From: Microbacterium proteolyticum
GTDB lineage: Bacteria; Actinomycetota; Actinomycetes; Actinomycetales; Microbacteriaceae
Assembly (NCBI RefSeq): GCF_029639405.1
Contig: NZ_CP121274.1
Coordinates: forward strand, 1,116,001-1,180,000
Reading direction: 5' to 3'
Length of the DNA: 64,000 nucleotides
The first letter of the stretch is position 1; every line of letters starts with the position of its first letter. Position numbers and translations under genes: made by a program. A model generated the notes under the pieces. The model was not told the origin of the DNA. It was given only the letters and a program-made list of their open reading frames with translations, and searched no databases. Below, in pieces: positions 1 through 64,000 of this stretch.

Positions 1-170
1 TGCAGCTGGGTGCTGCGGGCGAGCGAACCCGACCCCCACACCACCTTCACATCCGGCGCGGTCAGCAACGCGGACGTGAAGGTGTCGCGACGGTCACGGG
101 CAATCTGCACGACCTTCACATCCGCGTCGACAACCGACTGCAGGGTAGCGAAAGACTCGAGAACCGTCAT
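1..170 (-). CDS. Nucleotidyltransferase-fold protein, N-terminal part only (runs off the left edge)
   Basis: An open frame starts at ATG 168-170 and continues past base 1, giving 56 visible residues. A purine-rich GGAGAGG lies a few bases upstream. The visible protein begins MTVLESFATLQ and ends with WGSGSLARSTQL. The GSGSLARST stretch matches the GS-x-x-R-x-T signature that follows the first strand of polymerase-beta-type nucleotidyltransferases, including CD-NTases and kanamycin or tRNA nucleotidyltransferase-like proteins. The metal-binding DxD that should follow is outside the window, so the class and substrate cannot be assigned. It is transcribed away from dnaB. A role in defence (CBASS) is only one possibility. 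Confidence 0.6.
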   Translation of the reverse strand, partial: MTVLESFATLQSVVDADVKVVQIARDRRDTFTSALLTAPDVKVVWGSGSLARSTQL

Positions 171-300
171 GGAGCACCTCTCCCCAGCGGCCCGGGTGCG
201 GGCGCTGATTCAGCGTACGGCCGACCTCGGACATCTTGCGGAAGAGTCGCCGTCTCTCGTCCCGCATACTCGGCGCCCTCACGTCCGACTACATGCAGCG

Positions 301-350
301 TTCTCAGGAACATGGCGGATCCGCCATTTGTCCGCCACTTCATCTGAGAA
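301..350. promoter_or_regulatory. Nested palindromes upstream of the nucleotidyltransferase gene
   Basis: A perfect 16-bp palindrome ATGGCGGATCCGCCAT lies at 312-327. It is framed by an outer inverted pair, TTCTCAG at 301-307 and CTGAGAA at 344-350. Further TCCGCCA copies lie at 331-337 and 351-357. The cluster sits about 140-190 bp before the start of the leftward gene at 170 and just beyond the dnaB stop, so it could be an operator or a dnaB terminator region. No promoter hexamers are obvious. Confidence 0.4.
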
Positions 351-383
351 TCCGCCATCTTCGCCGAGAACCTACAGAACCGA

Positions 384-1754
384 CTACATCCCCGGCGCCA
401 TGTCAGCGAACCGTGAGTAGTGGCCCTGGAACGCCACGGTGATCGTGTCGGTCGGACCGTTACGGTGCTTCGCCACGATTAGGTCGGCCTCACCGGCACG
501 CGGCGAGTCCTTCTCGTACGCGGCCTCACGGTGGAGGAGCACGACCATGTCGGCATCCTGCTCGATCGACCCCGACTCACGCAGGTCGGACAGGGCCGGC
601 TTCTTGTCGGCGCGCTGCTCGGCACCACGGTTCAGCTGCGACAGCGCGATGACCGGAACCTGCAGCTCCTTCGCCATCAGCTTCAGCGCACGCGAGAACT
701 CACTGACCTCTTGCTGACGCGACTCGACGCGCTTACCGCTCGTGAGCAGCTGCAGGTAGTCGATGACGACCATCTTCAGACCCTCGCGCTGCTTCAGGCG
801 ACGGCACTTCGCCCGGATCTCGACCAGCGTCATGTTCGGGCTGTCGTCGATGTACAGGGGGGCGTCGTTGATGCGACCGCGGGTCGACGCGACGGTCGTC
901 CAGTCGCGCGAGTCGAGCGTTCCCTTGCGCATGCTCTGCAGCGGGATCGATCCCTCGGCGCTCAGCAGGCGCATCGCGATCTCGCTGCGCCCCATCTCGA
1001 GCGAGAAGAAGATGCAGGGCGCGTTCGACTTGATCGCGGCGGCGCGGGCGAAGTCGAGCGCGAGCGTCGACTTACCCATGGCGGGACGCGCGGCGAGCAC
1101 GATCATCTGACCCGGGTGCAGACCGTTGGTCAGCTGGTCGAGGCCCGCGAACCCGGTCGGGATGCCGGTCATCGATCCGTCGCGACCGCGAGCGGCCTCG
1201 ATCTCTTCGACCGCGGCATCCACGGCCATCGTCAGGGGGATGTAGTCCTCGGCGCTGTCGTCGCCCGAGACGTTGTAGATCTCGGCCTGCGCGCTGTTGA
1301 CGAGCTCGGTCGGGTCGCCCTCGCCCGCGTAGCCCATCTGCACGATGCGCGTGCCCGCCTCGACCAGGCGGCGCAGCAGCGCGCGCTCGGCGACGATCGA
1401 GGCGTAGTAGCCGGCGTTGGCGGCCGTCGGCACGATCGAGGTGAGCGTGTGCAGGTAATCAGCACCACCGGCCCGCTGCAGCTCGCCGGTCTTGATGAGC
1501 TCGTCGGTGACGGCGACGACGTCGGTCGGCTCACCGTGCGAGTACAGCGTGAGGATTGCCTCGAAGATCAGCTCGTGCTTCGGCACGTAGAAGTCGGGCC
1601 CGCGGAGCGTCTCGATGACGTCGGCCACGGCGTCCTTCGACAGCAACATGCCGCCCAGGGCGCTCTGCTCCGCCAGGATGTCGTGCGGCGGGGTGCGCTC
1701 CGGCCGCGGCGACGACCCTCCGAGACGCTCGTTGGCGATGTCGGTGATCGACAC
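384..1754 (-). CDS. dnaB: Replicative DNA helicase DnaB
   Basis: RecA-fold 5'-3' helicase that unwinds DNA at the replication fork as a hexamer. The N-terminal all-alpha domain covers roughly residues 20-120. The Walker A motif ARPAMGKST is near residue 222-230, the Walker B region reads VVIDYLQLL, and the H4-like ALSQLNR and arginine-rich C-terminal motifs are present. Length about 456 residues is normal and the gene is intact without an intein. I prefer GTG 1754 because AAGGAG at 1760-1765 then has a 5-nt spacer; an in-frame GTG at 1760 would overlap that ribosome binding site. It lies downstream of rpsF-ssb-rpsR-rplI, as in other actinobacteria, but about 5.6 kb away. The region upstream carries DnaA-box-like sites. 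Confidence 0.97.
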   Translation of the reverse strand: MSITDIANERLGGSSPRPERTPPHDILAEQSALGGMLLSKDAVADVIETLRGPDFYVPKHELIFEAILTLYSHGEPTDVVAVTDELIKTGELQRAGGADYLHTLTSIVPTAANAGYYASIVAERALLRRLVEAGTRIVQMGYAGEGDPTELVNSAQAEIYNVSGDDSAEDYIPLTMAVDAAVEEIEAARGRDGSMTGIPTGFAGLDQLTNGLHPGQMIVLAARPAMGKSTLALDFARAAAIKSNAPCIFFSLEMGRSEIAMRLLSAEGSIPLQSMRKGTLDSRDWTTVASTRGRINDAPLYIDDSPNMTLVEIRAKCRRLKQREGLKMVVIDYLQLLTSGKRVESRQQEVSEFSRALKLMAKELQVPVIALSQLNRGAEQRADKKPALSDLRESGSIEQDADMVVLLHREAAYEKDSPRAGEADLIVAKHRNGPTDTITVAFQGHYSRFADMAPGM

Positions 1755-1949
1755 AGGCACTCCTTCTCAGTTTCGGACGCACTCCCCCACCGGCCGATTC
1801 GCGCACGTGAAGCGCAATCGACGCATCGGATGACGACCTCGGGCAGCATCGAATCACCGACCTCCGACATCGACGCGCGTGAGTGGAGCGGGTGTGCCCG
1901 ATGGGATGCACCCACGCTAAGGACCACCCCTCCTCCACGCAAACAGCCC

Positions 1950-2149
1950 TGTGGATAACTCTGTGGACAGCTTGAGAGAAACGCCGCGATTGCTGTGCAC
2001 AACTCCTGTGGACAACTCCGTGGATGATGTGGAAACTGCCTTGCTAAGATGCTTCTGACCTGGGCTTTATCTCTCCACAGGAAAGCTGTGGGAATCCTGG
2101 TTGAAGCATGGGTTGAAGGTTGCTCGACTTGACAAAAGTGTGTGGACAA
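1950..2149. promoter_or_regulatory. Cluster of DnaA-box-like sites upstream of dnaB
   Basis: Nine-base sites in the same orientation include TGTGGATAA at 1950-1958 (complement of TTATCCACA) and TGTGGACAA at 2007-2015 and 2141-2149 (complement of TTGTCCACA, the actinobacterial consensus). Weaker ones are TGTGGACAG at 1962, TGTGCACAA at 1994, CGTGGATGA at 2019 and TGTGGAAAC at 2028. One opposite-strand site, CTCTCCACA, is at 2071. Several start 9-13 bp apart, as in DnaA-binding arrays. The chromosomal origin is expected off the right edge, so this is more likely a regulatory or DnaA-titrating cluster than oriC. Confidence 0.65.
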
Positions 2150-2310
2150 CACGGGGGATAACTTCGCGGAACAGCTAGTGAGAACCGCGGCGGCTGTCAA
2201 GTTATGTTCACGTGCGGCGTGTCGGTCGGTTCCCCGGTCGACACCGCGTGGTAACTGGGCGTTCCCTGAGCCTCTGGCCTTCTCCGGGGGACCGGCGTAA
2301 AGTCGCCCGC

Positions 2311-2339
2311 CATAGACACGTCATAGGCGAGTGTCTATG
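2311..2339 (+). promoter_or_regulatory. Stem-loop in front of the secreted-protein gene
   Basis: CATAGACAC at 2311-2319 and GTGTCTATG at 2331-2339 form perfect 9-bp arms around an 11-nt loop. The structure ends seven bases before the ribosome binding site GGGGAG at 2347-2352. It could be an operator or an mRNA leader hairpin. Confidence 0.5.
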
Positions 2340-2357
2340 GACTTTGGGGAGTCAGAC

Positions 2358-3392
2358 ATGGATGCCGTGACCCGGCGAAGCGCGATCCCGGCGCTCCGCG
2401 TGCTCGGGTGGGCGTTCGTCGCGGCACTGGCCTGGGTCTTCCTCTCCCTCTCTTTCTCGTCGTCCTCCGCGTCGGCGAACGACGACTCCGGCTCCGGTCT
2501 CCTCGGTCTCGTCTCCGACACCGTGAACAGCACCACCGGGGCGGTCGGCGGCGTGGTCGACGACACCGTGGCATCCGTGGTCCAGACGGTCGAGCCCGTG
2601 ACGGCCCCCGTCGCAGAGGTCGTCCCCGCGCCCGTGAGCGAGCCGGTCCGCGCGGTCACCGAGACCACGGTCGACACCGTGAACACCGTGGTCGGCACGG
2701 TCAACGACACCGCGGCGAGCGCCGTCGACACGGTCACCGACACCGTGTCGGACGTCGCCTCGTCGGAGGTCGTCGGAACGATCGTCACCCCGGTGGTCGA
2801 CACCGTCGTCGCGGTCCCGGTCGTGGGCGGAATCGTCTCCGGTATCGGCCTCGACGACGTCGTCACCGGCGTGGTCGACACCGTCGACGGGACCCTCCCG
2901 GTGGTCGTCGGAACGGCGCCGTCCACCGACCCGATCCTCCCCACCCTCCCGGGCGGCGGCTCGCTCCCCGGCGTCGGCCTCGACCCTTCGACGCCGACGC
3001 ACGCCGATCCGCTCGCCGAGGTCTTCGTCCCGGCTCCCGCCACGGCATCCGCAGCCCTTCCCGCGGCCGTGCCGAGCGCCATCGACGCCACGGCCGCGCG
3101 CGTCGAAGCCGCCACGGAAGCCTTCGCCGCGACCGCGACGGGCAGCGTCCCGGGCCACACCTCCGCCCACGGCACCACGCCGCCCACCGAGACGCCCGTC
3201 GGCTACGGCCTGGGCGATGGCATCCCGGGTTCGGCTTCGGCATCCTTCGCGTCCGGCGCCGGCGGGCCCACCGCCGCGTGCCTCGACGACCGTTCCGGCG
3301 CGCCGACCTTCGTTCTTCTCTTCCGCAGCGCACTCGTCGACGACGATCTCCCCGGCGCTCCCACCTTCGCCACCGACGTCTCCCCTGACTGA
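2358..3392 (+). CDS. Secreted low-complexity Val/Thr/Asp-rich protein
   Basis: About 344 residues from ATG 2358, chosen because GGGGAG precedes it by about six bases; in-frame GTG 2331 and ATG 2337 lie inside the upstream hairpin. An arginine-containing N-terminus and a hydrophobic segment (roughly residues 13-30) ending in SASAND form a signal peptide. The mature part is dominated by irregular repeats of the type VDTV, NTV and DDTV to about residue 200, then an Ala/Pro/Ser/Thr-rich region. No enzyme motif or sorting signal is visible. The neighbour downstream is a cell-wall-anchored repeat protein, so a surface role is plausible. I do not recognise the family. Confidence 0.7.
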   Translation: MDAVTRRSAIPALRVLGWAFVAALAWVFLSLSFSSSSASANDDSGSGLLGLVSDTVNSTTGAVGGVVDDTVASVVQTVEPVTAPVAEVVPAPVSEPVRAVTETTVDTVNTVVGTVNDTAASAVDTVTDTVSDVASSEVVGTIVTPVVDTVVAVPVVGGIVSGIGLDDVVTGVVDTVDGTLPVVVGTAPSTDPILPTLPGGGSLPGVGLDPSTPTHADPLAEVFVPAPATASAALPAAVPSAIDATAARVEAATEAFAATATGSVPGHTSAHGTTPPTETPVGYGLGDGIPGSASASFASGAGGPTAACLDDRSGAPTFVLLFRSALVDDDLPGAPTFATDVSPD

Positions 3393-3473
3393 GGCGGGCC
3401 GCGTCGTGCTCCGGCACGACAGACGGTCCCGCGCGTTCCGCGCACCTCATTCACAACTCAGGAGAGAACTCTC

Positions 3474-5090
3474 ATGCGCAAGATCTACTCGCGTGCCATC
3501 CTCGGCGCGCTGATCGGCGGCGGCTTGGCCGTCGTCGGAGCCGGCATGGCAAATGCCGCGGAGACGTCGGGCACCGACGGCCTCCTCTCGGGCGATCAGG
3601 CGATCATCTCGGTCGACCTGCCCGTCACCATCGGCGGCAACGCCGTGTCCGTCATCGGAGACAGCCATTCCTCGGATGCCGAGACCTCGGCGCCCGCGTC
3701 ACAGCCCGCGCCGGAAGCCAGCACCGACGGAAGCGACAGCATCCTCGGCGGCAACCAGGGCCTCGTCTCGGTGGATGTGCCCGTGACCGTCGGCGGCAAC
3801 GCCGTGTCGGTCATCGGCGACAGCCACTCGTCGGACGCGGACACCACGGGCGGCTCGGCCTCTGGCGGCTCGGGCGACGTCACCACCGACGGCACCGACA
3901 GCCTCGGCGGCGGCAACCAGGTCGAGGCTCCGGTCTCGGCGCCCGTCACCGTCGGCGGCAACGCCGTCTCGGTCATCGGCGACAGCCACACCGAGGATGC
4001 CACCACCACCGGCGGCTCCACGGGTGGCGGCGCCGGCGACATCGAGACGGACGGCACCGACAGCGTGCTCGGCGGCAACCAGGCCGTCCTGCCCGTCTCG
4101 GTTCCCGTCACCATCGGCGGCAACGCCGTATCGGTCATCGGAGACAGCCACACCGAGGATGCCACCACCACCGGCGGCGGCTCGGGCGGCGGCTCCACCT
4201 CGGGCGGCGGCGTCGGCGACGTCGAGACCGACGGCACCGACAGCCTCGGTGGCGGCAACCAGCTGATCGCCCCGATCAGCCTGCCCGTAACGATCGGCGG
4301 AAACGCCGTGTCCGGCATCGGAGACAGCCACACCGAGGACGCCACCACCACCGGCGGCGGCTCCACGGGCGGCGTCGGCGACGTCACCACCGACGGCACC
4401 GACAGCATCCTCGGCGGCAACCAGGCGATCCTCCCGATCAGCCTCCCCGTCACGATCGGCGGCAACGCGGTCTCCGGCATCGGAGACAGCCACACCGAGA
4501 ACGCCACCACCACCGGCGGCGGCTCCGCTGGCCTGATCGGCGACGTCACCACCGACGGCACCGACAGCATCCTCGGCGGCAACCAGGCGATCCTCCCGAT
4601 CAGCCTCCCCGTCACCATCGGCGGCAACGCGGTGTCGATCATCGGCGACAGCACCACGACGGGTTCGGAGACCGGAACCCCGGGAACGCCGGGAACGCCC
4701 GGCACCCCCGGCACCCCGGGCACCCCCGGAACCCCCGGCACGCCCGGAACCCCGGGCACCCCCGGCACCCCCGGCACCCCGGGCACCCCCGGAACCCCCG
4801 GCACCCCCGGCACCCCGGGCACCCCCGGAACCCCCGGCACCCCCGGAACCCCGGGCACCCCCGGAACGCCCGGCACCCCCGGAACGCCCGGAACCCCCGG
4901 AACGTCCGGCGTGACCGGCTCGGTCGCCTCAGTGTCGTCGGCGTCGGCGGTGTCGTCGACGGCCGCGGCTCAGGGTTCGCTCGCCGTCACCGGAGTCAGC
5001 GGCGGCATGGTGTGGGGTCTGCTCACCGCAGCTCTGCTCCTGCTGGCCATCGGAGGGGCGCTGGTCATCCGTCGCCGCCTCACTGCCTGA
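3474..5090 (+). CDS. Chaplin-like repeat surface protein with collagen-like stalk and LAxTG-type sorting signal
   Basis: 538 residues; AGGAGAG precedes ATG 3474. A signal peptide ends near residue 29 (MANAAE). Seven repeats of about 30 residues follow, with the core GGNQ...[15 protein letters not shown], joined by Gly/Thr/Ser/Asp-rich linkers. The core resembles the chaplin domain of Streptomyces (GN-x-x-x-x-PV...PV-x-x-CGN...V-x-x-IG) but every repeat lacks the cysteines. A stretch of 25 GTP tripeptides (4674-4898) forms a stalk. The C-terminus has LAVTG at residues 503-507, a hydrophobic segment and RRR, a sortase signal of the LAxTG kind used by class E sortases for long chaplins. I infer a wall-anchored, possibly amyloid-forming surface protein. 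No sortase gene is in the window. Confidence 0.85.
4674..4898 (+). repeat. Tandem 9-bp repeat, 25 units encoding Gly-Thr-Pro
   Basis: 225 bp of GGN-ACN-CCN units differing mainly in third bases, for example GGAACCCCG and GGCACCCCC. Such an array can change length by slippage, which would alter the reach of the surface protein. Confidence 0.9.
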
Positions 5091-5100
5091 CACCCGTTGA

Positions 5101-5120
5101 GGAGGGGCTTCGGCCTCTCC
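5101..5120 (+). terminator. Probable terminator of the chaplin-like gene
   Basis: GGAGGGGC, loop TTCG, GCCTCTCC: eight pairs including one G-T, with a stable tetraloop, starting 11 bases after the stop codon. There is no run of T after it. Confidence 0.5.
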
Positions 5121-5230
5121 CGACGGGGCACCGGATGCCGTGACTCATTGGGGGCATGGCATCCGGTGTCCGGCATGTCCGGCGTCGGCGGTCCGGTCGA
5201 CGCCGCGACCGGGATCGCGCCCCGCACGGC

Positions 5231-5294
5231 CGGAGGGGATTCGGCGGAGGAGCGAAACCCACAGCGGCATCCTCCCTCCGCCGAATCCCCTCCG
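5231..5294. repeat. Long inverted repeat between convergent genes
   Basis: Perfect 20-bp arms at 5231-5250 and 5275-5294 (left arm begins CGGAGGGGATTCGG) around a 24-nt loop. It lies between the ends of the rightward chaplin-like gene and the leftward cupin gene and could end transcription in both directions. A second pair, CCGGATGCC at 5131-5139 and GGCATCCGG at 5158-5166, lies just before it. Confidence 0.75.
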
Positions 5295-5360
5295 CTCGCG
5301 CGGCTCAGCACGGCCCCCGCGCGACTCCGAGGCCGCGACCCGAACGCGCCGCGCAACGAC

Positions 5361-5792
5361 TCAGTCGGCGAGGCGCCAGTCCTCGAAGCTGAACCCCGGC
5401 GAGACGAGGCAGCTCACGACCGCTTCGGCATCGTCGACGAGACGCGCCGACTGCCACACGCCCGCGGGGACGGTCGCCTGCAGCCTCTCCCCCGCCGCGA
5501 GGTCCGCACCGAGGACGACCGGGACAGCATCCGAAGGCGCAGCCCCGTCGCCGCCGAACGACAGCTCGAGGCGGCCCGGTCCGTGCCACAGCCACACCTC
5601 GTCGCTGGTGACGACGTGCCACGCGCTGTGCTCGCCCGGGGTCAGCAGGTAGTGGATCAGCGTCGCCGCGGGACGCGCACCCGCGGAGGTGTCGACCGCG
5701 TACGTACCGGTCCACATGCGGCGGAACCATCCGCCCTCGGGGTGCTGCTCGAGGTCGAGCAGCCGGGCGGTGGTGGGGCGGTCGTCAGTCAC
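5361..5792 (-). CDS. DUF985-family cupin protein
   Basis: 143 residues, the usual length. It matches the DUF985 cupin pattern: LEQHPEGGWFRR near the N-terminus, TLIHYLL, HVVTSDEVWLWHGPG in the barrel, the later PAGVWQSAR, and an end reading SCLVSPGFSFEDWRL. The enzymatic role of the family is not settled. GTG 5792 overlaps the end of the upstream amidohydrolase by eight bases, so the two are probably translationally coupled. Confidence 0.85.
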   Translation of the reverse strand: MTDDRPTTARLLDLEQHPEGGWFRRMWTGTYAVDTSAGARPAATLIHYLLTPGEHSAWHVVTSDEVWLWHGPGRLELSFGGDGAAPSDAVPVVLGADLAAGERLQATVPAGVWQSARLVDDAEAVVSCLVSPGFSFEDWRLAD

Positions 5793-7110
5793 GGGACACT
5801 CCGGTCTCTCGGGTGAAAGCGGGGGATGCGACGCGCACTTCGCCGTCGATGAACGTCGCGGCCGCGCGCCCGGCGCCGTCGACCACGAGGTGCTCGATCA
5901 TGTCGTCGGCGGCGGCCATGTCGACGTCGAAGAACGCGAGGTCGGCGACGGCACCCACCGCGAGGTAGCCGGTGCGCTGCGGCCCGGTGTCGAGTCCCAT
6001 GGCGTGGGCTCCCCCGAGCGTCGCGGCGCGCAGCAGCAGCGCCGACAGGTCGCGGTGGGCGTAGCCCTGGTGCCGCGCGAGGCGGTGCAGCGCGGCCACG
6101 TCGCCCAGCAGGTCCAGCGACGGAGACGACGACAGCGAGTCGGTGCCGACCGCGATCGCGTTGCCCTCCACGAGGTACGCCGCGACGGGCGGCTCATCGA
6201 GCCCGATCACGGCGTTCGACCGCGGACACAGCGCGACGGTCGTCCCCCGCTGCCGCAGCACCGACCGGTCGCGGGCCGTCATGTAGACGCCGTGGGCGAT
6301 GTGGCAGTCGGGTCCGAGCACGCCGAGCTCGTCGACGAACTCCGTCGCCCCCGTGCCGAAGCCCTCATCGCGCAGCGCCTGGAAGCTCGCCGGACGCCGC
6401 TCCCGCCACGGCAGCGCCTCGCCGTGCTCGAGCTCGAACGCGGCCTCGCCGAGGTGGATGTGCAACCGGCTCCCCCGCTCGCGCACGATGTCGGGGATCT
6501 CCAGCAGCGGCTCGACGTCGAGCGAGTACGGAGCGTGCGGCGACAGGCCGGTTCCGGGCGGCGACGGCAGCGAGTCCAGCCGCGCCTCGACCTCGGCCCT
6601 CCCCCGCTCGGCCCACGCGGCGTTGGTCCAGCTCATCACCTCCCAGTAGGTGATGCCGTGCAGCCGCGCATCGTGCAGCGCGGATGCCGCCTCGACGTCG
6701 GTCACGATGTCGGCCACCGCGGTCGTGCCGGCGGCGATCATCTGCGCGGCGCCCGCCCTGGCATCCATCGCCCAATCCAGGCCCGACTCGTAGACCGGCT
6801 GGAAGGCCGCGGCCCAGTCCTCGAACCCGGTGTAGGAGCCGCGCCCGACCTCGGCCATGCCGGTGTACTGGAGGTGCGAGTGCGCGTTGACGAGGCCGGG
6901 CGTCAGGATGCCGGGCCAGTGCACCTCGTCGAAGTCGACGCCGCGCTGGCGCAGCTCGTGCCGCACCCACTCGCGGTCGCCGACGTGCCGGATGCGCCCG
7001 CCCGCGACGGCGATCGCCCCCTCGACGATCGGCGGGGCGGTGATCGGGACGACGAGGGATGCCGAATACAGCACGACCCGCGGGCGCTCGGGTGCGCGAT
7101 CGACGGTCAT
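5785..7110 (-). CDS. Metal-dependent amidohydrolase (nucleobase/adenosine deaminase-like)
   Basis: About 441 residues of the amidohydrolase superfamily. The metal ligands are visible: NAHSHLQY (HxH), then HIHLGEA, AHGVY and GTDSLSSSPSLDLLGD with the catalytic Asp. This pattern fits the SsnA/MtaD-like deaminase group, which acts on methylthioadenosine, guanine or related amines; the substrate cannot be told from sequence. ATG 7110 gives the usual N-terminus (MTVDRAPERPRVVLYSA). The preceding 290 bp hold a repeat element and the rplI terminator. Confidence 0.8.
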   Translation of the reverse strand: MTVDRAPERPRVVLYSASLVVPITAPPIVEGAIAVAGGRIRHVGDREWVRHELRQRGVDFDEVHWPGILTPGLVNAHSHLQYTGMAEVGRGSYTGFEDWAAAFQPVYESGLDWAMDARAGAAQMIAAGTTAVADIVTDVEAASALHDARLHGITYWEVMSWTNAAWAERGRAEVEARLDSLPSPPGTGLSPHAPYSLDVEPLLEIPDIVRERGSRLHIHLGEAAFELEHGEALPWRERRPASFQALRDEGFGTGATEFVDELGVLGPDCHIAHGVYMTARDRSVLRQRGTTVALCPRSNAVIGLDEPPVAAYLVEGNAIAVGTDSLSSSPSLDLLGDVAALHRLARHQGYAHRDLSALLLRAATLGGAHAMGLDTGPQRTGYLAVGAVADLAFFDVDMAAADDMIEHLVVDGAGRAAATFIDGEVRVASPAFTRETGVSRD

Positions 7111-7195
7111 GCTGCCCAGCCTAGGGACGCGGTGTGACGGCCGCGTGTCGCGAGGATCCCGCGCTGCCGCGTCACCCAACGCCGAAGCACAGCCC

Positions 7196-7262
7196 GTTTG
7201 GGGCGGATTCCGCGCATTGGGGCGCGCAATTCACGCCCCAAACGACGAATCACGCCCCAAAC
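7196..7262. repeat. Four-unit 19-bp-phased inverted repeat element, copy 1
   Basis: Four 10-bp units start exactly 19 bp apart: GTTTGGGGCG at 7196, CATTGGGGCG at 7215, then the inverse CGCCCCAAAC at 7234 and 7253. The 9-bp spacers often contain ATT or AAT. A second element with the same plan is at 39141-39207. Confidence 0.85.
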
Positions 7263-7353
7263 CCGAAACCGCAGCAACCGCAGCGCCCGCCGAAGCACCG
7301 CGACCACCGCAGCCAACGCAGCCGCAGCCGCCGACCCGCACCGCGCCAACGCA

Positions 7354-7392
7354 GAACGGCCCCGGTCCGCCGAAGCGGGACCGGGGCCGTTC
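7354..7392 (-). terminator. Terminator of the rpsF-ssb-rpsR-rplI operon
   Basis: Perfect 15-bp arms (7354-7368 and 7378-7392, left arm GAACGGCCCCGGTCC) with a 9-nt loop, 11 bp after the rplI stop. On the minus strand the second arm ends in GTTC, and TGCGTT follows, which is only a weak T-rich tail. Confidence 0.8.
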
Positions 7393-7403
7393 TCAGACGC
7401 GAA

Positions 7404-7856
7404 TTACTTCGCGGCGACCACCTGGAGGGTGATCACAGCGGTGAGGTCGTCGCGGAGGCGAACGGTCGCCTCGTGCTCGCCCACCGACTTGATCGCCGAG
7501 GTGATCTGGATCTTGCGCTTGTCGAGCTCACCGAGACCGGCGGCCTTGACCGCGTCGGCGACGTCGCCCGTCTTGACGGAACCGAACAGGCGGCCCTCGG
7601 CACCGGCCTTGACGGCCAGCTTGACGGTGTTCGACTCGAGCGTGTTCTTCAGGGCCACGGCCTCGTCGTGGTCGTGGATCGCGCGGGACTCGCGAGCGGC
7701 GCGGATCGACGCGACCTGCTTCTCGCCACCGCGGCTCCAGGACACGGCGAAGCCCTGCGGGATGAGGTAGTTACGGGCGTACCCGTTCTTGACCTCGACA
7801 ACATCACCGGCGCTACCGAGCCCGGTGACCTCATTCGTGAGAATCAGCTTTGCCAT
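7404..7856 (-). CDS. rplI: 50S ribosomal protein bL9
   Basis: 150 residues, the usual length. The N-terminal domain reads [33 protein letters not shown] in outline, with the family signature G-x2-GD-V-x-VK-x-GYARN-x-LIP, then a long connecting helix and a C-terminal rRNA-binding domain. It binds 23S rRNA. It is the last gene of the rpsF operon, ten bases after rpsR, followed by a strong hairpin terminator. Confidence 0.98.
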
Positions 7857-7866
7857 CGGGTGCTCC

Positions 7867-8121
7867 TTAGCGGCCGGCGCCGGCGTAGGGCAGGAGAGCC
7901 ATCTCGCGCGCGTTCTTGATGGCGCGGGCGATCAGACGCTGCTCCTGCACGGAGACACCGGTGATACGACGGGCGCGGATCTTGCCGCGCTCCGAGATGA
8001 ACTTGCGGAGGGTGGGGACGTCCTTGTAGTCGATGACGCCGACGCGGATCGCCTTCGCGGGGGCTGCGTTCTTCGCGCCCTTCCGCGGCTTGCGGCGGTC
8101 GCCAGTGGCCTTTCCAGCCAT
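7867..8121 (-). CDS. rpsR: 30S ribosomal protein bS18
   Basis: 84 residues from ATG 8121, preceded by GAAGGA. An earlier in-frame start is unlikely because the family begins at this point. The family core [26 protein letters not shown] is recognisable in sections. bS18 pairs with bS6 on the small-subunit platform. No CxxC zinc pair is present, so this is the zinc-independent form; the ending is LPYAGAGR. Confidence 0.97.
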
Positions 8122-8222
8122 GCTTCCTTCTTTCGTGTGGATTCGGATGCCGGGGGCGCTTGCGGCGTCCGGGCTCGGCATCCGGAATTTCGGGGGTCGT
8201 CACGCCCTGAGGCGTAGCGAGA

Positions 8223-8732
8223 TCAGAACGGGGTGTCGTCTCCGTAGGAACCGGGAGTGCTCCACGCATCGGCGCCGCCGCCCTGGTTCGACCCGGGGGT
8301 CGACCACGGCTCGTCGGAGCCCTGCTGCACCTGTGCCCGCTGACCGCCGCCACCGCCGCCGCCCGAAGAGGCGGCACGGGTGACCTGCGCGGTCGCGTAG
8401 CGGAGCGAGGGGCCGATCTCGTCGACCTCCAGCTCGATCGAGGTTCGGTTGTTGCCCTCGCGGTCCTGGTACGAGCGCTGCTTCAGGCGACCGGTCGCGA
8501 TGACGCGAGACCCCTTCGTCAGCGATCCGGCGACGTGCTCGGCGAATTCGCGCCACACCGAGGCGCGCAGGAAGAGCGCCTCGCCGTCCTTCCACTCGTT
8601 CGCCTGACGGTCGAACGTGCGGGGGGTCGACGCGATGGTGAAGTTCGCCACGGGCAGCCCGTTCTGCGTGTACCGCAGCTCAGGGTCGGCCGTGAGGTTC
8701 CCCACGACGGTGATGACGGTTTCGCCGGCCAT
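8223..8732 (-). CDS. ssb: Single-stranded DNA-binding protein
   Basis: 169 residues from ATG 8732. An OB fold occupies about residues 1-110 ([16 protein letters not shown], then [21 protein letters not shown]). A Gly/Gln/Ser-rich linker follows, and the acidic tip DDTPF recruits replication and repair proteins. It lies five bases after rpsF in the conserved rpsF-ssb-rpsR-rplI operon. Between ssb and rpsR there is a 100-bp spacer with an imperfect TTCGGATGCC / GGCATCCGGAA hairpin. Confidence 0.97.
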
Positions 8733-8737
8733 CGTCG

Positions 8738-9130
8738 TTACTTCGCAGCCTTCTCGGCGGACTCGACCTTGCGGGGAGCGGCGGCCTTGCGGGCAGCCTT
8801 CTCCTCGGAGCGCTTCGCCTCGGCGGCGACCTGCGCGATGGCCTCTTCCGCACGGAGGACCTTGGTACGCATGATCTGCTCGCTCAGCTTCAGCTGGCGG
8901 TCGAGCTCCTGCGTGGCCTCGCTCGTGGCGGTGAAGTCGACGACGGCATAGATGCCCTCGTTCTTCTTCTTGATCTCGTAGGCCAGACGGCGGCGTCCCC
9001 AGACATCCACCTTCTCGATGGTTCCCCCATCGTTGGTGATGACCTTGAGGAACCCGTCGAGCTTCGGAGCGACCTGGCGCTCGTCGATCTCGGGGTCGAA
9101 GATGACCATGAGTTCGTACTGGTGCGTCAC
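8738..9130 (-). CDS. rpsF: 30S ribosomal protein bS6
   Basis: 130 residues from GTG 9130, with GGAGG six to seven bases upstream. The family pattern is clear: [24 protein letters not shown] and [10 protein letters not shown]. It carries an Ala/Lys/Glu-rich C-terminal extension of about 35 residues that is common in actinobacteria. It binds 16S rRNA with bS18. First gene of the operon. Confidence 0.97.
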
Positions 9131-9252
9131 TAACCCACCTCCTTCGGACTAGAACGGCTGACGGGCATTTCCCGGCAGCAGGAGGGTGTGGTGCACGTCG
9201 TCTCGGGCTTACACGCGCATGGGCGTCGCCAGACAACCTTCGTAGTCTAACG
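9131..9252 (-). promoter_or_regulatory. rpsF promoter and leader
   Basis: On the minus strand a -10-like TAGACT lies near 9244-9249. This would give a leader of about 100 nt. The leader contains a small hairpin, CGGG-AAATG-CCCG, flanked by CTG and CAG, about 30 bases before the ribosome binding site. S6:S18-binding leaders occur upstream of rpsF in many bacteria, but I cannot show that this one fits that motif. Confidence 0.35.
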
Positions 9253-9308
9253 GATGCCACCCCGCAGCGGGAATCGAGCTTCCGCGCCGCTCTCGGTAGC
9301 GTGGGGCC

Positions 9309-10397
9309 ATGAGCGGCTCGACGCTGAACACCTCTGCCCTGACGCAACCGGTCTCCCGCGCGGAGGTGCGGGCGTTCACCGCGCAGCTCCGCCGCGAGGG
9401 GAAGCTCACGAGCGTGGTGGTCACCACGGTCGGGTTCGTCGTCGTGGGTGGCATCCTGCTCGTCGCCGCCTCCCTCATGGCCACGGTCGTCAGCTTCGGA
9501 CTGTTCGCGGACGAGGGGCGACCGAATCCGATCGGCATCGCCTTCCTGCTGTTCTTCGTCGCGGTGATCGTGCTGATCGCGTACGCGCTGGTCGTGCTCT
9601 TCCGCGGCCGCGCGACCCGCCGTTACCGGCTCGCGCACTTCGCCGAAGCCAACGGGCTGACGTGGTTCCCGACCGTGCCGAAGCCCGACCTGCCCGGCAT
9701 GATCTTCAGCGAGGGCCACTCCCGCGAGGCCACCGACGTCATCCACGGCCCGCGTCCGCGCTGGGTCGAGGTCGGCAACTACACGTACAAGACCGGGTCG
9801 GGCAAGAACGAGCAGACGCACCGCTGGGCGTACGTCATGCTGCGGCTGGACACCCCGCTCCCCCACATCGTCCTGGATGCCGTGGGCAACAACGGCCTGT
9901 TCGGGGTGTCGAACCTGCCGACGACGTTCTCGCGCGATCAGCGCCTGAGCCTCGAGGGCGACTTCGACCAGCACTTCGCGCTGTACTGCCCGACCGGGTA
10001 CGAGCGCGACGCGCTGTACCTCTTCACCCCCGACGTCATGGCGCGGTTCATCGACAACGCCGCGGCCCTCGACGTCGAGATCATCGACGACCGCCTCTTC
10101 CTCTACGCGCGTCGCGAGCTGTCGACCCTCGACCCGGCGGTGTGGCAGTGGATTTTCGGCACAGTGGATGCCATCGACGAGAAGCTCGGCCAGTGGGCGC
10201 GGTGGCGCGACGAACGGCTGCCCGCGGCTGCTGCGCCCGTGGCATCCGGTGTTCCGCTGCTCACTCCCCCGCCCGTCGGCGTCGCGCGCGAGGGACGCCG
10301 GCTGCGCCGCGGCTTCTCGTGGGTCGGCGGCGTGCTCGCGGTGCTGGCGATCGGCTGGTGGCTGTTCACCGTGATCTCCGACACGTTCCTGCGCTAG
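9309..10397 (+). CDS. Membrane protein of unknown function
   Basis: 362 residues from ATG 9309. Two hydrophobic segments near residues 34-62 and 74-98 and one near the C-terminus (about 335-356) predict an integral membrane protein with a soluble domain of about 230 residues. That domain contains conserved-looking pieces such as [16 protein letters not shown] and [14 protein letters not shown], reminiscent of DUF3137-type proteins. No catalytic motif is seen. It is divergent from rpsF and convergent with the peptide transporter, with a long inverted repeat after its stop. Confidence 0.75.
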
Positions 10398-10406
10398 CCC
10401 TCCCCC

Positions 10407-10472
10407 CGCGTGAGTCGCCAGAATTTGTCGCCTCGGCGGCCCGGCAGGCGACAAATGTTGGCGACTCACGCG
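10407..10472. repeat. Long inverted repeat between convergent genes
   Basis: Arms of 26 bp (10407-10432 and 10447-10472) match at 24 positions around a 14-nt loop; the left arm starts CGCGTGAGTCGCC. It lies ten bases after the stop of the rightward membrane protein and before the stop of the leftward ABC gene. Confidence 0.8.
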
Positions 10473-10507
10473 AATGCGCGCGCGGCGCGGGGCGCGCGCG
10501 GGGCGCG

Positions 10508-12196
10508 TCAGCCGCGCGTTGCGCGCCAGAGGGCGCGGCGCTGCTCCTGGGCGACAGGGTCGGGCACCGGGAGGGATGCCAGGAGCCGCTTCGTGTAGTC
10601 GTCGCGAGGTTCCGTGAGCACCTGCACCGTCGTGCCCTGCTCGCGGATCACGCCCTGGCGGAGCACCACGACGCGGTCGGCCACCTCGTCGACGACCGCG
10701 AGGTCGTGGCTGATGAAGAGGCACGCGAACCCGAACTCCTTCTGCAGCTGCGCGAAGAGCTGCAGCACGCGGGCCTGCACCGACACGTCGAGCGCGGAGG
10801 TGGGCTCGTCCGCGATGAGCAGCTTCGGGTCGAGCGCGAGCGCCCGGGCCAGCGATGCGCGCTGACGCTGGCCGCCCGACAGCTCGTGCGGATACCGGTC
10901 GCCGAACGCGGTCGGGAGCTGCACGGCATCCAGGAGCTCGTCGACGCGCGCACGCGCCGCGCGGGCGCCGGACGCCCGCCCGTGAACGAGGAGCGGCTCG
11001 GCGATGCACTCCGCGATCGTGAGGAGCGGGTTGAAGCTCGTCGCCGGGTCCTGGAAGACGAAGCCGATGTCGGGGCGCGTCTTGGCGAGCGTGCGGGGCT
11101 TCGCGCCGCGCATCTCGGTGCCGAGCACCTTCAGCGACCCTCCGACGACGGAGGTGAGGCCCACCATCGCGCGGCCGATCGTGGTCTTGCCCGAGCCCGA
11201 CTCCCCCACGAGACCGAGCACCTCACCGGGGCCGATCCAGAAGTCGACGCCCTTCACGGCGATCACGCCCGTCGTGCCGAAGCGTCCCGGGTACCCGATC
11301 TCGACCTTCTCGGCGACGACGAGGCTGCCCGCGGGCGGCGCGGTCGGGGCGGGGGCATCGAGCTTCTGCTGCGCGCTCTTGCCCCGACCCACGTGCGGGA
11401 CGGCGGCGAGCAGCTCACGGGTGTACTGCTGCTGCGGAGCGGCGAACAGCGCGCGCACGGGGGCCTGCTCGACGATGTCGCCGCGGAACATCACGACGAC
11501 GCGGTCCGCGAGGTCGGCGACCACGCCCATGTTGTGGGTGATGAGCACGATGGTCGCGCCGAACTCGTCGCGGCAGGTGCGGAGCAGATCGAGGATCTCG
11601 GCCTGCACGGTGACGTCGAGGGCCGTGGTCGGCTCGTCGGCGATGATGAGGCCCGCGTTGAGCACGAGCGCCATGGCGATCACGACGCGCTGCTTCTGCC
11701 CGCCCGAGAACTGGTGCGGGTAGTCGTCGACTCGGTTCTCGGGATCGGGGATGCCGACGCGGCGCAGGATGTCGACGGCCTGCGTCTTCGCCTCGGACTT
11801 CGACAGCTTGCCGTGGGCGCGGAGGCCCTCGGCGATCTGCCAGCCCACCGTGTAGACGGGGTTCAGCGCGGTCGACGGCTCCTGGAACACCATGGCCGCG
11901 TCGTGTCCGCGCATCGCGCGCAGCTGCGCGTGGGTCGCGTGGACGATGTCGGTCTCGTCGCCGTCGCGCCCGCGGACGATCACGGCCCCCGACAGCGTCG
12001 CCGTCTCGGGCAGGAGCCCCAGCAGCGTGTTCGCCGTGACGGTCTTGCCCGACCCGGACTCGCCGACGATCGCGAGCACCTCACCGGCGTGCGCCTCGAG
12101 CGAGATGCCGTTGATGGCCGCGACGGGCTCGCCGTCGGTGGCGAAGGTGACCCGCAGGTCGTCGATGCGGGCGACGGGCGCGGTGGTGGCGGTCAT
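10508..12196 (-). CDS. Peptide ABC transporter, fused ATPase subunits (DppD-DppF type)
   Basis: 562 residues with two complete ABC modules. The first has Walker A GESGSGKT at residues 45-52, signature FSGGQKQRV and Walker [12 protein letters not shown]. The second has [17 protein letters not shown] and [11 protein letters not shown]. Each is followed by the oligopeptide-transporter C-terminal extension. It energises import through the two permeases encoded upstream. ATG 12196 overlaps the preceding stop as ATGA, which indicates translational coupling. Confidence 0.92.
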
Positions 12197-13257
12197 GAGG
12201 GGCTCCCCCCGGGAGAAGTGGATGCCGGGGGCCCGGCCGGAGCGGCGGTCGCCGAGGTCGGAGCCGGGGCGGGGTCGACCGCGGTGACGGGCGCGGGGGC
12301 GCGTCCGGCCCGGCGGCGCGTGCGCAGCCGCGGGTCGCTGAGGTCGTTGAGGCTCTCGCCGACCAGCGTGATGCCGAGCACCGCGAGCACGATGGCCACG
12401 CCCGGCGGGATCGCCGTCCACCAGATGCCGCTGGTGACGTCGCTGACCGAACGGTTGAGGTCGTAGCCCCACTCCGCGGCGGCCGTGGCCTCGATGCCGA
12501 AGCCGAGGAAGCCGAGGCCCGCGAGGGTGAGGAGCGCCTCCGAGGCGTTGAGCGTCACGACGACCGGCAGCGAGCGCGTGGAGTTGCGCAGCACGTGACG
12601 CAGCAGGATGCGCGCCGTCGGCACGCCGATCACGCGCGCCGACTCGACGAACGGCTCCGCCTTCACGCGCACGACCTCGGCGCGGATCACGCGGAAGTAC
12701 TGCGGCACGAACACCACGGTGATCGAGATCGCGGTGGCGAGGATGCCGCCCCACAGGGTCGACTGCCCCTTCGTGATCGCGATCGACATGACGATGGCCA
12801 GCAGCAACGACGGGAACGCGTAGATCGCGTCGCACAGCACGACCAGGACGCGGTCGATCCAGCCGCCGAAGTACCCGCTGACCAGGCCCAGGAAGATGCC
12901 GAGGAAGATCGAGAACGCGATCGCGCACAGGATAACCAGCAGCGCCGTCTGCGCGCCCCAGATCACGCGGGACAGCACGTCGTACCCGCCTACCGTGGTG
13001 CCGAGCAGGTTCGTCGCGCTCGGCGCCTGCTGCGTGCCGAACTTCGTCCCGCCCGCCTCCTGCTGCGAGAAGCCGTAGGGCGCGAGGATCGGCGCGAGCG
13101 CCGCCGTCAGCACGAACACGGTGGTGATGATCAGGCCGATCACGAGCATGGTGCGCTGGAGGCCGACGCTGCGGCGCAGGTGCGAGACGACCGGCAGGCG
13201 GTCGCGCAGCGGGACCTTGCGTGCGGTCAGAACCGCGGGGGTCGTGGCATCCGTCAT
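12193..13257 (-). CDS. Peptide ABC transporter permease (DppC/OppC type)
   Basis: 354 residues. An N-terminal membrane segment (about 36-60) is followed by the BPD permease domain with five further segments. The permease EAA-like loop is at about ESARVIGVPTARILLRHVLRN. The C-terminal 50 residues are unusually rich in Pro, Ala and Thr. It pairs with the DppB-type permease one base upstream. Confidence 0.92.
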   Translation of the reverse strand: MTDATTPAVLTARKVPLRDRLPVVSHLRRSVGLQRTMLVIGLIITTVFVLTAALAPILAPYGFSQQEAGGTKFGTQQAPSATNLLGTTVGGYDVLSRVIWGAQTALLVILCAIAFSIFLGIFLGLVSGYFGGWIDRVLVVLCDAIYAFPSLLLAIVMSIAITKGQSTLWGGILATAISITVVFVPQYFRVIRAEVVRVKAEPFVESARVIGVPTARILLRHVLRNSTRSLPVVVTLNASEALLTLAGLGFLGFGIEATAAAEWGYDLNRSVSDVTSGIWWTAIPPGVAIVLAVLGITLVGESLNDLSDPRLRTRRRAGRAPAPVTAVDPAPAPTSATAAPAGPPASTSPGGSPS

Positions 13258-13258
13258 G

Positions 13259-14332
13259 TCAGTACCTCACTCGCGGGTCGATGATCGCCGCGATGACGTC
13301 GACGAGGAAGTTCGTGAAGGCCACGAGCACGGCGATCATGACGACGATGCCCTGGACGGCGACGAAGTCGCGCGCCTTCAGGTACTCGCTCAGCATGAAG
13401 CCGAGGCCCTTCCACTCGAACGTGGTCTCGGTGAGCACCGCGCCCGAGAGCAGCAGCGCGATCTGCAGGCCGATGACCGTGATGATCGGGATCAGCGCGG
13501 GACGGTACGCGTGCTTCGTGACGAGGCGGTACTCCCCCACGCCGCGCGACCGCGCCGAGGTGACGTACTGCGCGCCGAGCGTGCCGATGACGTTGGTCCG
13601 GACGAGCCGCAGGAAGATGCCCGCGGTCAGGATGCCGAGCGCCAGGCCCGGCAGGATCGCGTGGGTCAGCACGTCGCCCACCGCGGCAGCATCGCCGAGG
13701 CGGATGGCATCCAGGAGGTAGATGCCACTGGGGTTGTCGAGGGCCTGGAGCTTCAACTCGGTGCGGGTGCTCGCGCGGCCGGCGACCGGCAGCACGCTCA
13801 GCCACACCGAGAACACGAGCTTGAGCAGGAGGCCCACGAAGAAGATCGGGGTGGCGTAGCCGAGGATCGCGCCGATGCGCAGCACCGCGTCGGGCCAGCG
13901 GTCGCGGCGGTAGGCGGCGAGGAGACCGAACGGGATGCCGATCAGCAGGGCCACGATCAGCGCGTAGATCGCCAGCTCGAGGGTGGCCGAGCCGTACTGC
14001 AGCAGGATGCCGAGGACCGGACGGTTGTCGGTCAGCGTGGTGCCGAAGTCGCCGCGCAGGATGCCGCCGATGTACTCGAAGTACTGGATGTAGAGGGGGC
14101 GGTCGTATCCGGCCGCGGCGATGCGCTCGGCCAACTGCTCCGGGGGGAGGCGTCCGCCGAGGGCGGCGGTGATCGGGTCGCCGGTGACTCGCATCAGCAG
14201 GAAGACGACGGTCACGAGGATGAAGACCGTCGGGATGATCAGAAGGAGGCGGACGAGGATGTAGCGCCAGAGACCGCCGCCCTTGGGGGCGACGGGCGCG
14301 GCGATGACGGGGGCGTCGACGGCGGTGGCCAT
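13259..14332 (-). CDS. Peptide ABC transporter permease (DppB/OppB type)
   Basis: 357 residues. It has the family N-terminus (YILVRLLLIIPTVFILVTVVF, ending in RVTGDPI), the FGTTL-x-DNRPV segment, the PI-FFVGLLL segment and the permease loop ARSRGVGEYRLVTKHAYRPAL. The start codon is ATG 14332. A 12-bp hairpin in the 67-bp gap after the binding-protein gene probably lowers expression of this gene and those after it relative to the binding protein. Confidence 0.92.
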   Translation of the reverse strand: MATAVDAPVIAAPVAPKGGGLWRYILVRLLLIIPTVFILVTVVFLLMRVTGDPITAALGGRLPPEQLAERIAAAGYDRPLYIQYFEYIGGILRGDFGTTLTDNRPVLGILLQYGSATLELAIYALIVALLIGIPFGLLAAYRRDRWPDAVLRIGAILGYATPIFFVGLLLKLVFSVWLSVLPVAGRASTRTELKLQALDNPSGIYLLDAIRLGDAAAVGDVLTHAILPGLALGILTAGIFLRLVRTNVIGTLGAQYVTSARSRGVGEYRLVTKHAYRPALIPIITVIGLQIALLLSGAVLTETTFEWKGLGFMLSEYLKARDFVAVQGIVVMIAVLVAFTNFLVDVIAAIIDPRVRY

Positions 14333-14356
14333 GAGTACCTAACGGGGAGGAACGCG

Positions 14357-14392
14357 GCGGGTGCCCGGCCCCGAGAGGGACCGGGCACCCGC
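14357..14392 (-). terminator. Intra-operon hairpin after the binding-protein gene
   Basis: Perfect 12-bp arms (14357-14368 and 14381-14392, GCGGGTGCCCGG) with a 12-nt loop, between the binding-protein stop and the dppB-like start. It is likely an attenuating terminator or an mRNA 3' stabiliser, as is common after binding-protein genes. Confidence 0.75.
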
Positions 14393-14399
14393 CCGTCGA

Positions 14400-16031
14400 T
14401 TACTTGTGCAGCGGGGCGTAGCGGAACTTGAAGGATCCGTCGAGGACGGCACCCTCCACGCTCGCGCCGACGATCGCGACCTGCTTGCCCTGGAGCAGCG
14501 GCAGCGTCGACAGGTCGGCCGCCACCTTGTCCTGGATGTCGCCGATCTCCTGCTCGCGCGTCGTCTTGTCGGTCTGCGTCGCCTGGTCGGTGAGCAGCTG
14601 CTGGACCTCGGCGTTGTCGTAGTGGTTGCCCACGAAGTTGTCCGCCGAGAAGAACGGGGTCAGGTAGTTGTCGGCATCCGAGTAGTCCGGGAACCAGCCG
14701 AGCTGGTAGGCGGGGTACACGTCGGCGACGCGGTCCTTGGTGTACTGCACCCACTCCGTCTGCGCGAGGTTGACGGTGAACAGGCCGTCCTTCTCGAGCT
14801 GCGCCTTGACGGCGGCGTACTCGTCACCCGACGAGGGGCCGTAGTGGTCGCCGTTGTACTGCAGGTTCAGCGTGACGGGCGTCTGGACGCCGGCGGCCTC
14901 GAGGGTCGCCTTGGCCTTCGCCGCGTCCGGGTTGCCGCTGCCGTCGCCGTAGAGACCCTTCAACGCCTCGTTGGCGCCGGCGAGACCCTGCGGAACGTAC
15001 GAGTAGAGCGGCGAGTAGGTGTCCTTGTACACGTCGGTCGCGATGGCCTGACGATCGATCAGGTCGGCCGCGGCCTGACGCACCGCGAGCGACTTGGCCG
15101 CGTCGGCCTCGGGCGTCGTGGCGCCGAACGGCATCGTGTCGAAGTTGAAGACGATGTAGCGGATCTCGCCGCCGGGGCCGTCGACGACCTTCACCGCGTC
15201 GTTGGACGACAGGTCGGCGATGTCGGTCGCGCTGAGGCTGCGGAACGCGACGTCGATCGCACCCGACTGCACGTCGAGCTTGAGGTTCGAGGCGTCGGCG
15301 TAGTACTTCGCCGAGATGCCGCCGTTCTCGGGCTTGGGCAGCGAGCCCTGGTAGTCGGCGTACGGCGCGTAGGAGATGAGCTCGTTCAGCTTGTACGACT
15401 CGATCGTGTACTGACCCGCGAAGGCCTTGCCCTCGACGATGGTGTCGTCGGGCGTCACGGCATCGGCCGAGAAGACCTCTTCGTCGACGATCGGCGCGGC
15501 GGGGCTCGACAGGATCTGCGGCCAGACCTGGTCGTTGCCGTTCTTGAGCGTGAAGACGACGGTGGTGTCGTCCGGCGTCGCGACGCTGTCGAGGTTGCCG
15601 AGCAACGACGACGGGCCGTTGGGGTCGGCGATGGCGACCTGGCGGTCGAACGAGAACTTCACGTCGGACGATGTGAGGTCGTGGCCGTTGGCGAACTTCA
15701 GGCCCGACTTCAGCTTGACCGTGTACTCGGTCGGCGAGGTGAACTCGGCCGACTCGGCGATGTCGGGGGTGACGTCCGACGTGCCGTACTGGCTGTTGAG
15801 GAGGAACGGGTAGACCTGGTTCATCACGGCGAACGAGCCGTTGTCGTACGAGCCGGCCGGGTCGATCGAGCTGATCTTGTCGGTGGTGCCGACCACGAGC
15901 GGGTCGGTGGAGCCGCTGTCGGAGCCGTTGTCTCCGCCGCCGGCGGAGCAGCCCGCCAGGACGAGAGCCGAGACGCCGAAGGCGCCGAGTGCGAGACCGA
16001 GACGGGCTCGACCACTGGTGTGCAGTGCCAT
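14400..16031 (-). CDS. Peptide ABC transporter substrate-binding lipoprotein
   Basis: 543 residues of the SBP_bac_5 family, starting at ATG 16031. The signal peptide ends in the lipobox VLAGC (cysteine near residue 28), so it is membrane-anchored outside the cell. Family features include the segment FANGHDLTSSDVKFSFDRQ and the long two-lobed body. It is the first gene of a binding protein-permease-permease-ATPase operon, which is probably transcribed from the 230-bp region upstream. Confidence 0.92.
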   Translation of the reverse strand: MALHTSGRARLGLALGAFGVSALVLAGCSAGGGDNGSDSGSTDPLVVGTTDKISSIDPAGSYDNGSFAVMNQVYPFLLNSQYGTSDVTPDIAESAEFTSPTEYTVKLKSGLKFANGHDLTSSDVKFSFDRQVAIADPNGPSSLLGNLDSVATPDDTTVVFTLKNGNDQVWPQILSSPAAPIVDEEVFSADAVTPDDTIVEGKAFAGQYTIESYKLNELISYAPYADYQGSLPKPENGGISAKYYADASNLKLDVQSGAIDVAFRSLSATDIADLSSNDAVKVVDGPGGEIRYIVFNFDTMPFGATTPEADAAKSLAVRQAAADLIDRQAIATDVYKDTYSPLYSYVPQGLAGANEALKGLYGDGSGNPDAAKAKATLEAAGVQTPVTLNLQYNGDHYGPSSGDEYAAVKAQLEKDGLFTVNLAQTEWVQYTKDRVADVYPAYQLGWFPDYSDADNYLTPFFSADNFVGNHYDNAEVQQLLTDQATQTDKTTREQEIGDIQDKVAADLSTLPLLQGKQVAIVGASVEGAVLDGSFKFRYAPLHK

Positions 16032-16194
16032 TGAGTTACCTCTGCTGTGAAGTGTCGATCGCGACAGATGCCGCAGTCCTTCGGACATCTTGGTCGCCAG
16101 CAGGCCACACACCAACTATTGGACCGTCTTTTTACGATAACGAAACCTCGGATATCTTCCGGTTTGCGTCATTCGGCGGCGGAGATGTTCCGGG

Positions 16195-16208
16195 CGGGAG
16201 CGCTCCCG
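16195..16208. terminator. Palindrome downstream of the 3-hydroxybutyrate dehydrogenase gene
   Basis: CGGGAGCGCTCCCG is a perfect 14-bp palindrome about 60 bp after the bdhA stop, in a GC-rich stretch. It lies between that operon and the promoter of the peptide transporter. Termination is a guess from position. Confidence 0.35.
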
Positions 16209-16265
16209 GCGGGGGTGTGGGGTCCGGGGGCGGGGGCTGCTGCGGTGGGGGCCGCGGGCCGCCGG

Positions 16266-17015
16266 TCAGTGCGCCGACCAGCCGCCGTCCATCACGTAGC
16301 TCGTGCCGGTGACCATCGCGGCATCCGGGCCCGCGAGCCACAGCGCGAGCGACGCCACCTCGGACGGCTCCACGAGCCGCTTGATCGCGGCATCCTTTAG
16401 CAGCACCGTCTCGAGCACCTCGGACTCCGGGATGCCGTGCGCCCGCGCCTGATCCGCGATCTGCTTCTCGACGAGCGGCGACCGCACGTACCCGGGGTCG
16501 ATGCAGACGCTCGTGACCCCGCGCGGACCGCCCTCGAGCGCCGTGGTCTTGGAGAGGCCCTCGAGTCCATGCTTCGCGGTGACATACGCCGACTTGTATG
16601 CCGATGCGCGTATACCGTGCACGCTCGAGACGTTGAGCACCCGTCCGAACGACCGCTCGTACATCCCGGGGAGAGCCGCGCGGATGAGGAGGAACGGCGC
16701 CTCGAGCATCAGCCGGAGCATGAACGAGAACCGCTCGGGAGCGAACTCCTCGATCGGACTCACGTGCTGGATGCCGGCGTTGTTGACGAGGATGTCGACG
16801 TCGAGGCTGAGGTCGGCCAGTGCCGCCGTGTCCGAGAGGTCGACCGCCCAGGCGCGGCCGCCGATCTCGTCGGCGAGAGCCTGAGCGCCCTCGGCGTTGA
16901 GATCGGCGACCGTCACGGTGGCTCCGGCCTCGGCGAACGCCCGCGCGATCGCGGCACCGATGCCGCTGGCACCGCCGGTGACGAGGGCGCGGCGTCCGCT
17001 GAGGTCGATGGTCAT
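16266..17015 (-). CDS. bdhA: 3-hydroxybutyrate dehydrogenase
   Basis: 249-residue classical SDR that interconverts 3-hydroxybutyrate and acetoacetate with NAD. The cofactor motif is TGGASGIG, then NNAG. The catalytic Ser is in SSVHG, and Tyr and Lys are in YVTAKHG. The stretch CIDPGYVRSPLVEKQI and the Gln/His before SPIEEF are typical of BdhA. ATG 17015 has AGGA upstream. It follows the MHS transporter gene by five bases, so uptake and oxidation of 3-hydroxybutyrate or a related acid are probably coupled. Confidence 0.88.
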   Translation of the reverse strand: MTIDLSGRRALVTGGASGIGAAIARAFAEAGATVTVADLNAEGAQALADEIGGRAWAVDLSDTAALADLSLDVDILVNNAGIQHVSPIEEFAPERFSFMLRLMLEAPFLLIRAALPGMYERSFGRVLNVSSVHGIRASAYKSAYVTAKHGLEGLSKTTALEGGPRGVTSVCIDPGYVRSPLVEKQIADQARAHGIPESEVLETVLLKDAAIKRLVEPSEVASLALWLAGPDAAMVTGTSYVMDGGWSAH

Positions 17016-17020
17016 GATTC

Positions 17021-18379
17021 CTACTTCCCCCGCGCGGCGTCGGCGGCGTCGATGTCGCGGAGCGAGATTCCGCGCGTCTCCTTCAGCGACAGTACGGCGA
17101 CCGACGTGACCACGCAGGCCACCACGATGTAGATCGCCACCGGCAGCCACGACCCGAAGTCGCGCAGCCACTGCGTCGCGAGGATCGGGGCGAGCGACCC
17201 GGCGAGGATCGCGGTCACCTGCGCACCGAGGGAAACGCCCGAGTAGCGCATGCGCGTCGGGAACAGCTCGGCCATGACCGCCGGCTGCGGCGCGTACATG
17301 CCGGCGTGGAACACCAGGCCGAGGGCCACGGCGGCGACGATGACGACTGGGTTGAGCGTGTCGAACATCGGGAAGGCGAAGAACGCCCAGGTCGCGCTGA
17401 GGATCGCGCCGGCGAGGTACACGGGCTTGCGGCCGATGCGGTCGGCGAGGCGGCCGAGTGGGGGGATCACGGCGAAATGGATGACGTGCGCGATCAGCAG
17501 CGCGAGGAGGAGCTGGCTCGTGTCGTACGAGTGCACGAACTTCAGGTACACGATCGAGAAGCTCACGACGATGTAGTAGACGATGTTCTCCGCGAAGCGG
17601 ATGCCCATGGCCTGCACGACACCCTTCGGGTACCGGCGCAGCACCTCGACGACACCGAACGAGGTCGCCTTCTCCTGCTCGACCTGCTTCTTGGCCTCGA
17701 GGAAGATCGGCGCCTCCTCGACGTGGGTGCGGATGTAGAACCCGACCAGCACGATCACGGCCGACAGCCAGAAGGCGACGCGCCAGCCCCAGTCGAGGAA
17801 CGCGGCGGGGGCGAGGATGAACGACATCACCAGCAGCACGGTCGTGGCCAGCAGGTTGCCGACCGGGACCGCAGCCTGCGGCCAGCTCGCCCAGAACGCG
17901 CGCGAGCGGTTCGGGCTCTGCTCCGCGACGAGCAGGACGGCACCGCCCCACTCACCGCCGACCGCGAAGCCCTGGATGAAGCGCAGGGCCACGAGCATCG
18001 CGGGCGCCCAGTACCCGACGGAGGCGAAGCCGGGGAGGCATCCCATCAGGAACGTCGCGGCACCGACGATGATGATCGTCGCCTGCAGCGTCGGCTTGCG
18101 GCCGAACCGGTCGCCGATCTGCCCGAAGACGATGCCGCCCAGGGGGCGGGCGACGAAGCCGACGGCGTACGTGACGAAGGCGGCGATGATCCCGTCGAGC
18201 GGCGAGCCCGACGACGGGAAAAAGAACGTGCCGAACACCAGGCTTGCGGCCGTGGCGTAGAGGAAGAACTCGTACCACTCGACGACGGTGCCGGCCATCG
18301 AGGCGGCGACGACGCGGCGGATCTTGCTGGTCGAGATTTCAGGGGAGGCGCTGCGTTGCGCGGCGGCGGGGGATTCCAT
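17021..18379 (-). CDS. MHS-family metabolite:proton symporter (MFS)
   Basis: 452 residues with twelve predicted membrane segments. MFS signature loops include GQIGDRFGRKP after segment 2 and LADRIGRKP in the second half; the opening GTVVEWYEFFLYATAASLVF is typical of the MHS (ShiA/ProP/KgtP) subfamily. AAGGAGC precedes ATG 18379. It is the first gene of an operon with bdhA, divergent from a LysR gene, so the substrate may be 3-hydroxybutyrate or another short hydroxyacid. Confidence 0.9.
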   Translation of the reverse strand: MESPAAAQRSASPEISTSKIRRVVAASMAGTVVEWYEFFLYATAASLVFGTFFFPSSGSPLDGIIAAFVTYAVGFVARPLGGIVFGQIGDRFGRKPTLQATIIIVGAATFLMGCLPGFASVGYWAPAMLVALRFIQGFAVGGEWGGAVLLVAEQSPNRSRAFWASWPQAAVPVGNLLATTVLLVMSFILAPAAFLDWGWRVAFWLSAVIVLVGFYIRTHVEEAPIFLEAKKQVEQEKATSFGVVEVLRRYPKGVVQAMGIRFAENIVYYIVVSFSIVYLKFVHSYDTSQLLLALLIAHVIHFAVIPPLGRLADRIGRKPVYLAGAILSATWAFFAFPMFDTLNPVVIVAAVALGLVFHAGMYAPQPAVMAELFPTRMRYSGVSLGAQVTAILAGSLAPILATQWLRDFGSWLPVAIYIVVACVVTSVAVLSLKETRGISLRDIDAADAARGK

Positions 18380-18465
18380 GCTGCTCCTTTGGTGTCGACG
18401 GTGACATCCGGAGACGAGTCTGCGGTGCGGCTGATTTTGCGGCAATGCCCAGACGTGCGGGTCGG

Positions 18466-18483
18466 GTGTGCAGAATTGCACAC
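18466..18483. promoter_or_regulatory. LysR-type operator abutting the regulator start codon
   Basis: GTGTGCA-GAAT-TGCACAC is a perfect inverted repeat ending at the base before ATG 18484. A T-N11-A core can be drawn in it. Its place between the divergent LysR and MHS-bdhA genes suggests autorepression and control of the operon. No ribosome binding site is visible for the LysR gene, so a leaderless mRNA is possible. Confidence 0.65.
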
Positions 18484-19386
18484 ATGGATGCCACGAACGT
18501 CCGCGCCGACGACCTCTTGATGCTGCTCGCGGTGGCGCGCACCGGCCGCTACACCGCGGCCGCGCAGGTGCGGGGCGTCGACCACACCACCGTCGCGCGG
18601 CGCATCGCCGCCCTGGAGGATGCGCTCGGCGGACGGGTCGTCGCCGCATCGGGCCGCGGCTGGGAACTGACGACGCTCGGCAAGCACGCCGTCGAGACGG
18701 CGGGGCGCATCGAGGCCGCGATGTCGCGGCTGTCCGGTGGGGAGGAGGAGCCGGATCCCGTCTCGGGCGTCGTCCGCATGTCGGCGACGGACGGCTTCAG
18801 CGCCTACGTCGCGGCTCCCACGATCGCGGCGTTGCGGCAGCGGCATCCGGAGCTGTCCGTCGAGATTGTGGCGACGCAACGTCGTGCGGCGCTGCACCGG
18901 CCCGGCCTCGACCTCGAGGTCGTGGTGGGGGAGCCGCAGACCTCCCGCGGGACCGCGACGCGCCTGGGCACCTACACGCTCGGCATGTACGCCTCGCGGG
19001 AGTACCTCGAGCGCGAGGGGACGCCCCGCGACCTCGCCGAGCTCGAACACCATCGCCTGGTGTACTTCGTCGACTCGATGCTGCAGGTGGAGGCGCTCGA
19101 CCTCCCGCGGCGGCTGGTGCCGCGCATGCGCGACGGGGTGACGTCGACCAACGTCTTCGTCCACGTGGAGGCGACACGCGTAGGTGCCGGAATCGGCATG
19201 CTTCCGTGCTTCGCCGCCGATCGGCATCCGGATCTGGTCCGTCTGCTGCCGACGGTCGTCGCGGAACGCCTGCCCTACTGGATGATCGTGCGCCCCGATT
19301 CGCTGCGGATCCCCGCCGTTGCGGCGCTGGCGGAGGCGCTCCGCGCGCAGACCGCGGCCGCGCAACACATGCTCGACGGGGCATAG
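18484..19386 (+). CDS. LysR-family transcriptional regulator
   Basis: 300 residues. The N-terminal winged helix-turn-helix covers about residues 8-66 (LLMLLAVARTGRYTAAAQ, then VDHTTVARRIAALEDALG). A type-2 periplasmic-binding-like effector domain follows. The HTTVARRI recognition helix and WELTT wing resemble the subgroup often annotated beside dehydrogenases. It is divergent from the MHS-bdhA operon and has a palindromic site overlapping its 5' end, so it is the likely regulator of that operon. Confidence 0.88.
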   Translation: MDATNVRADDLLMLLAVARTGRYTAAAQVRGVDHTTVARRIAALEDALGGRVVAASGRGWELTTLGKHAVETAGRIEAAMSRLSGGEEEPDPVSGVVRMSATDGFSAYVAAPTIAALRQRHPELSVEIVATQRRAALHRPGLDLEVVVGEPQTSRGTATRLGTYTLGMYASREYLEREGTPRDLAELEHHRLVYFVDSMLQVEALDLPRRLVPRMRDGVTSTNVFVHVEATRVGAGIGMLPCFAADRHPDLVRLLPTVVAERLPYWMIVRPDSLRIPAVAALAEALRAQTAAAQHMLDGA

Positions 19387-19415
19387 ACGCTCGCGGCGGC
19401 CTCGCGCGCCCGGTC

Positions 19416-19573
19416 GAGTGTCCAAGACACGCCGCATGACGCGGGCCCGATACGGCGTGTCTTGGACACTCGGTGGATTCGCGGCGCCGTTCAGCGGGCT
19501 GGGGCGGCACTACGGGCGTTCGGTGTCCAAGACACGCGGACCGAGGCCGGCGGCATCCGCGTGTCTTGGACAC
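19416..19573. repeat. Two long inverted repeats of the GTGTCCAAGACAC family
   Basis: First copy: perfect 19-bp arms at 19416-19434 and 19453-19471. Second copy: perfect 18-bp arms at 19523-19540 and 19556-19573. Each arm contains GTGTCCAAGACACGC or its inverse, and the core GTGTC-CAA-GACAC is itself a small dyad. They fill the space between the convergent ends of the LysR gene and the sfnG-like gene. Two more copies lie at 21952-22114. Confidence 0.85.
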
Positions 19574-19585
19574 TCAACGTGGGCG

Positions 19586-20719
19586 TCAGCCCCGTGCGAC
19601 GCCGATCGGGTCGCCGGTACGGGCGAGGTCCGTCTCGAGCTCGCGCACGATCGGGATCACCGTCTCGCCGAACCGCTCGAGCTCCTCCTGGAAGTGCAGG
19701 AACCCGAGGAGGAAGAGATCGACGCCGCGCTTCTTGTACTCGATGATCCGCTCCGCGATCTGCTCGGCATCCCCGAAGAGTTGTGTACGGAAGCCGTCGT
19801 TGTACTGCACGAGGTCGTCGAACGTCGAGTCGGCCCACATGCCCTTCTTGTCGGCGGTGGCGTTGCCCGCCTGTTGCACGCTCTTGCGGAAGCCCTCGAC
19901 GGCGCCACCGTCGGCATGCGCGATGATCTCGCGCAGCTGCTCCTCCGCCTCGGCTCGGCTATCGCGCTGGATGACGAAGCCGTTGAGGCCGAAGCGCGTG
20001 CGGCGGCCATGTTCGGCCGCGATACGGGTCACGTCGTCGTACTGCTCGGTGAAGCCGTCGAAGTCCTTGCCATTGGAGAAGTACCAATCGGCGTAGGCGC
20101 CGCCGTTGAGCCGCGCCGCCGTGGAGTTGCCGCCCTGGAAGATGTCGGGATGCGCGCGCCCCGGCACCTCGTAGGGGAAGGGGCGCAGCGTGAAGTCGGT
20201 GATGTCGTAGTACTTCCCGTGGAACGAGAACTTCTCCTGCGTCCACAGACCGCGCAGGATCTGGATGAACTCCGCCGCGCGCTCGTACCGCTCGTCGTGT
20301 TCGAGCCACTCGAGCCCGAGGTCGGTGTACTCGTCCTTGAACCAGCCGCTGACGACGTTCACGGCGGCACGGCCGTGCGAGAACTGGTCGGCGGTGTTGA
20401 TGAACTTCGCCAAGACCGCCGGATGCCAGATCCCGGGGTGGATGGCCGAGATGACCTTCAGCTTCTCGGTGGCCAGAAGCAACGCGAGGCTGATGGACGT
20501 GGATTCGTGCTGCTGAGCGGCGCCGTAGCTCGAGGCGTACCGCACCTGGCTCAGCGCGTACTCGAACCCGACGCGCTCCGCCGTCCGCGCGAGCTCGACG
20601 TTGTAGTCGAGACCCCAGTCGGTGCGCTGCTCGATGGAGCTGATCACGAGCCCGCCGCTGACGTTGGGAACCCAGTAGGCGAACTTCAGGGGCTCGTGCG
20701 TGGGGGCGTTGTCGGTCAT
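19586..20719 (-). CDS. sfnG: FMNH2-dependent dimethylsulfone monooxygenase-like (SfnG family)
   Basis: 377 residues of the luciferase-like monooxygenase family. The opening LKFAYWVPNVSGGLVISSIEQRT and the blocks NVVSGWFKDEY, HDERYERA and DIFQGGNS match the SfnG group closely. SfnG converts dimethylsulfone to methanesulfinate with reduced flavin from a partner reductase, which is not seen here. ATG 20719 has GAGGAG upstream. It is divergent from a second monooxygenase and near metY, which suggests a sulfur-scavenging role. Confidence 0.82.
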   Translation of the reverse strand: MTDNAPTHEPLKFAYWVPNVSGGLVISSIEQRTDWGLDYNVELARTAERVGFEYALSQVRYASSYGAAQQHESTSISLALLLATEKLKVISAIHPGIWHPAVLAKFINTADQFSHGRAAVNVVSGWFKDEYTDLGLEWLEHDERYERAAEFIQILRGLWTQEKFSFHGKYYDITDFTLRPFPYEVPGRAHPDIFQGGNSTAARLNGGAYADWYFSNGKDFDGFTEQYDDVTRIAAEHGRRTRFGLNGFVIQRDSRAEAEEQLREIIAHADGGAVEGFRKSVQQAGNATADKKGMWADSTFDDLVQYNDGFRTQLFGDAEQIAERIIEYKKRGVDLFLLGFLHFQEELERFGETVIPIVRELETDLARTGDPIGVARG

Positions 20720-20844
20720 GGGGTTCTCCTCGGGGATCGGAACCCGGCTACCGTCGCACTGCCCCCGCCGACGGTCAACGACATGTGACGGACCGTGTCC
20801 TCGCATGACGACACATGCCGTTCGACCGGGTGAGGATGGATGCC

Positions 20845-21906
20845 ATGACCTCCCCCCAGCGCGTGCGTTTCGGCTACTGGACCCCGATCTTCGGCGGCTG
20901 GCTCCGCAACGTCGACGACGAGCAGACGCCCGTGTCGTTCGCCCACATCGCGGAGATCGCGCGGGCGGCGGAGGAGGGCGGGTTCGACCTCACGCTCATC
21001 CCGGAGCTGAACCTCAACGACATCAAGGGCGTCGAGGCGCCGTCGCTCGACGCGTGGGCGGTGACCGCGGGACTCGCGGCCGTGACGTCGAAGCTCGAAC
21101 TGCTCGCGGCCGTCCGGCCGGGGTTCCACAACCCGTTCCACACCGCGAAGCAGGCGGCGACGATCGACGAGATCAGCGGGGGACGCTTCACGCTGAACGT
21201 CGTGTCGGCGTGGTGGGCCGAGGAGGCGAAGCAGTACGACGGGCTGTTCAGCGCCCACGACGACCGCTACGCGCGCACGATCGAGTGGGTCGAGGTGCTC
21301 CGCGGCTTGTGGACGCAGACGCCGTTCGCGTACGAGGGGGAGTACTACCGCACCGAGGGCACGTTCCTCGAGCCGAAGCCCCGCGTGATTCCGCGTCTGT
21401 ACGCCGGCGGTGAGAGCGAGGCCGGACGCACCGCGATCACGCGTTTCGCCGACGCGTACCTGACGCACGGCGGCACGCTCGACGAGCTCGAGGCGAAGGT
21501 CGCCGACATGCGGCGTCGCCGCGCCGAGGCCGGCGCGACCCCGTTCGAGGCGTTCGGGATGGCGGCGTACGGCATCGTCCGTGACACCGAGGAAGAGGCT
21601 CAGGCCGAGATCGACCGCATCACCGACGTGCGCGGGGGAGCGGCGTACGGCTCGTACCAGGACTTCGTGAGCAAGTCGAAGCTCGACACCCAGGTCGACC
21701 TCAAGGAGTACTCGGTCTCGAACCGCGGCCTGCGCCCGAACCTCGTCGGCACGCCCGACCAGGTGGCCGAGCGCATCGTGGAGTTCGCGAACGTCGGCGT
21801 CTCGACGCTGCTGCTGCAGTTCTCGCCGCACCTGTCCGAGCTGCAGCGCTTCGCCGCCGAGGTCATCCCGCGCGTGCGTCGGCTCGATGCGCTGCGCGAC
21901 GCCTGA
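20845..21906 (+). CDS. Luciferase-like FMN-dependent monooxygenase (alkanesulfonate/SfnG-like)
   Basis: 353 residues from ATG 20845, chosen because GAGGA lies eight bases before it; an in-frame ATG at 20836 overlaps that site. The TIM-barrel family pattern is clear: VRFGYWTPIFGGWLR, AAVRPGFHNPFHTAKQAATIDEISGGR, NVVSAWWAEE and HDDRYARTIEW. It is distant enough from the neighbouring SfnG-like protein that a different substrate is likely, for example an alkanesulfonate. The 125-bp divergent spacer between the two genes must hold both promoters. Confidence 0.8.
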   Translation: MTSPQRVRFGYWTPIFGGWLRNVDDEQTPVSFAHIAEIARAAEEGGFDLTLIPELNLNDIKGVEAPSLDAWAVTAGLAAVTSKLELLAAVRPGFHNPFHTAKQAATIDEISGGRFTLNVVSAWWAEEAKQYDGLFSAHDDRYARTIEWVEVLRGLWTQTPFAYEGEYYRTEGTFLEPKPRVIPRLYAGGESEAGRTAITRFADAYLTHGGTLDELEAKVADMRRRRAEAGATPFEAFGMAAYGIVRDTEEEAQAEIDRITDVRGGAAYGSYQDFVSKSKLDTQVDLKEYSVSNRGLRPNLVGTPDQVAERIVEFANVGVSTLLLQFSPHLSELQRFAAEVIPRVRRLDALRDA

Positions 21907-21951
21907 CGCCCGCGCGGCGGGTTCGGTCCGACGCCTGCGCGCCGCGAGTTC

Positions 21952-22114
21952 AGTGTCCAAGACACGCGGACAAGCCGCCGCGGCATCCGCGTGTCTTGGA
22001 CACTCACCGCGAAGACAGCGACCGCCGGCGCCGCTCTCGACGCCGCGCCTGTTGGTTGAGTGTCCAGAACACACGGACGCACCGCCGCGGCATCCGCGTG
22101 TCTTGGACACTCAA
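21952..22114. repeat. Two more inverted repeats of the GTGTCCAAGACAC family
   Basis: Third copy: perfect 19-bp arms at 21952-21970 and 21986-22004 with a 15-nt loop. Fourth copy: 22-bp arms at 22056-22077 and 22093-22114 with three mismatches, all in the left arm. They lie between the convergent ends of the second monooxygenase gene and metY, so the four copies frame the monooxygenase pair. Confidence 0.85.
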
Positions 22115-22173
22115 CGCCGAAACGCCGCGCGCCCGCACCGCCGGCCGACGCCGACGCGCGAGAACCCCGCGCC

Positions 22174-23493
22174 CTACGCCGCCGCGCGGAGCGCCTGGTC
22201 GAGGTCGGCGATGAGGTCGGCGGCATCCTCGAGCCCGATCGACAGGCGGATGAGCCCGTCGTGGATGCCGAGGCGGTCGCGGACCTCTTGCGTGAAGCCG
22301 AGGTGGGTCGTGGTCGCGGGGTGGAGCGCCATGGAGCGCGTGTCGCCGATGTTGGTCATGCGGCTGAACAGGCGCAGCGCGTCGAAGAAGCGCTCCGCTC
22401 CGTCGCGTCCGCCGCGCACGGTGAACGAGAACACCGAGCCGGTGAGTCCGCCGTAGTCGCGCACGGCGAGCGCGTGCTGCGGGTGGGAGGGGAGTCCCGC
22501 GAAGTCGACGCTCTCGACCAGCTCGTGGCCGTCGAGCCACTCGGCGATCTCGCGAGCGGATGCCAAGTGCTGACGCATCCGCACCGAGAGCGTCTCCATG
22601 CCCTGTTGCAGAAGGAAGCCGTTCAGCGGCGACAGCGCGGGGCCGGTGTCGTTGGCGATCCCGAAGCGCAGGTACAGCTCGAACGCGCGGGGGCCGAAGG
22701 CGTCGACGTACGAGGGGTGTCCGGCGATCGCGGTGTCGGTGATCCCGGGATACGGACGGGAGGCGCCGGCCCAGTCGAACGTCCCACCGTCGACGACCGC
22801 TCCCGCGAGGTTGGCCCCGTGGCCGGAGAGGAACTTCGTCGCGGAGTGCACGACGATGTGAGCGCCGTGCTCGATCGGTCGCAGGAGGAACGGCGTCGCG
22901 ATCGTGTTGTCCACGACGACCGGCAGACCGTGGCGCTCGGCGATCCGTGCCACGCGAGCGATGTCGACGACGTCGTTCTTGGGGTTCGGCAGCGTCTCGG
23001 TGAAGATGGCCTTCGTTTCGGGCCGGATCAGGGCATCCCATTCGGCGTCGTCGTCGGGATCCCAGACGTACTCGACCGTCACTCCCAGGCGCGCGAAGGT
23101 GCGGTCGAAGAGCACACGCGTACCGCTGTAGATGCTGGCCGTCGACACGATGTGCTCTCCCGCGCCCGCGAGTCCGAGCAACGTCGCGGTGATGGCGGCC
23201 TGCCCCGACCCGACGACGAGCGCGCCCGTTCCGCCCTCGAGTGACGCGAGCCGGGCCTCGGCGACCTGGTTCGTGGGGTTGAGGTTGCGCGAGTACAGGT
23301 GCCCCAGGTCGGCGCCGGCGAAGCGATCTGTCGCCTCCTGGAACGACGCGAAGCGGTACGCAGCCGATAGATGCACGGGCGTCACGCGCGAGCCGTGGGT
23401 GAGGTCTTCCACCTCGCCGGCGTGCACCTGGCGGGTCGAGAACCCGAAGCCGTCCCAGTCGCGGTGGGGTTCAGCGGGCTCAGCCACGCGCAC
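22174..23493 (-). CDS. metY: O-acetylhomoserine aminocarboxypropyltransferase / sulfhydrylase
   Basis: 439 residues of the Cys/Met-metabolism PLP family. Visible are YSRNLNPTNQVAEARLASLEGG, the PLP-stacking region, VVVDNTIATPFL, and the PLP lysine in VHSATKFLSGHG. The C-terminal blocks GDTRSMALHPATTTH and RLSIGLED fit MetY. It makes homocysteine from O-acetylhomoserine and sulfide. GTG 23493 lies inside the end of the upstream ATP-grasp gene (14-bp overlap), with GAGG as the ribosome binding site. Confidence 0.9.
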   Translation of the reverse strand: MRVAEPAEPHRDWDGFGFSTRQVHAGEVEDLTHGSRVTPVHLSAAYRFASFQEATDRFAGADLGHLYSRNLNPTNQVAEARLASLEGGTGALVVGSGQAAITATLLGLAGAGEHIVSTASIYSGTRVLFDRTFARLGVTVEYVWDPDDDAEWDALIRPETKAIFTETLPNPKNDVVDIARVARIAERHGLPVVVDNTIATPFLLRPIEHGAHIVVHSATKFLSGHGANLAGAVVDGGTFDWAGASRPYPGITDTAIAGHPSYVDAFGPRAFELYLRFGIANDTGPALSPLNGFLLQQGMETLSVRMRQHLASAREIAEWLDGHELVESVDFAGLPSHPQHALAVRDYGGLTGSVFSFTVRGGRDGAERFFDALRLFSRMTNIGDTRSMALHPATTTHLGFTQEVRDRLGIHDGLIRLSIGLEDAADLIADLDQALRAAA

Positions 23494-24421
23494 CCACCGC
23501 CTCGTGCGGAAGCAGCGCCCCGAGCCAGCGGGCGATCTCGCGCGGACCGGAACGGGGAGCGGATGCCTCGACGTCGGGGTTGTAGTTCGTGTTCGTGTTC
23601 ACGTCATAGGTGACGACCCGGCCGTCGCGCGTCTCGATGAACTCGATGCCGGCGACGCCGATCCCCTCCGCCGCGAGGAAGGCGAGGTACCGGTCGATGA
23701 TGGCCGGGTCGACGTCGTCGCGGAGGCGGAACAGCGGCTCAGGCTCCACGCCGTCGGCACCGGGGATCGCGCACGCCTCGGCCGGGCACAGCTCGAAGCT
23801 GCCCGCGCTCGTGTCGACCCGCACGGCGTAGACGAACTGGCCGCCCACGAATTCGGCGCGCGTGATGAACGGCGCGCGAGCGACCAGCAACTCCTGCAGC
23901 AGCGTGATGCCGTCGGGCGACGGCTCGAAGTCGGCGCTGTCGACCCACGCCGCGAACTCGGCGTGCGACTCCCACCGGCGTACGCCCAGGCCCTTGCCGC
24001 CCTGGTTGTGCTTGCTGATGAAGGGCGCCTCGAACTCCTCGGCCTTCGCCGCGAGCTGCGCGGTACCGAACACGGCCGTCGTGCGCGGGACCTCGACGCC
24101 CGCGTGCCGGAGCGCGGCGTGCTGCGCCACCTTGCTGACCTCGAGCTCGAGGACGTCGGCGCCGTTCACGACCGTGCGACCCCACGAGGCGAGCCACCGC
24201 AGCACCGCACGGCCGTACTCCTTGCTCGCGGCGTGGTCGCGCGTGTGCGCGGAGGCGCTCAGCCGCGACCAGAACACGCCCTCCGGAGGCTCGACGGAGA
24301 GGTCGATGGACCCGTCGGTCAGCAGCCATTCCTCCAGCGGCACCCCTTCCGCCTCGAAGGCCGCCTGGAATGGCGGAAGCCACTGGGGGTTCTCATGGAT
24401 CACGTACACGCTGCCCGACAT
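23480..24421 (-). CDS. ATP-grasp ligase (RimK-like)
   Basis: 313 residues. The ATP-grasp fold is shown by FISKHNQGGKGLGVRRW (phosphate-binding loop), LLQELLVA, and the Mg-binding end IEFIETRDGRVVTYDVNTNTNYNPDVE. The N-terminal part (VYVIHENPQWLPPF...GVFWSRLSASAHTRDH) is that of the RimK-like alpha-L-glutamate ligase group. Substrate unknown. It is coupled to metY by overlap, so a role near sulfur amino acids is conceivable but not shown. Confidence 0.78.
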   Translation of the reverse strand: MSGSVYVIHENPQWLPPFQAAFEAEGVPLEEWLLTDGSIDLSVEPPEGVFWSRLSASAHTRDHAASKEYGRAVLRWLASWGRTVVNGADVLELEVSKVAQHAALRHAGVEVPRTTAVFGTAQLAAKAEEFEAPFISKHNQGGKGLGVRRWESHAEFAAWVDSADFEPSPDGITLLQELLVARAPFITRAEFVGGQFVYAVRVDTSAGSFELCPAEACAIPGADGVEPEPLFRLRDDVDPAIIDRYLAFLAAEGIGVAGIEFIETRDGRVVTYDVNTNTNYNPDVEASAPRSGPREIARWLGALLPHEAVGARG

Positions 24422-24565
24422 GCCGCCAGGCTAACCCGGCCCTCCGACACCGGCACAGGCCCGCGTCACGCACGGTCACGGCGGCCTTTCGATCCGAAGG
24501 CGCAGCCTGGTGCCCTGGCATCCACGTGTGTATCGTCGCAAGGCTGTGCCGCCGGAAGGGATGCC

Positions 24566-25396
24566 ATGACCACCGAGTACCTCGATGCGAACCGCGCCAA
24601 CTGGAACGAGCGCGCCACCCTGCACGCCGCTCGCGACGGATCCGGCTACGGCGTGCTGCGCTACGTGGAGGACCGCGACGCGCTCAGCGATGTCGTGCGG
24701 TTCGACCAGCCGCTGCTCGGCGACCTCACGGGGAAGCGCGCCGTGCACCTCCAGTGCCACATCGGCACCGACACGCTGTCACTCGCGCGGCTCGGCGCCC
24801 GGGTGACGGGCCTCGACTTCTCGGAGAACGCCGTCGCGGAAGCCCGCCGGCTCGTGGCCGAGACCGGGGATGCCGTCGATTTCGTCCGATCGGACGTCGC
24901 GCACGCCCTCGACGTCCTCTCGGCGGGGGAGTTCGACCTGGTCTACACGGGCATCGGGGCGCTGTGCTGGCTGCCGTCGATCACGGAATGGGCCGGTGTC
25001 GTCGCGGACCTGCTGGCTCCCGGGGGCACGCTGCACATCCGCGAGGGACACCCGGTGCTGTGGTCGATGAACGAGACGCTCCCGGGGCTGACGCTCGCGT
25101 TCCCGTACTTCGAGCAGCCCGCACCGCTGGAATGGGATGACGACAGCACCTACGTCGAGGTGTCGGCTCCCCTGCAGTCCACACGGACGTACGAGTGGAA
25201 CCGCAGCCTCGGGGAGATCGTCACCGCGCTGCTCGACCGTGGCCTGCGGCTCGACGCGCTCATCGAGCACGACAGCGTGCCGTGGGAGGCCCTCCCCGGC
25301 CGCATGACCCTGCGCCCCGACGGCGAGTACGCCCTCACCGAGCAGCCGTCGGTCATGCCGCTGAGCTACACGATCCGCGCGTCGAAGCCGGCCTGA
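24566..25396 (+). CDS. SAM-dependent class I methyltransferase
   Basis: 276 residues; GGAAGGG precedes ATG 24566. The motif I region reads VHLQCHIGTDTLSLARLGARVTGLDFS, motif II LVYTGIGALCWL, and the later LLAPGGTLHI is typical. The N-terminus YLDANRANWNERA and the end EQPSVMPLSYTIRASKP match a group of small-molecule methyltransferases common in actinobacteria. Substrate unknown. It begins a run of rightward genes. Confidence 0.85.
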   Translation: MTTEYLDANRANWNERATLHAARDGSGYGVLRYVEDRDALSDVVRFDQPLLGDLTGKRAVHLQCHIGTDTLSLARLGARVTGLDFSENAVAEARRLVAETGDAVDFVRSDVAHALDVLSAGEFDLVYTGIGALCWLPSITEWAGVVADLLAPGGTLHIREGHPVLWSMNETLPGLTLAFPYFEQPAPLEWDDDSTYVEVSAPLQSTRTYEWNRSLGEIVTALLDRGLRLDALIEHDSVPWEALPGRMTLRPDGEYALTEQPSVMPLSYTIRASKPA

Positions 25397-25404
25397 CCGA
25401 GACA

Positions 25405-25875
25405 ATGGATGCCACCCGCCCCGCGCTCGCACTCCTCGCGGCAGCCGCGCTCGCGCTCGCCGGCTGCGCACCGACCTCGTTACCGACCTACGAAGCGGTC
25501 CGCGGCCAGGCACAAGCGGCGATGCAACGCGTCGTCGACGAGCTCTCGCCTGACGTCCGCGTCGAGAAGAATCCCTCGGACAAGCCTTTCGGATGCGAAG
25601 GGGAAGGCGTCTTCTACACCGGCCAGTGGACGGTGTTCCCTCCCGAGGGCTTCGACGGTCAGAGTTTCGTCGATGGGCTCCCCGCGGCGCTCGGTTCCGA
25701 CTTCCGCACCGATGACCGAGGTCTCGAACTCAACTATCCGGCCGCGAGTCTCATTGCCCCCGGATACTCCAACAGCACTGTCGACGTTTCGGTGCTCACA
25801 CGCGACGAGGGAGTCGTCGTCGATATCCTTTCGACTTCGCAGTGCGCGCAGCGGCCCGCGACCGAAGCGCCGTAA
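25405..25875 (+). CDS. Small lipoprotein of unknown function
   Basis: 156 residues. A short signal peptide ends in the lipobox LAGC (cysteine near residue 21), so the protein should be attached to the outer face of the membrane. The mature part is a compact domain with two further cysteines (FGCEGEG and TSQCAQ) that might form a disulfide. The start codon lies eight bases after the methyltransferase stop, suggesting co-transcription. Confidence 0.75.
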   Translation: MDATRPALALLAAAALALAGCAPTSLPTYEAVRGQAQAAMQRVVDELSPDVRVEKNPSDKPFGCEGEGVFYTGQWTVFPPEGFDGQSFVDGLPAALGSDFRTDDRGLELNYPAASLIAPGYSNSTVDVSVLTRDEGVVVDILSTSQCAQRPATEAP

Positions 25876-25958
25876 CCGCGCCACCCATGACGAACGTCAC
25901 CCCCACGAGGTGACCCCCGCCCCAGGCACGGGGCACGGCGCCGGGCCAGCATGAGGAC

Positions 25959-26894
25959 ATGACCTCCTCTACCACCGCTCCCGCCGCGATCGACGCGCGG
26001 GGCGTCGTCAAGAGCTTCGGCTCCGTCCACGCCGTCCGCGGCGTCGATCTGCGGGTGCAGCCCGGCGAGATCGTGGCGTTCCTCGGCCCGAACGGCGCCG
26101 GCAAGACCACCACGATCGACATGATCCTCGGCCTCACGAACCCCGACTCGGGCTCCATCAGCGTCTTCGGGCACACCCCGCGCGGGGCGGTGTCGCGCGG
26201 CCTCGTCTCCGCCGTCCTGCAGACGGGGGGTCTGCTGAAAGACCTCACGGTCCGCGAGACGGTCGAGCTCACGGCATCCCTGTTCGCCGAGAAGCGTCCC
26301 GTAGACGAGGCGCTCGAGCGGGCCGGCATCCGGGATCTGGCGAATCGTCGCGTCGGACTCTGCTCGGGCGGAGAGCAGCAGCGGCTGCGTTTCGCGATGG
26401 CGCTCGTGAGCGATCCGGCGCTGCTGATCCTCGACGAGCCGACCACCGGCATGGACGTCGAGGCCCGCCGTTCGTTCTGGAACGCGATCCGGACGGATGC
26501 CGCCCGCGGCCGCACCGTCATGTTCGCGACGCACTACCTCGACGAGGCCGACGAGTACGCCGACCGCATCGTGCTGATGCGCAGCGGCCAGATCGTCGCC
26601 GACGGCACCACGGCCGAGATCAAGAACCTCGTCTCGGGTCGGGTGGTGCAGGCGACGATCCCGGATGCCGACATCACGGCGCTCGCGTCCCTCCCGGGCG
26701 TCGATTCGGTCGAGGCCGCCGGCGAGCGCGTGACGCTGCACACCCGCGATTCCGACGCCCTCGCGCGCCACCTCCTGGCGGAAACCCCCGCGCGGGATCT
26801 CGAGATCACCGCGCGAAACCTGGAGAGCGTGTTCGTCGCGCTCACCATCGACTCCCCGGCATCCGCCGACGCCTCGAACGGAGCAACCCGATGA
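25959..26894 (+). CDS. ABC-2 type exporter ATPase (DrrA-like)
   Basis: 311 residues. Walker A GPNGAGKTT near residues 44-52, Q-loop LQTGGLL, Walker B LLILDEPTTGMD, and the H-loop FATHYLDEAD. The signature is CSGGEQQRL instead of LSGGQ, a tolerated variant. A C-terminal 80-residue extension is typical of drug/lipid exporters. It forms a four-gene unit with the permease (4-bp overlap), kinase and response regulator. Confidence 0.92.
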   Translation: MTSSTTAPAAIDARGVVKSFGSVHAVRGVDLRVQPGEIVAFLGPNGAGKTTTIDMILGLTNPDSGSISVFGHTPRGAVSRGLVSAVLQTGGLLKDLTVRETVELTASLFAEKRPVDEALERAGIRDLANRRVGLCSGGEQQRLRFAMALVSDPALLILDEPTTGMDVEARRSFWNAIRTDAARGRTVMFATHYLDEADEYADRIVLMRSGQIVADGTTAEIKNLVSGRVVQATIPDADITALASLPGVDSVEAAGERVTLHTRDSDALARHLLAETPARDLEITARNLESVFVALTIDSPASADASNGATR

Positions 26895-27688
26895 CCGCCA
26901 TCAGCCTCGACCGTCCCGCCCCCGTCCTGGGCGGCTTCACGCTCACGTATCTGCGGATCGAGCTGGTCCGCAAGCTCCGCAACCCGCGGGCGCTGTTCTT
27001 CACCGTGGCGTTCCCGGTGCTGATGTTCTTCATCATCGGGTACCAGATGCTCGACGAGCCCCTGACGCAGGTGCCGGTGGCCGACGGGGGAGTGTCGGTG
27101 GCCGCGTACATCATGGTGTCGATGGCGATGTACGGAGCGATGATGTCGGCGACCCAGACGGGCGCGGCGGTCGCGGTCGAGCGCGCGCAGGGGTGGACGC
27201 GGCAGTTGCGCCTCACGCCGCTGAACCCGCTCGTCAACGTGATCGTGAAGCTCCTGGCGGGCATGCTGTTCGGACTCATTGCGGTGATCGCGACGTATGT
27301 CGTGGCATCCATGGTCGGGGTTCAGCTGTCGGCGGTGCAGTGGATCGTCACGGGTCTGGCCGCGTGGCTGCTCGCCGGGGCGGTGTTCACGACGCTCGGA
27401 CTGATGGTCGGGTACATGGTGCCGGGCGAGAACGTCGCGCAGATCACGAGCCTCGCGGTGGTGCTGCTGTCGTTCCTCGGCGGGCTGTTCTACCCGCTGT
27501 CGTCGATGCCCGACTTCCTGCAGGCGGTCGGCAAGCTGACGCCCGTGTACGGCATCGCCGAGCTGGCGCGTGCGCCGCTGACGGGGGATGCCTTCGATCT
27601 CGGCGCCCTGATCAACGCGGTCGTGTGGCTCGCGGTGTTCGTCGCCGGCACGGTGTACTTCTTCCGGCGGGACACGCGGCGTTCGTGA
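26891..27688 (+). CDS. ABC-2 type exporter permease
   Basis: 265 residues with about six membrane segments. The hallmark sequence around FLGGLFYPLSSMPDFLQAVGKLTPVYGIAELAR is typical of ABC-2 permeases next to DesK/DesR-like systems. ATG 26891 overlaps the ATPase stop as ATGA. Confidence 0.92.
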   Translation: MTAISLDRPAPVLGGFTLTYLRIELVRKLRNPRALFFTVAFPVLMFFIIGYQMLDEPLTQVPVADGGVSVAAYIMVSMAMYGAMMSATQTGAAVAVERAQGWTRQLRLTPLNPLVNVIVKLLAGMLFGLIAVIATYVVASMVGVQLSAVQWIVTGLAAWLLAGAVFTTLGLMVGYMVPGENVAQITSLAVVLLSFLGGLFYPLSSMPDFLQAVGKLTPVYGIAELARAPLTGDAFDLGALINAVVWLAVFVAGTVYFFRRDTRRS

Positions 27689-27708
27689 GCCGCTCTATCG
27701 TGAACGAC

Positions 27709-28815
27709 ATGGACGAGACGACCAGCCCGGGGCGCTTCCGCGTTCCGGGCCGGCGCTCGTTCACGCGGGGCTGGTTCATCGGCGGGGGCATCTCGCTCAT
27801 CTGGACGTTCCCGACGCTGGTGTCGATCTGGGAAGTGCCCGATCCCGTCGCTCATGCCGTGGGAACGCTGATCGTGGTGGTGTTCGCGGCGGTGTTCCTC
27901 GCGTCCGTGCCGTTCGCGCGTCGGACGACCTCCGGGTGGCGCCGACTGATCCCGGCCGCGGTGATGTTCGCTCTGAGCCTGAGCCTGACGCCCTGGATCG
28001 GCGAGGACGTGCGGTGGATGTGGACGTTCGTCGGTGTCGCCGTCGCGGTGTCGAGCGTCGCACGGCGCCCCACGTGGATCCTCGTGCTGCTGCTGAGCGC
28101 GCTGTCGTTCGTGGTGGGGGAGTGGAGCGGCGCCGACACGTTCACGAACGTGCTGAACTCGGCGATCATCCTCTCCATCTCGATCATGATGTTGAGCTTC
28201 GTGCAGAACATCACGACCCTCGAGCGACTCCGCGCCGCGCAGGAACAGGTCGCCGAGCTCGCCGCCGAACGCGAGCGCAGCCGCGTCGCGCGCGACGTGC
28301 ACGACATCCTCGGCCACTCGCTGACCGTGATCACGGTGAAGGCCGAGCTGGCCGGAAGACTGATGGATGCCGGCTCCCCGGCCGCCCGCGACGAGGTGGC
28401 GCAGATCGAGCAGCTGTCGCGCGGTGCGCTGGCCGACGTCCGCGCGACGGTGCACGGGTATAGAGGTGTGAGCATCAGCGGCGAGCTCGCCGCGGCCCGC
28501 GCGGCGCTGGAGAGCGCCGGCGTCGCGCCCGAGCTGCCCGGGTCGACGGATCAGGTGCCGTCCGACCGGCGCGAGCTTGCGGGGTGGGTGGTGCGCGAGG
28601 CGGTGACGAACGTGGTGCGGCACGCCGAGGCATCCGTGTGCCGGGTGTCGCTGGACTCTCGCTCGGTGGAGGTCGCCGACGACGGGCGTGGGCCGTCGGG
28701 CGCGTCGTCTGGCTCGGGGCTGTCCGGGCTGCGCGAGCGCGTCGAGACCGCGGGCGGCCGCATGTCAGTGGGGCGCAGCGACCTCGGCGGATTCCGAGTG
28801 AAGGTGACCTGGTGA
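27709..28815 (+). CDS. Sensor histidine kinase (DesK/NarX-like)
   Basis: About 368 residues. Five to six N-terminal membrane segments (residues 21-165) are followed by a coiled linker and the HisKA_3 dimerisation helix ERERSRVARDVHDILGHSLT with phospho-acceptor His198. The ATPase domain shows VREAVTNVVRHA (N box) and VADDGRG, SGSGLSGLRERV (G boxes). Start is uncertain: GTG 27685 would overlap the permease stop, and GTG 27700 and ATG 27709 are also in frame. It should control the exporter upstream through the regulator downstream. Confidence 0.88.
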   Translation: MDETTSPGRFRVPGRRSFTRGWFIGGGISLIWTFPTLVSIWEVPDPVAHAVGTLIVVVFAAVFLASVPFARRTTSGWRRLIPAAVMFALSLSLTPWIGEDVRWMWTFVGVAVAVSSVARRPTWILVLLLSALSFVVGEWSGADTFTNVLNSAIILSISIMMLSFVQNITTLERLRAAQEQVAELAAERERSRVARDVHDILGHSLTVITVKAELAGRLMDAGSPAARDEVAQIEQLSRGALADVRATVHGYRGVSISGELAAARAALESAGVAPELPGSTDQVPSDRRELAGWVVREAVTNVVRHAEASVCRVSLDSRSVEVADDGRGPSGASSGSGLSGLRERVETAGGRMSVGRSDLGGFRVKVTW

Positions 28816-28877
28816 TCGGTATGACCTTGGGCCGCAGCGGCCTCGGCAGATTCGGGGCGGGGTGACGTGGTGATCCG
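28769..28877 (+). repeat. Imperfect 50-bp tandem duplication at the kinase-regulator junction
   Basis: The last ~50 bases around the kinase stop (28769-28819) recur 59 bp later (28828-28877) at about four-fifths identity with one gap. The second copy reads LGRSGLGRFGAG before a stop, compared with VGRSDLGGFRVKVTW at the kinase end. The response regulator start lies in the second copy. Confidence 0.75.
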
Positions 28878-29475
28878 ACTTCTCATCGCCGACGATCAGG
28901 CGCTCGTACGCGGCGCTCTCGCCGCGCTGCTCGGGCTGGAGCCAGACATCGAGGTCGTCGCCCAGGTCGGCCGCGGCGACGAGGTGGTCGAGGCCGCGCG
29001 CGCGTCGGAGGCGACCGTGGCGCTGCTCGACATCGAGATGCCCGGCATCGACGGCATCGCCGCCGCGTCTCTTCTGCGTACGCAGGTTCCCGGATGCCGC
29101 GCCCTCATCGTCACGACCTTCGGCCGGCCGGGATACCTCGCGCGTGCCATGCAGGCCGGGGCGTCAGGGTTCGTGGTGAAGGACACCCCCGCGGCGGAGC
29201 TGGCGGATGCGGTGCGGCGGGTCTCCGCCGGGTTCCGCGTCGTGGACCCGGTTCTGGCCGCCGAGTCGCTGGCGCAGGGGGATTCTCCCTTGACCGAGCG
29301 CGAGACGGACGTGCTCGCCGCCGCCCGCGCCGGCGGGTCGATCGCCGACATCGCCCGGATGGTGCACCTGTCGGAGGGGACGGTGAAGAATCACCTGTCC
29401 AGCGCTATCGGGAAGACCGGCGGGCGGAATCGCGCGGATGCCGTGCGCGTGGCCGTGGAGCGGGGGTGGCTTTAG
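28867..29475 (+). CDS. NarL/DesR-family response regulator
   Basis: 202 residues. Receiver domain with acidic pair D9-D10, phospho-acceptor D55 (LLDIEMPG) and the Lys in FVVKDT. The C-terminal LuxR-type helix-turn-helix reads LTERETDVLAAARAGGSIADIARMVHLSEGTVKNH. Two adjacent GTG codons (28867 and 28870) can start it. Partner of the kinase upstream. A 10-bp hairpin follows the stop. Confidence 0.9.
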   Translation: MVIRLLIADDQALVRGALAALLGLEPDIEVVAQVGRGDEVVEAARASEATVALLDIEMPGIDGIAAASLLRTQVPGCRALIVTTFGRPGYLARAMQAGASGFVVKDTPAAELADAVRRVSAGFRVVDPVLAAESLAQGDSPLTERETDVLAAARAGGSIADIARMVHLSEGTVKNHLSSAIGKTGGRNRADAVRVAVERGWL

Positions 29476-29485
29476 CCGGCATCTT

Positions 29486-29510
29486 CGGCCGCTCTTTCAG
29501 AGAGCGGCCG
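29486..29510 (+). terminator. Terminator of the exporter/two-component operon
   Basis: CGGCCGCTCT, loop TTCAG, AGAGCGGCCG: perfect 10-bp arms, beginning 11 bp after the response regulator stop. No long T-run follows. Confidence 0.75.
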
Positions 29511-29709
29511 ACGGCCGCAAACTTCTCCCTGCCTCTAAATGAAGGCCAATCTTGTGGGCTGAGGTCGATGCAATTTCTGCGGCGCGACTCGCGGAGTTGC
29601 GCGCCAACGGGCGCACGAATCAGGATCGGCGGCGGGACGCCCAACACACGGCATTGTCCGCCTGCGCGGCGTAACCGTTGTCGAGGCTTGCCAACCTGTA
29701 CGTGTCCGA
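29511..29709. other. Low-GC boundary region without a recognisable gene
   Basis: Composition drops after about 29517. All frames are short and none resembles a protein I know. The region is the downstream flank of the TIGR04255 cassette and may contain its integration boundary, but I see no clear direct repeat or integrase. Confidence 0.4.
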
Positions 29710-30171
29710 CTAATGCTCGACGTACACAAACACACTGCGCGCCAACTCACCCTGCGCCCGACGTCGCTTCGAGTTTGAAGCGTAGTCCAGAAGATGTTGC
29801 ACAAGCGTGTGAGCAGGGTTGTAGGGCGGTTCGGGTTCAAGTGGATCGGGTACCACCCTGAACGCCTGCTGGGAAGGCGCGCTGGATAGCGGCGAGCGGA
29901 ATGCTTCGATATCCGCGCGGTTCGCATGCGCGAGCGCGCTGTGACTCTCAGTTGTGATGGACGCCGGAGTCAGCCCAAGGGAGCCGAGAACGTCACCCCT
30001 GTACACGGAGCAGCCGTCCGCATCGAAGCGGAGCGCACCTCCCTTGAGATGGCGGACACCGCTCCCCTCATCCCAGATGGTCGAGTCAAAGTGAGCGGGA
30101 TCGGTAGCGTCAAAGCGCCTCCATAAATGCACGTTCGCTCCGACCGCCCCCGGATTGCCTCTATCGACCAC
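29710..30171 (-). CDS. Hypothetical protein, third gene of the TIGR04255 cassette
   Basis: 153 residues from GTG 30171, two bases after the stop of the gene before it. No family recognised. Features visible are LWRRFDATDPAHFDSTIWDE near the N-terminus, LKGGALRFDADGCSVYRGDVL, and a basic segment SNSKRRRAQGE before the end. No signal peptide or membrane segment. Lower GC than the flanks, like its two partners. It ends the operon. Confidence 0.6.
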   Translation of the reverse strand: MVDRGNPGAVGANVHLWRRFDATDPAHFDSTIWDEGSGVRHLKGGALRFDADGCSVYRGDVLGSLGLTPASITTESHSALAHANRADIEAFRSPLSSAPSQQAFRVVPDPLEPEPPYNPAHTLVQHLLDYASNSKRRRAQGELARSVFVYVEH

Positions 30172-30173
30172 CG

Positions 30174-30665
30174 CTAGGCAAGGGGTATGGGGTACGCCAA
30201 GCCTGAAGACATGTCAGCCAAGATCTGCCGCGTGGCTACGATCGCCGGATCACGATGCTCCCACCAGGCGGTGATCGTCACTTCGAATTGAAGCCCGCCT
30301 CGATCCGACGCCACGATCAAGATTTCGGTTTCATCCTCGTAGTCGATGGTCAGAGACTGACCGTTGACCAGCCACTCAACAAGGATGCCGCCCTCGCCAT
30401 TGGAACCGATCTGCGGCGTTGGCGCCCCGTCAGCAAGAAGTGTGCCGAGGAGTCGCAAAATCCGGGCATATGCAGCCCCAGATGCAGCATTTTGACGGAT
30501 AGCAAGCGCGCGCAACTGGCGGTACGCAGACATGATCAGAAGCCGTCGGGGTCGAGAAACGTTGAGGCCGAGCTCTCCGTATGTGAAGGAGGGCGTCAAA
30601 ACGCTGGCATGGACGTCACCAACCGTGAAGGATTCGGTCTGGGGAATCGTCAGGCTCGGAGTCAA
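30174..30665 (-). CDS. Hypothetical protein, second gene of the TIGR04255 cassette
   Basis: 163 residues from TTG 30665, which directly follows the TIGR04255 stop (TAATTG); GGGAGG five bases before it supports this start. A predicted helical central part (RRLLIMSAYRQLRALAIRQN, then AYARILRLLGTLLADG) is followed by a beta-rich part with acidic residues (SLTIDYEDETEILIVASD) and FEVTITAWWEHRD. I do not recognise a family. Tight coupling to both neighbours argues for a joint function. Confidence 0.6.
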   Translation of the reverse strand: MTPSLTIPQTESFTVGDVHASVLTPSFTYGELGLNVSRPRRLLIMSAYRQLRALAIRQNAASGAAYARILRLLGTLLADGAPTPQIGSNGEGGILVEWLVNGQSLTIDYEDETEILIVASDRGGLQFEVTITAWWEHRDPAIVATRQILADMSSGLAYPIPLA

Positions 30666-31445
30666 TTAGGCCTCCCACTCATTGATCGCGTCGCTGGAGA
30701 CTACAGCAAAGAACATTTGCTTCGAAATTTTGTGTGCGTCATCGATCATCATGATCGTGTCGTCGGTAATTAGCTGCGTTGTGGCGAACAACTTAGTGGA
30801 TACAGTCAAGACTGTTTGGTTTGGCTCGCCGGCTGGTTGGATCGAGGCTGTGACTTGCGCCGTTCCATATTCAAGGACAACCTGAGCCGCAACTTCGTAC
30901 CCTTCTGCGATAACAGTTCCCGGAACGGGCGTATCGAGCTGTCTAAAGGGGGCATACTTCGCGTGCAATCCTGACTCCGAGGTGGGCACACGATTCACAT
31001 AAGAGAACTCTGCAATCAGAGGGATCAGACCCTCCCCGTCCACTGATGGAGCGAGCTCGCCGATAAGCGCGAGCATTCTCGGCCGAATCGCGTCATCGAA
31101 CCCAGGATAGGTGCCTGCCTCATCGGAGGTCCGTCGCCAGTTGAGCAGTAGCCGATCGTCCTGGGTCTGGACGAGCCAGGCCTTGTCCGGAGAGGTAGAC
31201 CAGAGGCGGGTAGGCGGGGCGGAAGCCACGAACTGCATCTCAAACTCTGGGCCGGATTGTCCAGATGGTCGTGACGGAGGAAGCGTCGGTTGCGCGGTTA
31301 CGTCTGGATACTGGTCCATCCAGGCTGAAGTTTCCCGCACCAGTCCCACAACGTCCAGCCCCCGCGGGCGGAACTCGATCCCTGCGACGGCCTCCACGAC
31401 GGGCGGATTCGTCAGACTGCGATCAGTCACACGGCCGGTAGACAC
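30666..31445 (-). CDS. TIGR04255-family protein
   Basis: About 259 residues. The N-terminus NPPVVEAVAGIEFRP and the C-terminal pattern D-x3-DDAH-x-ISKQMFFAVVSSDAI fit the sporadically distributed TIGR04255 family, whose function is unknown. GTG 31445 or GTG 31430 may be the start; neither has a good ribosome binding site, so the mRNA may be leaderless. First gene of a three-gene minus-strand unit with distinctly low GC: I count 56 G+C in 120 bases at 30661-30780, against about 70% nearby. Likely horizontally acquired. Confidence 0.75.
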   Translation of the reverse strand: MSTGRVTDRSLTNPPVVEAVAGIEFRPRGLDVVGLVRETSAWMDQYPDVTAQPTLPPSRPSGQSGPEFEMQFVASAPPTRLWSTSPDKAWLVQTQDDRLLLNWRRTSDEAGTYPGFDDAIRPRMLALIGELAPSVDGEGLIPLIAEFSYVNRVPTSESGLHAKYAPFRQLDTPVPGTVIAEGYEVAAQVVLEYGTAQVTASIQPAGEPNQTVLTVSTKLFATTQLITDDTIMMIDDAHKISKQMFFAVVSSDAINEWEA

Positions 31446-31455
31446 ACGTCAACTG

Positions 31456-31470
31456 TATCGGAACACGATA
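31456..31470 (-). promoter_or_regulatory. Palindrome at the promoter of the TIGR04255 cassette
   Basis: TATCG-GAACA-CGATA lies 11 bases before GTG 31445 and would overlap or adjoin a -10 element (TACAGT on the minus strand) of a leaderless transcript. It is a candidate operator for a repressor not encoded in the cassette. Confidence 0.45.
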
Positions 31471-31656
31471 GAGGCCTCTCTAGCGGGTGAATAAGGGATT
31501 GTGGGCCGGAGCTCGTCCGTTCACCCATCGCGACGCCGCCGTCACCACCGTCGGTCTTCGCACGCGGGCGAGGCGGGTGTGAACCGTCGCACTCCCCCCT
31601 CGAGCTCGGGGAACATGGACACTGCATGCTTGCAAGATCAGGACGCATCCGGCTAC

Positions 31657-32043
31657 CTACACCCCCACCCCGAATGCCACCGCCTCCTCCTCGGTCAGCA
31701 TCCGCGACCGGATGAGGAACCGCATCCCCGTCGGCCCCTCGACCGAGAACCCGGCACCGCGGCCCGGTACGACGTCGATCGTGAGGTGCGTGAACTTCCA
31801 ATACTCGAACTGCGACTCCGACATGTAGACCTCGATCGGGTCGTCGAGGCCGACGCCGATGGTGCCGAGGTGCACGTCGCTGGGACCGGTGAGGAACATC
31901 CCCACCGGGTAGCACATAGGGGAGCTGCCGTCGCAGCAACCGCCCGACTGGTGGAACATCAGCGGGCCGTGCTTCGCCGTCAGGTCGCGCAGCAGCGCGG
32001 CCGCGGCATCCGTCACATCCACGCGGGAGAGTTGTGTCGTCAT
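31657..32043 (-). CDS. DUF779 domain protein
   Basis: 128 residues from ATG 32043 with GGAAGGAG six bases upstream. The family pattern HQSGGCCDGSSPMCYPVG, then VYMSESQFEYWKFTHLTIDVV and the end GMRFLIRSRMLTEEE are clear. The clustered cysteines suggest metal binding. DUF779 genes commonly lie beside acetaldehyde-type dehydrogenase genes; here it follows one on the same strand, 220 bp apart. Function unknown. Confidence 0.88.
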   Translation of the reverse strand: MTTQLSRVDVTDAAAALLRDLTAKHGPLMFHQSGGCCDGSSPMCYPVGMFLTGPSDVHLGTIGVGLDDPIEVYMSESQFEYWKFTHLTIDVVPGRGAGFSVEGPTGMRFLIRSRMLTEEEAVAFGVGV

Positions 32044-32095
32044 GTCCCACTCCTTCCGATTCATGTCCCAAGAGTTGTCGATATGGCGGCCCCGA

Positions 32096-32146
32096 AACCG
32101 CAACAAGTGGGACGCACCTGCCCAGGGAACCGCAACAAGTGGGACG
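32096..32146. repeat. Pair of 19-bp direct repeats
   Basis: AACCGCAACAAGTGGGACG occurs at 32096-32114 and again, identical, at 32128-32146, 13 bases apart. Similar TGGGACATG words occur at the start of the DUF779 gene. The pair lies 50-100 bp upstream of DUF779, where activator sites would be expected. Confidence 0.8.
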
Positions 32147-32185
32147 AGGCCCCGGCGACGCCGCAGCGCCACCGAGCAAATGGGT

Positions 32186-32215
32186 GTGACCCCCGGGGGG
32201 CATCCCGGGGGTCAC
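32186..32215 (-). terminator. Terminator of the aldehyde dehydrogenase gene
   Basis: GTGACCCCCGGG, loop GGGCAT, CCCGGGGGTCAC: perfect 12-bp arms about 50 bp after the stop codon. It separates the dehydrogenase from the DUF779 gene, which may therefore have its own promoter. Confidence 0.65.
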
Positions 32216-32264
32216 TGAGCGTCGGCGACCCGCCGCCCCGGCGCTCCGTCCGCGAGGCGCCGGC

Positions 32265-33815
<1,551 letters not shown>

Positions 33816-33932
33816 GCGTGTCTCCTTCGACGGTCATGAGACGCCGCGACGGCTTCGGGCGGCGATGCGCCGAACGTACGCCGCGCCACGTTGCATCCGG
33901 TTGCACGGGGTCGGACCGGGGGGTCGGGACCG

Positions 33933-34010
33933 CGAGAGCACACGATCCGTGCGAAAGCACACGGTACGGCCGCCCATAGCGTGTGACCTCGCACGGATCG
34001 TGTGCTCTCG
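33933..34010. repeat. Long nested inverted repeat
   Basis: Perfect 22-bp arms at 33933-33954 and 33989-34010 (left arm starts CGAGAGCACACGATCC) around 34 nt. The loop itself contains CACACG and CGTGTG. It lies between the start of the aldehyde dehydrogenase gene and the end of the acetyltransferase gene, both leftward. Confidence 0.8.
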
Positions 34011-34078
34011 GCGCCGCGCGACCGCGACCGCACCACGCGCACCCCGCCCCGCGCGCGCACGCGCCGCCCGACCCGCCC

Positions 34079-34654
34079 CTACGCCGGGTCGTGGATGCCG
34101 CGCACCACCCGCGCGGGAGACCCCACCGCGATCGTGGCCGCCGGGACGTCTCGCGTGACCACCGATCCGGCGCCGACCACCGCATCGTCGCCGATCGTCA
34201 CTCCGGGCAGGACCGTGACGTTCGCCCCGAGCCACACGTTGCGTCCGAGGACCACCGGCGCGGGCAGCAGATCCGCGCGGCGAGCGGGGTCGATGCCGTG
34301 CTGCAGCGTCGCGATCACCACGTTGTGGCCGATCAGGCAGTCGTCGCCGATCGTGATGCCACCCTGGTCTTGGAAGCGGCATCCGGAATTGATGAACACC
34401 CGCTCGCCCAGCCGGATGTTGCGACCGAAATCGCTGGTGAAGGGCGGGAAGAGCGTGACGGATTCGTCGATCTCACGCCCCGTCAGCCGCGCGAGGAGGG
34501 CACGCACGTCGTCGGGCTCGCGGTACGCGGAGTTCAGCTCGGCCGCGATCCGCAGGGCCTCCTGACTCGCGGCGTGCATGACGTCGTGCAGGGGCGATCC
34601 GCCGGTGATCGTGTCACCGCGGTCGAGGGCTTCGAGAAGATCATCGACGTTCAC
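34079..34654 (-). CDS. Sugar O-acetyltransferase (maltose/galactoside acetyltransferase type)
   Basis: 191 residues of the left-handed beta-helix hexapeptide family. The N-terminal Mac domain is followed by FGRNIRLGERVFINSGCRFQD, the catalytic His in IGHNVVIATLQH, and the helix GRNVWLGANVTVLPGVTIGDDAVVGAGSVVTRDVP. It transfers acetyl from acetyl-CoA to a sugar hydroxyl. Its start overlaps the end of the upstream regulator gene as ATGA. Confidence 0.9.
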   Translation of the reverse strand: MNVDDLLEALDRGDTITGGSPLHDVMHAASQEALRIAAELNSAYREPDDVRALLARLTGREIDESVTLFPPFTSDFGRNIRLGERVFINSGCRFQDQGGITIGDDCLIGHNVVIATLQHGIDPARRADLLPAPVVLGRNVWLGANVTVLPGVTIGDDAVVGAGSVVTRDVPAATIAVGSPARVVRGIHDPA

Positions 34655-35517
34655 GGGCGACCCGCCTCGCTGAGCGACCAGCTGGCGAGCATCTGCAGGC
34701 GCTCGGCCGACGGCGACCCGGGTTCGGCGGTGTAGACCAGCAGCGCCATCCCGTCTTCGGCGGTGACGGCGAGTTCTTCATACGCGAGGGTGAGCTCGCC
34801 GACCACCGGGTGATGGAACCTCTTGGTCCCGGTCCCGTGGGTGCGCACGTCGTGCGCCGACCACAGGCGGGCGAAGGTCTCGCTGCGGGTCGTGAGCTCA
34901 CCGACGAGGTCCTGCATCGTGCGGTCGTGGGGGTCGCGCCCGGCCTCGACCCGCATGATCCCGACGCACATCTGCGCGAACAGCTCCCAGTCGGGGTAGA
35001 AGTCGCGCGCCGCCGGGTCGAGGAACTGGAATCGCGCCAGATTCGGCGCCCGCCCGCCGGCACCGATGACGGGGGAGTAGAACGCCGCTCCGAGGGCGTT
35101 CGTGGCGACGAGGTTCTGGTGGCGGTCGCGGACGAACGCCGGCCCGCCGGTGATGGCATCCAGGGTCCTCTGCAGACCCGGACGCGCGGACACAGTGGCG
35201 CTCGACCGTCGCCGGGGTCGCCCGGAGGTCGGGATGCCATCGGCCGCCCGGGCGAGATCGAGGAGGTGCATCCGCTCGGTCTCGTCGAGCAACAGGGCGC
35301 GGGAGAGCGACTCGAGCACCGCGGCGGAGGCACCGGCGATCTGTCCGCGCTCGAGCTTGGCGTAGTACTCGACGCTCACGTCGGCGAGCATCGCGACCTC
35401 CGCGCGCCGCAGACCCGGAACGCGCCGATTGGCGCCCGCCGGCAGCCCCACCTGCTCGGGGGCGACGCGGGCGCGGCGGGTCGTGAGGAACTCCCGCACC
35501 TCGGCCTTGTTGTCCAT
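34651..35517 (-). CDS. XRE-family regulator with MmyB-like ligand domain
   Basis: 288 residues from ATG 35517. Helix-turn-helix: GANRRVPGLRRAEVAMLADVSVEYYAKLERG, typical of the group with a C-terminal MmyB-like (PAS-like) domain (LVATNALGAAFYSP, ARFQFLDPAARDFYPDWE, HPVVGELTLAYEEL). Such regulators often control an adjacent divergent oxidoreductase. Here the divergent pair is a cupin and a zinc alcohol dehydrogenase. Confidence 0.9.
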   Translation of the reverse strand: MDNKAEVREFLTTRRARVAPEQVGLPAGANRRVPGLRRAEVAMLADVSVEYYAKLERGQIAGASAAVLESLSRALLLDETERMHLLDLARAADGIPTSGRPRRRSSATVSARPGLQRTLDAITGGPAFVRDRHQNLVATNALGAAFYSPVIGAGGRAPNLARFQFLDPAARDFYPDWELFAQMCVGIMRVEAGRDPHDRTMQDLVGELTTRSETFARLWSAHDVRTHGTGTKRFHHPVVGELTLAYEELAVTAEDGMALLVYTAEPGSPSAERLQMLASWSLSEAGRP

Positions 35518-35559
35518 GCCGTCCACGCTAGGACCGTCGCGCGGAGGAAGGGATGCCCT

Positions 35560-35630
35560 GGCGGTACACCTTCCGTCAGGGCCTCCCGCGGGAGCCGTCG
35601 ACGGAGTGTGCTGGGCGTACCGCCCTGACG
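35560..35630. promoter_or_regulatory. Paired inverted repeats in the XRE-cupin divergent spacer
   Basis: GGCGGTAC (35560-35567) is matched by GTACCGCC (35617-35624), and CGTCAGGGC (35574-35582) by GCCCTGACG (35622-35630). The two pairs sit next to each other in a 126-bp spacer, as expected for a dimeric regulator binding two operators about 50 bp apart. Confidence 0.55.
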
Positions 35631-35643
35631 AACGGAGCACACC

Positions 35644-36063
35644 ATGCGTACCCTCCCCATCCCACCGACCGTGAAGAACCCGCCCGAATGGTTCACCGGT
35701 GACGTCTGGCTCGACCCGGTCGTGTCACCGCAGCACGACGGTCAGCGGCTCCACGCGGGCCTCGTGCGGTTCGCCCCGGGCGCGCGAACGGCGTGGCATT
35801 CGCATCCGCTCGGCCAGACCCTGCGGGTGGTCGAGGGCACCGCGCGGGTGCAGGCGCGCGGCGGCGACATCGTCGAGGTGCACGCGGGCGAGACGGTCTC
35901 GTGTCCGCCCGGCGAAGAGCACTGGCACGGTGCCGCACCCGACAGCTTCATGACCCACCTGGCCCTGTGGGAGACCCCCGAGGGCGCGGAGAGCGCGACG
36001 TGGGGTTCCCACGTCTCCGACGACGAGTACAACGGCCCCACCACCGAGGAGAGCAAACGATGA
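35644..36063 (+). CDS. Cupin-domain protein
   Basis: 139 residues. Metal ligands of a single cupin barrel are visible: AWHSHPLGQTLRVVEG (HxH...E/Q) and PPGEEHWHGAAP. Small cupins of this kind are common with MmyB-type regulators and oxidoreductases; substrate unknown. It overlaps the dehydrogenase gene by four bases (ATGA). Confidence 0.88.
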   Translation: MRTLPIPPTVKNPPEWFTGDVWLDPVVSPQHDGQRLHAGLVRFAPGARTAWHSHPLGQTLRVVEGTARVQARGGDIVEVHAGETVSCPPGEEHWHGAAPDSFMTHLALWETPEGAESATWGSHVSDDEYNGPTTEESKR

Positions 36064-37094
36064 GAGCCACACTGATGTACGGCGCGGGCGACGTCCGCGT
36101 CGAAGAGGTCGCCGATCCCACCATCGAAGAAGCCACGGATGCCGTCATCCGGGTGACGTACGCCTGCGTGTGCGGGTCCGACCTGCACCCGTACCACTCC
36201 CTCGAGCACACCCCCGAGGGGCGCCGGATGGGTCACGAGGCCATCGGCGTCGTCGAGGAGATCGGTGAGGACGTCCGCACCCTCGCGGTCGGCGACACCG
36301 TGATCGTGCCTTTCGCCTGGTCGGACAACACGTGCGTGTTCTGCCGCGACGGCATCACGACGTCGTGCGTACACGGCGGCTTCTTCGACGGCGCCGGGTC
36401 GGCGACCCAGGCCGAGCGCCTGCGGGTCCCGCAGGCCGACGGCACCGCGGTCGTCGTCCCGGCCGGCACCGACGAGGCGCTCATGCCCTCGCTGCTGACG
36501 CTGTCGGACGTGTACCTGACCGGACACCACGCCGCCCACCGGGGCGGCGTCGCGCCGGGGAAGACCGTCGTCGTCATCGGGGACGGCGCCGTCGGTCTGT
36601 CCGCGGTCCTCGCCTCGCGTCAGCTGGGTGCCGAGAAGATCATCCTCATGGGGCGCCACGAGGCGCGAACGAGCCTGGGTCGCGACTTCGGCGCGACGCA
36701 CGTGGTCGCCGAGCGGGGCGACGAGGGCGTGACCCGCGTGCTCGACCTCACCGGCGGCGAGGGCGCGCACGTGGTGCTGGAAGCCGTCGGACACATGCCC
36801 GCCTACGAGCAGGCGTACCGGATCGTCCGCCCCGGCGGAGTCATCTCGCGCGTCGGCGTCCCCCAGTACGAGGACGCACCCGTCGGCTTCACCTCGCTGT
36901 TCGGCAAGAACGCCACCCTGACCGGCGGACCCGCGACCATCCGGGCGTACATCGAAGCGGCGCTGCCCCAGGTGCTCGACGGCAGCATCGACCCCGGCCG
37001 CGTCTTCGACCGCGAACTACCGCTGTCCGAGATCGCGGAGGCGTACCGCCTCATGGACAGCCGCGAAGCGCTGAAGGTGCTGATCCGGCCCTGA
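36060..37094 (+). CDS. Zinc-dependent alcohol dehydrogenase (MDR family)
   Basis: 344 residues. Catalytic zinc ligands CVCGSDLHPYH and GHEAIGVV; structural-zinc loop NTCVFCRDGITTSC, where the first of the usual four Cys is not evident; Rossmann motif VVVIGDGAVGLSAVLASRQLGA. Translationally coupled to the cupin and probably controlled by the divergent XRE/MmyB regulator. Substrate not predictable. Confidence 0.9.
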   Translation: MRATLMYGAGDVRVEEVADPTIEEATDAVIRVTYACVCGSDLHPYHSLEHTPEGRRMGHEAIGVVEEIGEDVRTLAVGDTVIVPFAWSDNTCVFCRDGITTSCVHGGFFDGAGSATQAERLRVPQADGTAVVVPAGTDEALMPSLLTLSDVYLTGHHAAHRGGVAPGKTVVVIGDGAVGLSAVLASRQLGAEKIILMGRHEARTSLGRDFGATHVVAERGDEGVTRVLDLTGGEGAHVVLEAVGHMPAYEQAYRIVRPGGVISRVGVPQYEDAPVGFTSLFGKNATLTGGPATIRAYIEAALPQVLDGSIDPGRVFDRELPLSEIAEAYRLMDSREALKVLIRP

Positions 37095-37108
37095 CGCCCT
37101 TCACGAAG

Positions 37109-37144
37109 GAGGGATGCCGCGACCCCGAGGCCGCGGCATCCCTC
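37109..37144. terminator. Bidirectional terminator
   Basis: GAGGGATGCCGCG and CGCGGCATCCCTC form perfect 13-bp arms with a 10-nt loop between the ends of the rightward dehydrogenase and the leftward hypothetical gene. Confidence 0.75.
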
Positions 37145-37155
37145 GCTTCACGCGC

Positions 37156-37680
37156 TCACGCGTCGGCGTCGACCAGCACCGACCGCAGCGGGGGGACGTT
37201 GACCTCGTGCAGGTCGACGTCGTCGAGGCGCTCGATGCTCACCACGCGCGGAGCGATGGCGCGGTCGTCGGCCACGATCCAGCTGCCGACGAGGAGGAAG
37301 CGGTCGTTGCCCGCGGTGATGGGCCCCGTCACGGCGAACGTCGCGGCCGTCGGCGTGACGAACGTGACGCGGACGGGAGTGCCGTGGGGGAGGGTCGAGG
37401 GGTCGACGACGTCGGCCGACAGGGCCGGCTCGGGCGCGGAGATGCCGAGATCGATGCGCTGGATCTCGGCGCTGGTCGCGAGGATCACATCACCGACGAG
37501 CGGCTGCCCGCCCACGCCGATGCGGACGGCCCCCTCGATCGCGTACAGACCGTAGCGGGGCGATCGCACCAGGACGCGGGCGATGTCACCCGCCTTGACC
37601 TCGGCGACGGCCTCGCGGATGCGCCCCACATCGCGACGGGCGCGAGCTGCCGAGAAGATGTCGAGCGTCTGTTCGTCCAT
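37156..37680 (-). CDS. Hypothetical protein
   Basis: 174 residues from ATG 37680. A predicted beta-rich protein without signal or membrane segments. Recognisable pieces are VLVRSPRYGLYAIEGAVRIGVGG, GDVILATSAEIQRID and FLLVGSWIVADDRAIAPRVVSIERL. No known motif. The gene follows the AcoR-like regulator closely (28 bp), so the two may be co-transcribed. Confidence 0.65.
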   Translation of the reverse strand: MDEQTLDIFSAARARRDVGRIREAVAEVKAGDIARVLVRSPRYGLYAIEGAVRIGVGGQPLVGDVILATSAEIQRIDLGISAPEPALSADVVDPSTLPHGTPVRVTFVTPTAATFAVTGPITAGNDRFLLVGSWIVADDRAIAPRVVSIERLDDVDLHEVNVPPLRSVLVDADA

Positions 37681-37708
37681 GGATTCAGCGTAGCCACGGG
37701 GTCCGACA

Positions 37709-39016
37709 TCAGTCCTGTTCGAGACGCTCGATCCGTGACACGAGCCCGGCGCGCTTCGGCGACCGCGCGGGCAGCATGCCGAGGCACAGCCGCAAGACCT
37801 CGGCATCCTCCCGCCCGTCGACGGTGTCGGCGTACGCGAGCAGCACGTCGATCCCCGCCTCCTCGATCAACGCCTCGCGCAGCGCCTGACGCACCGACTC
37901 CCGCACCTCGGCCACCCCCGGCGCCACCGAATCGGGCAGCACCGGCCCGCGGTAGGCGGCGAGCGCGACGCGGTGCGCCCCGCGATCGAGCAGCGACACC
38001 ATCTGCTGGGCGTCGGTCTCGAGGCCTTCGGGCAGCCGGTAGGGGCGGGAGGCCGGCACCAGCGCGGGCGCGAGGGGCTCGAGCACCTTCCGCAACCGCA
38101 CCATCTCGGGGCGCAGCGTCTCGGTGGCGGGGTGCCCGTAGACCGCTTCGCTGAGCGCCTCGGCCGACATCCCCTCGCGGTGCACGGCGAGCAGCAGCAA
38201 GATCTCGGCGTGCCGCGCGCCGAGCTCGACCACCGTCTCGCCGGACTCGCCGGACACCTCCAACAGCGCCCGATCCCGGCCGAGGATCCGCAGCAGCGCG
38301 CGCGTCCCGGGGGAGCGCCGCGGTCGACGCGGCGGGGGGTCCTGCTGCGCCCGGAGCCGCCCGACGAGGATCTCGCTCTCGATCGCCCGGGCCGTGGCAT
38401 CCACCAGCAATTGCGCTTGCGGGGTCACGGCCTCGGGGCCTCCCGTGACGTCGATCATGCCGAGCAGCCGCCGCGTCTCGGGATCGTGCACGGGTGCCGC
38501 GGTGCACGACCACGGCTGCACGAGACGGTTGAAATGCTCCGCCCCGCGGATCTGCACCGACCGGTCGAGCGTCAACGCCGTGCCGGGCGCGGACGTGCCC
38601 ACGACGTCCTCCGACCAGTTCGCCCCGGCGATGAATCCCATGTCGCCGGTGCGCGCGCGGATCTGTCGATCACCCTCGACCCACAGCAGGCGACCGGCGG
38701 CATCGCCCACGGCCACCACCACGCCGGAATCCTCCGCCGACCCCGGCAGCAGCAGGGCGCGGATCATGTCCATCACCCCGGCGAGCGGGTGCGCGCGGCG
38801 ATACGCCTCGAGCTCCTCGGACGCGAGATCGAGTGTCGGCAGACCCTCCGGACCGACGAGGGATGCCAGCGACCGCCGCCACGACTCCTGCACCAGCGGA
38901 CGCACGTCGCTGAGCCGCCGATCCTCGTTGCCGGCGAGCAGTTCGTCGTGGGCGCGCGCGATCAGCAGCCCCGAGTTCTCGGGGGAGACGGCGGGTCGCG
39001 ACCATGGCGAAGACAC
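37709..39016 (-). CDS. GAF-domain transcriptional regulator (AcoR-like, without AAA domain)
   Basis: 435 residues from GTG 39016. The N-terminal GAF region (about 60-210) includes DSGVVVAVGDAAGRLLWVEGD and GANWSEDVVGTSAPGTAL, as in AcoR-type proteins. The C-terminal part replaces the sigma-54 AAA module with a winged-helix-like region (LLLAVHREGMSAEALSEAVYG, RPEMVRLRKVLEPL). Actinobacterial genes of this type usually adjoin ExaC/AcoD dehydrogenase and DUF779 genes; here they are 4-6 kb away, separated by four genes. Confidence 0.82.
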   Translation of the reverse strand: MSSPWSRPAVSPENSGLLIARAHDELLAGNEDRRLSDVRPLVQESWRRSLASLVGPEGLPTLDLASEELEAYRRAHPLAGVMDMIRALLLPGSAEDSGVVVAVGDAAGRLLWVEGDRQIRARTGDMGFIAGANWSEDVVGTSAPGTALTLDRSVQIRGAEHFNRLVQPWSCTAAPVHDPETRRLLGMIDVTGGPEAVTPQAQLLVDATARAIESEILVGRLRAQQDPPPRRPRRSPGTRALLRILGRDRALLEVSGESGETVVELGARHAEILLLLAVHREGMSAEALSEAVYGHPATETLRPEMVRLRKVLEPLAPALVPASRPYRLPEGLETDAQQMVSLLDRGAHRVALAAYRGPVLPDSVAPGVAEVRESVRQALREALIEEAGIDVLLAYADTVDGREDAEVLRLCLGMLPARSPKRAGLVSRIERLEQD

Positions 39017-39140
39017 AGGACTCCCATCGGCGGTGACGGTGTCGTGCCCAGTGTAGGTCGCCGTCCGGGGGGAGTGGGCGGGTTCACAGCGGGATGCCAG
39101 GGGTCGGGCCGGGATGCCGCCCTCGGCGCTCGCACGACGG

Positions 39141-39207
39141 GTTCGGGGCGTGATTCTCGGTTTGGGGCGCGGGTTTTCCGCCCCAAACGGAGAAACGCGC
39201 CCCAAAC
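39141..39207. repeat. Four-unit 19-bp-phased inverted repeat element, copy 2
   Basis: GTTCGGGGCG at 39141, GTTTGGGGCG at 39160, CGCCCCAAAC at 39179 and 39198: again two forward and two inverted units, each exactly 19 bp from the next, as in 7196-7262. It lies between the regulator gene start and the stop of the M1 peptidase gene. Confidence 0.85.
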
Positions 39208-39228
39208 CCGGGGTCGGGGCCGCCGAGC

Positions 39229-41088
39229 TCAGTCGACCTTCCGGCGCCGACGCGCGGCGACCAGGACGACGGCACCGCCGACCAACAGCGACAGCGCGGC
39301 GATCAGGGGCACGGTGGCCGGCTCCGCGCCGGTCGCGCTGAGGGTGTGCGGGAGCGCGGCCGACGACGGGGTCGGGGATGCCGATTCCGTCGGACTCGGG
39401 CTCGCCGCCGCCGACACGGTCACGACGAGTGATGCCGTGGTGAACGGTGCGCCGAAGAAGTCGGTGCCCGCTCCGGTCAGGGTGACCGTCCCCGGCGTCG
39501 ACCAGTCGGCATCCGCGGTGTCCCACGTGACCGACGCGGGCGAGCCCGGTCCCGACCGGTAGTTCGGTGTGACCTCCGTGGGGAGGACGGGGGCCGTGCC
39601 GACCGTCGTCTCGGCAGTGAGCGGCTCGAACGAGACGATGTCCTCGGGGACCGCCGGCGGGGTGTCGCTCGAGATCCACTGCACGAGCGTGCGACTGAGG
39701 TCTCGGCCGGACACCTCGTTGGCGAGCGCGAGGAAGTCCTCCGTGACGACGGACGACGTCGCGTGCTCCTTCGTCCACGCCCGCATGATCCGGTCGAAGC
39801 CGTCGGGGCCGACGGCGTTCATGAGGGCGCTGTAGACGTAGGAGCCACGCACGTAGCTCTGGTTGCCGAAGAGTTGGGCGGGGTCGGTCCACCCGACGGT
39901 CGGGACCTCCCAGATGTCAGGGTCGCCCTCGGGACCGATCGCCTCGGCGGCGAGGTCGCGCGGATCGCCCTGCTCTCGCACCTCCCACGCGTAATAGGAC
40001 TCGAAGAAGGAAGCGCCGCCCTCGCTGAGCCAGATCTCCGACCAGGTGCGGGGACTCACCGAATTGCCGAGCCACATGTGAGTGAGCTCGTGGAGCAGCG
40101 TGGCCTCGTCGATCCCGCCGTCGAAGAACGGCCGGTCCTGCGTCTCTAGGGCGTACCCCACGCCGGCGTAGTCGTAGATGAGGCCCGTGCTCTCCCCGGG
40201 GTACGGTCCGAGCTTCGTCTCGAGCCAGTCGAGCATCGAGGCGATGCGCCCGCGCATGCTCGCCACGAGAGCTTTGTCCTCGTCGGACGCGTCCGCCGTG
40301 ACGAACGACCACTCGGGCAACACGCGGCCGCTCGCCAGCGTGATGGTGGAGTTCTGGATGTCGTAGTGCCCGACCGCGAGCACGAGCATCGACGTCGACA
40401 ACGGCGTCCCGACGTGCCACGACCATCGCGTGCGATCGGCGTCGACGGGCTCCTGTCCGACGAGATCGCCGCTGCTCGCCACCGACAGGTCGCGAGCATC
40501 CGTCTGGGTCGGAGCGGTGACCTCGATGTCGTAGGTCGCCTTGTCGCTGGGGGTGTTGTTGCTCGGCAGCCACGTCATCGTGCCCACCGGCTGCCCCAGC
40601 GCCACCACGCCGCCGCTCGTCGGCATCCACCCCTCGAACGACCCGTCCGGATCCTCGTGCGTGCCCGGAGCGCCGTGGTACTCCACCGCCACCGTGAAGT
40701 CGCCGGACACCGGAGCCGCCGGCGTGACGACGAGCTTGTGCAGCGTCGCGTCGTTGTCGTCCTCGCGTGCGAAGGTCGCCGCGACCCCGTCGACGGTGAC
40801 GGTGTCGACGGTCAGCCCCTCGAAGTCGAGGCGGATCGTGTCGAGGGTCGCCGCGGCGGAGGCGGTGATCGTGGTGACCACCGAGATGTCGTCGTTGGCT
40901 CGGTAGTCCATCTGCACGTCGTAGTGCTCGACATCGAAGTCCGACGTCCCCACCGCGGGGAAGATGTCGGCGGCCGGGTCGATGGTGTCGGCCACTGCGG
41001 CGCCCGGCAGGACCACGGCGGTCGCGAGGATTCCGATCGTCACCGTGGTGACGCTCAGCGCACGGAATGCGGGAGAGAGGGGGGTCAT
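39229..41088 (-). CDS. Secreted M1-family metallopeptidase with C-terminal anchor
   Basis: 619 residues. A signal peptide (residues 1-33) precedes the M1 beta-domain. Zinc ligands are HELTH (333-337) with E356 in WLSEGGASFFE, exactly the H-E-x2-H-x18-E spacing. The usual exopeptidase GAMEN box is replaced by GYALETQ just before. A Pro/Ser/Thr-rich linker, the sequence LSATG, a hydrophobic segment and RRRRK at the C-terminus look like a sortase or membrane anchor of the LAxTG type. Likely an extracellular peptidase held at the cell surface. Confidence 0.88.
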   Translation of the reverse strand: MTPLSPAFRALSVTTVTIGILATAVVLPGAAVADTIDPAADIFPAVGTSDFDVEHYDVQMDYRANDDISVVTTITASAAATLDTIRLDFEGLTVDTVTVDGVAATFAREDDNDATLHKLVVTPAAPVSGDFTVAVEYHGAPGTHEDPDGSFEGWMPTSGGVVALGQPVGTMTWLPSNNTPSDKATYDIEVTAPTQTDARDLSVASSGDLVGQEPVDADRTRWSWHVGTPLSTSMLVLAVGHYDIQNSTITLASGRVLPEWSFVTADASDEDKALVASMRGRIASMLDWLETKLGPYPGESTGLIYDYAGVGYALETQDRPFFDGGIDEATLLHELTHMWLGNSVSPRTWSEIWLSEGGASFFESYYAWEVREQGDPRDLAAEAIGPEGDPDIWEVPTVGWTDPAQLFGNQSYVRGSYVYSALMNAVGPDGFDRIMRAWTKEHATSSVVTEDFLALANEVSGRDLSRTLVQWISSDTPPAVPEDIVSFEPLTAETTVGTAPVLPTEVTPNYRSGPGSPASVTWDTADADWSTPGTVTLTGAGTDFFGAPFTTASLVVTVSAAASPSPTESASPTPSSAALPHTLSATGAEPATVPLIAALSLLVGGAVVLVAARRRRKVD

Positions 41089-41152
41089 GAGGATGACCCT
41101 AGACACTGGGCGTTTCCCCAGCATTTCCATGGCGGAACGCCGGGCGGCCTCC

Positions 41153-42580
41153 TCAGCTCCGCGCGGCCCACCATTCGCGCAGGCGCTTCTCGGCCTCGTC
41201 CTCGCCGAGGACGCCCTCGTCGAGGCGCAGGTCGAGCAGGAAGCGGTACGCCTCACCGACCTCGCGGCCGGGCTTCAACCCCAGGATTTCCTGGATGCGG
41301 TTGCCGTCGAGCTCGGGACGGATCGAATCGATCTCCTCCTGCTCGCGCAGCGCCACGATGCGCGCCTCGATGTCGTCGTAGGCGGATGCCAGACGCTGGG
41401 CCTTCCGCTTGTTGCGCGTGGTCACGTCCGCCCGCGTGAGGATGTGCAGGCGTTCCAGCTCGTCGCCGGCATCACGGACGTAACGGCGGACCGCGGCATC
41501 CGTCCACGCCCCCTCGGCGTAGCCGAAGAACCGCAGGTGCAACTCCACCAGGCGAGCGACGACCGTCGTGGTCGCCGCGTCGAAGCGCAGCGCCTGCAGG
41601 CGCTTGCGCGCCATGCGCGCGCCCTTGATGTCGTGGTGGTGGAACGTCACGCCGCCGCCGGATTCCAGACGCCGCGTCGCGGGCTTGCCGATGTCGTGCA
41701 GCAGGGCCGCCAGGCGCAGCGGCACGTCGGGCGCAGCGCCGGGGTGGCGCTGCTTCTCGAGCGCGATCGCCTGACGCAGCACCGTGAGCGAGTGCTCGTA
41801 CACGTCTTTGTGGTGATGGTGCTCATCGACCTCGAGGCGCAGCGCCGGGACCTCGGGGAGGAACTCCTCGATCAACCGCGTTTCCACGAGCACCCGGATG
41901 CCACGCACCGGGTCATCGGTCTGGAGCAGCCGCACGAGTTCGGCCTGCACGCGTTCGGGGCTCACGATCTCGAGCGTTCCGCGCAGCTCGGCGACGGCAT
42001 CCAGTGTCTCGGGGTCGACCGCGAACTCGAGCTGCGAGGCGAACCGGGCTGCCCGGAGCATGCGGAGCGGATCGTCGCCGAAGCTCACCGCGGGGTCGAT
42101 CGGGGTGCGGAGACGCTGCGCGAGCAGGTCTTCGACGCCGCCGGTCGGATCGACGAGCGTGCGCGAAGGGACGCGCAGCGCCATCGCGTTGACGGTGAAG
42201 TCGCGCCGCGTGAGGTCGGCCTCGAGGGTGTCGCCGAACTCGACCGTCGGCTTGCGGGTCACACCGTCGTAGCTGTCGGCCCGGTACGTCGTGATCTCGA
42301 CCTGCTCGCCCTGCACCTTGGCGCCGATCGTCCCGAAGGCGCGGCCGACGTCCCACTGCACCGACGACACCGGCTTCACGAGCGCCAGGATCTCGTCGGG
42401 GCGCGCGTCGGTCGTGAAGTCGAGGTCGTGCGTCGTGCGTCCGAGCAGCGCGTCGCGCACCGGACCGCCCACGATCGCCAGATCGCGCCCCGCGTCGGCG
42501 AACACCCGCGCGAGAGTGGCGACCACCGGGTGTTCGGCGAGCTCACCGAGGCGCGCGACACCGTCGGCCATGTTCAGCAT
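41153..42580 (-). CDS. CCA tRNA nucleotidyltransferase
   Basis: About 475 residues. The class II nucleotidyltransferase core shows LAIVGGPVRDALLG and HDLDFTTDA with the DxD metal ligands, then RRDFTVNAMA and the RNA-binding head DPLRMLRAARFASQL. A C-terminal HD-domain is indicated by ALLHDIGKPATR and FHHHDIKGA. It repairs and adds the CCA end of tRNA. ATG 42580 or ATG 42571 starts it; GAAGG fits 42571 somewhat better. In other actinobacteria the gene (pcnA-type) lies near DUF6049-murJ-trxB. Confidence 0.93.
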   Translation of the reverse strand: MLNMADGVARLGELAEHPVVATLARVFADAGRDLAIVGGPVRDALLGRTTHDLDFTTDARPDEILALVKPVSSVQWDVGRAFGTIGAKVQGEQVEITTYRADSYDGVTRKPTVEFGDTLEADLTRRDFTVNAMALRVPSRTLVDPTGGVEDLLAQRLRTPIDPAVSFGDDPLRMLRAARFASQLEFAVDPETLDAVAELRGTLEIVSPERVQAELVRLLQTDDPVRGIRVLVETRLIEEFLPEVPALRLEVDEHHHHKDVYEHSLTVLRQAIALEKQRHPGAAPDVPLRLAALLHDIGKPATRRLESGGGVTFHHHDIKGARMARKRLQALRFDAATTTVVARLVELHLRFFGYAEGAWTDAAVRRYVRDAGDELERLHILTRADVTTRNKRKAQRLASAYDDIEARIVALREQEEIDSIRPELDGNRIQEILGLKPGREVGEAYRFLLDLRLDEGVLGEDEAEKRLREWWAARS

Positions 42581-42620
42581 GCCTTCGAGCCTAACCGGGG
42601 GCACCGACGCCCCGGGTGCG

Positions 42621-42640
42621 CGGGCCGCGGGGGCCCGCGG
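42621..42640. repeat. GC-only palindrome upstream of the CCA gene
   Basis: CCGCGGG and CCCGCGG (42625-42640) around two bases, in a stretch that is almost pure G+C. Its place at the left edge of the catabolic block is noted; function unknown. Confidence 0.3.
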
Positions 42641-42702
42641 CGGCTGAGGCCGTCGGCGATGTGCTCGTTGCGGGCACTCGGACGGGAAGCTATGCTCGCA
42701 TC

Positions 42703-42729
42703 ACACATTATGAGTTACTGAATATGTGT
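42703..42729 (+). promoter_or_regulatory. AT-rich promoter/operator of the catabolic block
   Basis: ACACAT at 42703-42708 and ATGTGT at 42724-42729 enclose TATGAGTTACTGAAT-type sequence. This is strikingly AT-rich for the genome and lies about 60-90 bp before the first FAD dehydrogenase gene, where a LysR activator site would be expected. The word ATTATG recurs at the promoters near 47723 and 52002. Confidence 0.45.
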
Positions 42730-42791
42730 AATCAAAGCTTAGTGCGAGTAGCGAACTCGCGCCAATCATCACGTACCAACGGGGGAACCTG

Positions 42792-44516
42792 ATGCCATCG
42801 AAACCGTCCGACGGAACCTACGACATCGTCGTGGTGGGGGCAGGAGCGGGTGGGCTCGCGGCTGCCGTCTCGGCCGCCCACCGGGGAAGCTCCGTCCTCG
42901 TCCTCGAAGCCGACGAGACCTGCGGCGGGGCGACCGCGTGGTCGGGCGGATGGCTGTGGGCGCCGCGATCGATCCTCGCGAAAGCCGAGGGCGTCGATGA
43001 GTCGATCGACGACGTCAAGAGCTACCTGCGCGCGGCGCTCGGCGACGACTACGACGAGGAGCGGATCACCGCCTTCCTCGAAGCTGCGCCCGAGATGATC
43101 GAGTTCTTCCACACCAGAACCGCGCTCAAGTTCGTGCCCGGGTCGAAGATCAACGACATCTACGGCGATCTCCCCCATGCGGGCACCGGCAACCGCTCCG
43201 CGGGTGCGAAGCCCATCAACGCCCGGAAGCTGAGCCCCGCCGTGCGCAGACTCCTGCGCGGACAGCTCTACGAGACGTCGTTCCTGGGCATGGGCATCAT
43301 GGCGGGGCCCGACCTGGGAGCATTCCTGTCCGCAGCGCGCGGCAGCGTGAAAGGCCTCTGGCACTGCTTCTGGCGGTTCGGGTTCCACCTCTGGGATCTG
43401 GTCCTCCACCGTCGGGGATGGCAGCTCGTCAACGGCACGGCACTGGTCGGCCGCCTTCTGCAATCCGCCGAGGATGCCGGCGTCGAGATACGCGTCACCT
43501 CGCCCGCCCGCAGGATCCTCACGGACGGCGACGGCCGGGTCACGGGCGTCGTCGCCGACACCCCCGACGGGGAGATGACCTTCCACGCTCGCGCGGGAGT
43601 CGTGCTCGCGGGCGGCGGATTCCCGAATGATGTGGAGCGACGGCGCGAGCGGTTCCCCCGCACGCCGACCGGGCGAGAGCATTGGACGCTCGCGCCGCGG
43701 ACGGCCGACGGCTCCGGGATCACCCTGGGCGAGAGCGTCGGCGGCGTGCTCGTGCAAGCTGCGTCGGCGGGCGCCTGGTGTCCGGTCTCGCTCGTGCCGT
43801 ATCGCAACGGTCGCACCGGCGTGTTCCCGCACATCATGGACCGAGCCAAGCCCGGCAGCATCGGCGTCGTCAGCACCGGCAAGCGGTTCGTCAACGAGGC
43901 CAACGGCTACTTCGACTACGTCACGGGCATGTTCCAGGCTGCGCCCGAGGGTGAGCCCGTGCAGTCGTGGCAGATCGCGGATGCGACGTTCGTGCGCCGA
44001 TTCCCGCTGGGGATGGCCAAGCCGCGGCCGGTGCCGCTGTTCCCGTACCTGTCCAGCGGGTATCTCGTGCGAGCACGGACGCTGCCCGAGCTCGCCGCGA
44101 AATGCGGCATCGACCCGGACGGTCTCCTCGCGACGGTGGAGAAGTTCAACGCCGATGCCCGCCGGGGTGTCGACACCGAGTTCCAGCGCGGCTCCACACC
44201 CTTCAACCGGTACGGCGGAGACGTCTCCTACACACCGAACCCCTCGCTGGCGCCGCTGGAGAAGGGTCCGTTCTATGCGGTCCGAGTCGTTCCCGGCTCA
44301 TTCGGCACGTTCGCCGGCCTGGCCACCGACGGTCACGCCCGGGTCGTGGATGCCGACGGGCGACCGATCGAAGGACTGTATGCGGTCGGCGCGGATCAGG
44401 CGAATGTGATGGCCGGCCACTACCCCGCCGGTGGTGTCAACATCGGCCCCGCCCTCGCATTCGGCTACGTCGCCGGACGCGAGCTCGCACGGATGAAGAA
44501 AGAGGCACTCCGATGA
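42792..44516 (+). CDS. KstD-like FAD-dependent dehydrogenase 1
   Basis: 574 residues of the FAD_binding_2 / 3-ketosteroid dehydrogenase family. FAD motif VVVGAGAGGLAAAVSAAHRG near the N-terminus; ATAWSGGWLWAPRS corresponds to the KstD SGG-x-x-W-x-P loop. Y544 and G548 in HYPAGGVNIG match the Tyr/Gly pair that promotes keto-enol tautomerism in KstD, which suggests 1,2-desaturation next to a ketone. Substrate is probably not a steroid, given the neighbours. First gene of the block, coupled to the next by an ATGA overlap. Confidence 0.85.
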   Translation: MPSKPSDGTYDIVVVGAGAGGLAAAVSAAHRGSSVLVLEADETCGGATAWSGGWLWAPRSILAKAEGVDESIDDVKSYLRAALGDDYDEERITAFLEAAPEMIEFFHTRTALKFVPGSKINDIYGDLPHAGTGNRSAGAKPINARKLSPAVRRLLRGQLYETSFLGMGIMAGPDLGAFLSAARGSVKGLWHCFWRFGFHLWDLVLHRRGWQLVNGTALVGRLLQSAEDAGVEIRVTSPARRILTDGDGRVTGVVADTPDGEMTFHARAGVVLAGGGFPNDVERRRERFPRTPTGREHWTLAPRTADGSGITLGESVGGVLVQAASAGAWCPVSLVPYRNGRTGVFPHIMDRAKPGSIGVVSTGKRFVNEANGYFDYVTGMFQAAPEGEPVQSWQIADATFVRRFPLGMAKPRPVPLFPYLSSGYLVRARTLPELAAKCGIDPDGLLATVEKFNADARRGVDTEFQRGSTPFNRYGGDVSYTPNPSLAPLEKGPFYAVRVVPGSFGTFAGLATDGHARVVDADGRPIEGLYAVGADQANVMAGHYPAGGVNIGPALAFGYVAGRELARMKKEALR

Positions 44517-45349
44517 AACGGTCCCTGGGTGTCGCCCATCTCACCCTGCTCTCGCTCACACCACCGGAGGTCGTCACGACCGCCGCGGCCGCCGGGTTCG
44601 ACTTCGTCGGCCTCCGAGTCAAGGCGGTCACTGCGACCGAGCGCGCCTTCCCGATGCACGCCGGCTCGCCGATGCTGCGGGAGACGATCGCCCGAATGGA
44701 TGACACGGGCATCATCGTGCGCGACATCGAGTTCCTGCCGATCACCCCCACCACCACGTCGGGCGACTGGCTCGCCGCCTTGGAATCCGGGGCGGCGCTG
44801 GGCGCCACCGCGCTCACCGTGACCGGCGCCGACCCCGACCGCTCCCGCCTGCTGGACACGCTCACGCGACTCACCGCAGACGCGGCCGGGTACGGCATCC
44901 GTCCCGTCCTGGAGCCGATCTCGTACCAACCGGTGAGCCGCGTCGCGGACGCGGCAGCCGTCGCCCGCGCCGCCCGCGCCGCGATCATGCTCGACCCGCT
45001 CCATGTGCACCGCGGCGGCAGCACGCTCGACGAGATCCGCGCCCTCGAACCCGATCTCGTCCCCGTCGTGCAACTGTGCGACGCGCCCCTGGAGGCGCCC
45101 ACCGGGCCGGATCGGGTCGCCGCGCTCCAGCGGGAGGCGCGCGTGCAGCGTCTCCTCGTGGGCGAGGGCGCCTTGCCGCTTGCCGAGCTCCTCGACGCGA
45201 CCCCGGCCGGGACCCCGGTGAGCGTGGAGATCCCGCACGCCGAGCTGCAGGCGCGATGGAGTCCGCTCGAGTACGCGACTCTCGCCGCGCGCTCCGCCAG
45301 GCAGCTCATCGACCGCGTCGACGAAGCCCGCGACACTGCCGCCGCGTAG
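44513..45349 (+). CDS. TIM-barrel protein of the sugar phosphate isomerase/epimerase (AP_endonuc_2) family
   Basis: 278 residues. Probable metal ligands are E134 (VLEPISYQ), D161 and H164 (MLDPLHVHRGG) and E239 (VEIPHAEL), with Q187 in VVQLCDAP. 3-Dehydroshikimate dehydratases of the AsbF/QuiC/QsuB type share this fold and comparable ligands, and a quinate/shikimate dehydrogenase is encoded 5 kb downstream, so a dehydratase or isomerase acting on a cyclic keto acid is plausible. An epimerase on another polyol remains possible. Confidence 0.78.
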   Translation: MKRSLGVAHLTLLSLTPPEVVTTAAAAGFDFVGLRVKAVTATERAFPMHAGSPMLRETIARMDDTGIIVRDIEFLPITPTTTSGDWLAALESGAALGATALTVTGADPDRSRLLDTLTRLTADAAGYGIRPVLEPISYQPVSRVADAAAVARAARAAIMLDPLHVHRGGSTLDEIRALEPDLVPVVQLCDAPLEAPTGPDRVAALQREARVQRLLVGEGALPLAELLDATPAGTPVSVEIPHAELQARWSPLEYATLAARSARQLIDRVDEARDTAAA

Positions 45350-45379
45350 GCGCACGGCATCCGCATCGAAGGAGAACCC

Positions 45380-47167
45380 ATGACCGACAGCGCCCCCTGG
45401 CACGACACCGTCGACCTTCTCGTGCTCGGCACCGGCGCGGCGGGCCTGTCCGCCGCGACCACCGCCGCCGCGAAAGGCCTGAGCACGCTGGTGCTGGAGA
45501 AGACCGAGTACCTGGGCGGCACGACCGCCTACTCCGCCGGCACCTGCTGGGTTCCCGGCCACCGCTACCAGCGCGCCGCCGGCCAGGTCGATGAGCAGCG
45601 CGACGCCTCGCGCTATCTCGACCTCGTCGTCGGCGACAAGGCACCCCGGGAGATGCGGGAGACCTATCTGGCGCGCGCACCCGAGATGATCGACTGGTTC
45701 CACGACCTCGGCGTGCGGTTCTGGCACTCGCAGACCGTGGTGGACTACCACCCCGAGATCGAGGGGGCGGGTGTGGGCCGTGCCCTGGAACCCGAGACGT
45801 TCGACGGCCGCAGGCTGGGCATCGACGATTTCCGTCGAGTACGCCGACCCGTTCCGGAGTTCGCCCTCTTCGGCGGCACGCTGATGGTGCGCCGCGCCGA
45901 GGTCACGCAACTGCTGAAGCTCTTCCGTTGGTCGCCACGCGCCGCCCTCCTCGCACTCCGGCTCGGCGTGCGGTGGTTCTTCGATCGGATCACATACCCG
46001 CGCGGAACGAGACTGGCCATGGGCAATGCCCTGGTCGCGAACCTGTTCCACACCCTCAAGACCCGTGGCGGCGAGGTGCTGTTCAACAGCACGGCCAAGG
46101 AACTCCTCGTCGAGAATGGGGCGGTCATCGGCGCCGTGATCGAAACGGCCGGACAGGAGCGGCGCATCCGCGTCCGCCGTGGCGTCGTCCTGGCCGGCGG
46201 TGGTTTCTCGGCCAGCCGGTCGTGGCGCGAACAGCACCTTCCCACACCGACCCCGCAGTTCACCCGCGCGGCCGAGAGCGCCACCGGCGACTCGATCGCC
46301 CTCGGCCTCGCTGCGGGCGGCGCGCTGGGACCCGACCACGACGACAACGGCTTCTGGTTCCCCAGTTCCATCGGGCATCGCAAGGACGGCTCGCTCGTGG
46401 TGTTCCCGCACATCTGGGACCGCGCGAAGCCCGGAATCGTCGCCGTCACGGCATCCGGCCGTCGCTTCGTCGACGAGTCCGTGTCGTACCACCGGTTCGT
46501 GAGGGCCATGTACCGGACGCAGGCGACCGACGAGGCGGTGCCGGCGTGGCTCATCATCGACTCGCGATCGCTCTACGAGTACGGGCTCGGCATGATCCGC
46601 CCCCACACACCCGCAGCGTTCCTGCGCAAGTACGTCACCGGCGGGTACATCCACCGGGCGGATTCCCTCCACGCCCTTGCGAAGCGGATCGGCATCGACC
46701 CCGACGGTCTGGCCCAGACGGTGCGCACCAACAACCGCGCCGCCCTCACCGGTGTCGACGAGGAGTTCGGCAAGGGATCGAGCCCGTTCGGCCACCAGTA
46801 CGGCGACCCCCGCCACACCCCGAACGTCAACCTCGGGCCGATCGAGAAGGGCCCCTTCTACGCCCTCCCTCTCGTGCCCACACCCCTGGGCACGGCTCTC
46901 GGACTGCGCATCGACGAGAGCGCTCACGTGCTCGACGCCCACGGCGATGTCGTTCCCGGGCTGTACGCCGCCGGCAACGACGCCGACTCACCCATGGCGG
47001 CGGAGTACCCCGGCGCGGGCGGCCAGGTCGGTGCGGGAATGACGTTCGGCTACATCGCCGCCATGGATGCCGCGCGCCGCGAGAGCGCCGACCCACGCGA
47101 CGACGCGCCACGAGACCTGGCGCGCCCCCGACAGGGCTCGCGAACTCGTGCGACGGTCGACCGCTGA
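45380..47167 (+). CDS. KstD-like FAD-dependent dehydrogenase 2
   Basis: 595 residues; GAAGGAG precedes ATG 45380. FAD motif LVLGTGAAGLSAATTAAAKG, loop GGTTAYSAGTCWVPG, and Y543/G547 in EYPGAGGQVG correspond to the catalytic positions of KstD. A 40-residue polar, Arg/Asp-rich tail extends past the family end. It shares family but not close sequence with the dehydrogenases at 42792 and 53443, so the three may act on successive intermediates. Confidence 0.85.
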   Translation: MTDSAPWHDTVDLLVLGTGAAGLSAATTAAAKGLSTLVLEKTEYLGGTTAYSAGTCWVPGHRYQRAAGQVDEQRDASRYLDLVVGDKAPREMRETYLARAPEMIDWFHDLGVRFWHSQTVVDYHPEIEGAGVGRALEPETFDGRRLGIDDFRRVRRPVPEFALFGGTLMVRRAEVTQLLKLFRWSPRAALLALRLGVRWFFDRITYPRGTRLAMGNALVANLFHTLKTRGGEVLFNSTAKELLVENGAVIGAVIETAGQERRIRVRRGVVLAGGGFSASRSWREQHLPTPTPQFTRAAESATGDSIALGLAAGGALGPDHDDNGFWFPSSIGHRKDGSLVVFPHIWDRAKPGIVAVTASGRRFVDESVSYHRFVRAMYRTQATDEAVPAWLIIDSRSLYEYGLGMIRPHTPAAFLRKYVTGGYIHRADSLHALAKRIGIDPDGLAQTVRTNNRAALTGVDEEFGKGSSPFGHQYGDPRHTPNVNLGPIEKGPFYALPLVPTPLGTALGLRIDESAHVLDAHGDVVPGLYAAGNDADSPMAAEYPGAGGQVGAGMTFGYIAAMDAARRESADPRDDAPRDLARPRQGSRTRATVDR

Positions 47168-47194
47168 CACCTGGACGAGAGAAGGACGACCACG

Positions 47195-47683
47195 ATGACC
47201 TCCCGCGACTCCCTCGGGCAACCGACGTCGAATCTCCGCGATCTCGCGTCCGCCCTCGACCAGGTGGGAATAGTGGTCCCCGATCTCAACGCCGTCGAGG
47301 TCGGGATGCGCGCGATCTTCGGGCTCGAGCCGCGCTCCCGTTCCGAGAACGTGTACACCGGCACCTCCTATAGGGGCCGCACGATCGACACGCGAGTCGG
47401 CGCGTTGTTCTACGACCTCTTCGGCCTCGAGCTCGAATTCCTCTCCCCGCGCGGCGGTCCCGACATCTGGCAGGAGTTCCAGGACGAGCACGGCCCGGGC
47501 CTGCATCACATCCGATTCGCGGTCGAGGATCATGACACCGTCGTCGACGCCATGGCGGCCATCGGCATCCCCGTCCACCAGGAGGGCGACTCGGTGCGCG
47601 GGGGAGGCGTCCGGTACGCGTACTTCGACGCTCGACCGAGCCTGGGGTTCTTCGTCGAGATCCTGTCGACCCCACCCGGCTGA
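47195..47683 (+). CDS. VOC/glyoxalase-family protein
   Basis: 162 residues with two beta-alpha-beta-beta-beta units. Likely metal ligands are Q in LDQVGIVVPDL (His in most relatives), H in GLHHIRFAVED and E in FFVEIL. Such proteins act as epimerases, lyases or ring-cleaving dioxygenases. QsuB-type dehydroshikimate dehydratases carry VOC modules fused to a TIM barrel; here a TIM barrel and a VOC protein are separate genes two apart. Confidence 0.8.
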   Translation: MTSRDSLGQPTSNLRDLASALDQVGIVVPDLNAVEVGMRAIFGLEPRSRSENVYTGTSYRGRTIDTRVGALFYDLFGLELEFLSPRGGPDIWQEFQDEHGPGLHHIRFAVEDHDTVVDAMAAIGIPVHQEGDSVRGGGVRYAYFDARPSLGFFVEILSTPPG

Positions 47684-47716
47684 GACCGCACCATCGGGGA
47701 CTGTGACTGACGGCAT

Positions 47717-47744
47717 CCGGAATTATGTATTCTTCCGGTATAAA
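47717..47744 (+). promoter_or_regulatory. Palindrome and -10-like element before the LysR gene
   Basis: CCGGAA at 47717-47722 and TTCCGG at 47733-47738 form an inverted repeat with an inner GAAT-N5-ATTC dyad. TATAAA follows at 47739-47744. This fits a LysR autoregulatory promoter upstream of GTG 47826. Confidence 0.55.
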
Positions 47745-47825
47745 AGGGCAGGCATCAGGTGCGGTTCTGGCTTCGGCCGGGCCGGCGAATGGATGCCTCC
47801 CGCACGGCAGATCGGGGAGATCACA

Positions 47826-48722
47826 GTGGAGATCCGGTGGTTGGAGGCCTTCATCGCCGTCGCGGAGGAGCTGCACTTCGGTCGCGCCGCGCAACGCCTC
47901 CGTATCGCGCAGTCGCCCCTGAGCCAGACCATCCGCAGGCTCGAGGCGAGCGTGGGTGCCGACCTGTTCGAACGCAACACCCGCAGTGTCGCGCTGACAC
48001 CGGCGGGATCGGCGCTGCTCCCCATGGCCTACCGCGTCATCCAAGACCTCGCCCTCGCGACGGCGGCCGCCCGGGCCGCGTCCGGCGCGGTCCACGGGAC
48101 TGTGCGTATCGGGTTCTCCGGGGCGTTCAATCATCTGACCCTCCCGGTTCTCGCCCGCACCGTGCGCCGCGAACTGCCGGATATCGATCTGCAACTCGTG
48201 AGCCGCGTGCGTACCGGCGACGGTCTGGTGAAGCTGCGGAACGGCACTCTCGACATCGCCTTCGTCGGTCTGCCCATCACGGCCGAGGGTGTCGCCTCCC
48301 GGTTGATCGCCCGCACCGAACTCGGGGCGGCGCTACCGGTCGATCACCCGCTCGCCGACGAGGCCTCGATCAGCGCGGCGCAGCTCGCCGACGACGACTT
48401 CCTGTCGATGCCGATGGACGGCTCCTCCTCGATGGCGGAAGCATTGATGCGCTGCTGCATCGCGGCCGGCTTCCGACCTCGGGTGACGCAGGAGATCACC
48501 GACCCCTACATCATGCTGACGCTGGTCGCGGCGGGTCTTGGCGTCTCGGTCATCGCCGAGGACCTCGCGCCGATCATGCCGCGGGGAGCCCGGTGGGTCC
48601 GATTCCACGACGAACCCCAGTACATGCTCCACGGCATCGCCTGGATGACCGACGAGCAGTCCGCGGCCGTGAGCGCCGTGCTCGGACTGTCCGAGAAGAT
48701 CCTGCCCACTCCCGCAGATTAA
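47826..48722 (+). CDS. LysR-family regulator of the catabolic block
   Basis: 298 residues from GTG 47826; GGGAG lies six bases upstream. N-terminal helix-turn-helix (RWLEAFIAVAEELHFGRAAQRLRIAQSPLSQTIRRLEASVG) is typical of the CatR/BenM-like branch that controls aromatic and alicyclic acid degradation. The effector domain follows (GTVRIGFSGAF, PLADDFL-type segments). It sits between the two halves of the cluster, probably sensing a pathway intermediate. Confidence 0.9.
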   Translation: MEIRWLEAFIAVAEELHFGRAAQRLRIAQSPLSQTIRRLEASVGADLFERNTRSVALTPAGSALLPMAYRVIQDLALATAAARAASGAVHGTVRIGFSGAFNHLTLPVLARTVRRELPDIDLQLVSRVRTGDGLVKLRNGTLDIAFVGLPITAEGVASRLIARTELGAALPVDHPLADEASISAAQLADDDFLSMPMDGSSSMAEALMRCCIAAGFRPRVTQEITDPYIMLTLVAAGLGVSVIAEDLAPIMPRGARWVRFHDEPQYMLHGIAWMTDEQSAAVSAVLGLSEKILPTPAD

Positions 48723-48869
48723 GCACGATCACGGCTTAGTCAGTGACGCATAAAGTCATTTACATGTCTCAATGCGGCTGTCAGTGTGACTCCATCGACT
48801 GCGGGCCGCAGTCGGACCCTGGCAGACAACGACGCTGACCCTCGCGTCGTCCAATGGAAGGCAGACGAC

Positions 48870-50273
48870 ATGTCAACGACGACATCTCCACCCAAACCCA
48901 AGAACAACGCTCGCATCGCCGCCGTCTCCGGCTTCATCGGCAGCGCGCTGGAGTACTACGACTTCTTCATCTTCGCGTCCGCAGCTGCGCTGATCTTCCC
49001 GCAGCTCTTCTTCCCCGCCGGTGAGCCCGGCGTCGCCACCCTCCTCTCGCTCGCCACCGTCGGGGTCGCCTACGTCGCGCGACCCTTCGGTGCGATCTTC
49101 TGGGGGCACGTGGGCGACAAGTGGGGCCGCAAGCGCGCCCTGCTGGCCTGCCTGCTGGTGATGGGCATCGCGACGTTCGCCGTCGGGTGCCTTCCCACCT
49201 GGGACGTGGTCGGCATCCTCGCGCCGATCCTCGTCGTCTTCCTCCGCCTCATCCAGGGATTCTCGGCCGGCGGCGAGTCCCCCGGCTCCAGCGCCCTCAC
49301 CCTCGAGCACTCGCCCGCCCACCGTCGCGGCTTCTTCACGAGCTGGACGATGAGCGGCATCATGTTCGGGATCGTGATCTCCAGCCTGGTGTTCATCCCG
49401 ATCGCCGCGATGCCGGAGGAGGCTCTTCTGAGCTGGGGCTGGCGCGTTCCGTTCCTCGCCTCCGCGTTGGTGACGATCGTCGCGATCTTCCTGCGCCGCA
49501 TGCTCGACGAACCCGAGGTGTTCGAAGAGGTCAAGGAGAGCGACGAGGTCGCGAAGATCCCGCTCGTCACGCTGCTCCGTTACAACGGCCTCACCGTGCT
49601 CCGCGTGATGCTGATGGCGCTGTTCACCGTCGTCAACACGATGTTCAACGTCTTCGTCCTCGCCTACGGCACCAGCGTCGCCGGCATCCCGCGCGCGGAT
49701 CTGCTGTGGGTGATCACCATCGCGAACTTCACCGCCGTCTGCGTCGGCCCGTTGGTCGGCGCCCTGTCCGACCGCGTCGGCCGCAAGCCCGTGTTCCTCG
49801 TGGGACTCGTCCTGCAGTCGATCACGATCTACGCGCTGCTCGCCGCCGTCGACGCCGCCAACATGACACTCGTCTGGGTGCTCGGCATCCTCCTGGTCGG
49901 CGTCGCGTACACGCTGTCGAACTCGGTGTACCCGGCGTACTTCCCCGAGCAGTTCCCGGCGCGGGTGCGCTACTCCGGGATGGCCGTGAGCCTCATGCTG
50001 GGGCTGCTGCTCGCGGGCTTCGCGCCGGCCATCGCGCAGGGCTTCGTCACCGGTGCCGGCAACGAGCAGAACTGGCCCGCCGTCGCGCTGTTCACGATCG
50101 GCATCGTCGTCGTCTCCGGGATCGCCGCGATCTTCGCTCCCGAGACGGCCCGCACACCCACGCAGCACCTGGGCCTCACCCGCCGCCAGCTGGCCGAGAT
50201 CGACCGGCGCGACGCCGTCGGCGAGCCCCTGACCGCGTCGGTCCGCACCACCCCGTACGATCGGCTCCGCTGA
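48870..50273 (+). CDS. MHS-family transporter (shikimate/aromatic-acid type MFS)
   Basis: 467 residues with twelve predicted membrane segments. MHS features: GSALEYYDFFIFASAAAL in segment 1 and GHVGDKWGRKRAL in the first loop, ALSDRVGRKP in the second half. ShiA, which imports shikimate, is in this family, and the next gene is a quinate/shikimate dehydrogenase. GGAAGG precedes ATG 48870. Likely the uptake system of the pathway. Confidence 0.88.
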   Translation: MSTTTSPPKPKNNARIAAVSGFIGSALEYYDFFIFASAAALIFPQLFFPAGEPGVATLLSLATVGVAYVARPFGAIFWGHVGDKWGRKRALLACLLVMGIATFAVGCLPTWDVVGILAPILVVFLRLIQGFSAGGESPGSSALTLEHSPAHRRGFFTSWTMSGIMFGIVISSLVFIPIAAMPEEALLSWGWRVPFLASALVTIVAIFLRRMLDEPEVFEEVKESDEVAKIPLVTLLRYNGLTVLRVMLMALFTVVNTMFNVFVLAYGTSVAGIPRADLLWVITIANFTAVCVGPLVGALSDRVGRKPVFLVGLVLQSITIYALLAAVDAANMTLVWVLGILLVGVAYTLSNSVYPAYFPEQFPARVRYSGMAVSLMLGLLLAGFAPAIAQGFVTGAGNEQNWPAVALFTIGIVVVSGIAAIFAPETARTPTQHLGLTRRQLAEIDRRDAVGEPLTASVRTTPYDRLR

Positions 50274-50338
50274 TCGACCACCGTCGGGGTCGCGCCGTTG
50301 CGGCGCGGCCCCGATCCGTCTTCCGGGAAGGAAGCCCC

Positions 50339-51214
50339 ATGACCGCCTCGTACCTCGTCGGGCTCATCGGCTCCGGCATCCAAACCTCCCTCACTCCCGC
50401 CCTGCACGAGGGTGAGGCGGACGCTCTCGGCCTGCGCTACCTGTACCGCCTCATCGACATCGACCGGCTCGGCAAGACGGCGACGGATGCCGCGGCGCTC
50501 GTCCGCGCGGCACGCGACGTCGGGTATGACGCCCTCAACATCACCCACCCGTGCAAGCAGACCGTGTTCGACGCACTGGACGAGCTCTCGCCCGACGCCG
50601 AGCTCCTCGGCGCGGTCAACACGGTCCTCTTCCGCGACGGTCGGACGATCGGTCTGAACACCGACCATTCGGGCTTCGCCTCGGGGCTGCGCGACGGGCT
50701 CAGGGCTCCCGTGGTGGACAGGGTCGTGCTCCTCGGCTCCGGGGGTGCCGGGTCCGCGATCGCCTACGCGCTGCTCAACGCCGGGACGACACGACTCTCG
50801 GTGTACGACCCGGTGATCGAGCGCGCCGACGCGGTGTGCCGCGCCCTCGGCCCCGCCTTCCCCGGCGTGCGGGTCGTCGCCATCACCCCTGACGAGCTCG
50901 CCGCGGCGATCGCCGCGGCCGACGGGCTCGTCAACGCGACACCGATCGGCATGACCGGACACCCCGGGATGCCGATCTCTGCGACGCTGCTGCACTCGCG
51001 CCTGTGGGTCGCCGACGCCGTGTACCGTCCCCTGCGAACCGAGCTCATCGAGACCGCCGACGCGCTCGGCTGCGCCGTGCTCGATGGGGGCCGCATGGCC
51101 GTGGGGCAGGCCGCGGACGCGTTCCGGCTGATCACCGGCGCCGAGCCCGACCCGGTGCGGATGCGCGCGCACTTCCTCCAGCTCACCGGCGCGCTGAGCG
51201 CCGCCTCGCGCTGA
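50339..51214 (+). CDS. Quinate/shikimate dehydrogenase
   Basis: 291 residues of the AroE/YdiB superfamily. The opening LIGSGIQTSLTPALHEGEADALGLRYLYRLID resembles the catabolic NAD-dependent QsuD group of Corynebacterium. Catalytic Lys73 is in THPCKQTV and Asp109 in NTDHSGF; N94 is in GAVNT. The nucleotide-binding loop LLGSGGAGSAIAYAL and end MRAHFLQLTG fit the group. It oxidises quinate or shikimate to the 3-dehydro acid. It lies 65 bp after the transporter, so uptake and oxidation are linked. Confidence 0.87.
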   Translation: MTASYLVGLIGSGIQTSLTPALHEGEADALGLRYLYRLIDIDRLGKTATDAAALVRAARDVGYDALNITHPCKQTVFDALDELSPDAELLGAVNTVLFRDGRTIGLNTDHSGFASGLRDGLRAPVVDRVVLLGSGGAGSAIAYALLNAGTTRLSVYDPVIERADAVCRALGPAFPGVRVVAITPDELAAAIAAADGLVNATPIGMTGHPGMPISATLLHSRLWVADAVYRPLRTELIETADALGCAVLDGGRMAVGQAADAFRLITGAEPDPVRMRAHFLQLTGALSAASR

Positions 51215-51242
51215 CAGCACGCGCGCGGGTGCCGGGCGGGAC

Positions 51243-51983
51243 TCAGTAGTCGGCGCGTCCGCCGGACAGGTCGAACGTCTGCCCCGTCGTGAAGCCGCAC
51301 TGATCGCTGGCGATCCACGCGACCGTGGCCGCGAGTTCATCGACGGTCAGGAATCGGGCCAGGGGGATCAGGGCGCGGGTTCGATCGATGAACTCCTCCG
51401 TCAACTGTGAGAACAGCTCCGTCTTCACCATCGCCGGCGCGATCGCGTTGACGGTGATGCCGTCCTTCACCACCTCACGGGCGAGCACCTTCGTCATCCC
51501 CACCACGCCGTGCTTCGCGGCGGTGTACGCCGACAGCGAGGTCGTCGCCTCCTTGCCCGCGATCGAGGCGACGGTGATGATCCTCCCGTAGCCGCGCGCC
51601 CGCATGTGCGGCACCACGGTCTTCGCCGTCAGGAATGCACCGGTCAAGTCGATGTCGACCACGCGCCTCCAGTCATCCGCGTCGTACTCCCACAACGGTC
51701 CGACCGGGCCGGTGATCCCGGCGGACGACACCACGATGTCGACCGAGCCCAGGTGATCGAGGGTCTGCGCGAAAGCCTCCCGCAGAGATGCTTCGTCGGT
51801 CACGTCGGCGGCGAGGAGCGCGGCGGGCTCCCATCCGCCGGGGAACGCGCCGGGATCGCGATCCCATACCGCCACCCGTGCGCCGGCCCTGGCGAACAGT
51901 GCGCCGATGCCCGCGCCGATTCCACCCGCTCCCCCCGTGATGACGACGGAGCTGTCTCGGAAGTCGAAGGTCACCTGTGACAT
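51243..51983 (-). CDS. Short-chain dehydrogenase/reductase
   Basis: 246-residue classical SDR (FabG-like). Cofactor motif TGGAGGIGAGIGALF, an NNAG equivalent read as SSAG, catalytic Ser in VASIAGK, Tyr and Lys in YTAAKHG. It is the only minus-strand gene in the block and is divergent from the YCII gene. Its start (ATG 51983) has no clear ribosome binding site. It probably reduces or oxidises a ring hydroxyl of a pathway intermediate. Confidence 0.85.
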   Translation of the reverse strand: MSQVTFDFRDSSVVITGGAGGIGAGIGALFARAGARVAVWDRDPGAFPGGWEPAALLAADVTDEASLREAFAQTLDHLGSVDIVVSSAGITGPVGPLWEYDADDWRRVVDIDLTGAFLTAKTVVPHMRARGYGRIITVASIAGKEATTSLSAYTAAKHGVVGMTKVLAREVVKDGITVNAIAPAMVKTELFSQLTEEFIDRTRALIPLARFLTVDELAATVAWIASDQCGFTTGQTFDLSGGRADY

Positions 51984-52007
51984 GACACCAACGTAGTCCG
52001 GATTATG

Positions 52008-52049
52008 ACTGAACAAGAGTATAAATTGAGACGAATTCAGTCGTTCAGT
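52008..52049. promoter_or_regulatory. Inverted repeat in the SDR-YCII divergent spacer
   Basis: ACTGAAC at 52008-52014 and GTTCAGT at 52043-52049, 28 bp apart, within an AT-rich stretch containing GTATAAA and ATTATG. Likely shared control region for the divergent genes, perhaps bound by the LysR protein encoded at 47826. Confidence 0.45.
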
Positions 52050-52106
52050 TCACACTATCCGCCTCCCATACTGAGACCGTCAGACACTCAGGACAAAGGA
52101 GTCAGC

Positions 52107-52403
52107 ATGACGACGTTCGCGGTCACCTACCGCTACAGGGACGACAGCGATGCGGAGCGCCACACGCATCGCCCCGCCCACGTCGAGTTCCTGCAAGACC
52201 TCCACTCCGACGGCTACCTCTACATGAGCGGCCCCCTGGCGAGCGAACCGTCACGTGCGCTGCTCGTGTTCGAGGACACCGACGCCGACACCCTGGAAAC
52301 CCGGCTCGACGGCGACCCGTTCTTCGAGAACGGGCTCATCGCCGAGCGCACGGTGACCGCCTGGAACGTCTTCTTCGACCCGCGCCGGACGACGGAGCGG
52401 TGA
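52107..52403 (+). CDS. YCII-family small protein
   Basis: 98 residues with AAAGGA before ATG 52107. The YCII ferredoxin-like fold is suggested by RPAHVEFLQDLHSDGYLYMSGPL with its His-Asp pair, as in muconolactone-isomerase-like and 5-chloromuconolactone dehalogenase-type enzymes. It could be a lactone or ring isomerase in the pathway. Its stop overlaps the next start. Confidence 0.8.
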   Translation: MTTFAVTYRYRDDSDAERHTHRPAHVEFLQDLHSDGYLYMSGPLASEPSRALLVFEDTDADTLETRLDGDPFFENGLIAERTVTAWNVFFDPRRTTER

Positions 52404-53446
52404 TGCTCACGGCCCGGACTGTCGCGCGCGAGACACTGTCGTTCGACGAGACGCCCCTGCCCGCACTCACCCCCGGTCACGCACTCGTGGAGATCCACGC
52501 CGTGAGCCTGTGCGGCACCGACCTGCACATCTTCGAAGACGACTTCCCCACCGACCTGCCCCTCGTGCAGGGACACGAGATGGCCGGCATCATCCGCGAC
52601 GCGGACACCGTTGGCGGTCTGCAGGTCGGAGACCGGGTCGCGATCGACCCCGTCGTCGCGTGCGGCACCTGCCGCGCCTGCCGGATCGGCCGCGACAACG
52701 TGTGTCAGAACCTCTCCGTGCTCGGTTGCTACGAGGACGGCGGTTTCGTCGAGGTCCTGAGCGTCCCCGTCGACCGGCTGTGCCCCGTGCCCGACGACCT
52801 GCCGCTCGAGGTCGCCGCCGTCGGTGAGCCAGCATCGATCTCGCTGCAAGCCGTCAGCCGTGCCGAACCCGCCGCCGGCGAGACGGCGCTGGTGCTGGGA
52901 TGCGGCCCCATCGGGCTGCTCGCCGCGCTCGGTCTCTCCGAGCGTGGCGTGACCGTCGTCGCCGCCGACACCGACCCCGACCGTGTCGCACTCGCGCGGA
53001 CGTTCGGCGCCGCGCACGCATTCGAGGTGGGCCGCGAGTTCCCCGATGCCGGGCAACGCGCGACCTTGGACGCATTGACCGAGGGCGCGGGGCCGGAGAT
53101 CGTCATCGAGGCCACCGGCGTCCCCGCCTCGCTCGAGAACGCGATCCGCCTGATCGCGCCCGCGGGCCGCATCGTGCAGGTCGGCATCTCATCCCGCTCG
53201 GTCGGTCTGAAGATCAAGGACCTCACCGACAAGGAGATCGATCTGCGCGGCAGCCGCAACAGCCGGCGCCTCATCCCCGAAGGGCTCGCGATGCTCGCGC
53301 GGCACCCGGAAGCAGCGGATGCGCTGCTGACGCACCGGTTCCCGTTCTCGCGACTCGCCGAAGCGTTCCACACGATGAGCGACCGCACCATCCCGACCGG
53401 CAAGATCCTGATCCTCATGCCCGCCGCCCAGGCTGTGACGTCATGA
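52403..53446 (+). CDS. Zinc-dependent dehydrogenase (threonine/sorbitol dehydrogenase type)
   Basis: 347 residues. Catalytic zinc CGTDLHIF and GHEMAGII; full structural-zinc set CGTCRACRIGRDNVC; cofactor loop LVLGCGPIGLLAALGLSERG. ATG 52403 overlaps the YCII stop; GTG 52400 is also in frame. It probably oxidises a secondary ring alcohol. The gene after it starts in its stop codon. Confidence 0.88.
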   Translation: MLTARTVARETLSFDETPLPALTPGHALVEIHAVSLCGTDLHIFEDDFPTDLPLVQGHEMAGIIRDADTVGGLQVGDRVAIDPVVACGTCRACRIGRDNVCQNLSVLGCYEDGGFVEVLSVPVDRLCPVPDDLPLEVAAVGEPASISLQAVSRAEPAAGETALVLGCGPIGLLAALGLSERGVTVVAADTDPDRVALARTFGAAHAFEVGREFPDAGQRATLDALTEGAGPEIVIEATGVPASLENAIRLIAPAGRIVQVGISSRSVGLKIKDLTDKEIDLRGSRNSRRLIPEGLAMLARHPEAADALLTHRFPFSRLAEAFHTMSDRTIPTGKILILMPAAQAVTS

Positions 53447-55077
53447 CCGGCGCGCTGCTGACCGGCACGGCGGCCCTGCCCGCCGACATCGACGTCCTGG
53501 TGCTCGGATCCGGTGCCGCAGGACTGGTCGCAGCCCTCCGCGCGGCGGATGCGGGCGCATCCGTCGTCGTCGCGGAGAAGGCCGACCGACTCGGCGGGAC
53601 GACCTGTGCGGGCGGAGGGGTCATCTGGGCTCCGGCGACCGCGGTCGGCTCCTCGGCGGGCTTCGCGGACAGCGTCGAGGACGGCGTCGCGTACCTCTCG
53701 GCTTCGTCGGGGCATGTGATGGATGCCGAGGCGATCGACTGGTACGTGCGCACCGCCGCCGACGCGATCGACTACCTCACGACTCGCACGCGGGTGGCCC
53801 TCACCGCGCTCACTCGACCCGATTACCGGGGCGAATGGCCGGGCGCCGCCCAGGGCGGGCGAAGCCTCGACAACGACGCGTTCGATCCGGCCGGATTCCC
53901 CGGACTGGCGGACGCGCTGCGACCCTCCTCCTATTTCCCGCTGCTCACGATGGCCGAACGCGACGGCCTCAACGGCCGCGCACCCGACCCGTCGCTCCTC
54001 GAACAGCGCCGTCAGCGCGGTGTGCGCACGATGGGCGGCGCGCTCGTCGGCGCTCTCGTCGCGTCGGCACTGGACCGCGGCATCCGCATCGTCCGCTCCG
54101 TCCGGGCCGACGGTCTGGACCTCGCCGGCGATGCGTGGAGCGTGGCCTTCGGGGACACCACCGTCATCGCACGCTCCGTCGTGATCGCGACCGGCGGATT
54201 CGAATGGAATCCGCGCCTCCGCGACGCGTTCCTCGCCTTCCCCGTCACCCCCATCAGCGCACCCTCGAACGAGGGCGACGGCCTGGAACTCGGCCTCGCC
54301 GCTGGAGCAGCGGTCGCCGACATGACCGCGATCTGGGGCGTTCCCGTGCTCACCTCCCCGACGCAGACCTACGACGGACTCCCGTCTGGACGAATGGGGA
54401 ACGTCGAGATGACCCTCCCCGGATCGATCGTCGTCAACGCCGAAGGGCGACGCTTCGTCAACGAAGCACTCGCCTACCACGACGCCTGCCGCATGTTCGG
54501 AGACACCGACCCCGCGACCGGGCGGCAGCGCAACAATCCCGCCTGGCTCGTGTTCGACAGCGCCTTCGCCGCCCGCTACCCCATCGCCGGGGCGGCGGCA
54601 GGGGCGATTCCCGACTGGGCCGTGACCGCGGACTCATTCGAGGAGCTCGCCGACGAGCTCGGCATCCACCCCGCGGGTCTGGTCCAGACGGTCGCGCGCT
54701 TCAACGAAGACACCGAGCGCGGTCGCGACACCCAGTTCGGTCGCGGCGACAGCCCCCAGGACCGGTTCCTCGGCGACGCGACCCACAGCCCGAACCCCTG
54801 CCTCGCGCCCCTCTCGACCCCGCCCTACGCGGCCGTGCCGATCCACGCCGGGGCCCTCGGCACTTCCGGCGGCTTGCGCACCGACGTCGACGGACGCGTG
54901 CTCGGCTGGGACGGCACCCCCCTCGACGGACTGTTCGCGGCGGGCAACGCCGCCGCCGGAGTGTTCCGGAACACCTATCCCGGCGGCGGCGCGACCCTCG
55001 GCTCCGCCGTGACCCGGGCCTACGTCGCCGGCGCCACCGCTGCATCGCACGCCGTGTCCGCGGTGGCGCCGGCATGA
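53443..55077 (+). CDS. KstD-like FAD-dependent dehydrogenase 3
   Basis: 544 residues. FAD motif VLVLGSGAAGLVAALRAADAG, loop GGTTCAGGGVIWAPAT, and Y512/G516 in TYPGGGATLG. Shorter than the two other KstD-like proteins of the block. It overlaps both neighbours by four bases, forming a tight YCII-dehydrogenase-FAD-Gfo/Idh operon. Confidence 0.85.
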   Translation: MTGALLTGTAALPADIDVLVLGSGAAGLVAALRAADAGASVVVAEKADRLGGTTCAGGGVIWAPATAVGSSAGFADSVEDGVAYLSASSGHVMDAEAIDWYVRTAADAIDYLTTRTRVALTALTRPDYRGEWPGAAQGGRSLDNDAFDPAGFPGLADALRPSSYFPLLTMAERDGLNGRAPDPSLLEQRRQRGVRTMGGALVGALVASALDRGIRIVRSVRADGLDLAGDAWSVAFGDTTVIARSVVIATGGFEWNPRLRDAFLAFPVTPISAPSNEGDGLELGLAAGAAVADMTAIWGVPVLTSPTQTYDGLPSGRMGNVEMTLPGSIVVNAEGRRFVNEALAYHDACRMFGDTDPATGRQRNNPAWLVFDSAFAARYPIAGAAAGAIPDWAVTADSFEELADELGIHPAGLVQTVARFNEDTERGRDTQFGRGDSPQDRFLGDATHSPNPCLAPLSTPPYAAVPIHAGALGTSGGLRTDVDGRVLGWDGTPLDGLFAAGNAAAGVFRNTYPGGGATLGSAVTRAYVAGATAASHAVSAVAPA

Positions 55078-56135
55078 AGGCCCTCCGCATCGCCGTCGTC
55101 GGCGCAGGAGCCATCGGGGCGACCCACGCCGAGACGATCACGGCCACCCCGGGAATCGTCCTGGCGGGGATCGTCGACCCCTTCACCGCGGGGGAGACGC
55201 TCGCCGCGCGATACGGCACGGCGCGGTACAGGGATATCGGCGAGCTCATCGGCTCCGGCGGAGTGGATGCGGCGATCATCGCCACACCCAACGAGCTCCA
55301 CGTCCCGATGGCGCTCGAACTCATCGCCGCCGGAATCCCCATCCTCATCGAGAAACCGCTCGCGACCAGCCTTTCCGAGGCGATGGAGCTCGTGACCGCA
55401 GCCGAGGATGCCGGAGTCCCGGTGCTCGTCGGGCACCATCGCCGCCATCACCCGGTCGTGCGCCGCGCGAAGGAGATCGTCGACTCCGGCGGACTCGGCC
55501 GCATCGTCGCCGTCAGCGCCACCTACTTCCTGTCCAAACCCGACGACTACTACGACGTCGCCTGGCGCCGCAGCGCCGGCAGCGGCGGTGTCTTCCTCAT
55601 CAACCTCATCCACGAGATCGACATGCTGCGCCACCTCATCGGCGAGATCACGTCCGTCTCCGCCGTCGCATCCTCCGCTGTCCGCGGGCTGGATGTCGAG
55701 GACACCGGGGCGTTGACCTTCACGTTCGACGGCGGTGCGCTCGGCTCGCTCATCATCTCCGACACCGCCGCGGGCCCGTGGAGCTGGGATCTGACCGCCG
55801 GCGACTCCCCGCGGTTCCCCGCGCATAACGTCGACTCGCACCGCATCGGCGGAACGGAAGCCTCCCTCACCATTCCCACGCTCGAGGTCTGGAGACACCA
55901 GGGCGAGCGCACGTGGACGACGCCGATGATCCCCGTCCGCGAGTCCCGTGGATCGTCGAACCCCTACGCGGGCCAGCTGCGGCACTTCTCCGACGTCATC
56001 AACGGCATCGCCGAGCCGCTCGTCAGCGCCCGCGAGGGTGCGGCGAACCTCGCCGTGATGGATGCCGTCACCGCCGCCGTCGAAACGGGTCGGGCAGCCG
56101 GCGTCCGATTCGCACCCGGCACCGACTCCCGTTAG
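55074..56135 (+). CDS. Gfo/Idh/MocA-family oxidoreductase
   Basis: 353 residues. Rossmann motif VVGAGAIGATHAETI, the family EKP motif in LIEKPLATS, and the His-rich GHHRRHHPVVR plus NLIHEIDMLRHLIGE with the catalytic Asp/His region. Enzymes of this family oxidise ring hydroxyls of cyclitols and sugars, such as inositol 2-dehydrogenase. Last gene of the block. Confidence 0.88.
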   Translation: MKALRIAVVGAGAIGATHAETITATPGIVLAGIVDPFTAGETLAARYGTARYRDIGELIGSGGVDAAIIATPNELHVPMALELIAAGIPILIEKPLATSLSEAMELVTAAEDAGVPVLVGHHRRHHPVVRRAKEIVDSGGLGRIVAVSATYFLSKPDDYYDVAWRRSAGSGGVFLINLIHEIDMLRHLIGEITSVSAVASSAVRGLDVEDTGALTFTFDGGALGSLIISDTAAGPWSWDLTAGDSPRFPAHNVDSHRIGGTEASLTIPTLEVWRHQGERTWTTPMIPVRESRGSSNPYAGQLRHFSDVINGIAEPLVSAREGAANLAVMDAVTAAVETGRAAGVRFAPGTDSR

Positions 56136-56163
56136 ACCCTCGCTGGGGGTCGCAGGAGCCGCC

Positions 56164-57687
56164 CTAGTCCGCGAACCTCAGGAACCCGGTGACGATGAGT
56201 TCCCGCACCCGCGGCAGGACGTCCGCGCGGAGCTCCGCGGCATCCACGTCCAGGAGCTGGGCGATCGCGTCGACGAGCGACCCGACCGACAGGTCGCCGT
56301 CGCACGCCCCGACGAGGGCCGCGAGCGCCGAGTCGACGTCGAGCGTGCGGGCGAAGCCGCCGCCCTGGCGCAGCTCGATCACCGACGGCGACTCCTCGCC
56401 GGGCCGGTGGTGCCGGGCCTCGGTCACGTCGGGAGCGACCTGTAGGACAGCGGATGCCAGTCCCTCATCGTCCAGGAGGGCGGCGCGGTCGTGGTTCTCC
56501 AGGCACGCCGCGAGGTGCGGCCCGAACGCGGACTCGCCGCCGCCCGCGACCCGCTCGTAGCGGGACAGGGTCGGTGCGCCGGCCAGCGGTCGCCGGAGCA
56601 GCACGTACCCGAAGCCGATTCCGGTGACGCCGCGACTCGCGAAATCGTCGAGCCACGCGCCGATGAGCCGCGCGTACTCGGGCGTGCCCGGAATGGTGCC
56701 CCCGTCCCGCACCCACAGCTCGGCGTAGGCGAGGGGGTCGAGCACCTCGCGCTCGATCACCCAGGCGTCGAGCGACGTGTCCACCCACCCGCGGACGCGA
56801 TCGAGGCCGGACTCGCCCTCGCGGTACTCCCAGTTGCCCAGCGACTGCGCGACCCCGCCGGGCGCGAGGTGCGCACCGACGGAGGAGATCATTGAGGCGA
56901 CGAGCGCATCGCCCTCCAGCCCGCCGTCGCGGTACTCGTACGCCGGGACGCCCGCGACACGCGGCGTGATCACGAACGGGGGATTGGATGCCACCCGATC
57001 GAACGTCTCCCCGTCGACCGGGTCGAAGAGCGAACCGAGCCGGGTCTCGATCCCGTCGACGTCGTTGAGCAGCGCGTTCAGGCGCGTGAAACGCAGCGCG
57101 CGCTCGGAGATGTCCGTCGCCACGACCCGCGGGACCAGCCGCCGCAGGCGGAGGGCCTGGATGCCGCAGCCGGTGCCGAGGTCGAGGGCCGAGCCTCCGC
57201 GCCACGTCAGCTGCAGCGTGGCCAGGGTCTGCGATGCCCCACCCACGCCCAGGACGTGGTCTTCGGGGAGCGGCCCGCCGAGCGCGGCTTCATCGAGGTC
57301 GCTCGCGATCCACCACTCGACGTCCCCGGCGGCATCCGCGAACGGTTGGGGGCGGATGAGGGCCGCGGGGGCGACGCGATCACCGTCGAGCGCGACGAGA
57401 CCGAGGGCCTCGGCACCGTCGAGCCCGAGCCCCGGGAGAGCCGCCGACGCGTCCTCCCGAGCGACCGGTGCACCGAGGACCCACAGACGCCCGAGGACCG
57501 CGAGCGCGTCGCGTCGGTCGCCGAGGGCACGCTCGGCCGGCCCGCGCAGGCCCCGCGGGACGGCGTCATCGGCCTGGACGCCCCACGCCTCGCGCAGCGC
57601 CGCACCCGCGAACCCCGCGGTCCGCAGATCGTCGGCGAGGGCACGGCACAGGGTCGGGTCTGGTTCGGGGAGCACCGCCCCATTCAA
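56164..57687 (-). CDS. Class I methyltransferase with N-terminal DUF7059-type domain
   Basis: About 507 residues. An N-terminal winged-helix-like region (about 1-130) is followed by a MTS-type core: SALDLGTGCGIQALRL, ATDISERALRFTRLNALLN and the NPPF tetrapeptide, which is typical of N-methylation of bases or glutamine amides. A C-terminal region of about 170 residues follows. No ATG fits; TTG 57687 or GTG 57675 may start it. This is a conserved actinobacterial protein of unknown target. Confidence 0.82.
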   Translation of the reverse strand: MNGAVLPEPDPTLCRALADDLRTAGFAGAALREAWGVQADDAVPRGLRGPAERALGDRRDALAVLGRLWVLGAPVAREDASAALPGLGLDGAEALGLVALDGDRVAPAALIRPQPFADAAGDVEWWIASDLDEAALGGPLPEDHVLGVGGASQTLATLQLTWRGGSALDLGTGCGIQALRLRRLVPRVVATDISERALRFTRLNALLNDVDGIETRLGSLFDPVDGETFDRVASNPPFVITPRVAGVPAYEYRDGGLEGDALVASMISSVGAHLAPGGVAQSLGNWEYREGESGLDRVRGWVDTSLDAWVIEREVLDPLAYAELWVRDGGTIPGTPEYARLIGAWLDDFASRGVTGIGFGYVLLRRPLAGAPTLSRYERVAGGGESAFGPHLAACLENHDRAALLDDEGLASAVLQVAPDVTEARHHRPGEESPSVIELRQGGGFARTLDVDSALAALVGACDGDLSVGSLVDAIAQLLDVDAAELRADVLPRVRELIVTGFLRFAD

Positions 57688-57774
57688 CCGTCTGCGCGAG
57701 GCTATCGGGGGGTTCCGAGGCAGGCGGACCTAGACTCGTCGCGGTGCGAGGCCCCCTCGCCCACCGACGCTCGT

Positions 57775-59910
57775 ATGAACGTGACCTCCCTGCCCTCGGG
57801 CTCACCCGTGCCGCGGCGCTCTCTCACGCGCCGGTTCCTGGCGACCCTCGCCGCGGCCGCCCTCGCACTCGGACTCACGGCGCCGCTCGCCGCTACGGCG
57901 GCGACCACCCCGACGCCCTCGCCGTCCGCTGGCGCCGCTGCACCCACCCTGACCGCGGCGCCGGCCGGGAACGGCATCCTGCGTGCGGGGGAGACTCTCG
58001 CGGTCCTCACCACGCTCACCAACTCCGGGGGTGCGACCGTCTCGGCGACCTCCGTATCGCTGTCGATCGGTGCGACACCGCTGGCCGATGACGCCGCCCT
58101 CACGCGGTGGCTGAGCGGCGACGCGTCCGGAGTCACGCTGCAGCAGGTCGCGACCGGGAACCTGGATGCCACGGCCCCGGCGGCACAGACCTCGGTGTCG
58201 TTCACGGTGCAGGGCACCGACCCGGCCCTCCTCGGTCGCGGCGCCGGCGTCTACCCCGTCCTTGCCCAGACGGGTGGGGGAGCGTCGCTGCAGGCCCCGA
58301 CGGTCGTCGTCGTCCCCGCGGACGGCGCGAGCACACCGCTGGCCGTCGTCGTGCCGATCACCGCGGCCCCCCGCACCGGCGGCCTGCTCACGGCTGACGA
58401 ACTGGCCGACCTGACCGCGGTCGACGGCGCGCTCTCGGCGCAGTTGGATGCCGTCGACGGTTCGGTCGCGACCCTCGCCGTCGACCCCGCGATCCCCGCC
58501 GCGATCCGGGTGCTCGGGTCATCGGCGCCTCCCACCGCGGTCGCATGGCTGAAACGCCTGCTCGCCCTCCCCAATGATCGCTTCGCGCTGCAGTTCGGCG
58601 ACGCCGACCTGTCGGCGCAGATCCGCGCGGGTGTCACCACACCGCTCACGCCGACGTCGCTGCAGTCGTACATGACGGCGTCCGACTTCACCCAGCCCGT
58701 CTCGGGGGTCACGACTCCGAGCCCCTCGGCCTCGACGGCTCCCGGACAACCCTCCTTCCCCGACCTGACGGCCCTCCTCGACATCGGATCCGCCGACCAG
58801 AACGTCTTCTGGCCCGCCACCGGCTCGGTCGACGGCGCCGTGGTGAGCGCCCTCGGGAGCCTCGGCTCGGATGCCGCGCCGACCCGCATCCTCGTCGCCT
58901 CGAGCAACCTCGCGGGGGGCGCCGCCACGGCCACCGCCGCCGTGGGCGGGGTGGCGACGCCCGCGTACGACGCGGAGGTCTCCCGTGCCCTGACCGCGGC
59001 CGCGGCCGAGAACGACACGGCCCGGCGCGGTGCCGCGCTGGCCGCCGCCTCCGGCCATCTCGCCTTCGCCCGAACGGGTGCGGACGACCGCCCCGTGCTG
59101 GCCGTTCTGGACCGGGGCACCGATCGCTCGCGCGTGAGCCTGCGTGCGACGCTGGGCGCCCTGGCATCCGCCCCCGGGTACACCCCCTCGACGTTCGCGG
59201 CGATCGCGAGTGCTCCCCTGACGGACGTGTCCCTCGCCGAGGCGACTCCCGACGCGGTCCGCGCAGCGGACGTCGCCGAACTGCTCACCGACGAGGACAC
59301 GATCGATCGTTTCGCGACGATCCTCGACCAGCCGGAACTGCTCACCGGACGGGAGCGGGCCGAGATCCTGCAGGTGCTAAACGTCGCCTGGACCGGGGAT
59401 GCCGCCCGCACGGCCGTCGCCGCCCACCGCTCCGCGACCCAGACGACCCTGGACTCGGTCGGCATCCTGTCGTCCGACTTCCGCCTCGTCAGTTCCAGCG
59501 CGCCGCTGCGGCCCTGGGTGCGCAACGATCTGCCGTGGCCCATCTCAGTGGTGCTGCGGGCGCAACCCGACGACGTGCGCCTGCGGGTGCAGGCCGACAC
59601 CCCGATCGACGCCCAGGCGTCGGCGAACACGCGAGCCGAGGTCCCCGTCGAAGCCCGGATCGCGAACGGCGAGGTCAACGTCTCGATGCAGCTCTACAGC
59701 CCGACCGGCGAGGTCATCGGTGCTCGGCAGGATGTGCAGGTCGAGGTCCGCGCCGAATGGGAGAGCATCGGCCTCATCGTCTTCATCGTCCTGGTGGCGG
59801 TGTTCCTCGGCATCGGTGTCCTGCGCACTGTCAGTCGCCGCCGGCGGGCGCGCGGGGCGGAAGCCCACGTCAGCACCCCCGGCGACGCCGAACAGGTCGG
59901 CCAGGACTGA
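57775..59910 (+). CDS. DUF6049-family secreted/membrane protein
   Basis: 711 residues. A signal peptide (to about residue 40) is followed by a long extracellular region with a Thr/Pro/Ser-rich start and a C-terminal membrane segment (ESIGLIVFIVLVAVFLGIGVL) before RRRRARG. In Mycobacterium and Streptomyces the homologue (Rv3909 type) lies directly before murJ and near trxB. Here trxB follows directly, without murJ. It is probably linked to the cell envelope; exact role unknown. Confidence 0.85.
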   Translation: MNVTSLPSGSPVPRRSLTRRFLATLAAAALALGLTAPLAATAATTPTPSPSAGAAAPTLTAAPAGNGILRAGETLAVLTTLTNSGGATVSATSVSLSIGATPLADDAALTRWLSGDASGVTLQQVATGNLDATAPAAQTSVSFTVQGTDPALLGRGAGVYPVLAQTGGGASLQAPTVVVVPADGASTPLAVVVPITAAPRTGGLLTADELADLTAVDGALSAQLDAVDGSVATLAVDPAIPAAIRVLGSSAPPTAVAWLKRLLALPNDRFALQFGDADLSAQIRAGVTTPLTPTSLQSYMTASDFTQPVSGVTTPSPSASTAPGQPSFPDLTALLDIGSADQNVFWPATGSVDGAVVSALGSLGSDAAPTRILVASSNLAGGAATATAAVGGVATPAYDAEVSRALTAAAAENDTARRGAALAAASGHLAFARTGADDRPVLAVLDRGTDRSRVSLRATLGALASAPGYTPSTFAAIASAPLTDVSLAEATPDAVRAADVAELLTDEDTIDRFATILDQPELLTGRERAEILQVLNVAWTGDAARTAVAAHRSATQTTLDSVGILSSDFRLVSSSAPLRPWVRNDLPWPISVVLRAQPDDVRLRVQADTPIDAQASANTRAEVPVEARIANGEVNVSMQLYSPTGEVIGARQDVQVEVRAEWESIGLIVFIVLVAVFLGIGVLRTVSRRRRARGAEAHVSTPGDAEQVGQD

Positions 59911-59943
59911 CGGTCACGACCCCGCGCCAGCCCCCGGGCCCAA

Positions 59944-59969
59944 GGAATATTGCGGGGCTAGCATGGGTT
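59944..59969 (+). promoter_or_regulatory. SigR/SigH-type promoter of trxB-trxA
   Basis: GGAAT at 59944-59948 and GTT at 59967-59969 are separated by exactly 18 bases, the consensus GGAAT-N18-GTT of the thiol-stress ECF sigma factor SigR of Streptomyces (SigH in mycobacteria). It lies 35 bp before GTG 60005. trxBA is a known SigR target in Streptomyces. Confidence 0.8.
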
Positions 59970-60004
59970 TCATCCGGCGGAATCAACGAAGGGAACGCGC
60001 TACC

Positions 60005-60991
60005 GTGCGTCACGTCATCATCATCGGATCGGGTCCTGCCGGCTACACGGCCGCCATCTACGCCGCCCGAGCCAACCTCGAACCCCTCGTCGTCGCGAGC
60101 TCCGTCGAAGCCGGTGGCGACCTCATGACCACCACCGACGTCGAGAACTTCCCCGGTTTCCCCGACGGAATCCTCGGACCCGACCTCATGGCCAAGATGC
60201 AGGCACAGGCCGAGCGTTTCGGCGCCGAGGTGCTGTACGACGACGTCGTCTCGCTCGAGCTCGACGGCCCCGTCAAGAAGGTCACGCTGGGCAGCGGCAA
60301 GGTGCACGAGGCGGCTTCGATCATCTACGCGACCGGCTCCGCCTACCGCAAGCTCGGACTCGAGGGCGAAGAGCGTCTGTCCGGCCACGGTGTCTCGTGG
60401 TGCGCGACCTGCGACGGCTTCTTCTTCCGGGAGCGGACCATCGCCGTCGTCGGCGGCGGCGACTCCGCGATGGAAGAGGCGAACTTCCTCACCAAGTTCG
60501 CTTCGAAGGTGTACATCATCCACCGCAAGGACTCGCTCCGCGCCTCGAAGATCATGCAGGAGCGCGCCTTCGCGAACCCCAAGATCGAGTTCGTCTGGAA
60601 CAGCGAGGTCGCCGAGATCCTCGGTGACGAGGCCGTGAACGGTGTGCGCCTGCGCTCCACCGTCGACGGTTCGGAGCGCGACCTCGAGATCGAGGGCCTC
60701 TTCGTCGCGATCGGCAACGACCCGCGGACGCACCTCGTGCACGACAAGCTGCAGCTCACCCCCGAGGGCACGATCTGGGTCGACGGTCGCTCGTCGCGCA
60801 CGTCGGTCCACGGCGTCTTCGCCGCGGGCGACGTCATCGACCCCACCTACCGTCAGGCCATCACGGCTGCCGGCAGCGGCACCGTGGCCGCGCTCGACGT
60901 GGAGCACTTCCTCGCCGCGCGCGGTGAGGCGGGCGAGCCCGCCGTCGCCGAGAGCCCCCTCGAAGGGCTCCCCGACGCCGCTGTCGTCTGA
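60005..60991 (+). CDS. trxB: Thioredoxin-disulfide reductase
   Basis: 328 residues from GTG 60005, with AAGGGAA upstream. FAD motif IIIGSGPAGYTAAIYAAR, redox-active CATC at residues 133-136 (WCATCDGFF), NADPH motif VVGGGDSAMEE, and the FAD-binding end VFAAGDVIDPTYRQAITAAGSG. It reduces thioredoxin, encoded 62 bp downstream. Controlled by a SigR-type promoter. Confidence 0.97.
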   Translation: MRHVIIIGSGPAGYTAAIYAARANLEPLVVASSVEAGGDLMTTTDVENFPGFPDGILGPDLMAKMQAQAERFGAEVLYDDVVSLELDGPVKKVTLGSGKVHEAASIIYATGSAYRKLGLEGEERLSGHGVSWCATCDGFFFRERTIAVVGGGDSAMEEANFLTKFASKVYIIHRKDSLRASKIMQERAFANPKIEFVWNSEVAEILGDEAVNGVRLRSTVDGSERDLEIEGLFVAIGNDPRTHLVHDKLQLTPEGTIWVDGRSSRTSVHGVFAAGDVIDPTYRQAITAAGSGTVAALDVEHFLAARGEAGEPAVAESPLEGLPDAAVV

Positions 60992-61053
60992 GGAATAAAC
61001 CCACGCTCACCGGGGTTTCCACCGGTAACGCTTCCATCTAAGGAGAAATGCAC

Positions 61054-61377
61054 ATGACCGCCAAGGCGACGACCAGCGCGACCTTCGAGCAGGACGTCCT
61101 GCAGGCCGAGGGCCCCGTTCTCGTGGACTTCTGGGCCGAGTGGTGCGGACCGTGTCGTATGGTCAGCCCCGTTCTCGACGAGATCCAGTCCGAGAACGCC
61201 GACAAGATCACCATCGTGAAGCTCAACGTCGATGAGAACCCCGACCTCGCGATGAAGTACCAGATCACCTCGATCCCCGCGATGAAGGTCTTCGAAGGCG
61301 GCGAGGTCAAGACGACCATCATCGGCGCCAAGCCGAAGTTCGCCCTCGAGAAGGACCTCGCGGCGTACCTCGGCTGA
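61054..61377 (+). CDS. trxA: Thioredoxin
   Basis: 107 residues. Active site WCGPC with cysteines 31 and 34, and the cis-Pro in TSIPAM. ATG 61054 is preferred over ATG 61048 because AAGGAG then has an 8-nt spacer rather than 2. It follows trxB in the same direction and ends at a strong hairpin. Confidence 0.97.
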   Translation: MTAKATTSATFEQDVLQAEGPVLVDFWAEWCGPCRMVSPVLDEIQSENADKITIVKLNVDENPDLAMKYQITSIPAMKVFEGGEVKTTIIGAKPKFALEKDLAAYLG

Positions 61378-61390
61378 GCCCGCTCGCAGC

Positions 61391-61427
61391 GAAAGCCCCC
61401 GGCACCCTCGTGGTGTCGGGGGCTTTC
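61391..61427 (+). terminator. Terminator of trxB-trxA
   Basis: 16-bp arms (61391-61406 and 61412-61427, left arm GAAAGCCCCCGGCACC) with one G-T pair and a 5-nt loop, 14 bp after the trxA stop. The second arm ends CTTTC. Confidence 0.85.
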
Positions 61428-61435
61428 TCGTGGGC

Positions 61436-61601
61436 GAGGGGATGCCAGGAGCCGACGCGCTCCATTCGGGCCGCCCTGCGGCCTCCTGGCCACCGAGGGC
61501 GCTCCCGGGGTGGCCGTGGCGCCAGAGCCGGCTCCGGGAGCTCTCCGTGGCATCCTGGAGCGTTTGGGGCTGAATTGCCGTACGCCGGGTCGCTGGTGGG
61601 C
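61436..61601. other. Convergent spacer rich in inverted repeats
   Basis: Between the trxA terminator and the stop of the leftward small gene there is no gene. Several inverted pairs are visible: GGATGCCA near 61440 with TGGCATCC near 61549, and GGCCACC with GGTGGCC in the centre. A single GTTTGGGGC word near 61564 resembles one unit of the 19-bp-phased element. Confidence 0.45.
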
Positions 61602-61949
61602 TTAGGAGGCGTCGAGGCGCACGGATGCGTCCCAGCGACGGTGGGGTTCCTCATCGCCGAGGATCCGCCACACCGCGCGCGTGAGCGCCGGATGGTCCAG
61701 CGCGATCTGTCGCAGCACACGGTAGTTGCGGGACCGGTTCGGCCGGACGCCGCCGTTCTCGGCGATGTTCTCGGCCCGGAGGGTCAACACGACGAGTTCA
61801 TCGACGCTGGGGAGATCTTCCATGAAGTCCCAGGGGTCCTCACCGCCGCGAAGACGCTCGTGAATGAGGACGGCGAGTTCGTCCGAGGCCTCCGCGCGCA
61901 GCAGTTCGAGACTGGCGCGGCGGCGGGGGCCCTGGTCGTTCGCGGTCAC
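61602..61949 (-). CDS. Small conserved hypothetical protein
   Basis: 115 residues from GTG 61949. Soluble, mostly helical by inspection. Segments LRGGEDPWDFMEDLPSVDELVVLTLRAENI and HPALTRAVWRILGDEEPHRRW look conserved. It follows parB on the same strand with an 84-bp gap. Function unknown. Confidence 0.65.
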   Translation of the reverse strand: MTANDQGPRRRASLELLRAEASDELAVLIHERLRGGEDPWDFMEDLPSVDELVVLTLRAENIAENGGVRPNRSRNYRVLRQIALDHPALTRAVWRILGDEEPHRRWDASVRLDAS

Positions 61950-62033
61950 CTCTCCAGCCTACGTCGGGCCTCGGACAGAGGAGCCGGTCGGGGCCGGCTC
62001 CCGGTATATGCCGAGAAGGGAATGAGCCGATAT

Positions 62034-63011
62034 TCAGCCTGTGTAGCCGTCTTCTCCGAGTACGGCGAGAATCCGATTGAGGTCCTGAATCGTGGCGAAA
62101 TCAATGCTGATCTGGCCTTTTCTTGCGGTGAGCGACACCTTGACCTTGGTGTCGAACCGATCACCCAAACGTTCGGCGATGTCGTCGAGACCGGAACGAC
62201 GGCTCCCGGCCTTGGGCTTCTGACGAACGGGGGCGACTCCCGGCATCTTGGCCGCGGCCTCGGCCGCCCGGACGGAGAGGTCTTCGTTCACGATCTTGTC
62301 GGCGAGCTTCTGCATCTCGCGCGGGTCGTCGAGCGAGAGGATCGCGCGCGCGTGGCCCGCGCTCAAGACGCCGGCCGCGACCCGCTGCTGCACGGGGACG
62401 GGGAGCTTCAGCAAACGGATCGTGTTGCTGATCTGCGGACGCGAGCGACCGATGCGGGTGGCGAGCTCCTCCTGCGTGATGCCGAAGTCCTCGAGGAGCT
62501 GCTGGTAGGCGGATGCCTCTTCCAGCGGGTTCAGCTGCGATCGGTGCAGGTTCTCGAGCAGCGCGTCGCGGAGGAGGAACTCGTCGTCGGTCTCGCGAAC
62601 GACAGCGGGGATCGAGGACAGTCCGGCCTCGCGCGACGCGCGGGTACGGCGCTCGCCCATGATGAGTTCATACGTGCCGTCGCCCTTGTCGCGGACGACC
62701 ACGGGCTGCAGGACGCCGAACTCGCGAACGGAGTGGACGAGCTCAGCGAGGTCTTCCGGGTCGAAGTGCGTCCGCGGCTGACGGGGGTTGGGCACGATCG
62801 ACTGCGGGTCGATGTGCACCAGCCGAGCGCCCGGGACGGCGACGAGCTCCGACGCCGTGTCATCCACGGGCTCCGTCGCCGAGGTCGTCGCCTTCGACTC
62901 CTCGGTCTTCGTGCCGCCGGGGAAGAAGACGTCGACCGGGCGGGCCTCCGACGACTCGGCGGTGGGGATGAGGGCGCCGATTCCGCGGCCCAGTCCGGTT
63001 CTCTTGGCCAT
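62034..63011 (-). CDS. parB: Chromosome-partitioning protein ParB
   Basis: 325 residues. The CTP-binding/ParB box is seen in PRQPRTHFDPEDLAELVHSVREFGVLQPVVVR and GERRTRASREAG; the helix-turn-helix is ITQEELATRIGRSRPQISNTIRLLKLP. A C-terminal dimerisation domain follows a basic linker. It loads at parS and spreads. ATG 63011 overlaps the parA stop (TGATGG-type junction), so the two are coupled. Confidence 0.97.
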   Translation of the reverse strand: MAKRTGLGRGIGALIPTAESSEARPVDVFFPGGTKTEESKATTSATEPVDDTASELVAVPGARLVHIDPQSIVPNPRQPRTHFDPEDLAELVHSVREFGVLQPVVVRDKGDGTYELIMGERRTRASREAGLSSIPAVVRETDDEFLLRDALLENLHRSQLNPLEEASAYQQLLEDFGITQEELATRIGRSRPQISNTIRLLKLPVPVQQRVAAGVLSAGHARAILSLDDPREMQKLADKIVNEDLSVRAAEAAAKMPGVAPVRQKPKAGSRRSGLDDIAERLGDRFDTKVKVSLTARKGQISIDFATIQDLNRILAVLGEDGYTG

Positions 63012-63928
63012 CAGTCTTCCTTCGTGGTGGTATCGCGTGCGACGATTTCGACCGCGGCTTCGCGGTAGGCGATCGCGCCCGCCGAGTGGCCATCGTAGGC
63101 GATGACCGTTTGTCCGAAGCTCGGCGCCTCCGACACGCGCACAGAGCGGGGGATCACCGTGTCGAGCACCTCATTCGAGAAGTGCTGACGCACCTCATCC
63201 GCGACCTGCTGTGCGAGGCGCGTTCGACCGTCGTACATGGTCAACAGGATCGTCGACACGTGAAGGGCGGGGTTCAGATGCTTCTGGATCATCTGGACGC
63301 TGCCGAGTAGCTGGCTCAGACCCTCGAGCGCGTAGTACTCGCACTGGATGGGGATGAGGACCTCATCCGCCGCCGTGAACGCGTTGATGGTCAGGAGCCC
63401 GAGAGACGGCGGGCAGTCGATGATCACGAAGTCGAGGTGGTTACCGGCATCCGCAAGGTAATCACGCAGCGCCCCGCGAAGCCGATGCTCACGCGCCACC
63501 TGGGAGACCAACTCGATCTCGGCCCCGGCGAGGTGGATCGTGCTCGGAGCGCAGAGGAGGTTCGGCGACTCCGGACTGGTCTGGATGATGTCGGCCAGCG
63601 GGAACTCGTCAATGAGCACGTCGTAGATGCTCGCCGTGTCCGCGTTGTGGGGCACACCGAGTGCGGTCGACGCGTTGCCTTGAGGGTCGAGGTCGATGAC
63701 GAGAACCTTGGCACCCAGCGAGGCGAGGGCAGCCGAGATGTTGACTGCTGTGGTCGTCTTACCGACGCCACCCTTCTGGTTCGACACCGTGAATACGCGG
63801 GTTCGCCCCGACAACTTCACCTCGACTGCCTCCAGCGCTCGGCGCCGAGCCGAGAGATCCGCGAGCTCACGTGCAATGGGGGAGTCCTCGAAGGAGGTCG
63901 AGCCGGACGACTCGCCGGATTGTTTCAC
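63011..63928 (-). CDS. parA: Chromosome-partitioning ATPase ParA
   Basis: 305 residues. Deviant Walker A KGGVGKTTTAVN, Walker A' LVIDLDPQGNAS, Walker B FVIIDCPPSLGLLT. It drives segregation of ParB-parS complexes. GTG 63928 is the start, with AAGGAG ten bases upstream. The start codon lies inside a parS site. Confidence 0.97.
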   Translation of the reverse strand: MKQSGESSGSTSFEDSPIARELADLSARRRALEAVEVKLSGRTRVFTVSNQKGGVGKTTTAVNISAALASLGAKVLVIDLDPQGNASTALGVPHNADTASIYDVLIDEFPLADIIQTSPESPNLLCAPSTIHLAGAEIELVSQVAREHRLRGALRDYLADAGNHLDFVIIDCPPSLGLLTINAFTAADEVLIPIQCEYYALEGLSQLLGSVQMIQKHLNPALHVSTILLTMYDGRTRLAQQVADEVRQHFSNEVLDTVIPRSVRVSEAPSFGQTVIAYDGHSAGAIAYREAAVEIVARDTTTKED

Positions 63929-63936
63929 GTGAAACG
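63921..63936. promoter_or_regulatory. parS centromere site
   Basis: TGTTTCACGTGAAACG matches the bacterial parS consensus TGTTNCACGTGAAACA at all but the last base. It covers the parA start codon (GTG 63926-63928) and part of the gap to its ribosome binding site, so ParB bound here could also repress parAB. Confidence 0.95.
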
Positions 63937-63969
63937 CGCTCCTTCATCTCCGGGGACAACATCCTCAGT

Positions 63970-64000
63970 CTACGTGGGCACGCCGACCGTGCGCAGGCGC
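63970..64000 (-). CDS. Possible C-terminal end of rsmG (edge fragment)
   Basis: Reading leftward from the right edge, one frame gives RLRTVGVPT followed by TAG at 63970-63972. rsmG (gidB) normally lies directly upstream of parA in this order. Nine residues are too few for identification; this rests on gene order only. Confidence 0.3.
   Translation of the reverse strand, partial: RLRTVGVPT

Follow-up and report, generated by a model that had tools for sequence, protein, structure and literature searches.

Why a bacterial chromosome should carry three KstD-like flavin dehydrogenases (FAD1, FAD2 and FAD3) around a quinate/shikimate dehydrogenase is the question raised by a gene cluster of Microbacterium proteolyticum, which lies in the 64,000-nucleotide stretch of DNA analyzed here (the window). 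We favor, with modest confidence, the explanation that the cluster is a horizontally acquired island for the aerobic catabolism of hydroxylated cyclohexane or cyclohexene carboxylic acids, which would be aromatized to feed the pob/pca genes. The chc and quinate/shikimate pathways are already known, and the island is best read as a variant on them; among the titles listed in a literature search, none pointed to this gene set.

The original prediction described an island that breaks the local gene order, and blastn comparison of the window with a same-species genome (G1309) and with five further Microbacterium genomes agrees. The segment is absent from G1309, in which 99 bp lie between the aligned ends instead, and the corresponding gap is similarly short in three other genomes of the genus (113 bp in G695, 112 bp in G215 and 35 bp in G1288). 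Because of this empty site within the species and the short gaps beyond it, a real insertion of 13.5 kb is strongly supported. Other genes occupy the gap in G1124 and G1128, and the cluster is found again at other places in other Microbacterium genomes. No tRNA lies within the window, and domain searches revealed no integrase among the twelve island genes. Base composition does not set the island apart (GC 0.696 vs. 0.709 and 0.702 in the flanks), and its tetranucleotide distance of 0.171 is high, yet inside the range of other window stretches (0.088-0.176). Directly past the island come a methyltransferase gene (56164-57687) and then DUF6049.

Twelve genes lie within 42792-56135 of the window, with the start codons of four (SDR, 51983; YCII, 52107; FAD3, 53443; Gfo/Idh, 55074) corrected from the sequence. 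Eleven had been predicted, and Pfam and NCBIfam place them in the families named; the twelfth, previously unnamed, encodes a LysR regulator. The features are as follows.

42617..56153, no strand: whole island, missing from G1309 (blastn)
42792..44516, + strand: FAD1, KstD-like flavin dehydrogenase, sister clade of ChcC2, Tyr119 equivalent replaced by Ile (Pfam, NCBIfam, trees)
44513..45349, + strand: TIM-barrel protein, dehydroshikimate-dehydratase-like, with E134, D161, H164, Q187 and E239 (Pfam, structure model, alignment)
45380..47167, + strand: FAD2, KstD-like flavin dehydrogenase, separate clade; its relative P0086 is fused to shikimate dehydrogenase (Pfam, NCBIfam, trees)
47195..47683, + strand: VOC (Glyoxalase_4) protein, possibly an epimerase (Pfam, NCBIfam)
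47826..48722, + strand: LysR-type regulator (Pfam, NCBIfam)
48786..50273, + strand: MFS metabolite/H+ symporter, shikimate-transporter-like, under that model's cut-off (NCBIfam)
50339..51214, + strand: QsuD-like quinate/shikimate dehydrogenase (SDH), K73, N94 and D109 conserved (NCBIfam, PDB match, alignment)
51243..51983, - strand: short-chain dehydrogenase (SDR), no specific family (Pfam, NCBIfam)
52033..52058, no strand: conserved intergenic block, possible operator (comparison of four clusters in the genus)
52107..52403, + strand: YCII-domain protein (Pfam)
52400..53446, + strand: zinc-dependent alcohol dehydrogenase (Zn-ADH) (Pfam, NCBIfam)
53443..55077, + strand: FAD3, KstD-like flavin dehydrogenase, best model ChcC1 (Pfam, NCBIfam, trees)
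55074..56135, + strand: Gfo/Idh/MocA dehydrogenase (Pfam, NCBIfam)

The three flavoproteins are the only KstD-like proteins among 28 Pfam FAD_binding_2 matches in the genome, the others being 23 partial matches plus SdhA and NadB, each above its NCBIfam cut-off. FAD1 exceeds the cut-off of an unnamed oxidoreductase family (NF009476, 958 bits, cut-off 940) and stays under that of the ChcC2 model (NF053677, 478 bits, cut-off 900). The ChcC1 model (NF053676) is the best for FAD3, at 370 bits and under its cut-off of 1000, and FAD2 scores higher with KstD models (458 bits) than with chc models (382 bits). For these proteins the curated KstD models NF009478 and NF005882 reach 326-458 of the 788-789 bits needed. 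Mean identities (FAD1-ChcC2, 38%; FAD3-ChcC1, 37%; FAD2-ChcC2, 33%; each FAD protein to KstD, 34%) barely separate the groups. As predicted, the KstD Tyr/Gly pair is present in all three proteins, which also retain the Tyr318 equivalent. FAD2 and FAD3 possess all four KstD catalytic residues, which we take to be numbered Tyr119, Tyr318, Tyr487 and Gly491. The FAD1 clade is without the Tyr119 equivalent: among its 16 rows, 13 have Ile, one has Val and two end before that site.

Phylogenetic trees distinguish the flavoproteins further. In a tree of 78 rows ChcC2 is the sister group of FAD1 (SH-aLRT 97), as it is in a careful 47-row tree built on a further subset (96/96). FAD2 forms a clade of its own, and FAD3 falls inside the broad group of ChcC1. 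An exclusive clade of FAD3 and ChcC1 was rejected (AU p 0.005). Proteins shorter than 400 residues were kept out of the larger tree, as were 12 near-duplicates and 43 of the 56 loci with distant FAD3 relatives; the placement of KstD in it is weakly supported (75), and the KstD branches are long. The original prediction had set its reading against a clustering with characterized steroid dehydrogenases. AU tests against 7p18 and 8joj, the only solved KstDs included and both on long branches, reject a grouping with the pair for FAD1 (p 0.005), FAD2 (p 0.0002) and FAD3 (p 0.00004). Since the two KstDs do not group with one another either, two pairings with a single KstD were tested as well: FAD3 with 7p18 (p 0.0007) and FAD2 with 8joj (p 0.004) were both rejected.

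Gene company in other genomes was surveyed in 38 loci, 34 of which contain FAD3 (33 distinct, since G402b and L067, with contigs of equal length, are probably the same record). Counts of FAD1, the TIM-barrel protein and SDH are lower bounds, because many loci stop short of where these genes would lie. YCII, ADH and FAD3 form a contiguous core in all 34 FAD3 loci. Several other genes are scarcer: FAD2 and close Gfo/Idh occur in four each, VOC in three, and ChcC1 nearby in only two. Among 56 control loci with distant FAD3 relatives (12 of them shorter than 12 kb), none of eleven partner families was found at the same identity thresholds, which in both the counts and the control favor close relatives. 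With the identity limit lifted (at least 50 bits), the control gave SDR in 28 loci, TIM in four, an OYE-type flavoenzyme in three, LysR, MFS, ADH and Gfo/Idh in one each, and YCII in 0/56. In G437 the cluster is adjoined by ChcB1, ChcC1, ChcC2 and ChcB2, each of which passes its NCBIfam cut-off. In Enteractinococcus helveticum (L079) its neighbors are ChcB1 and ChcC2, again above cut-off, and a ChcC1 with about 70% similarity to the one in G437; these two genomes probably represent two genera. P0086, a natural fusion of a FAD2 relative with shikimate dehydrogenase, is the one fusion among 120 matches listed of 3461 FAD2 relatives, and SDH adjoins FAD2 in G892. The cluster also occurs in Arthrobacter, A. 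globiformis NBRC 12137 (L074) being an example.

SDH exceeds the cut-off of subfamily NF009201 (391 bits, cut-off 235) and remains under the NAD quinate/shikimate equivalog NF010631 (261 of 515 bits); its best PDB match is 3jyo, and its catalytic residues are kept in 19/19 hits, itself included. The MFS protein scores 337 of 443 bits with TIGR00883 and 258 of 538 with NF007414, and SDR reaches 198 of 296 bits with the best FabG model and 168 of 350 with the ChcB2 model NF053701. The structure model of the TIM-barrel protein (pLDDT 95.5) matches 2g0w and 5hmq first, the latter presumably the dehydratase QuiC1. Its fold and five metal-site residues, which are kept in 31/31 hits including itself, fit a dehydroshikimate dehydratase, with no curated family reached. 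The leading matches agree with the predicted dehydratase fold, by a narrow margin (2g0w, TM 0.78; IolI, eighth, TM 0.77), and AsbF, of proven dehydratase type, ranks only 44th.

The absence of a protocatechuate dioxygenase, also predicted, holds for the island, in which Pfam found no dioxygenase, but not for the genome. At about C2:918-924 kb, some 235 kb away, lie pobA and pcaH (both over cut-offs), a second intradiol match at the expected place of pcaG, and pcaB- and pcaD-like genes; the island therefore needs no dioxygenase of its own. The genome has no type I dehydroquinate dehydratase and a single type II enzyme, at C2:2850376, outside the island.

On the favored explanation, the MFS protein would import the acid, possibly a quinate or shikimate relative and perhaps a dihydro or deoxy form, and the LysR protein would regulate the genes. 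SDH, Zn-ADH, Gfo/Idh and SDR may oxidize ring hydroxyls to ketones, and the KstD-type desaturases would remove hydrogens alpha and beta to the ring ketone, the reaction that ChcC1 and ChcC2 carry out with 4-oxocyclohexane acids. The TIM-barrel enzyme would take out water, giving protocatechuate or 4-hydroxybenzoate for the pob/pca genes. That a hydroxylated cyclohexane carboxylate is oxidized and desaturated, as predicted, gains indirect support from the sisterhood of FAD1 and ChcC2, the chc neighbors, the FAD2-SDH fusion and the rejected KstD grouping; the favored explanation as a whole also draws on the TIM fold and residues, the presence of pobA and pcaH, and the contiguous core. It is weakened because all island enzymes stay below the curated cut-offs for chc steps, SDH falls short of the NAD quinate/shikimate model, FAD2 fits KstD models better than chc ones, identities are nearly equal, and FAD1 is without the Tyr119 equivalent. 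The rejected FAD3-ChcC1 clade, the rarity of ChcC1, FAD2, VOC and close Gfo/Idh in the FAD3 loci, and the narrow TIM ranking weaken it too.

Steroid or terpenoid degradation by true KstDs would account for the closest fold of FAD2, which is KstD, for its model scores, and for the name '3-oxosteroid 1-dehydrogenase' automatically given to many FAD2 relatives among the matches listed. The AU tests and the low KstD model scores disfavor it, as does a genome search that found no KshA C-terminal domain (no control genome exceeded the cut-off in that search either), and we regard it as very improbable. Scarcely more credible is the idea that the flavoproteins reduce enone acids for electron disposal, in the manner of the fumarate and urocanate reductases with which they share a superfamily. 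An OYE-type flavoenzyme in 20/34 FAD3 loci would suit this idea; however, in folds and residues the proteins are nearest to KstD and then to a cyclohexanone dehydrogenase, their ChcC relatives are named dehydrogenases, and aerobic ring cleavage is encoded in the genome.

Ordinary quinate/shikimate catabolism, with SDH as QsuD, the TIM-barrel protein as dehydroshikimate dehydratase, the type II dehydroquinate dehydratase filling the gap and the FAD enzymes on side branches, is a stronger contender, although still unlikely. SDH, over the NF009201 cut-off with its catalytic K/N/D, the TIM fold and the pca genes all suit it, and the contrast that the original prediction drew with the usual quinate pathway goes beyond the evidence: the island encodes a QsuD-like SDH as well as a dehydroshikimate-dehydratase-like protein, and protocatechuate or 4-hydroxybenzoate could be consumed through pob/pca. 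However, the island has no dehydroquinate dehydratase, and this account leaves unexplained three conserved FAD clades, one with a relative fused to SDH. Catabolism of cyclitols or sugar acids would instead make Gfo/Idh, Zn-ADH and the TIM-barrel protein IolG-, IolM- and IolE/IolI-like. It draws on weak matches (IolG, 143 of 355 bits; IolM, 157 of 450 bits) and on the near-best TM-score of IolI, but 2g0w and 5hmq head the fold ranking, close Gfo/Idh relatives are rare, and the QsuD-like SDH and chc neighbors fit poorly, all of which makes it improbable.

Returning to the aromatization of cyclohexane acids, the nearest precedent is the chc pathway, which aromatizes cyclohexanecarboxylate in Sinomonas cyclohexanicum (Yamamoto et al., 2021, cited in PMC9795900). 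Both systems have dehydrogenases that would yield a ring ketone and KstD-like desaturases, and the clusters adjoin in two genomes. Unlike chc, with its P450 4-hydroxylase, the island has no P450 domain among its twelve proteins, all of which are under chc model cut-offs, and it adds the quinate/shikimate dehydrogenase, the dehydratase-like TIM barrel, a third desaturase, and YCII and VOC proteins. With the qsu/qui systems of Corynebacterium and Listeria it shares a shikimate-type transporter, a QsuD-like dehydrogenase and a TIM protein nearest in fold to Listeria Lmo2234, presumably QuiC2; in contrast to them, it has no dehydroquinate dehydratase, its TIM protein is not fused to an HPPD-like domain, and it has three extra flavin desaturases. 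Its flavoproteins resemble KstD and the cyclohexanone dehydrogenase (8am3) in fold, but differ from KstD in their separate clades, in the Tyr119 site of FAD1 and in a genome without the KshA domain.

A route between the chc and quinate types is possible, and we offer it tentatively. Dedicated KstD-type desaturases would aromatize acids of the quinate/shikimate type, as well as dihydro or deoxy forms of these, FAD2 acting as a unit with SDH and FAD1 without the Tyr119 relay. Lactobacilli convert quinate to dihydroxycyclohexanecarboxylate. On such a route, one alcohol oxidation and two desaturations would turn 3,4-dihydroxycyclohexanecarboxylate into protocatechuate, and a single desaturation would take oxidized dihydroshikimate to dehydroshikimate. 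If true, this would explain the use of partly reduced cyclohexane acids by soil and plant-associated actinobacteria, give functions to protein clades now often auto-named steroid dehydrogenases, and put desaturases on offer for hydroxybenzoate production.

Two smaller observations concern noncoding DNA. The G1309 spacer is similar to spots near 19.4-22.1 kb of the window, which gave rise to the idea of a palindromic repeat as insertion target; its pattern matches twice in the window (as many in 3/100 shuffles) and twice in the genome, and the idea was dropped. The intergenic block at 52033..52058 is kept in all four clusters compared within the genus and may be an operator.

Twelve genes lie within positions 42792-56135 of the window, in the following order.

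Genes of the island (strand, gene)
plus, FAD1, KstD-like flavin dehydrogenase
plus, TIM, dehydroshikimate-dehydratase-like TIM-barrel protein
plus, FAD2, KstD-like flavin dehydrogenase
plus, VOC protein
plus, LysR regulator
plus, MFS protein
plus, SDH, QsuD-like quinate/shikimate dehydrogenase
minus, SDR
plus, YCII protein
plus, Zn-ADH (ADH)
plus, FAD3, KstD-like flavin dehydrogenase
plus, Gfo/Idh enzyme

The eleven genes named in the original prediction are all present, and the LysR regulator is the twelfth, which it left unnamed. Overlaps of a few bases join FAD1/TIM, YCII/ADH, ADH/FAD3 and FAD3/Gfo, as in operons. Besides FAD1-3, the remaining strong FAD_binding_2 proteins of the genome (3.97 Mb, two contigs) are SdhA and NadB. 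An intergenic block in the SDR-YCII gap (52033-52058), conserved in all four clusters compared in the genus and kept even in G1288, where YCII is absent, is a candidate LysR operator.

The island is an insertion. In G1309, a genome of the same species, both flanks are 97-98% identical to the window, and 42617-56153 (13,537 bp) corresponds to 99 bp; the aligned ends are 113, 112 and 35 bp apart in G695, G215 and G1288, respectively. The site is bounded by cca (41153-42604) and a methyltransferase gene (56164-57687). Because different genes fill it in G1124 and G1128, it may be an insertion hotspot; the occupants there (loci L213 and L212) encode repeat-domain proteins, a metallophosphatase and a luciferase-like monooxygenase. 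Elsewhere in the window, at 29710-31445, lie three ORFs on the minus strand whose third codon positions are low in GC; they fall within or next to the 2-kb stretch of lowest GC (0.609) and are possibly foreign.

Within the genus, FAD2 is present in 5 of 247 genomes, the source genome included, and in the other four it is located away from the cca-methyltransferase site. The island order is kept with all twelve genes in G1139 and G1196 and with nine in G1288, in clusters that lie on a separate contig from cca or megabases away, and G1251 carries a TIM-FAD2 pair plus weaker matches to SDH, SDR, TIM and Gfo/Idh. Since G1288 lacks exactly YCII, ADH and FAD3, these three look like a separable module.

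A FAD3 scan of named genomes kept 80 loci, 24 of which (L062-L085) match FAD3 at 55-77% identity and belong to Microbacterium, Arthrobacter, Paenarthrobacter, Pseudarthrobacter, Paeniglutamicibacter, Enteractinococcus and Sinomonas. Gene neighborhoods were counted at 38 loci, within and beyond the named genomes. YCII and ADH are contiguous with FAD3 in all 34 that carry it, accompanied by MFS (32), LysR (31), TIM (28), FAD1 (22), an OYE-type flavoenzyme (20), SDH (13) and FAD2 (4). At 56 control loci, which carry distant relatives of FAD3, not one of eleven partner families exceeded the same thresholds; a few weak matches fell below them, and YCII had no match whatever. The OYE (FadH/BaiCD-like) occurs near FAD3 at L064-L078, L085, G402b, G477b, G091 and G003. 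It was never found with FAD2 (four loci) or its sister clade FAD2b (four loci), even at loose thresholds, which suggests that OYE and FAD2/FAD2b replace one another, although these loci share descent.

Are the flavoproteins steroid dehydrogenases? All four KstD catalytic residues are retained in FAD2 and FAD3, KstD models outscore those of the cyclohexanecarboxylate-aromatising (chc) pathway for FAD2, and the predicted FAD2 structure (pLDDT 77.6) best matches KstD, then urocanate reductase and cyclohexanone dehydrogenase. Mean identities between the flavoprotein groups differ little; this and the FAD2 model scores count against a separation from KstD. Nevertheless, AU tests rejected placing FAD1, FAD2 and FAD3, each in turn, with the pair of solved KstDs, 7p18 and 8joj (p 0.005, 0.0002 and 0.00004, respectively), as well as FAD3 with 7p18 alone (p 0.0007) and FAD2 with 8joj alone (p 0.004). 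ChcC2 is the sister of FAD1 (SH-aLRT 97 in the 78-row tree; 96/96 in the 47-row tree), and in the FAD1 clade Tyr119 (KstD numbering) is replaced by Ile or Val in 14/14 readable rows. FAD3 falls in a large group containing ChcC1 and many others, an exclusive FAD3+ChcC1 clade being rejected (p 0.005), and FAD2 and FAD2b form a separate group.

The predicted TIM structure (pLDDT 95.5) first matches Listeria Lmo2234 and the TIM/HPPD fusion 5hmq, with IolI close behind and AsbF 44th. E134, D161, H164, Q187 and E239 are kept in 31/31 hits; the published AsbF active-site residues likewise include two glutamates and an Asp-x-x-His pair of identical spacing (PMC9324987).

Related clusters adjoin chc genes. 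In G437, ChcB1, ChcC1, ChcC2 and ChcB2 all exceed NCBIfam cut-offs; in Enteractinococcus helveticum (L079), ChcB1 and ChcC2 do so, and the cluster is also flanked by a ChcC1 that is about 70% like its G437 counterpart. The FAD3 proteins of these two genomes are 56% identical, so they probably represent different genera. The chc pathway converts 4-hydroxycyclohexanecarboxylate through the 4-oxo acid to 4-hydroxybenzoate, two desaturases aromatising the ring (PMC9795900). FAD2 and SDH are adjacent in G892, and P0086 (897 aa; a cluster of 8 sequences) fuses a FAD2-type dehydrogenase to shikimate dehydrogenase.

Whereas the island and its gene associations are established, its route is inferred: most likely it aromatises hydroxylated cyclohexane or cyclohexene carboxylates via ring ketones, in a route that would combine quinate/shikimate-type and chc-type enzymes. 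For each of chc, quinate/shikimate catabolism (qsu) and KstD, some defining features were tested on the island and found lacking; membership of none is therefore claimed. Near 918-924 kb of contig C2 lie pcaH (335 bits, cut-off 296), pobA (454 of 351 with the subfamily model, 351 of 539 with the equivalog) and genes resembling pcaB and pcaD that fall short of their cut-offs, so the strain could use protocatechuate or 4-hydroxybenzoate with no need for a dioxygenase gene in the island.
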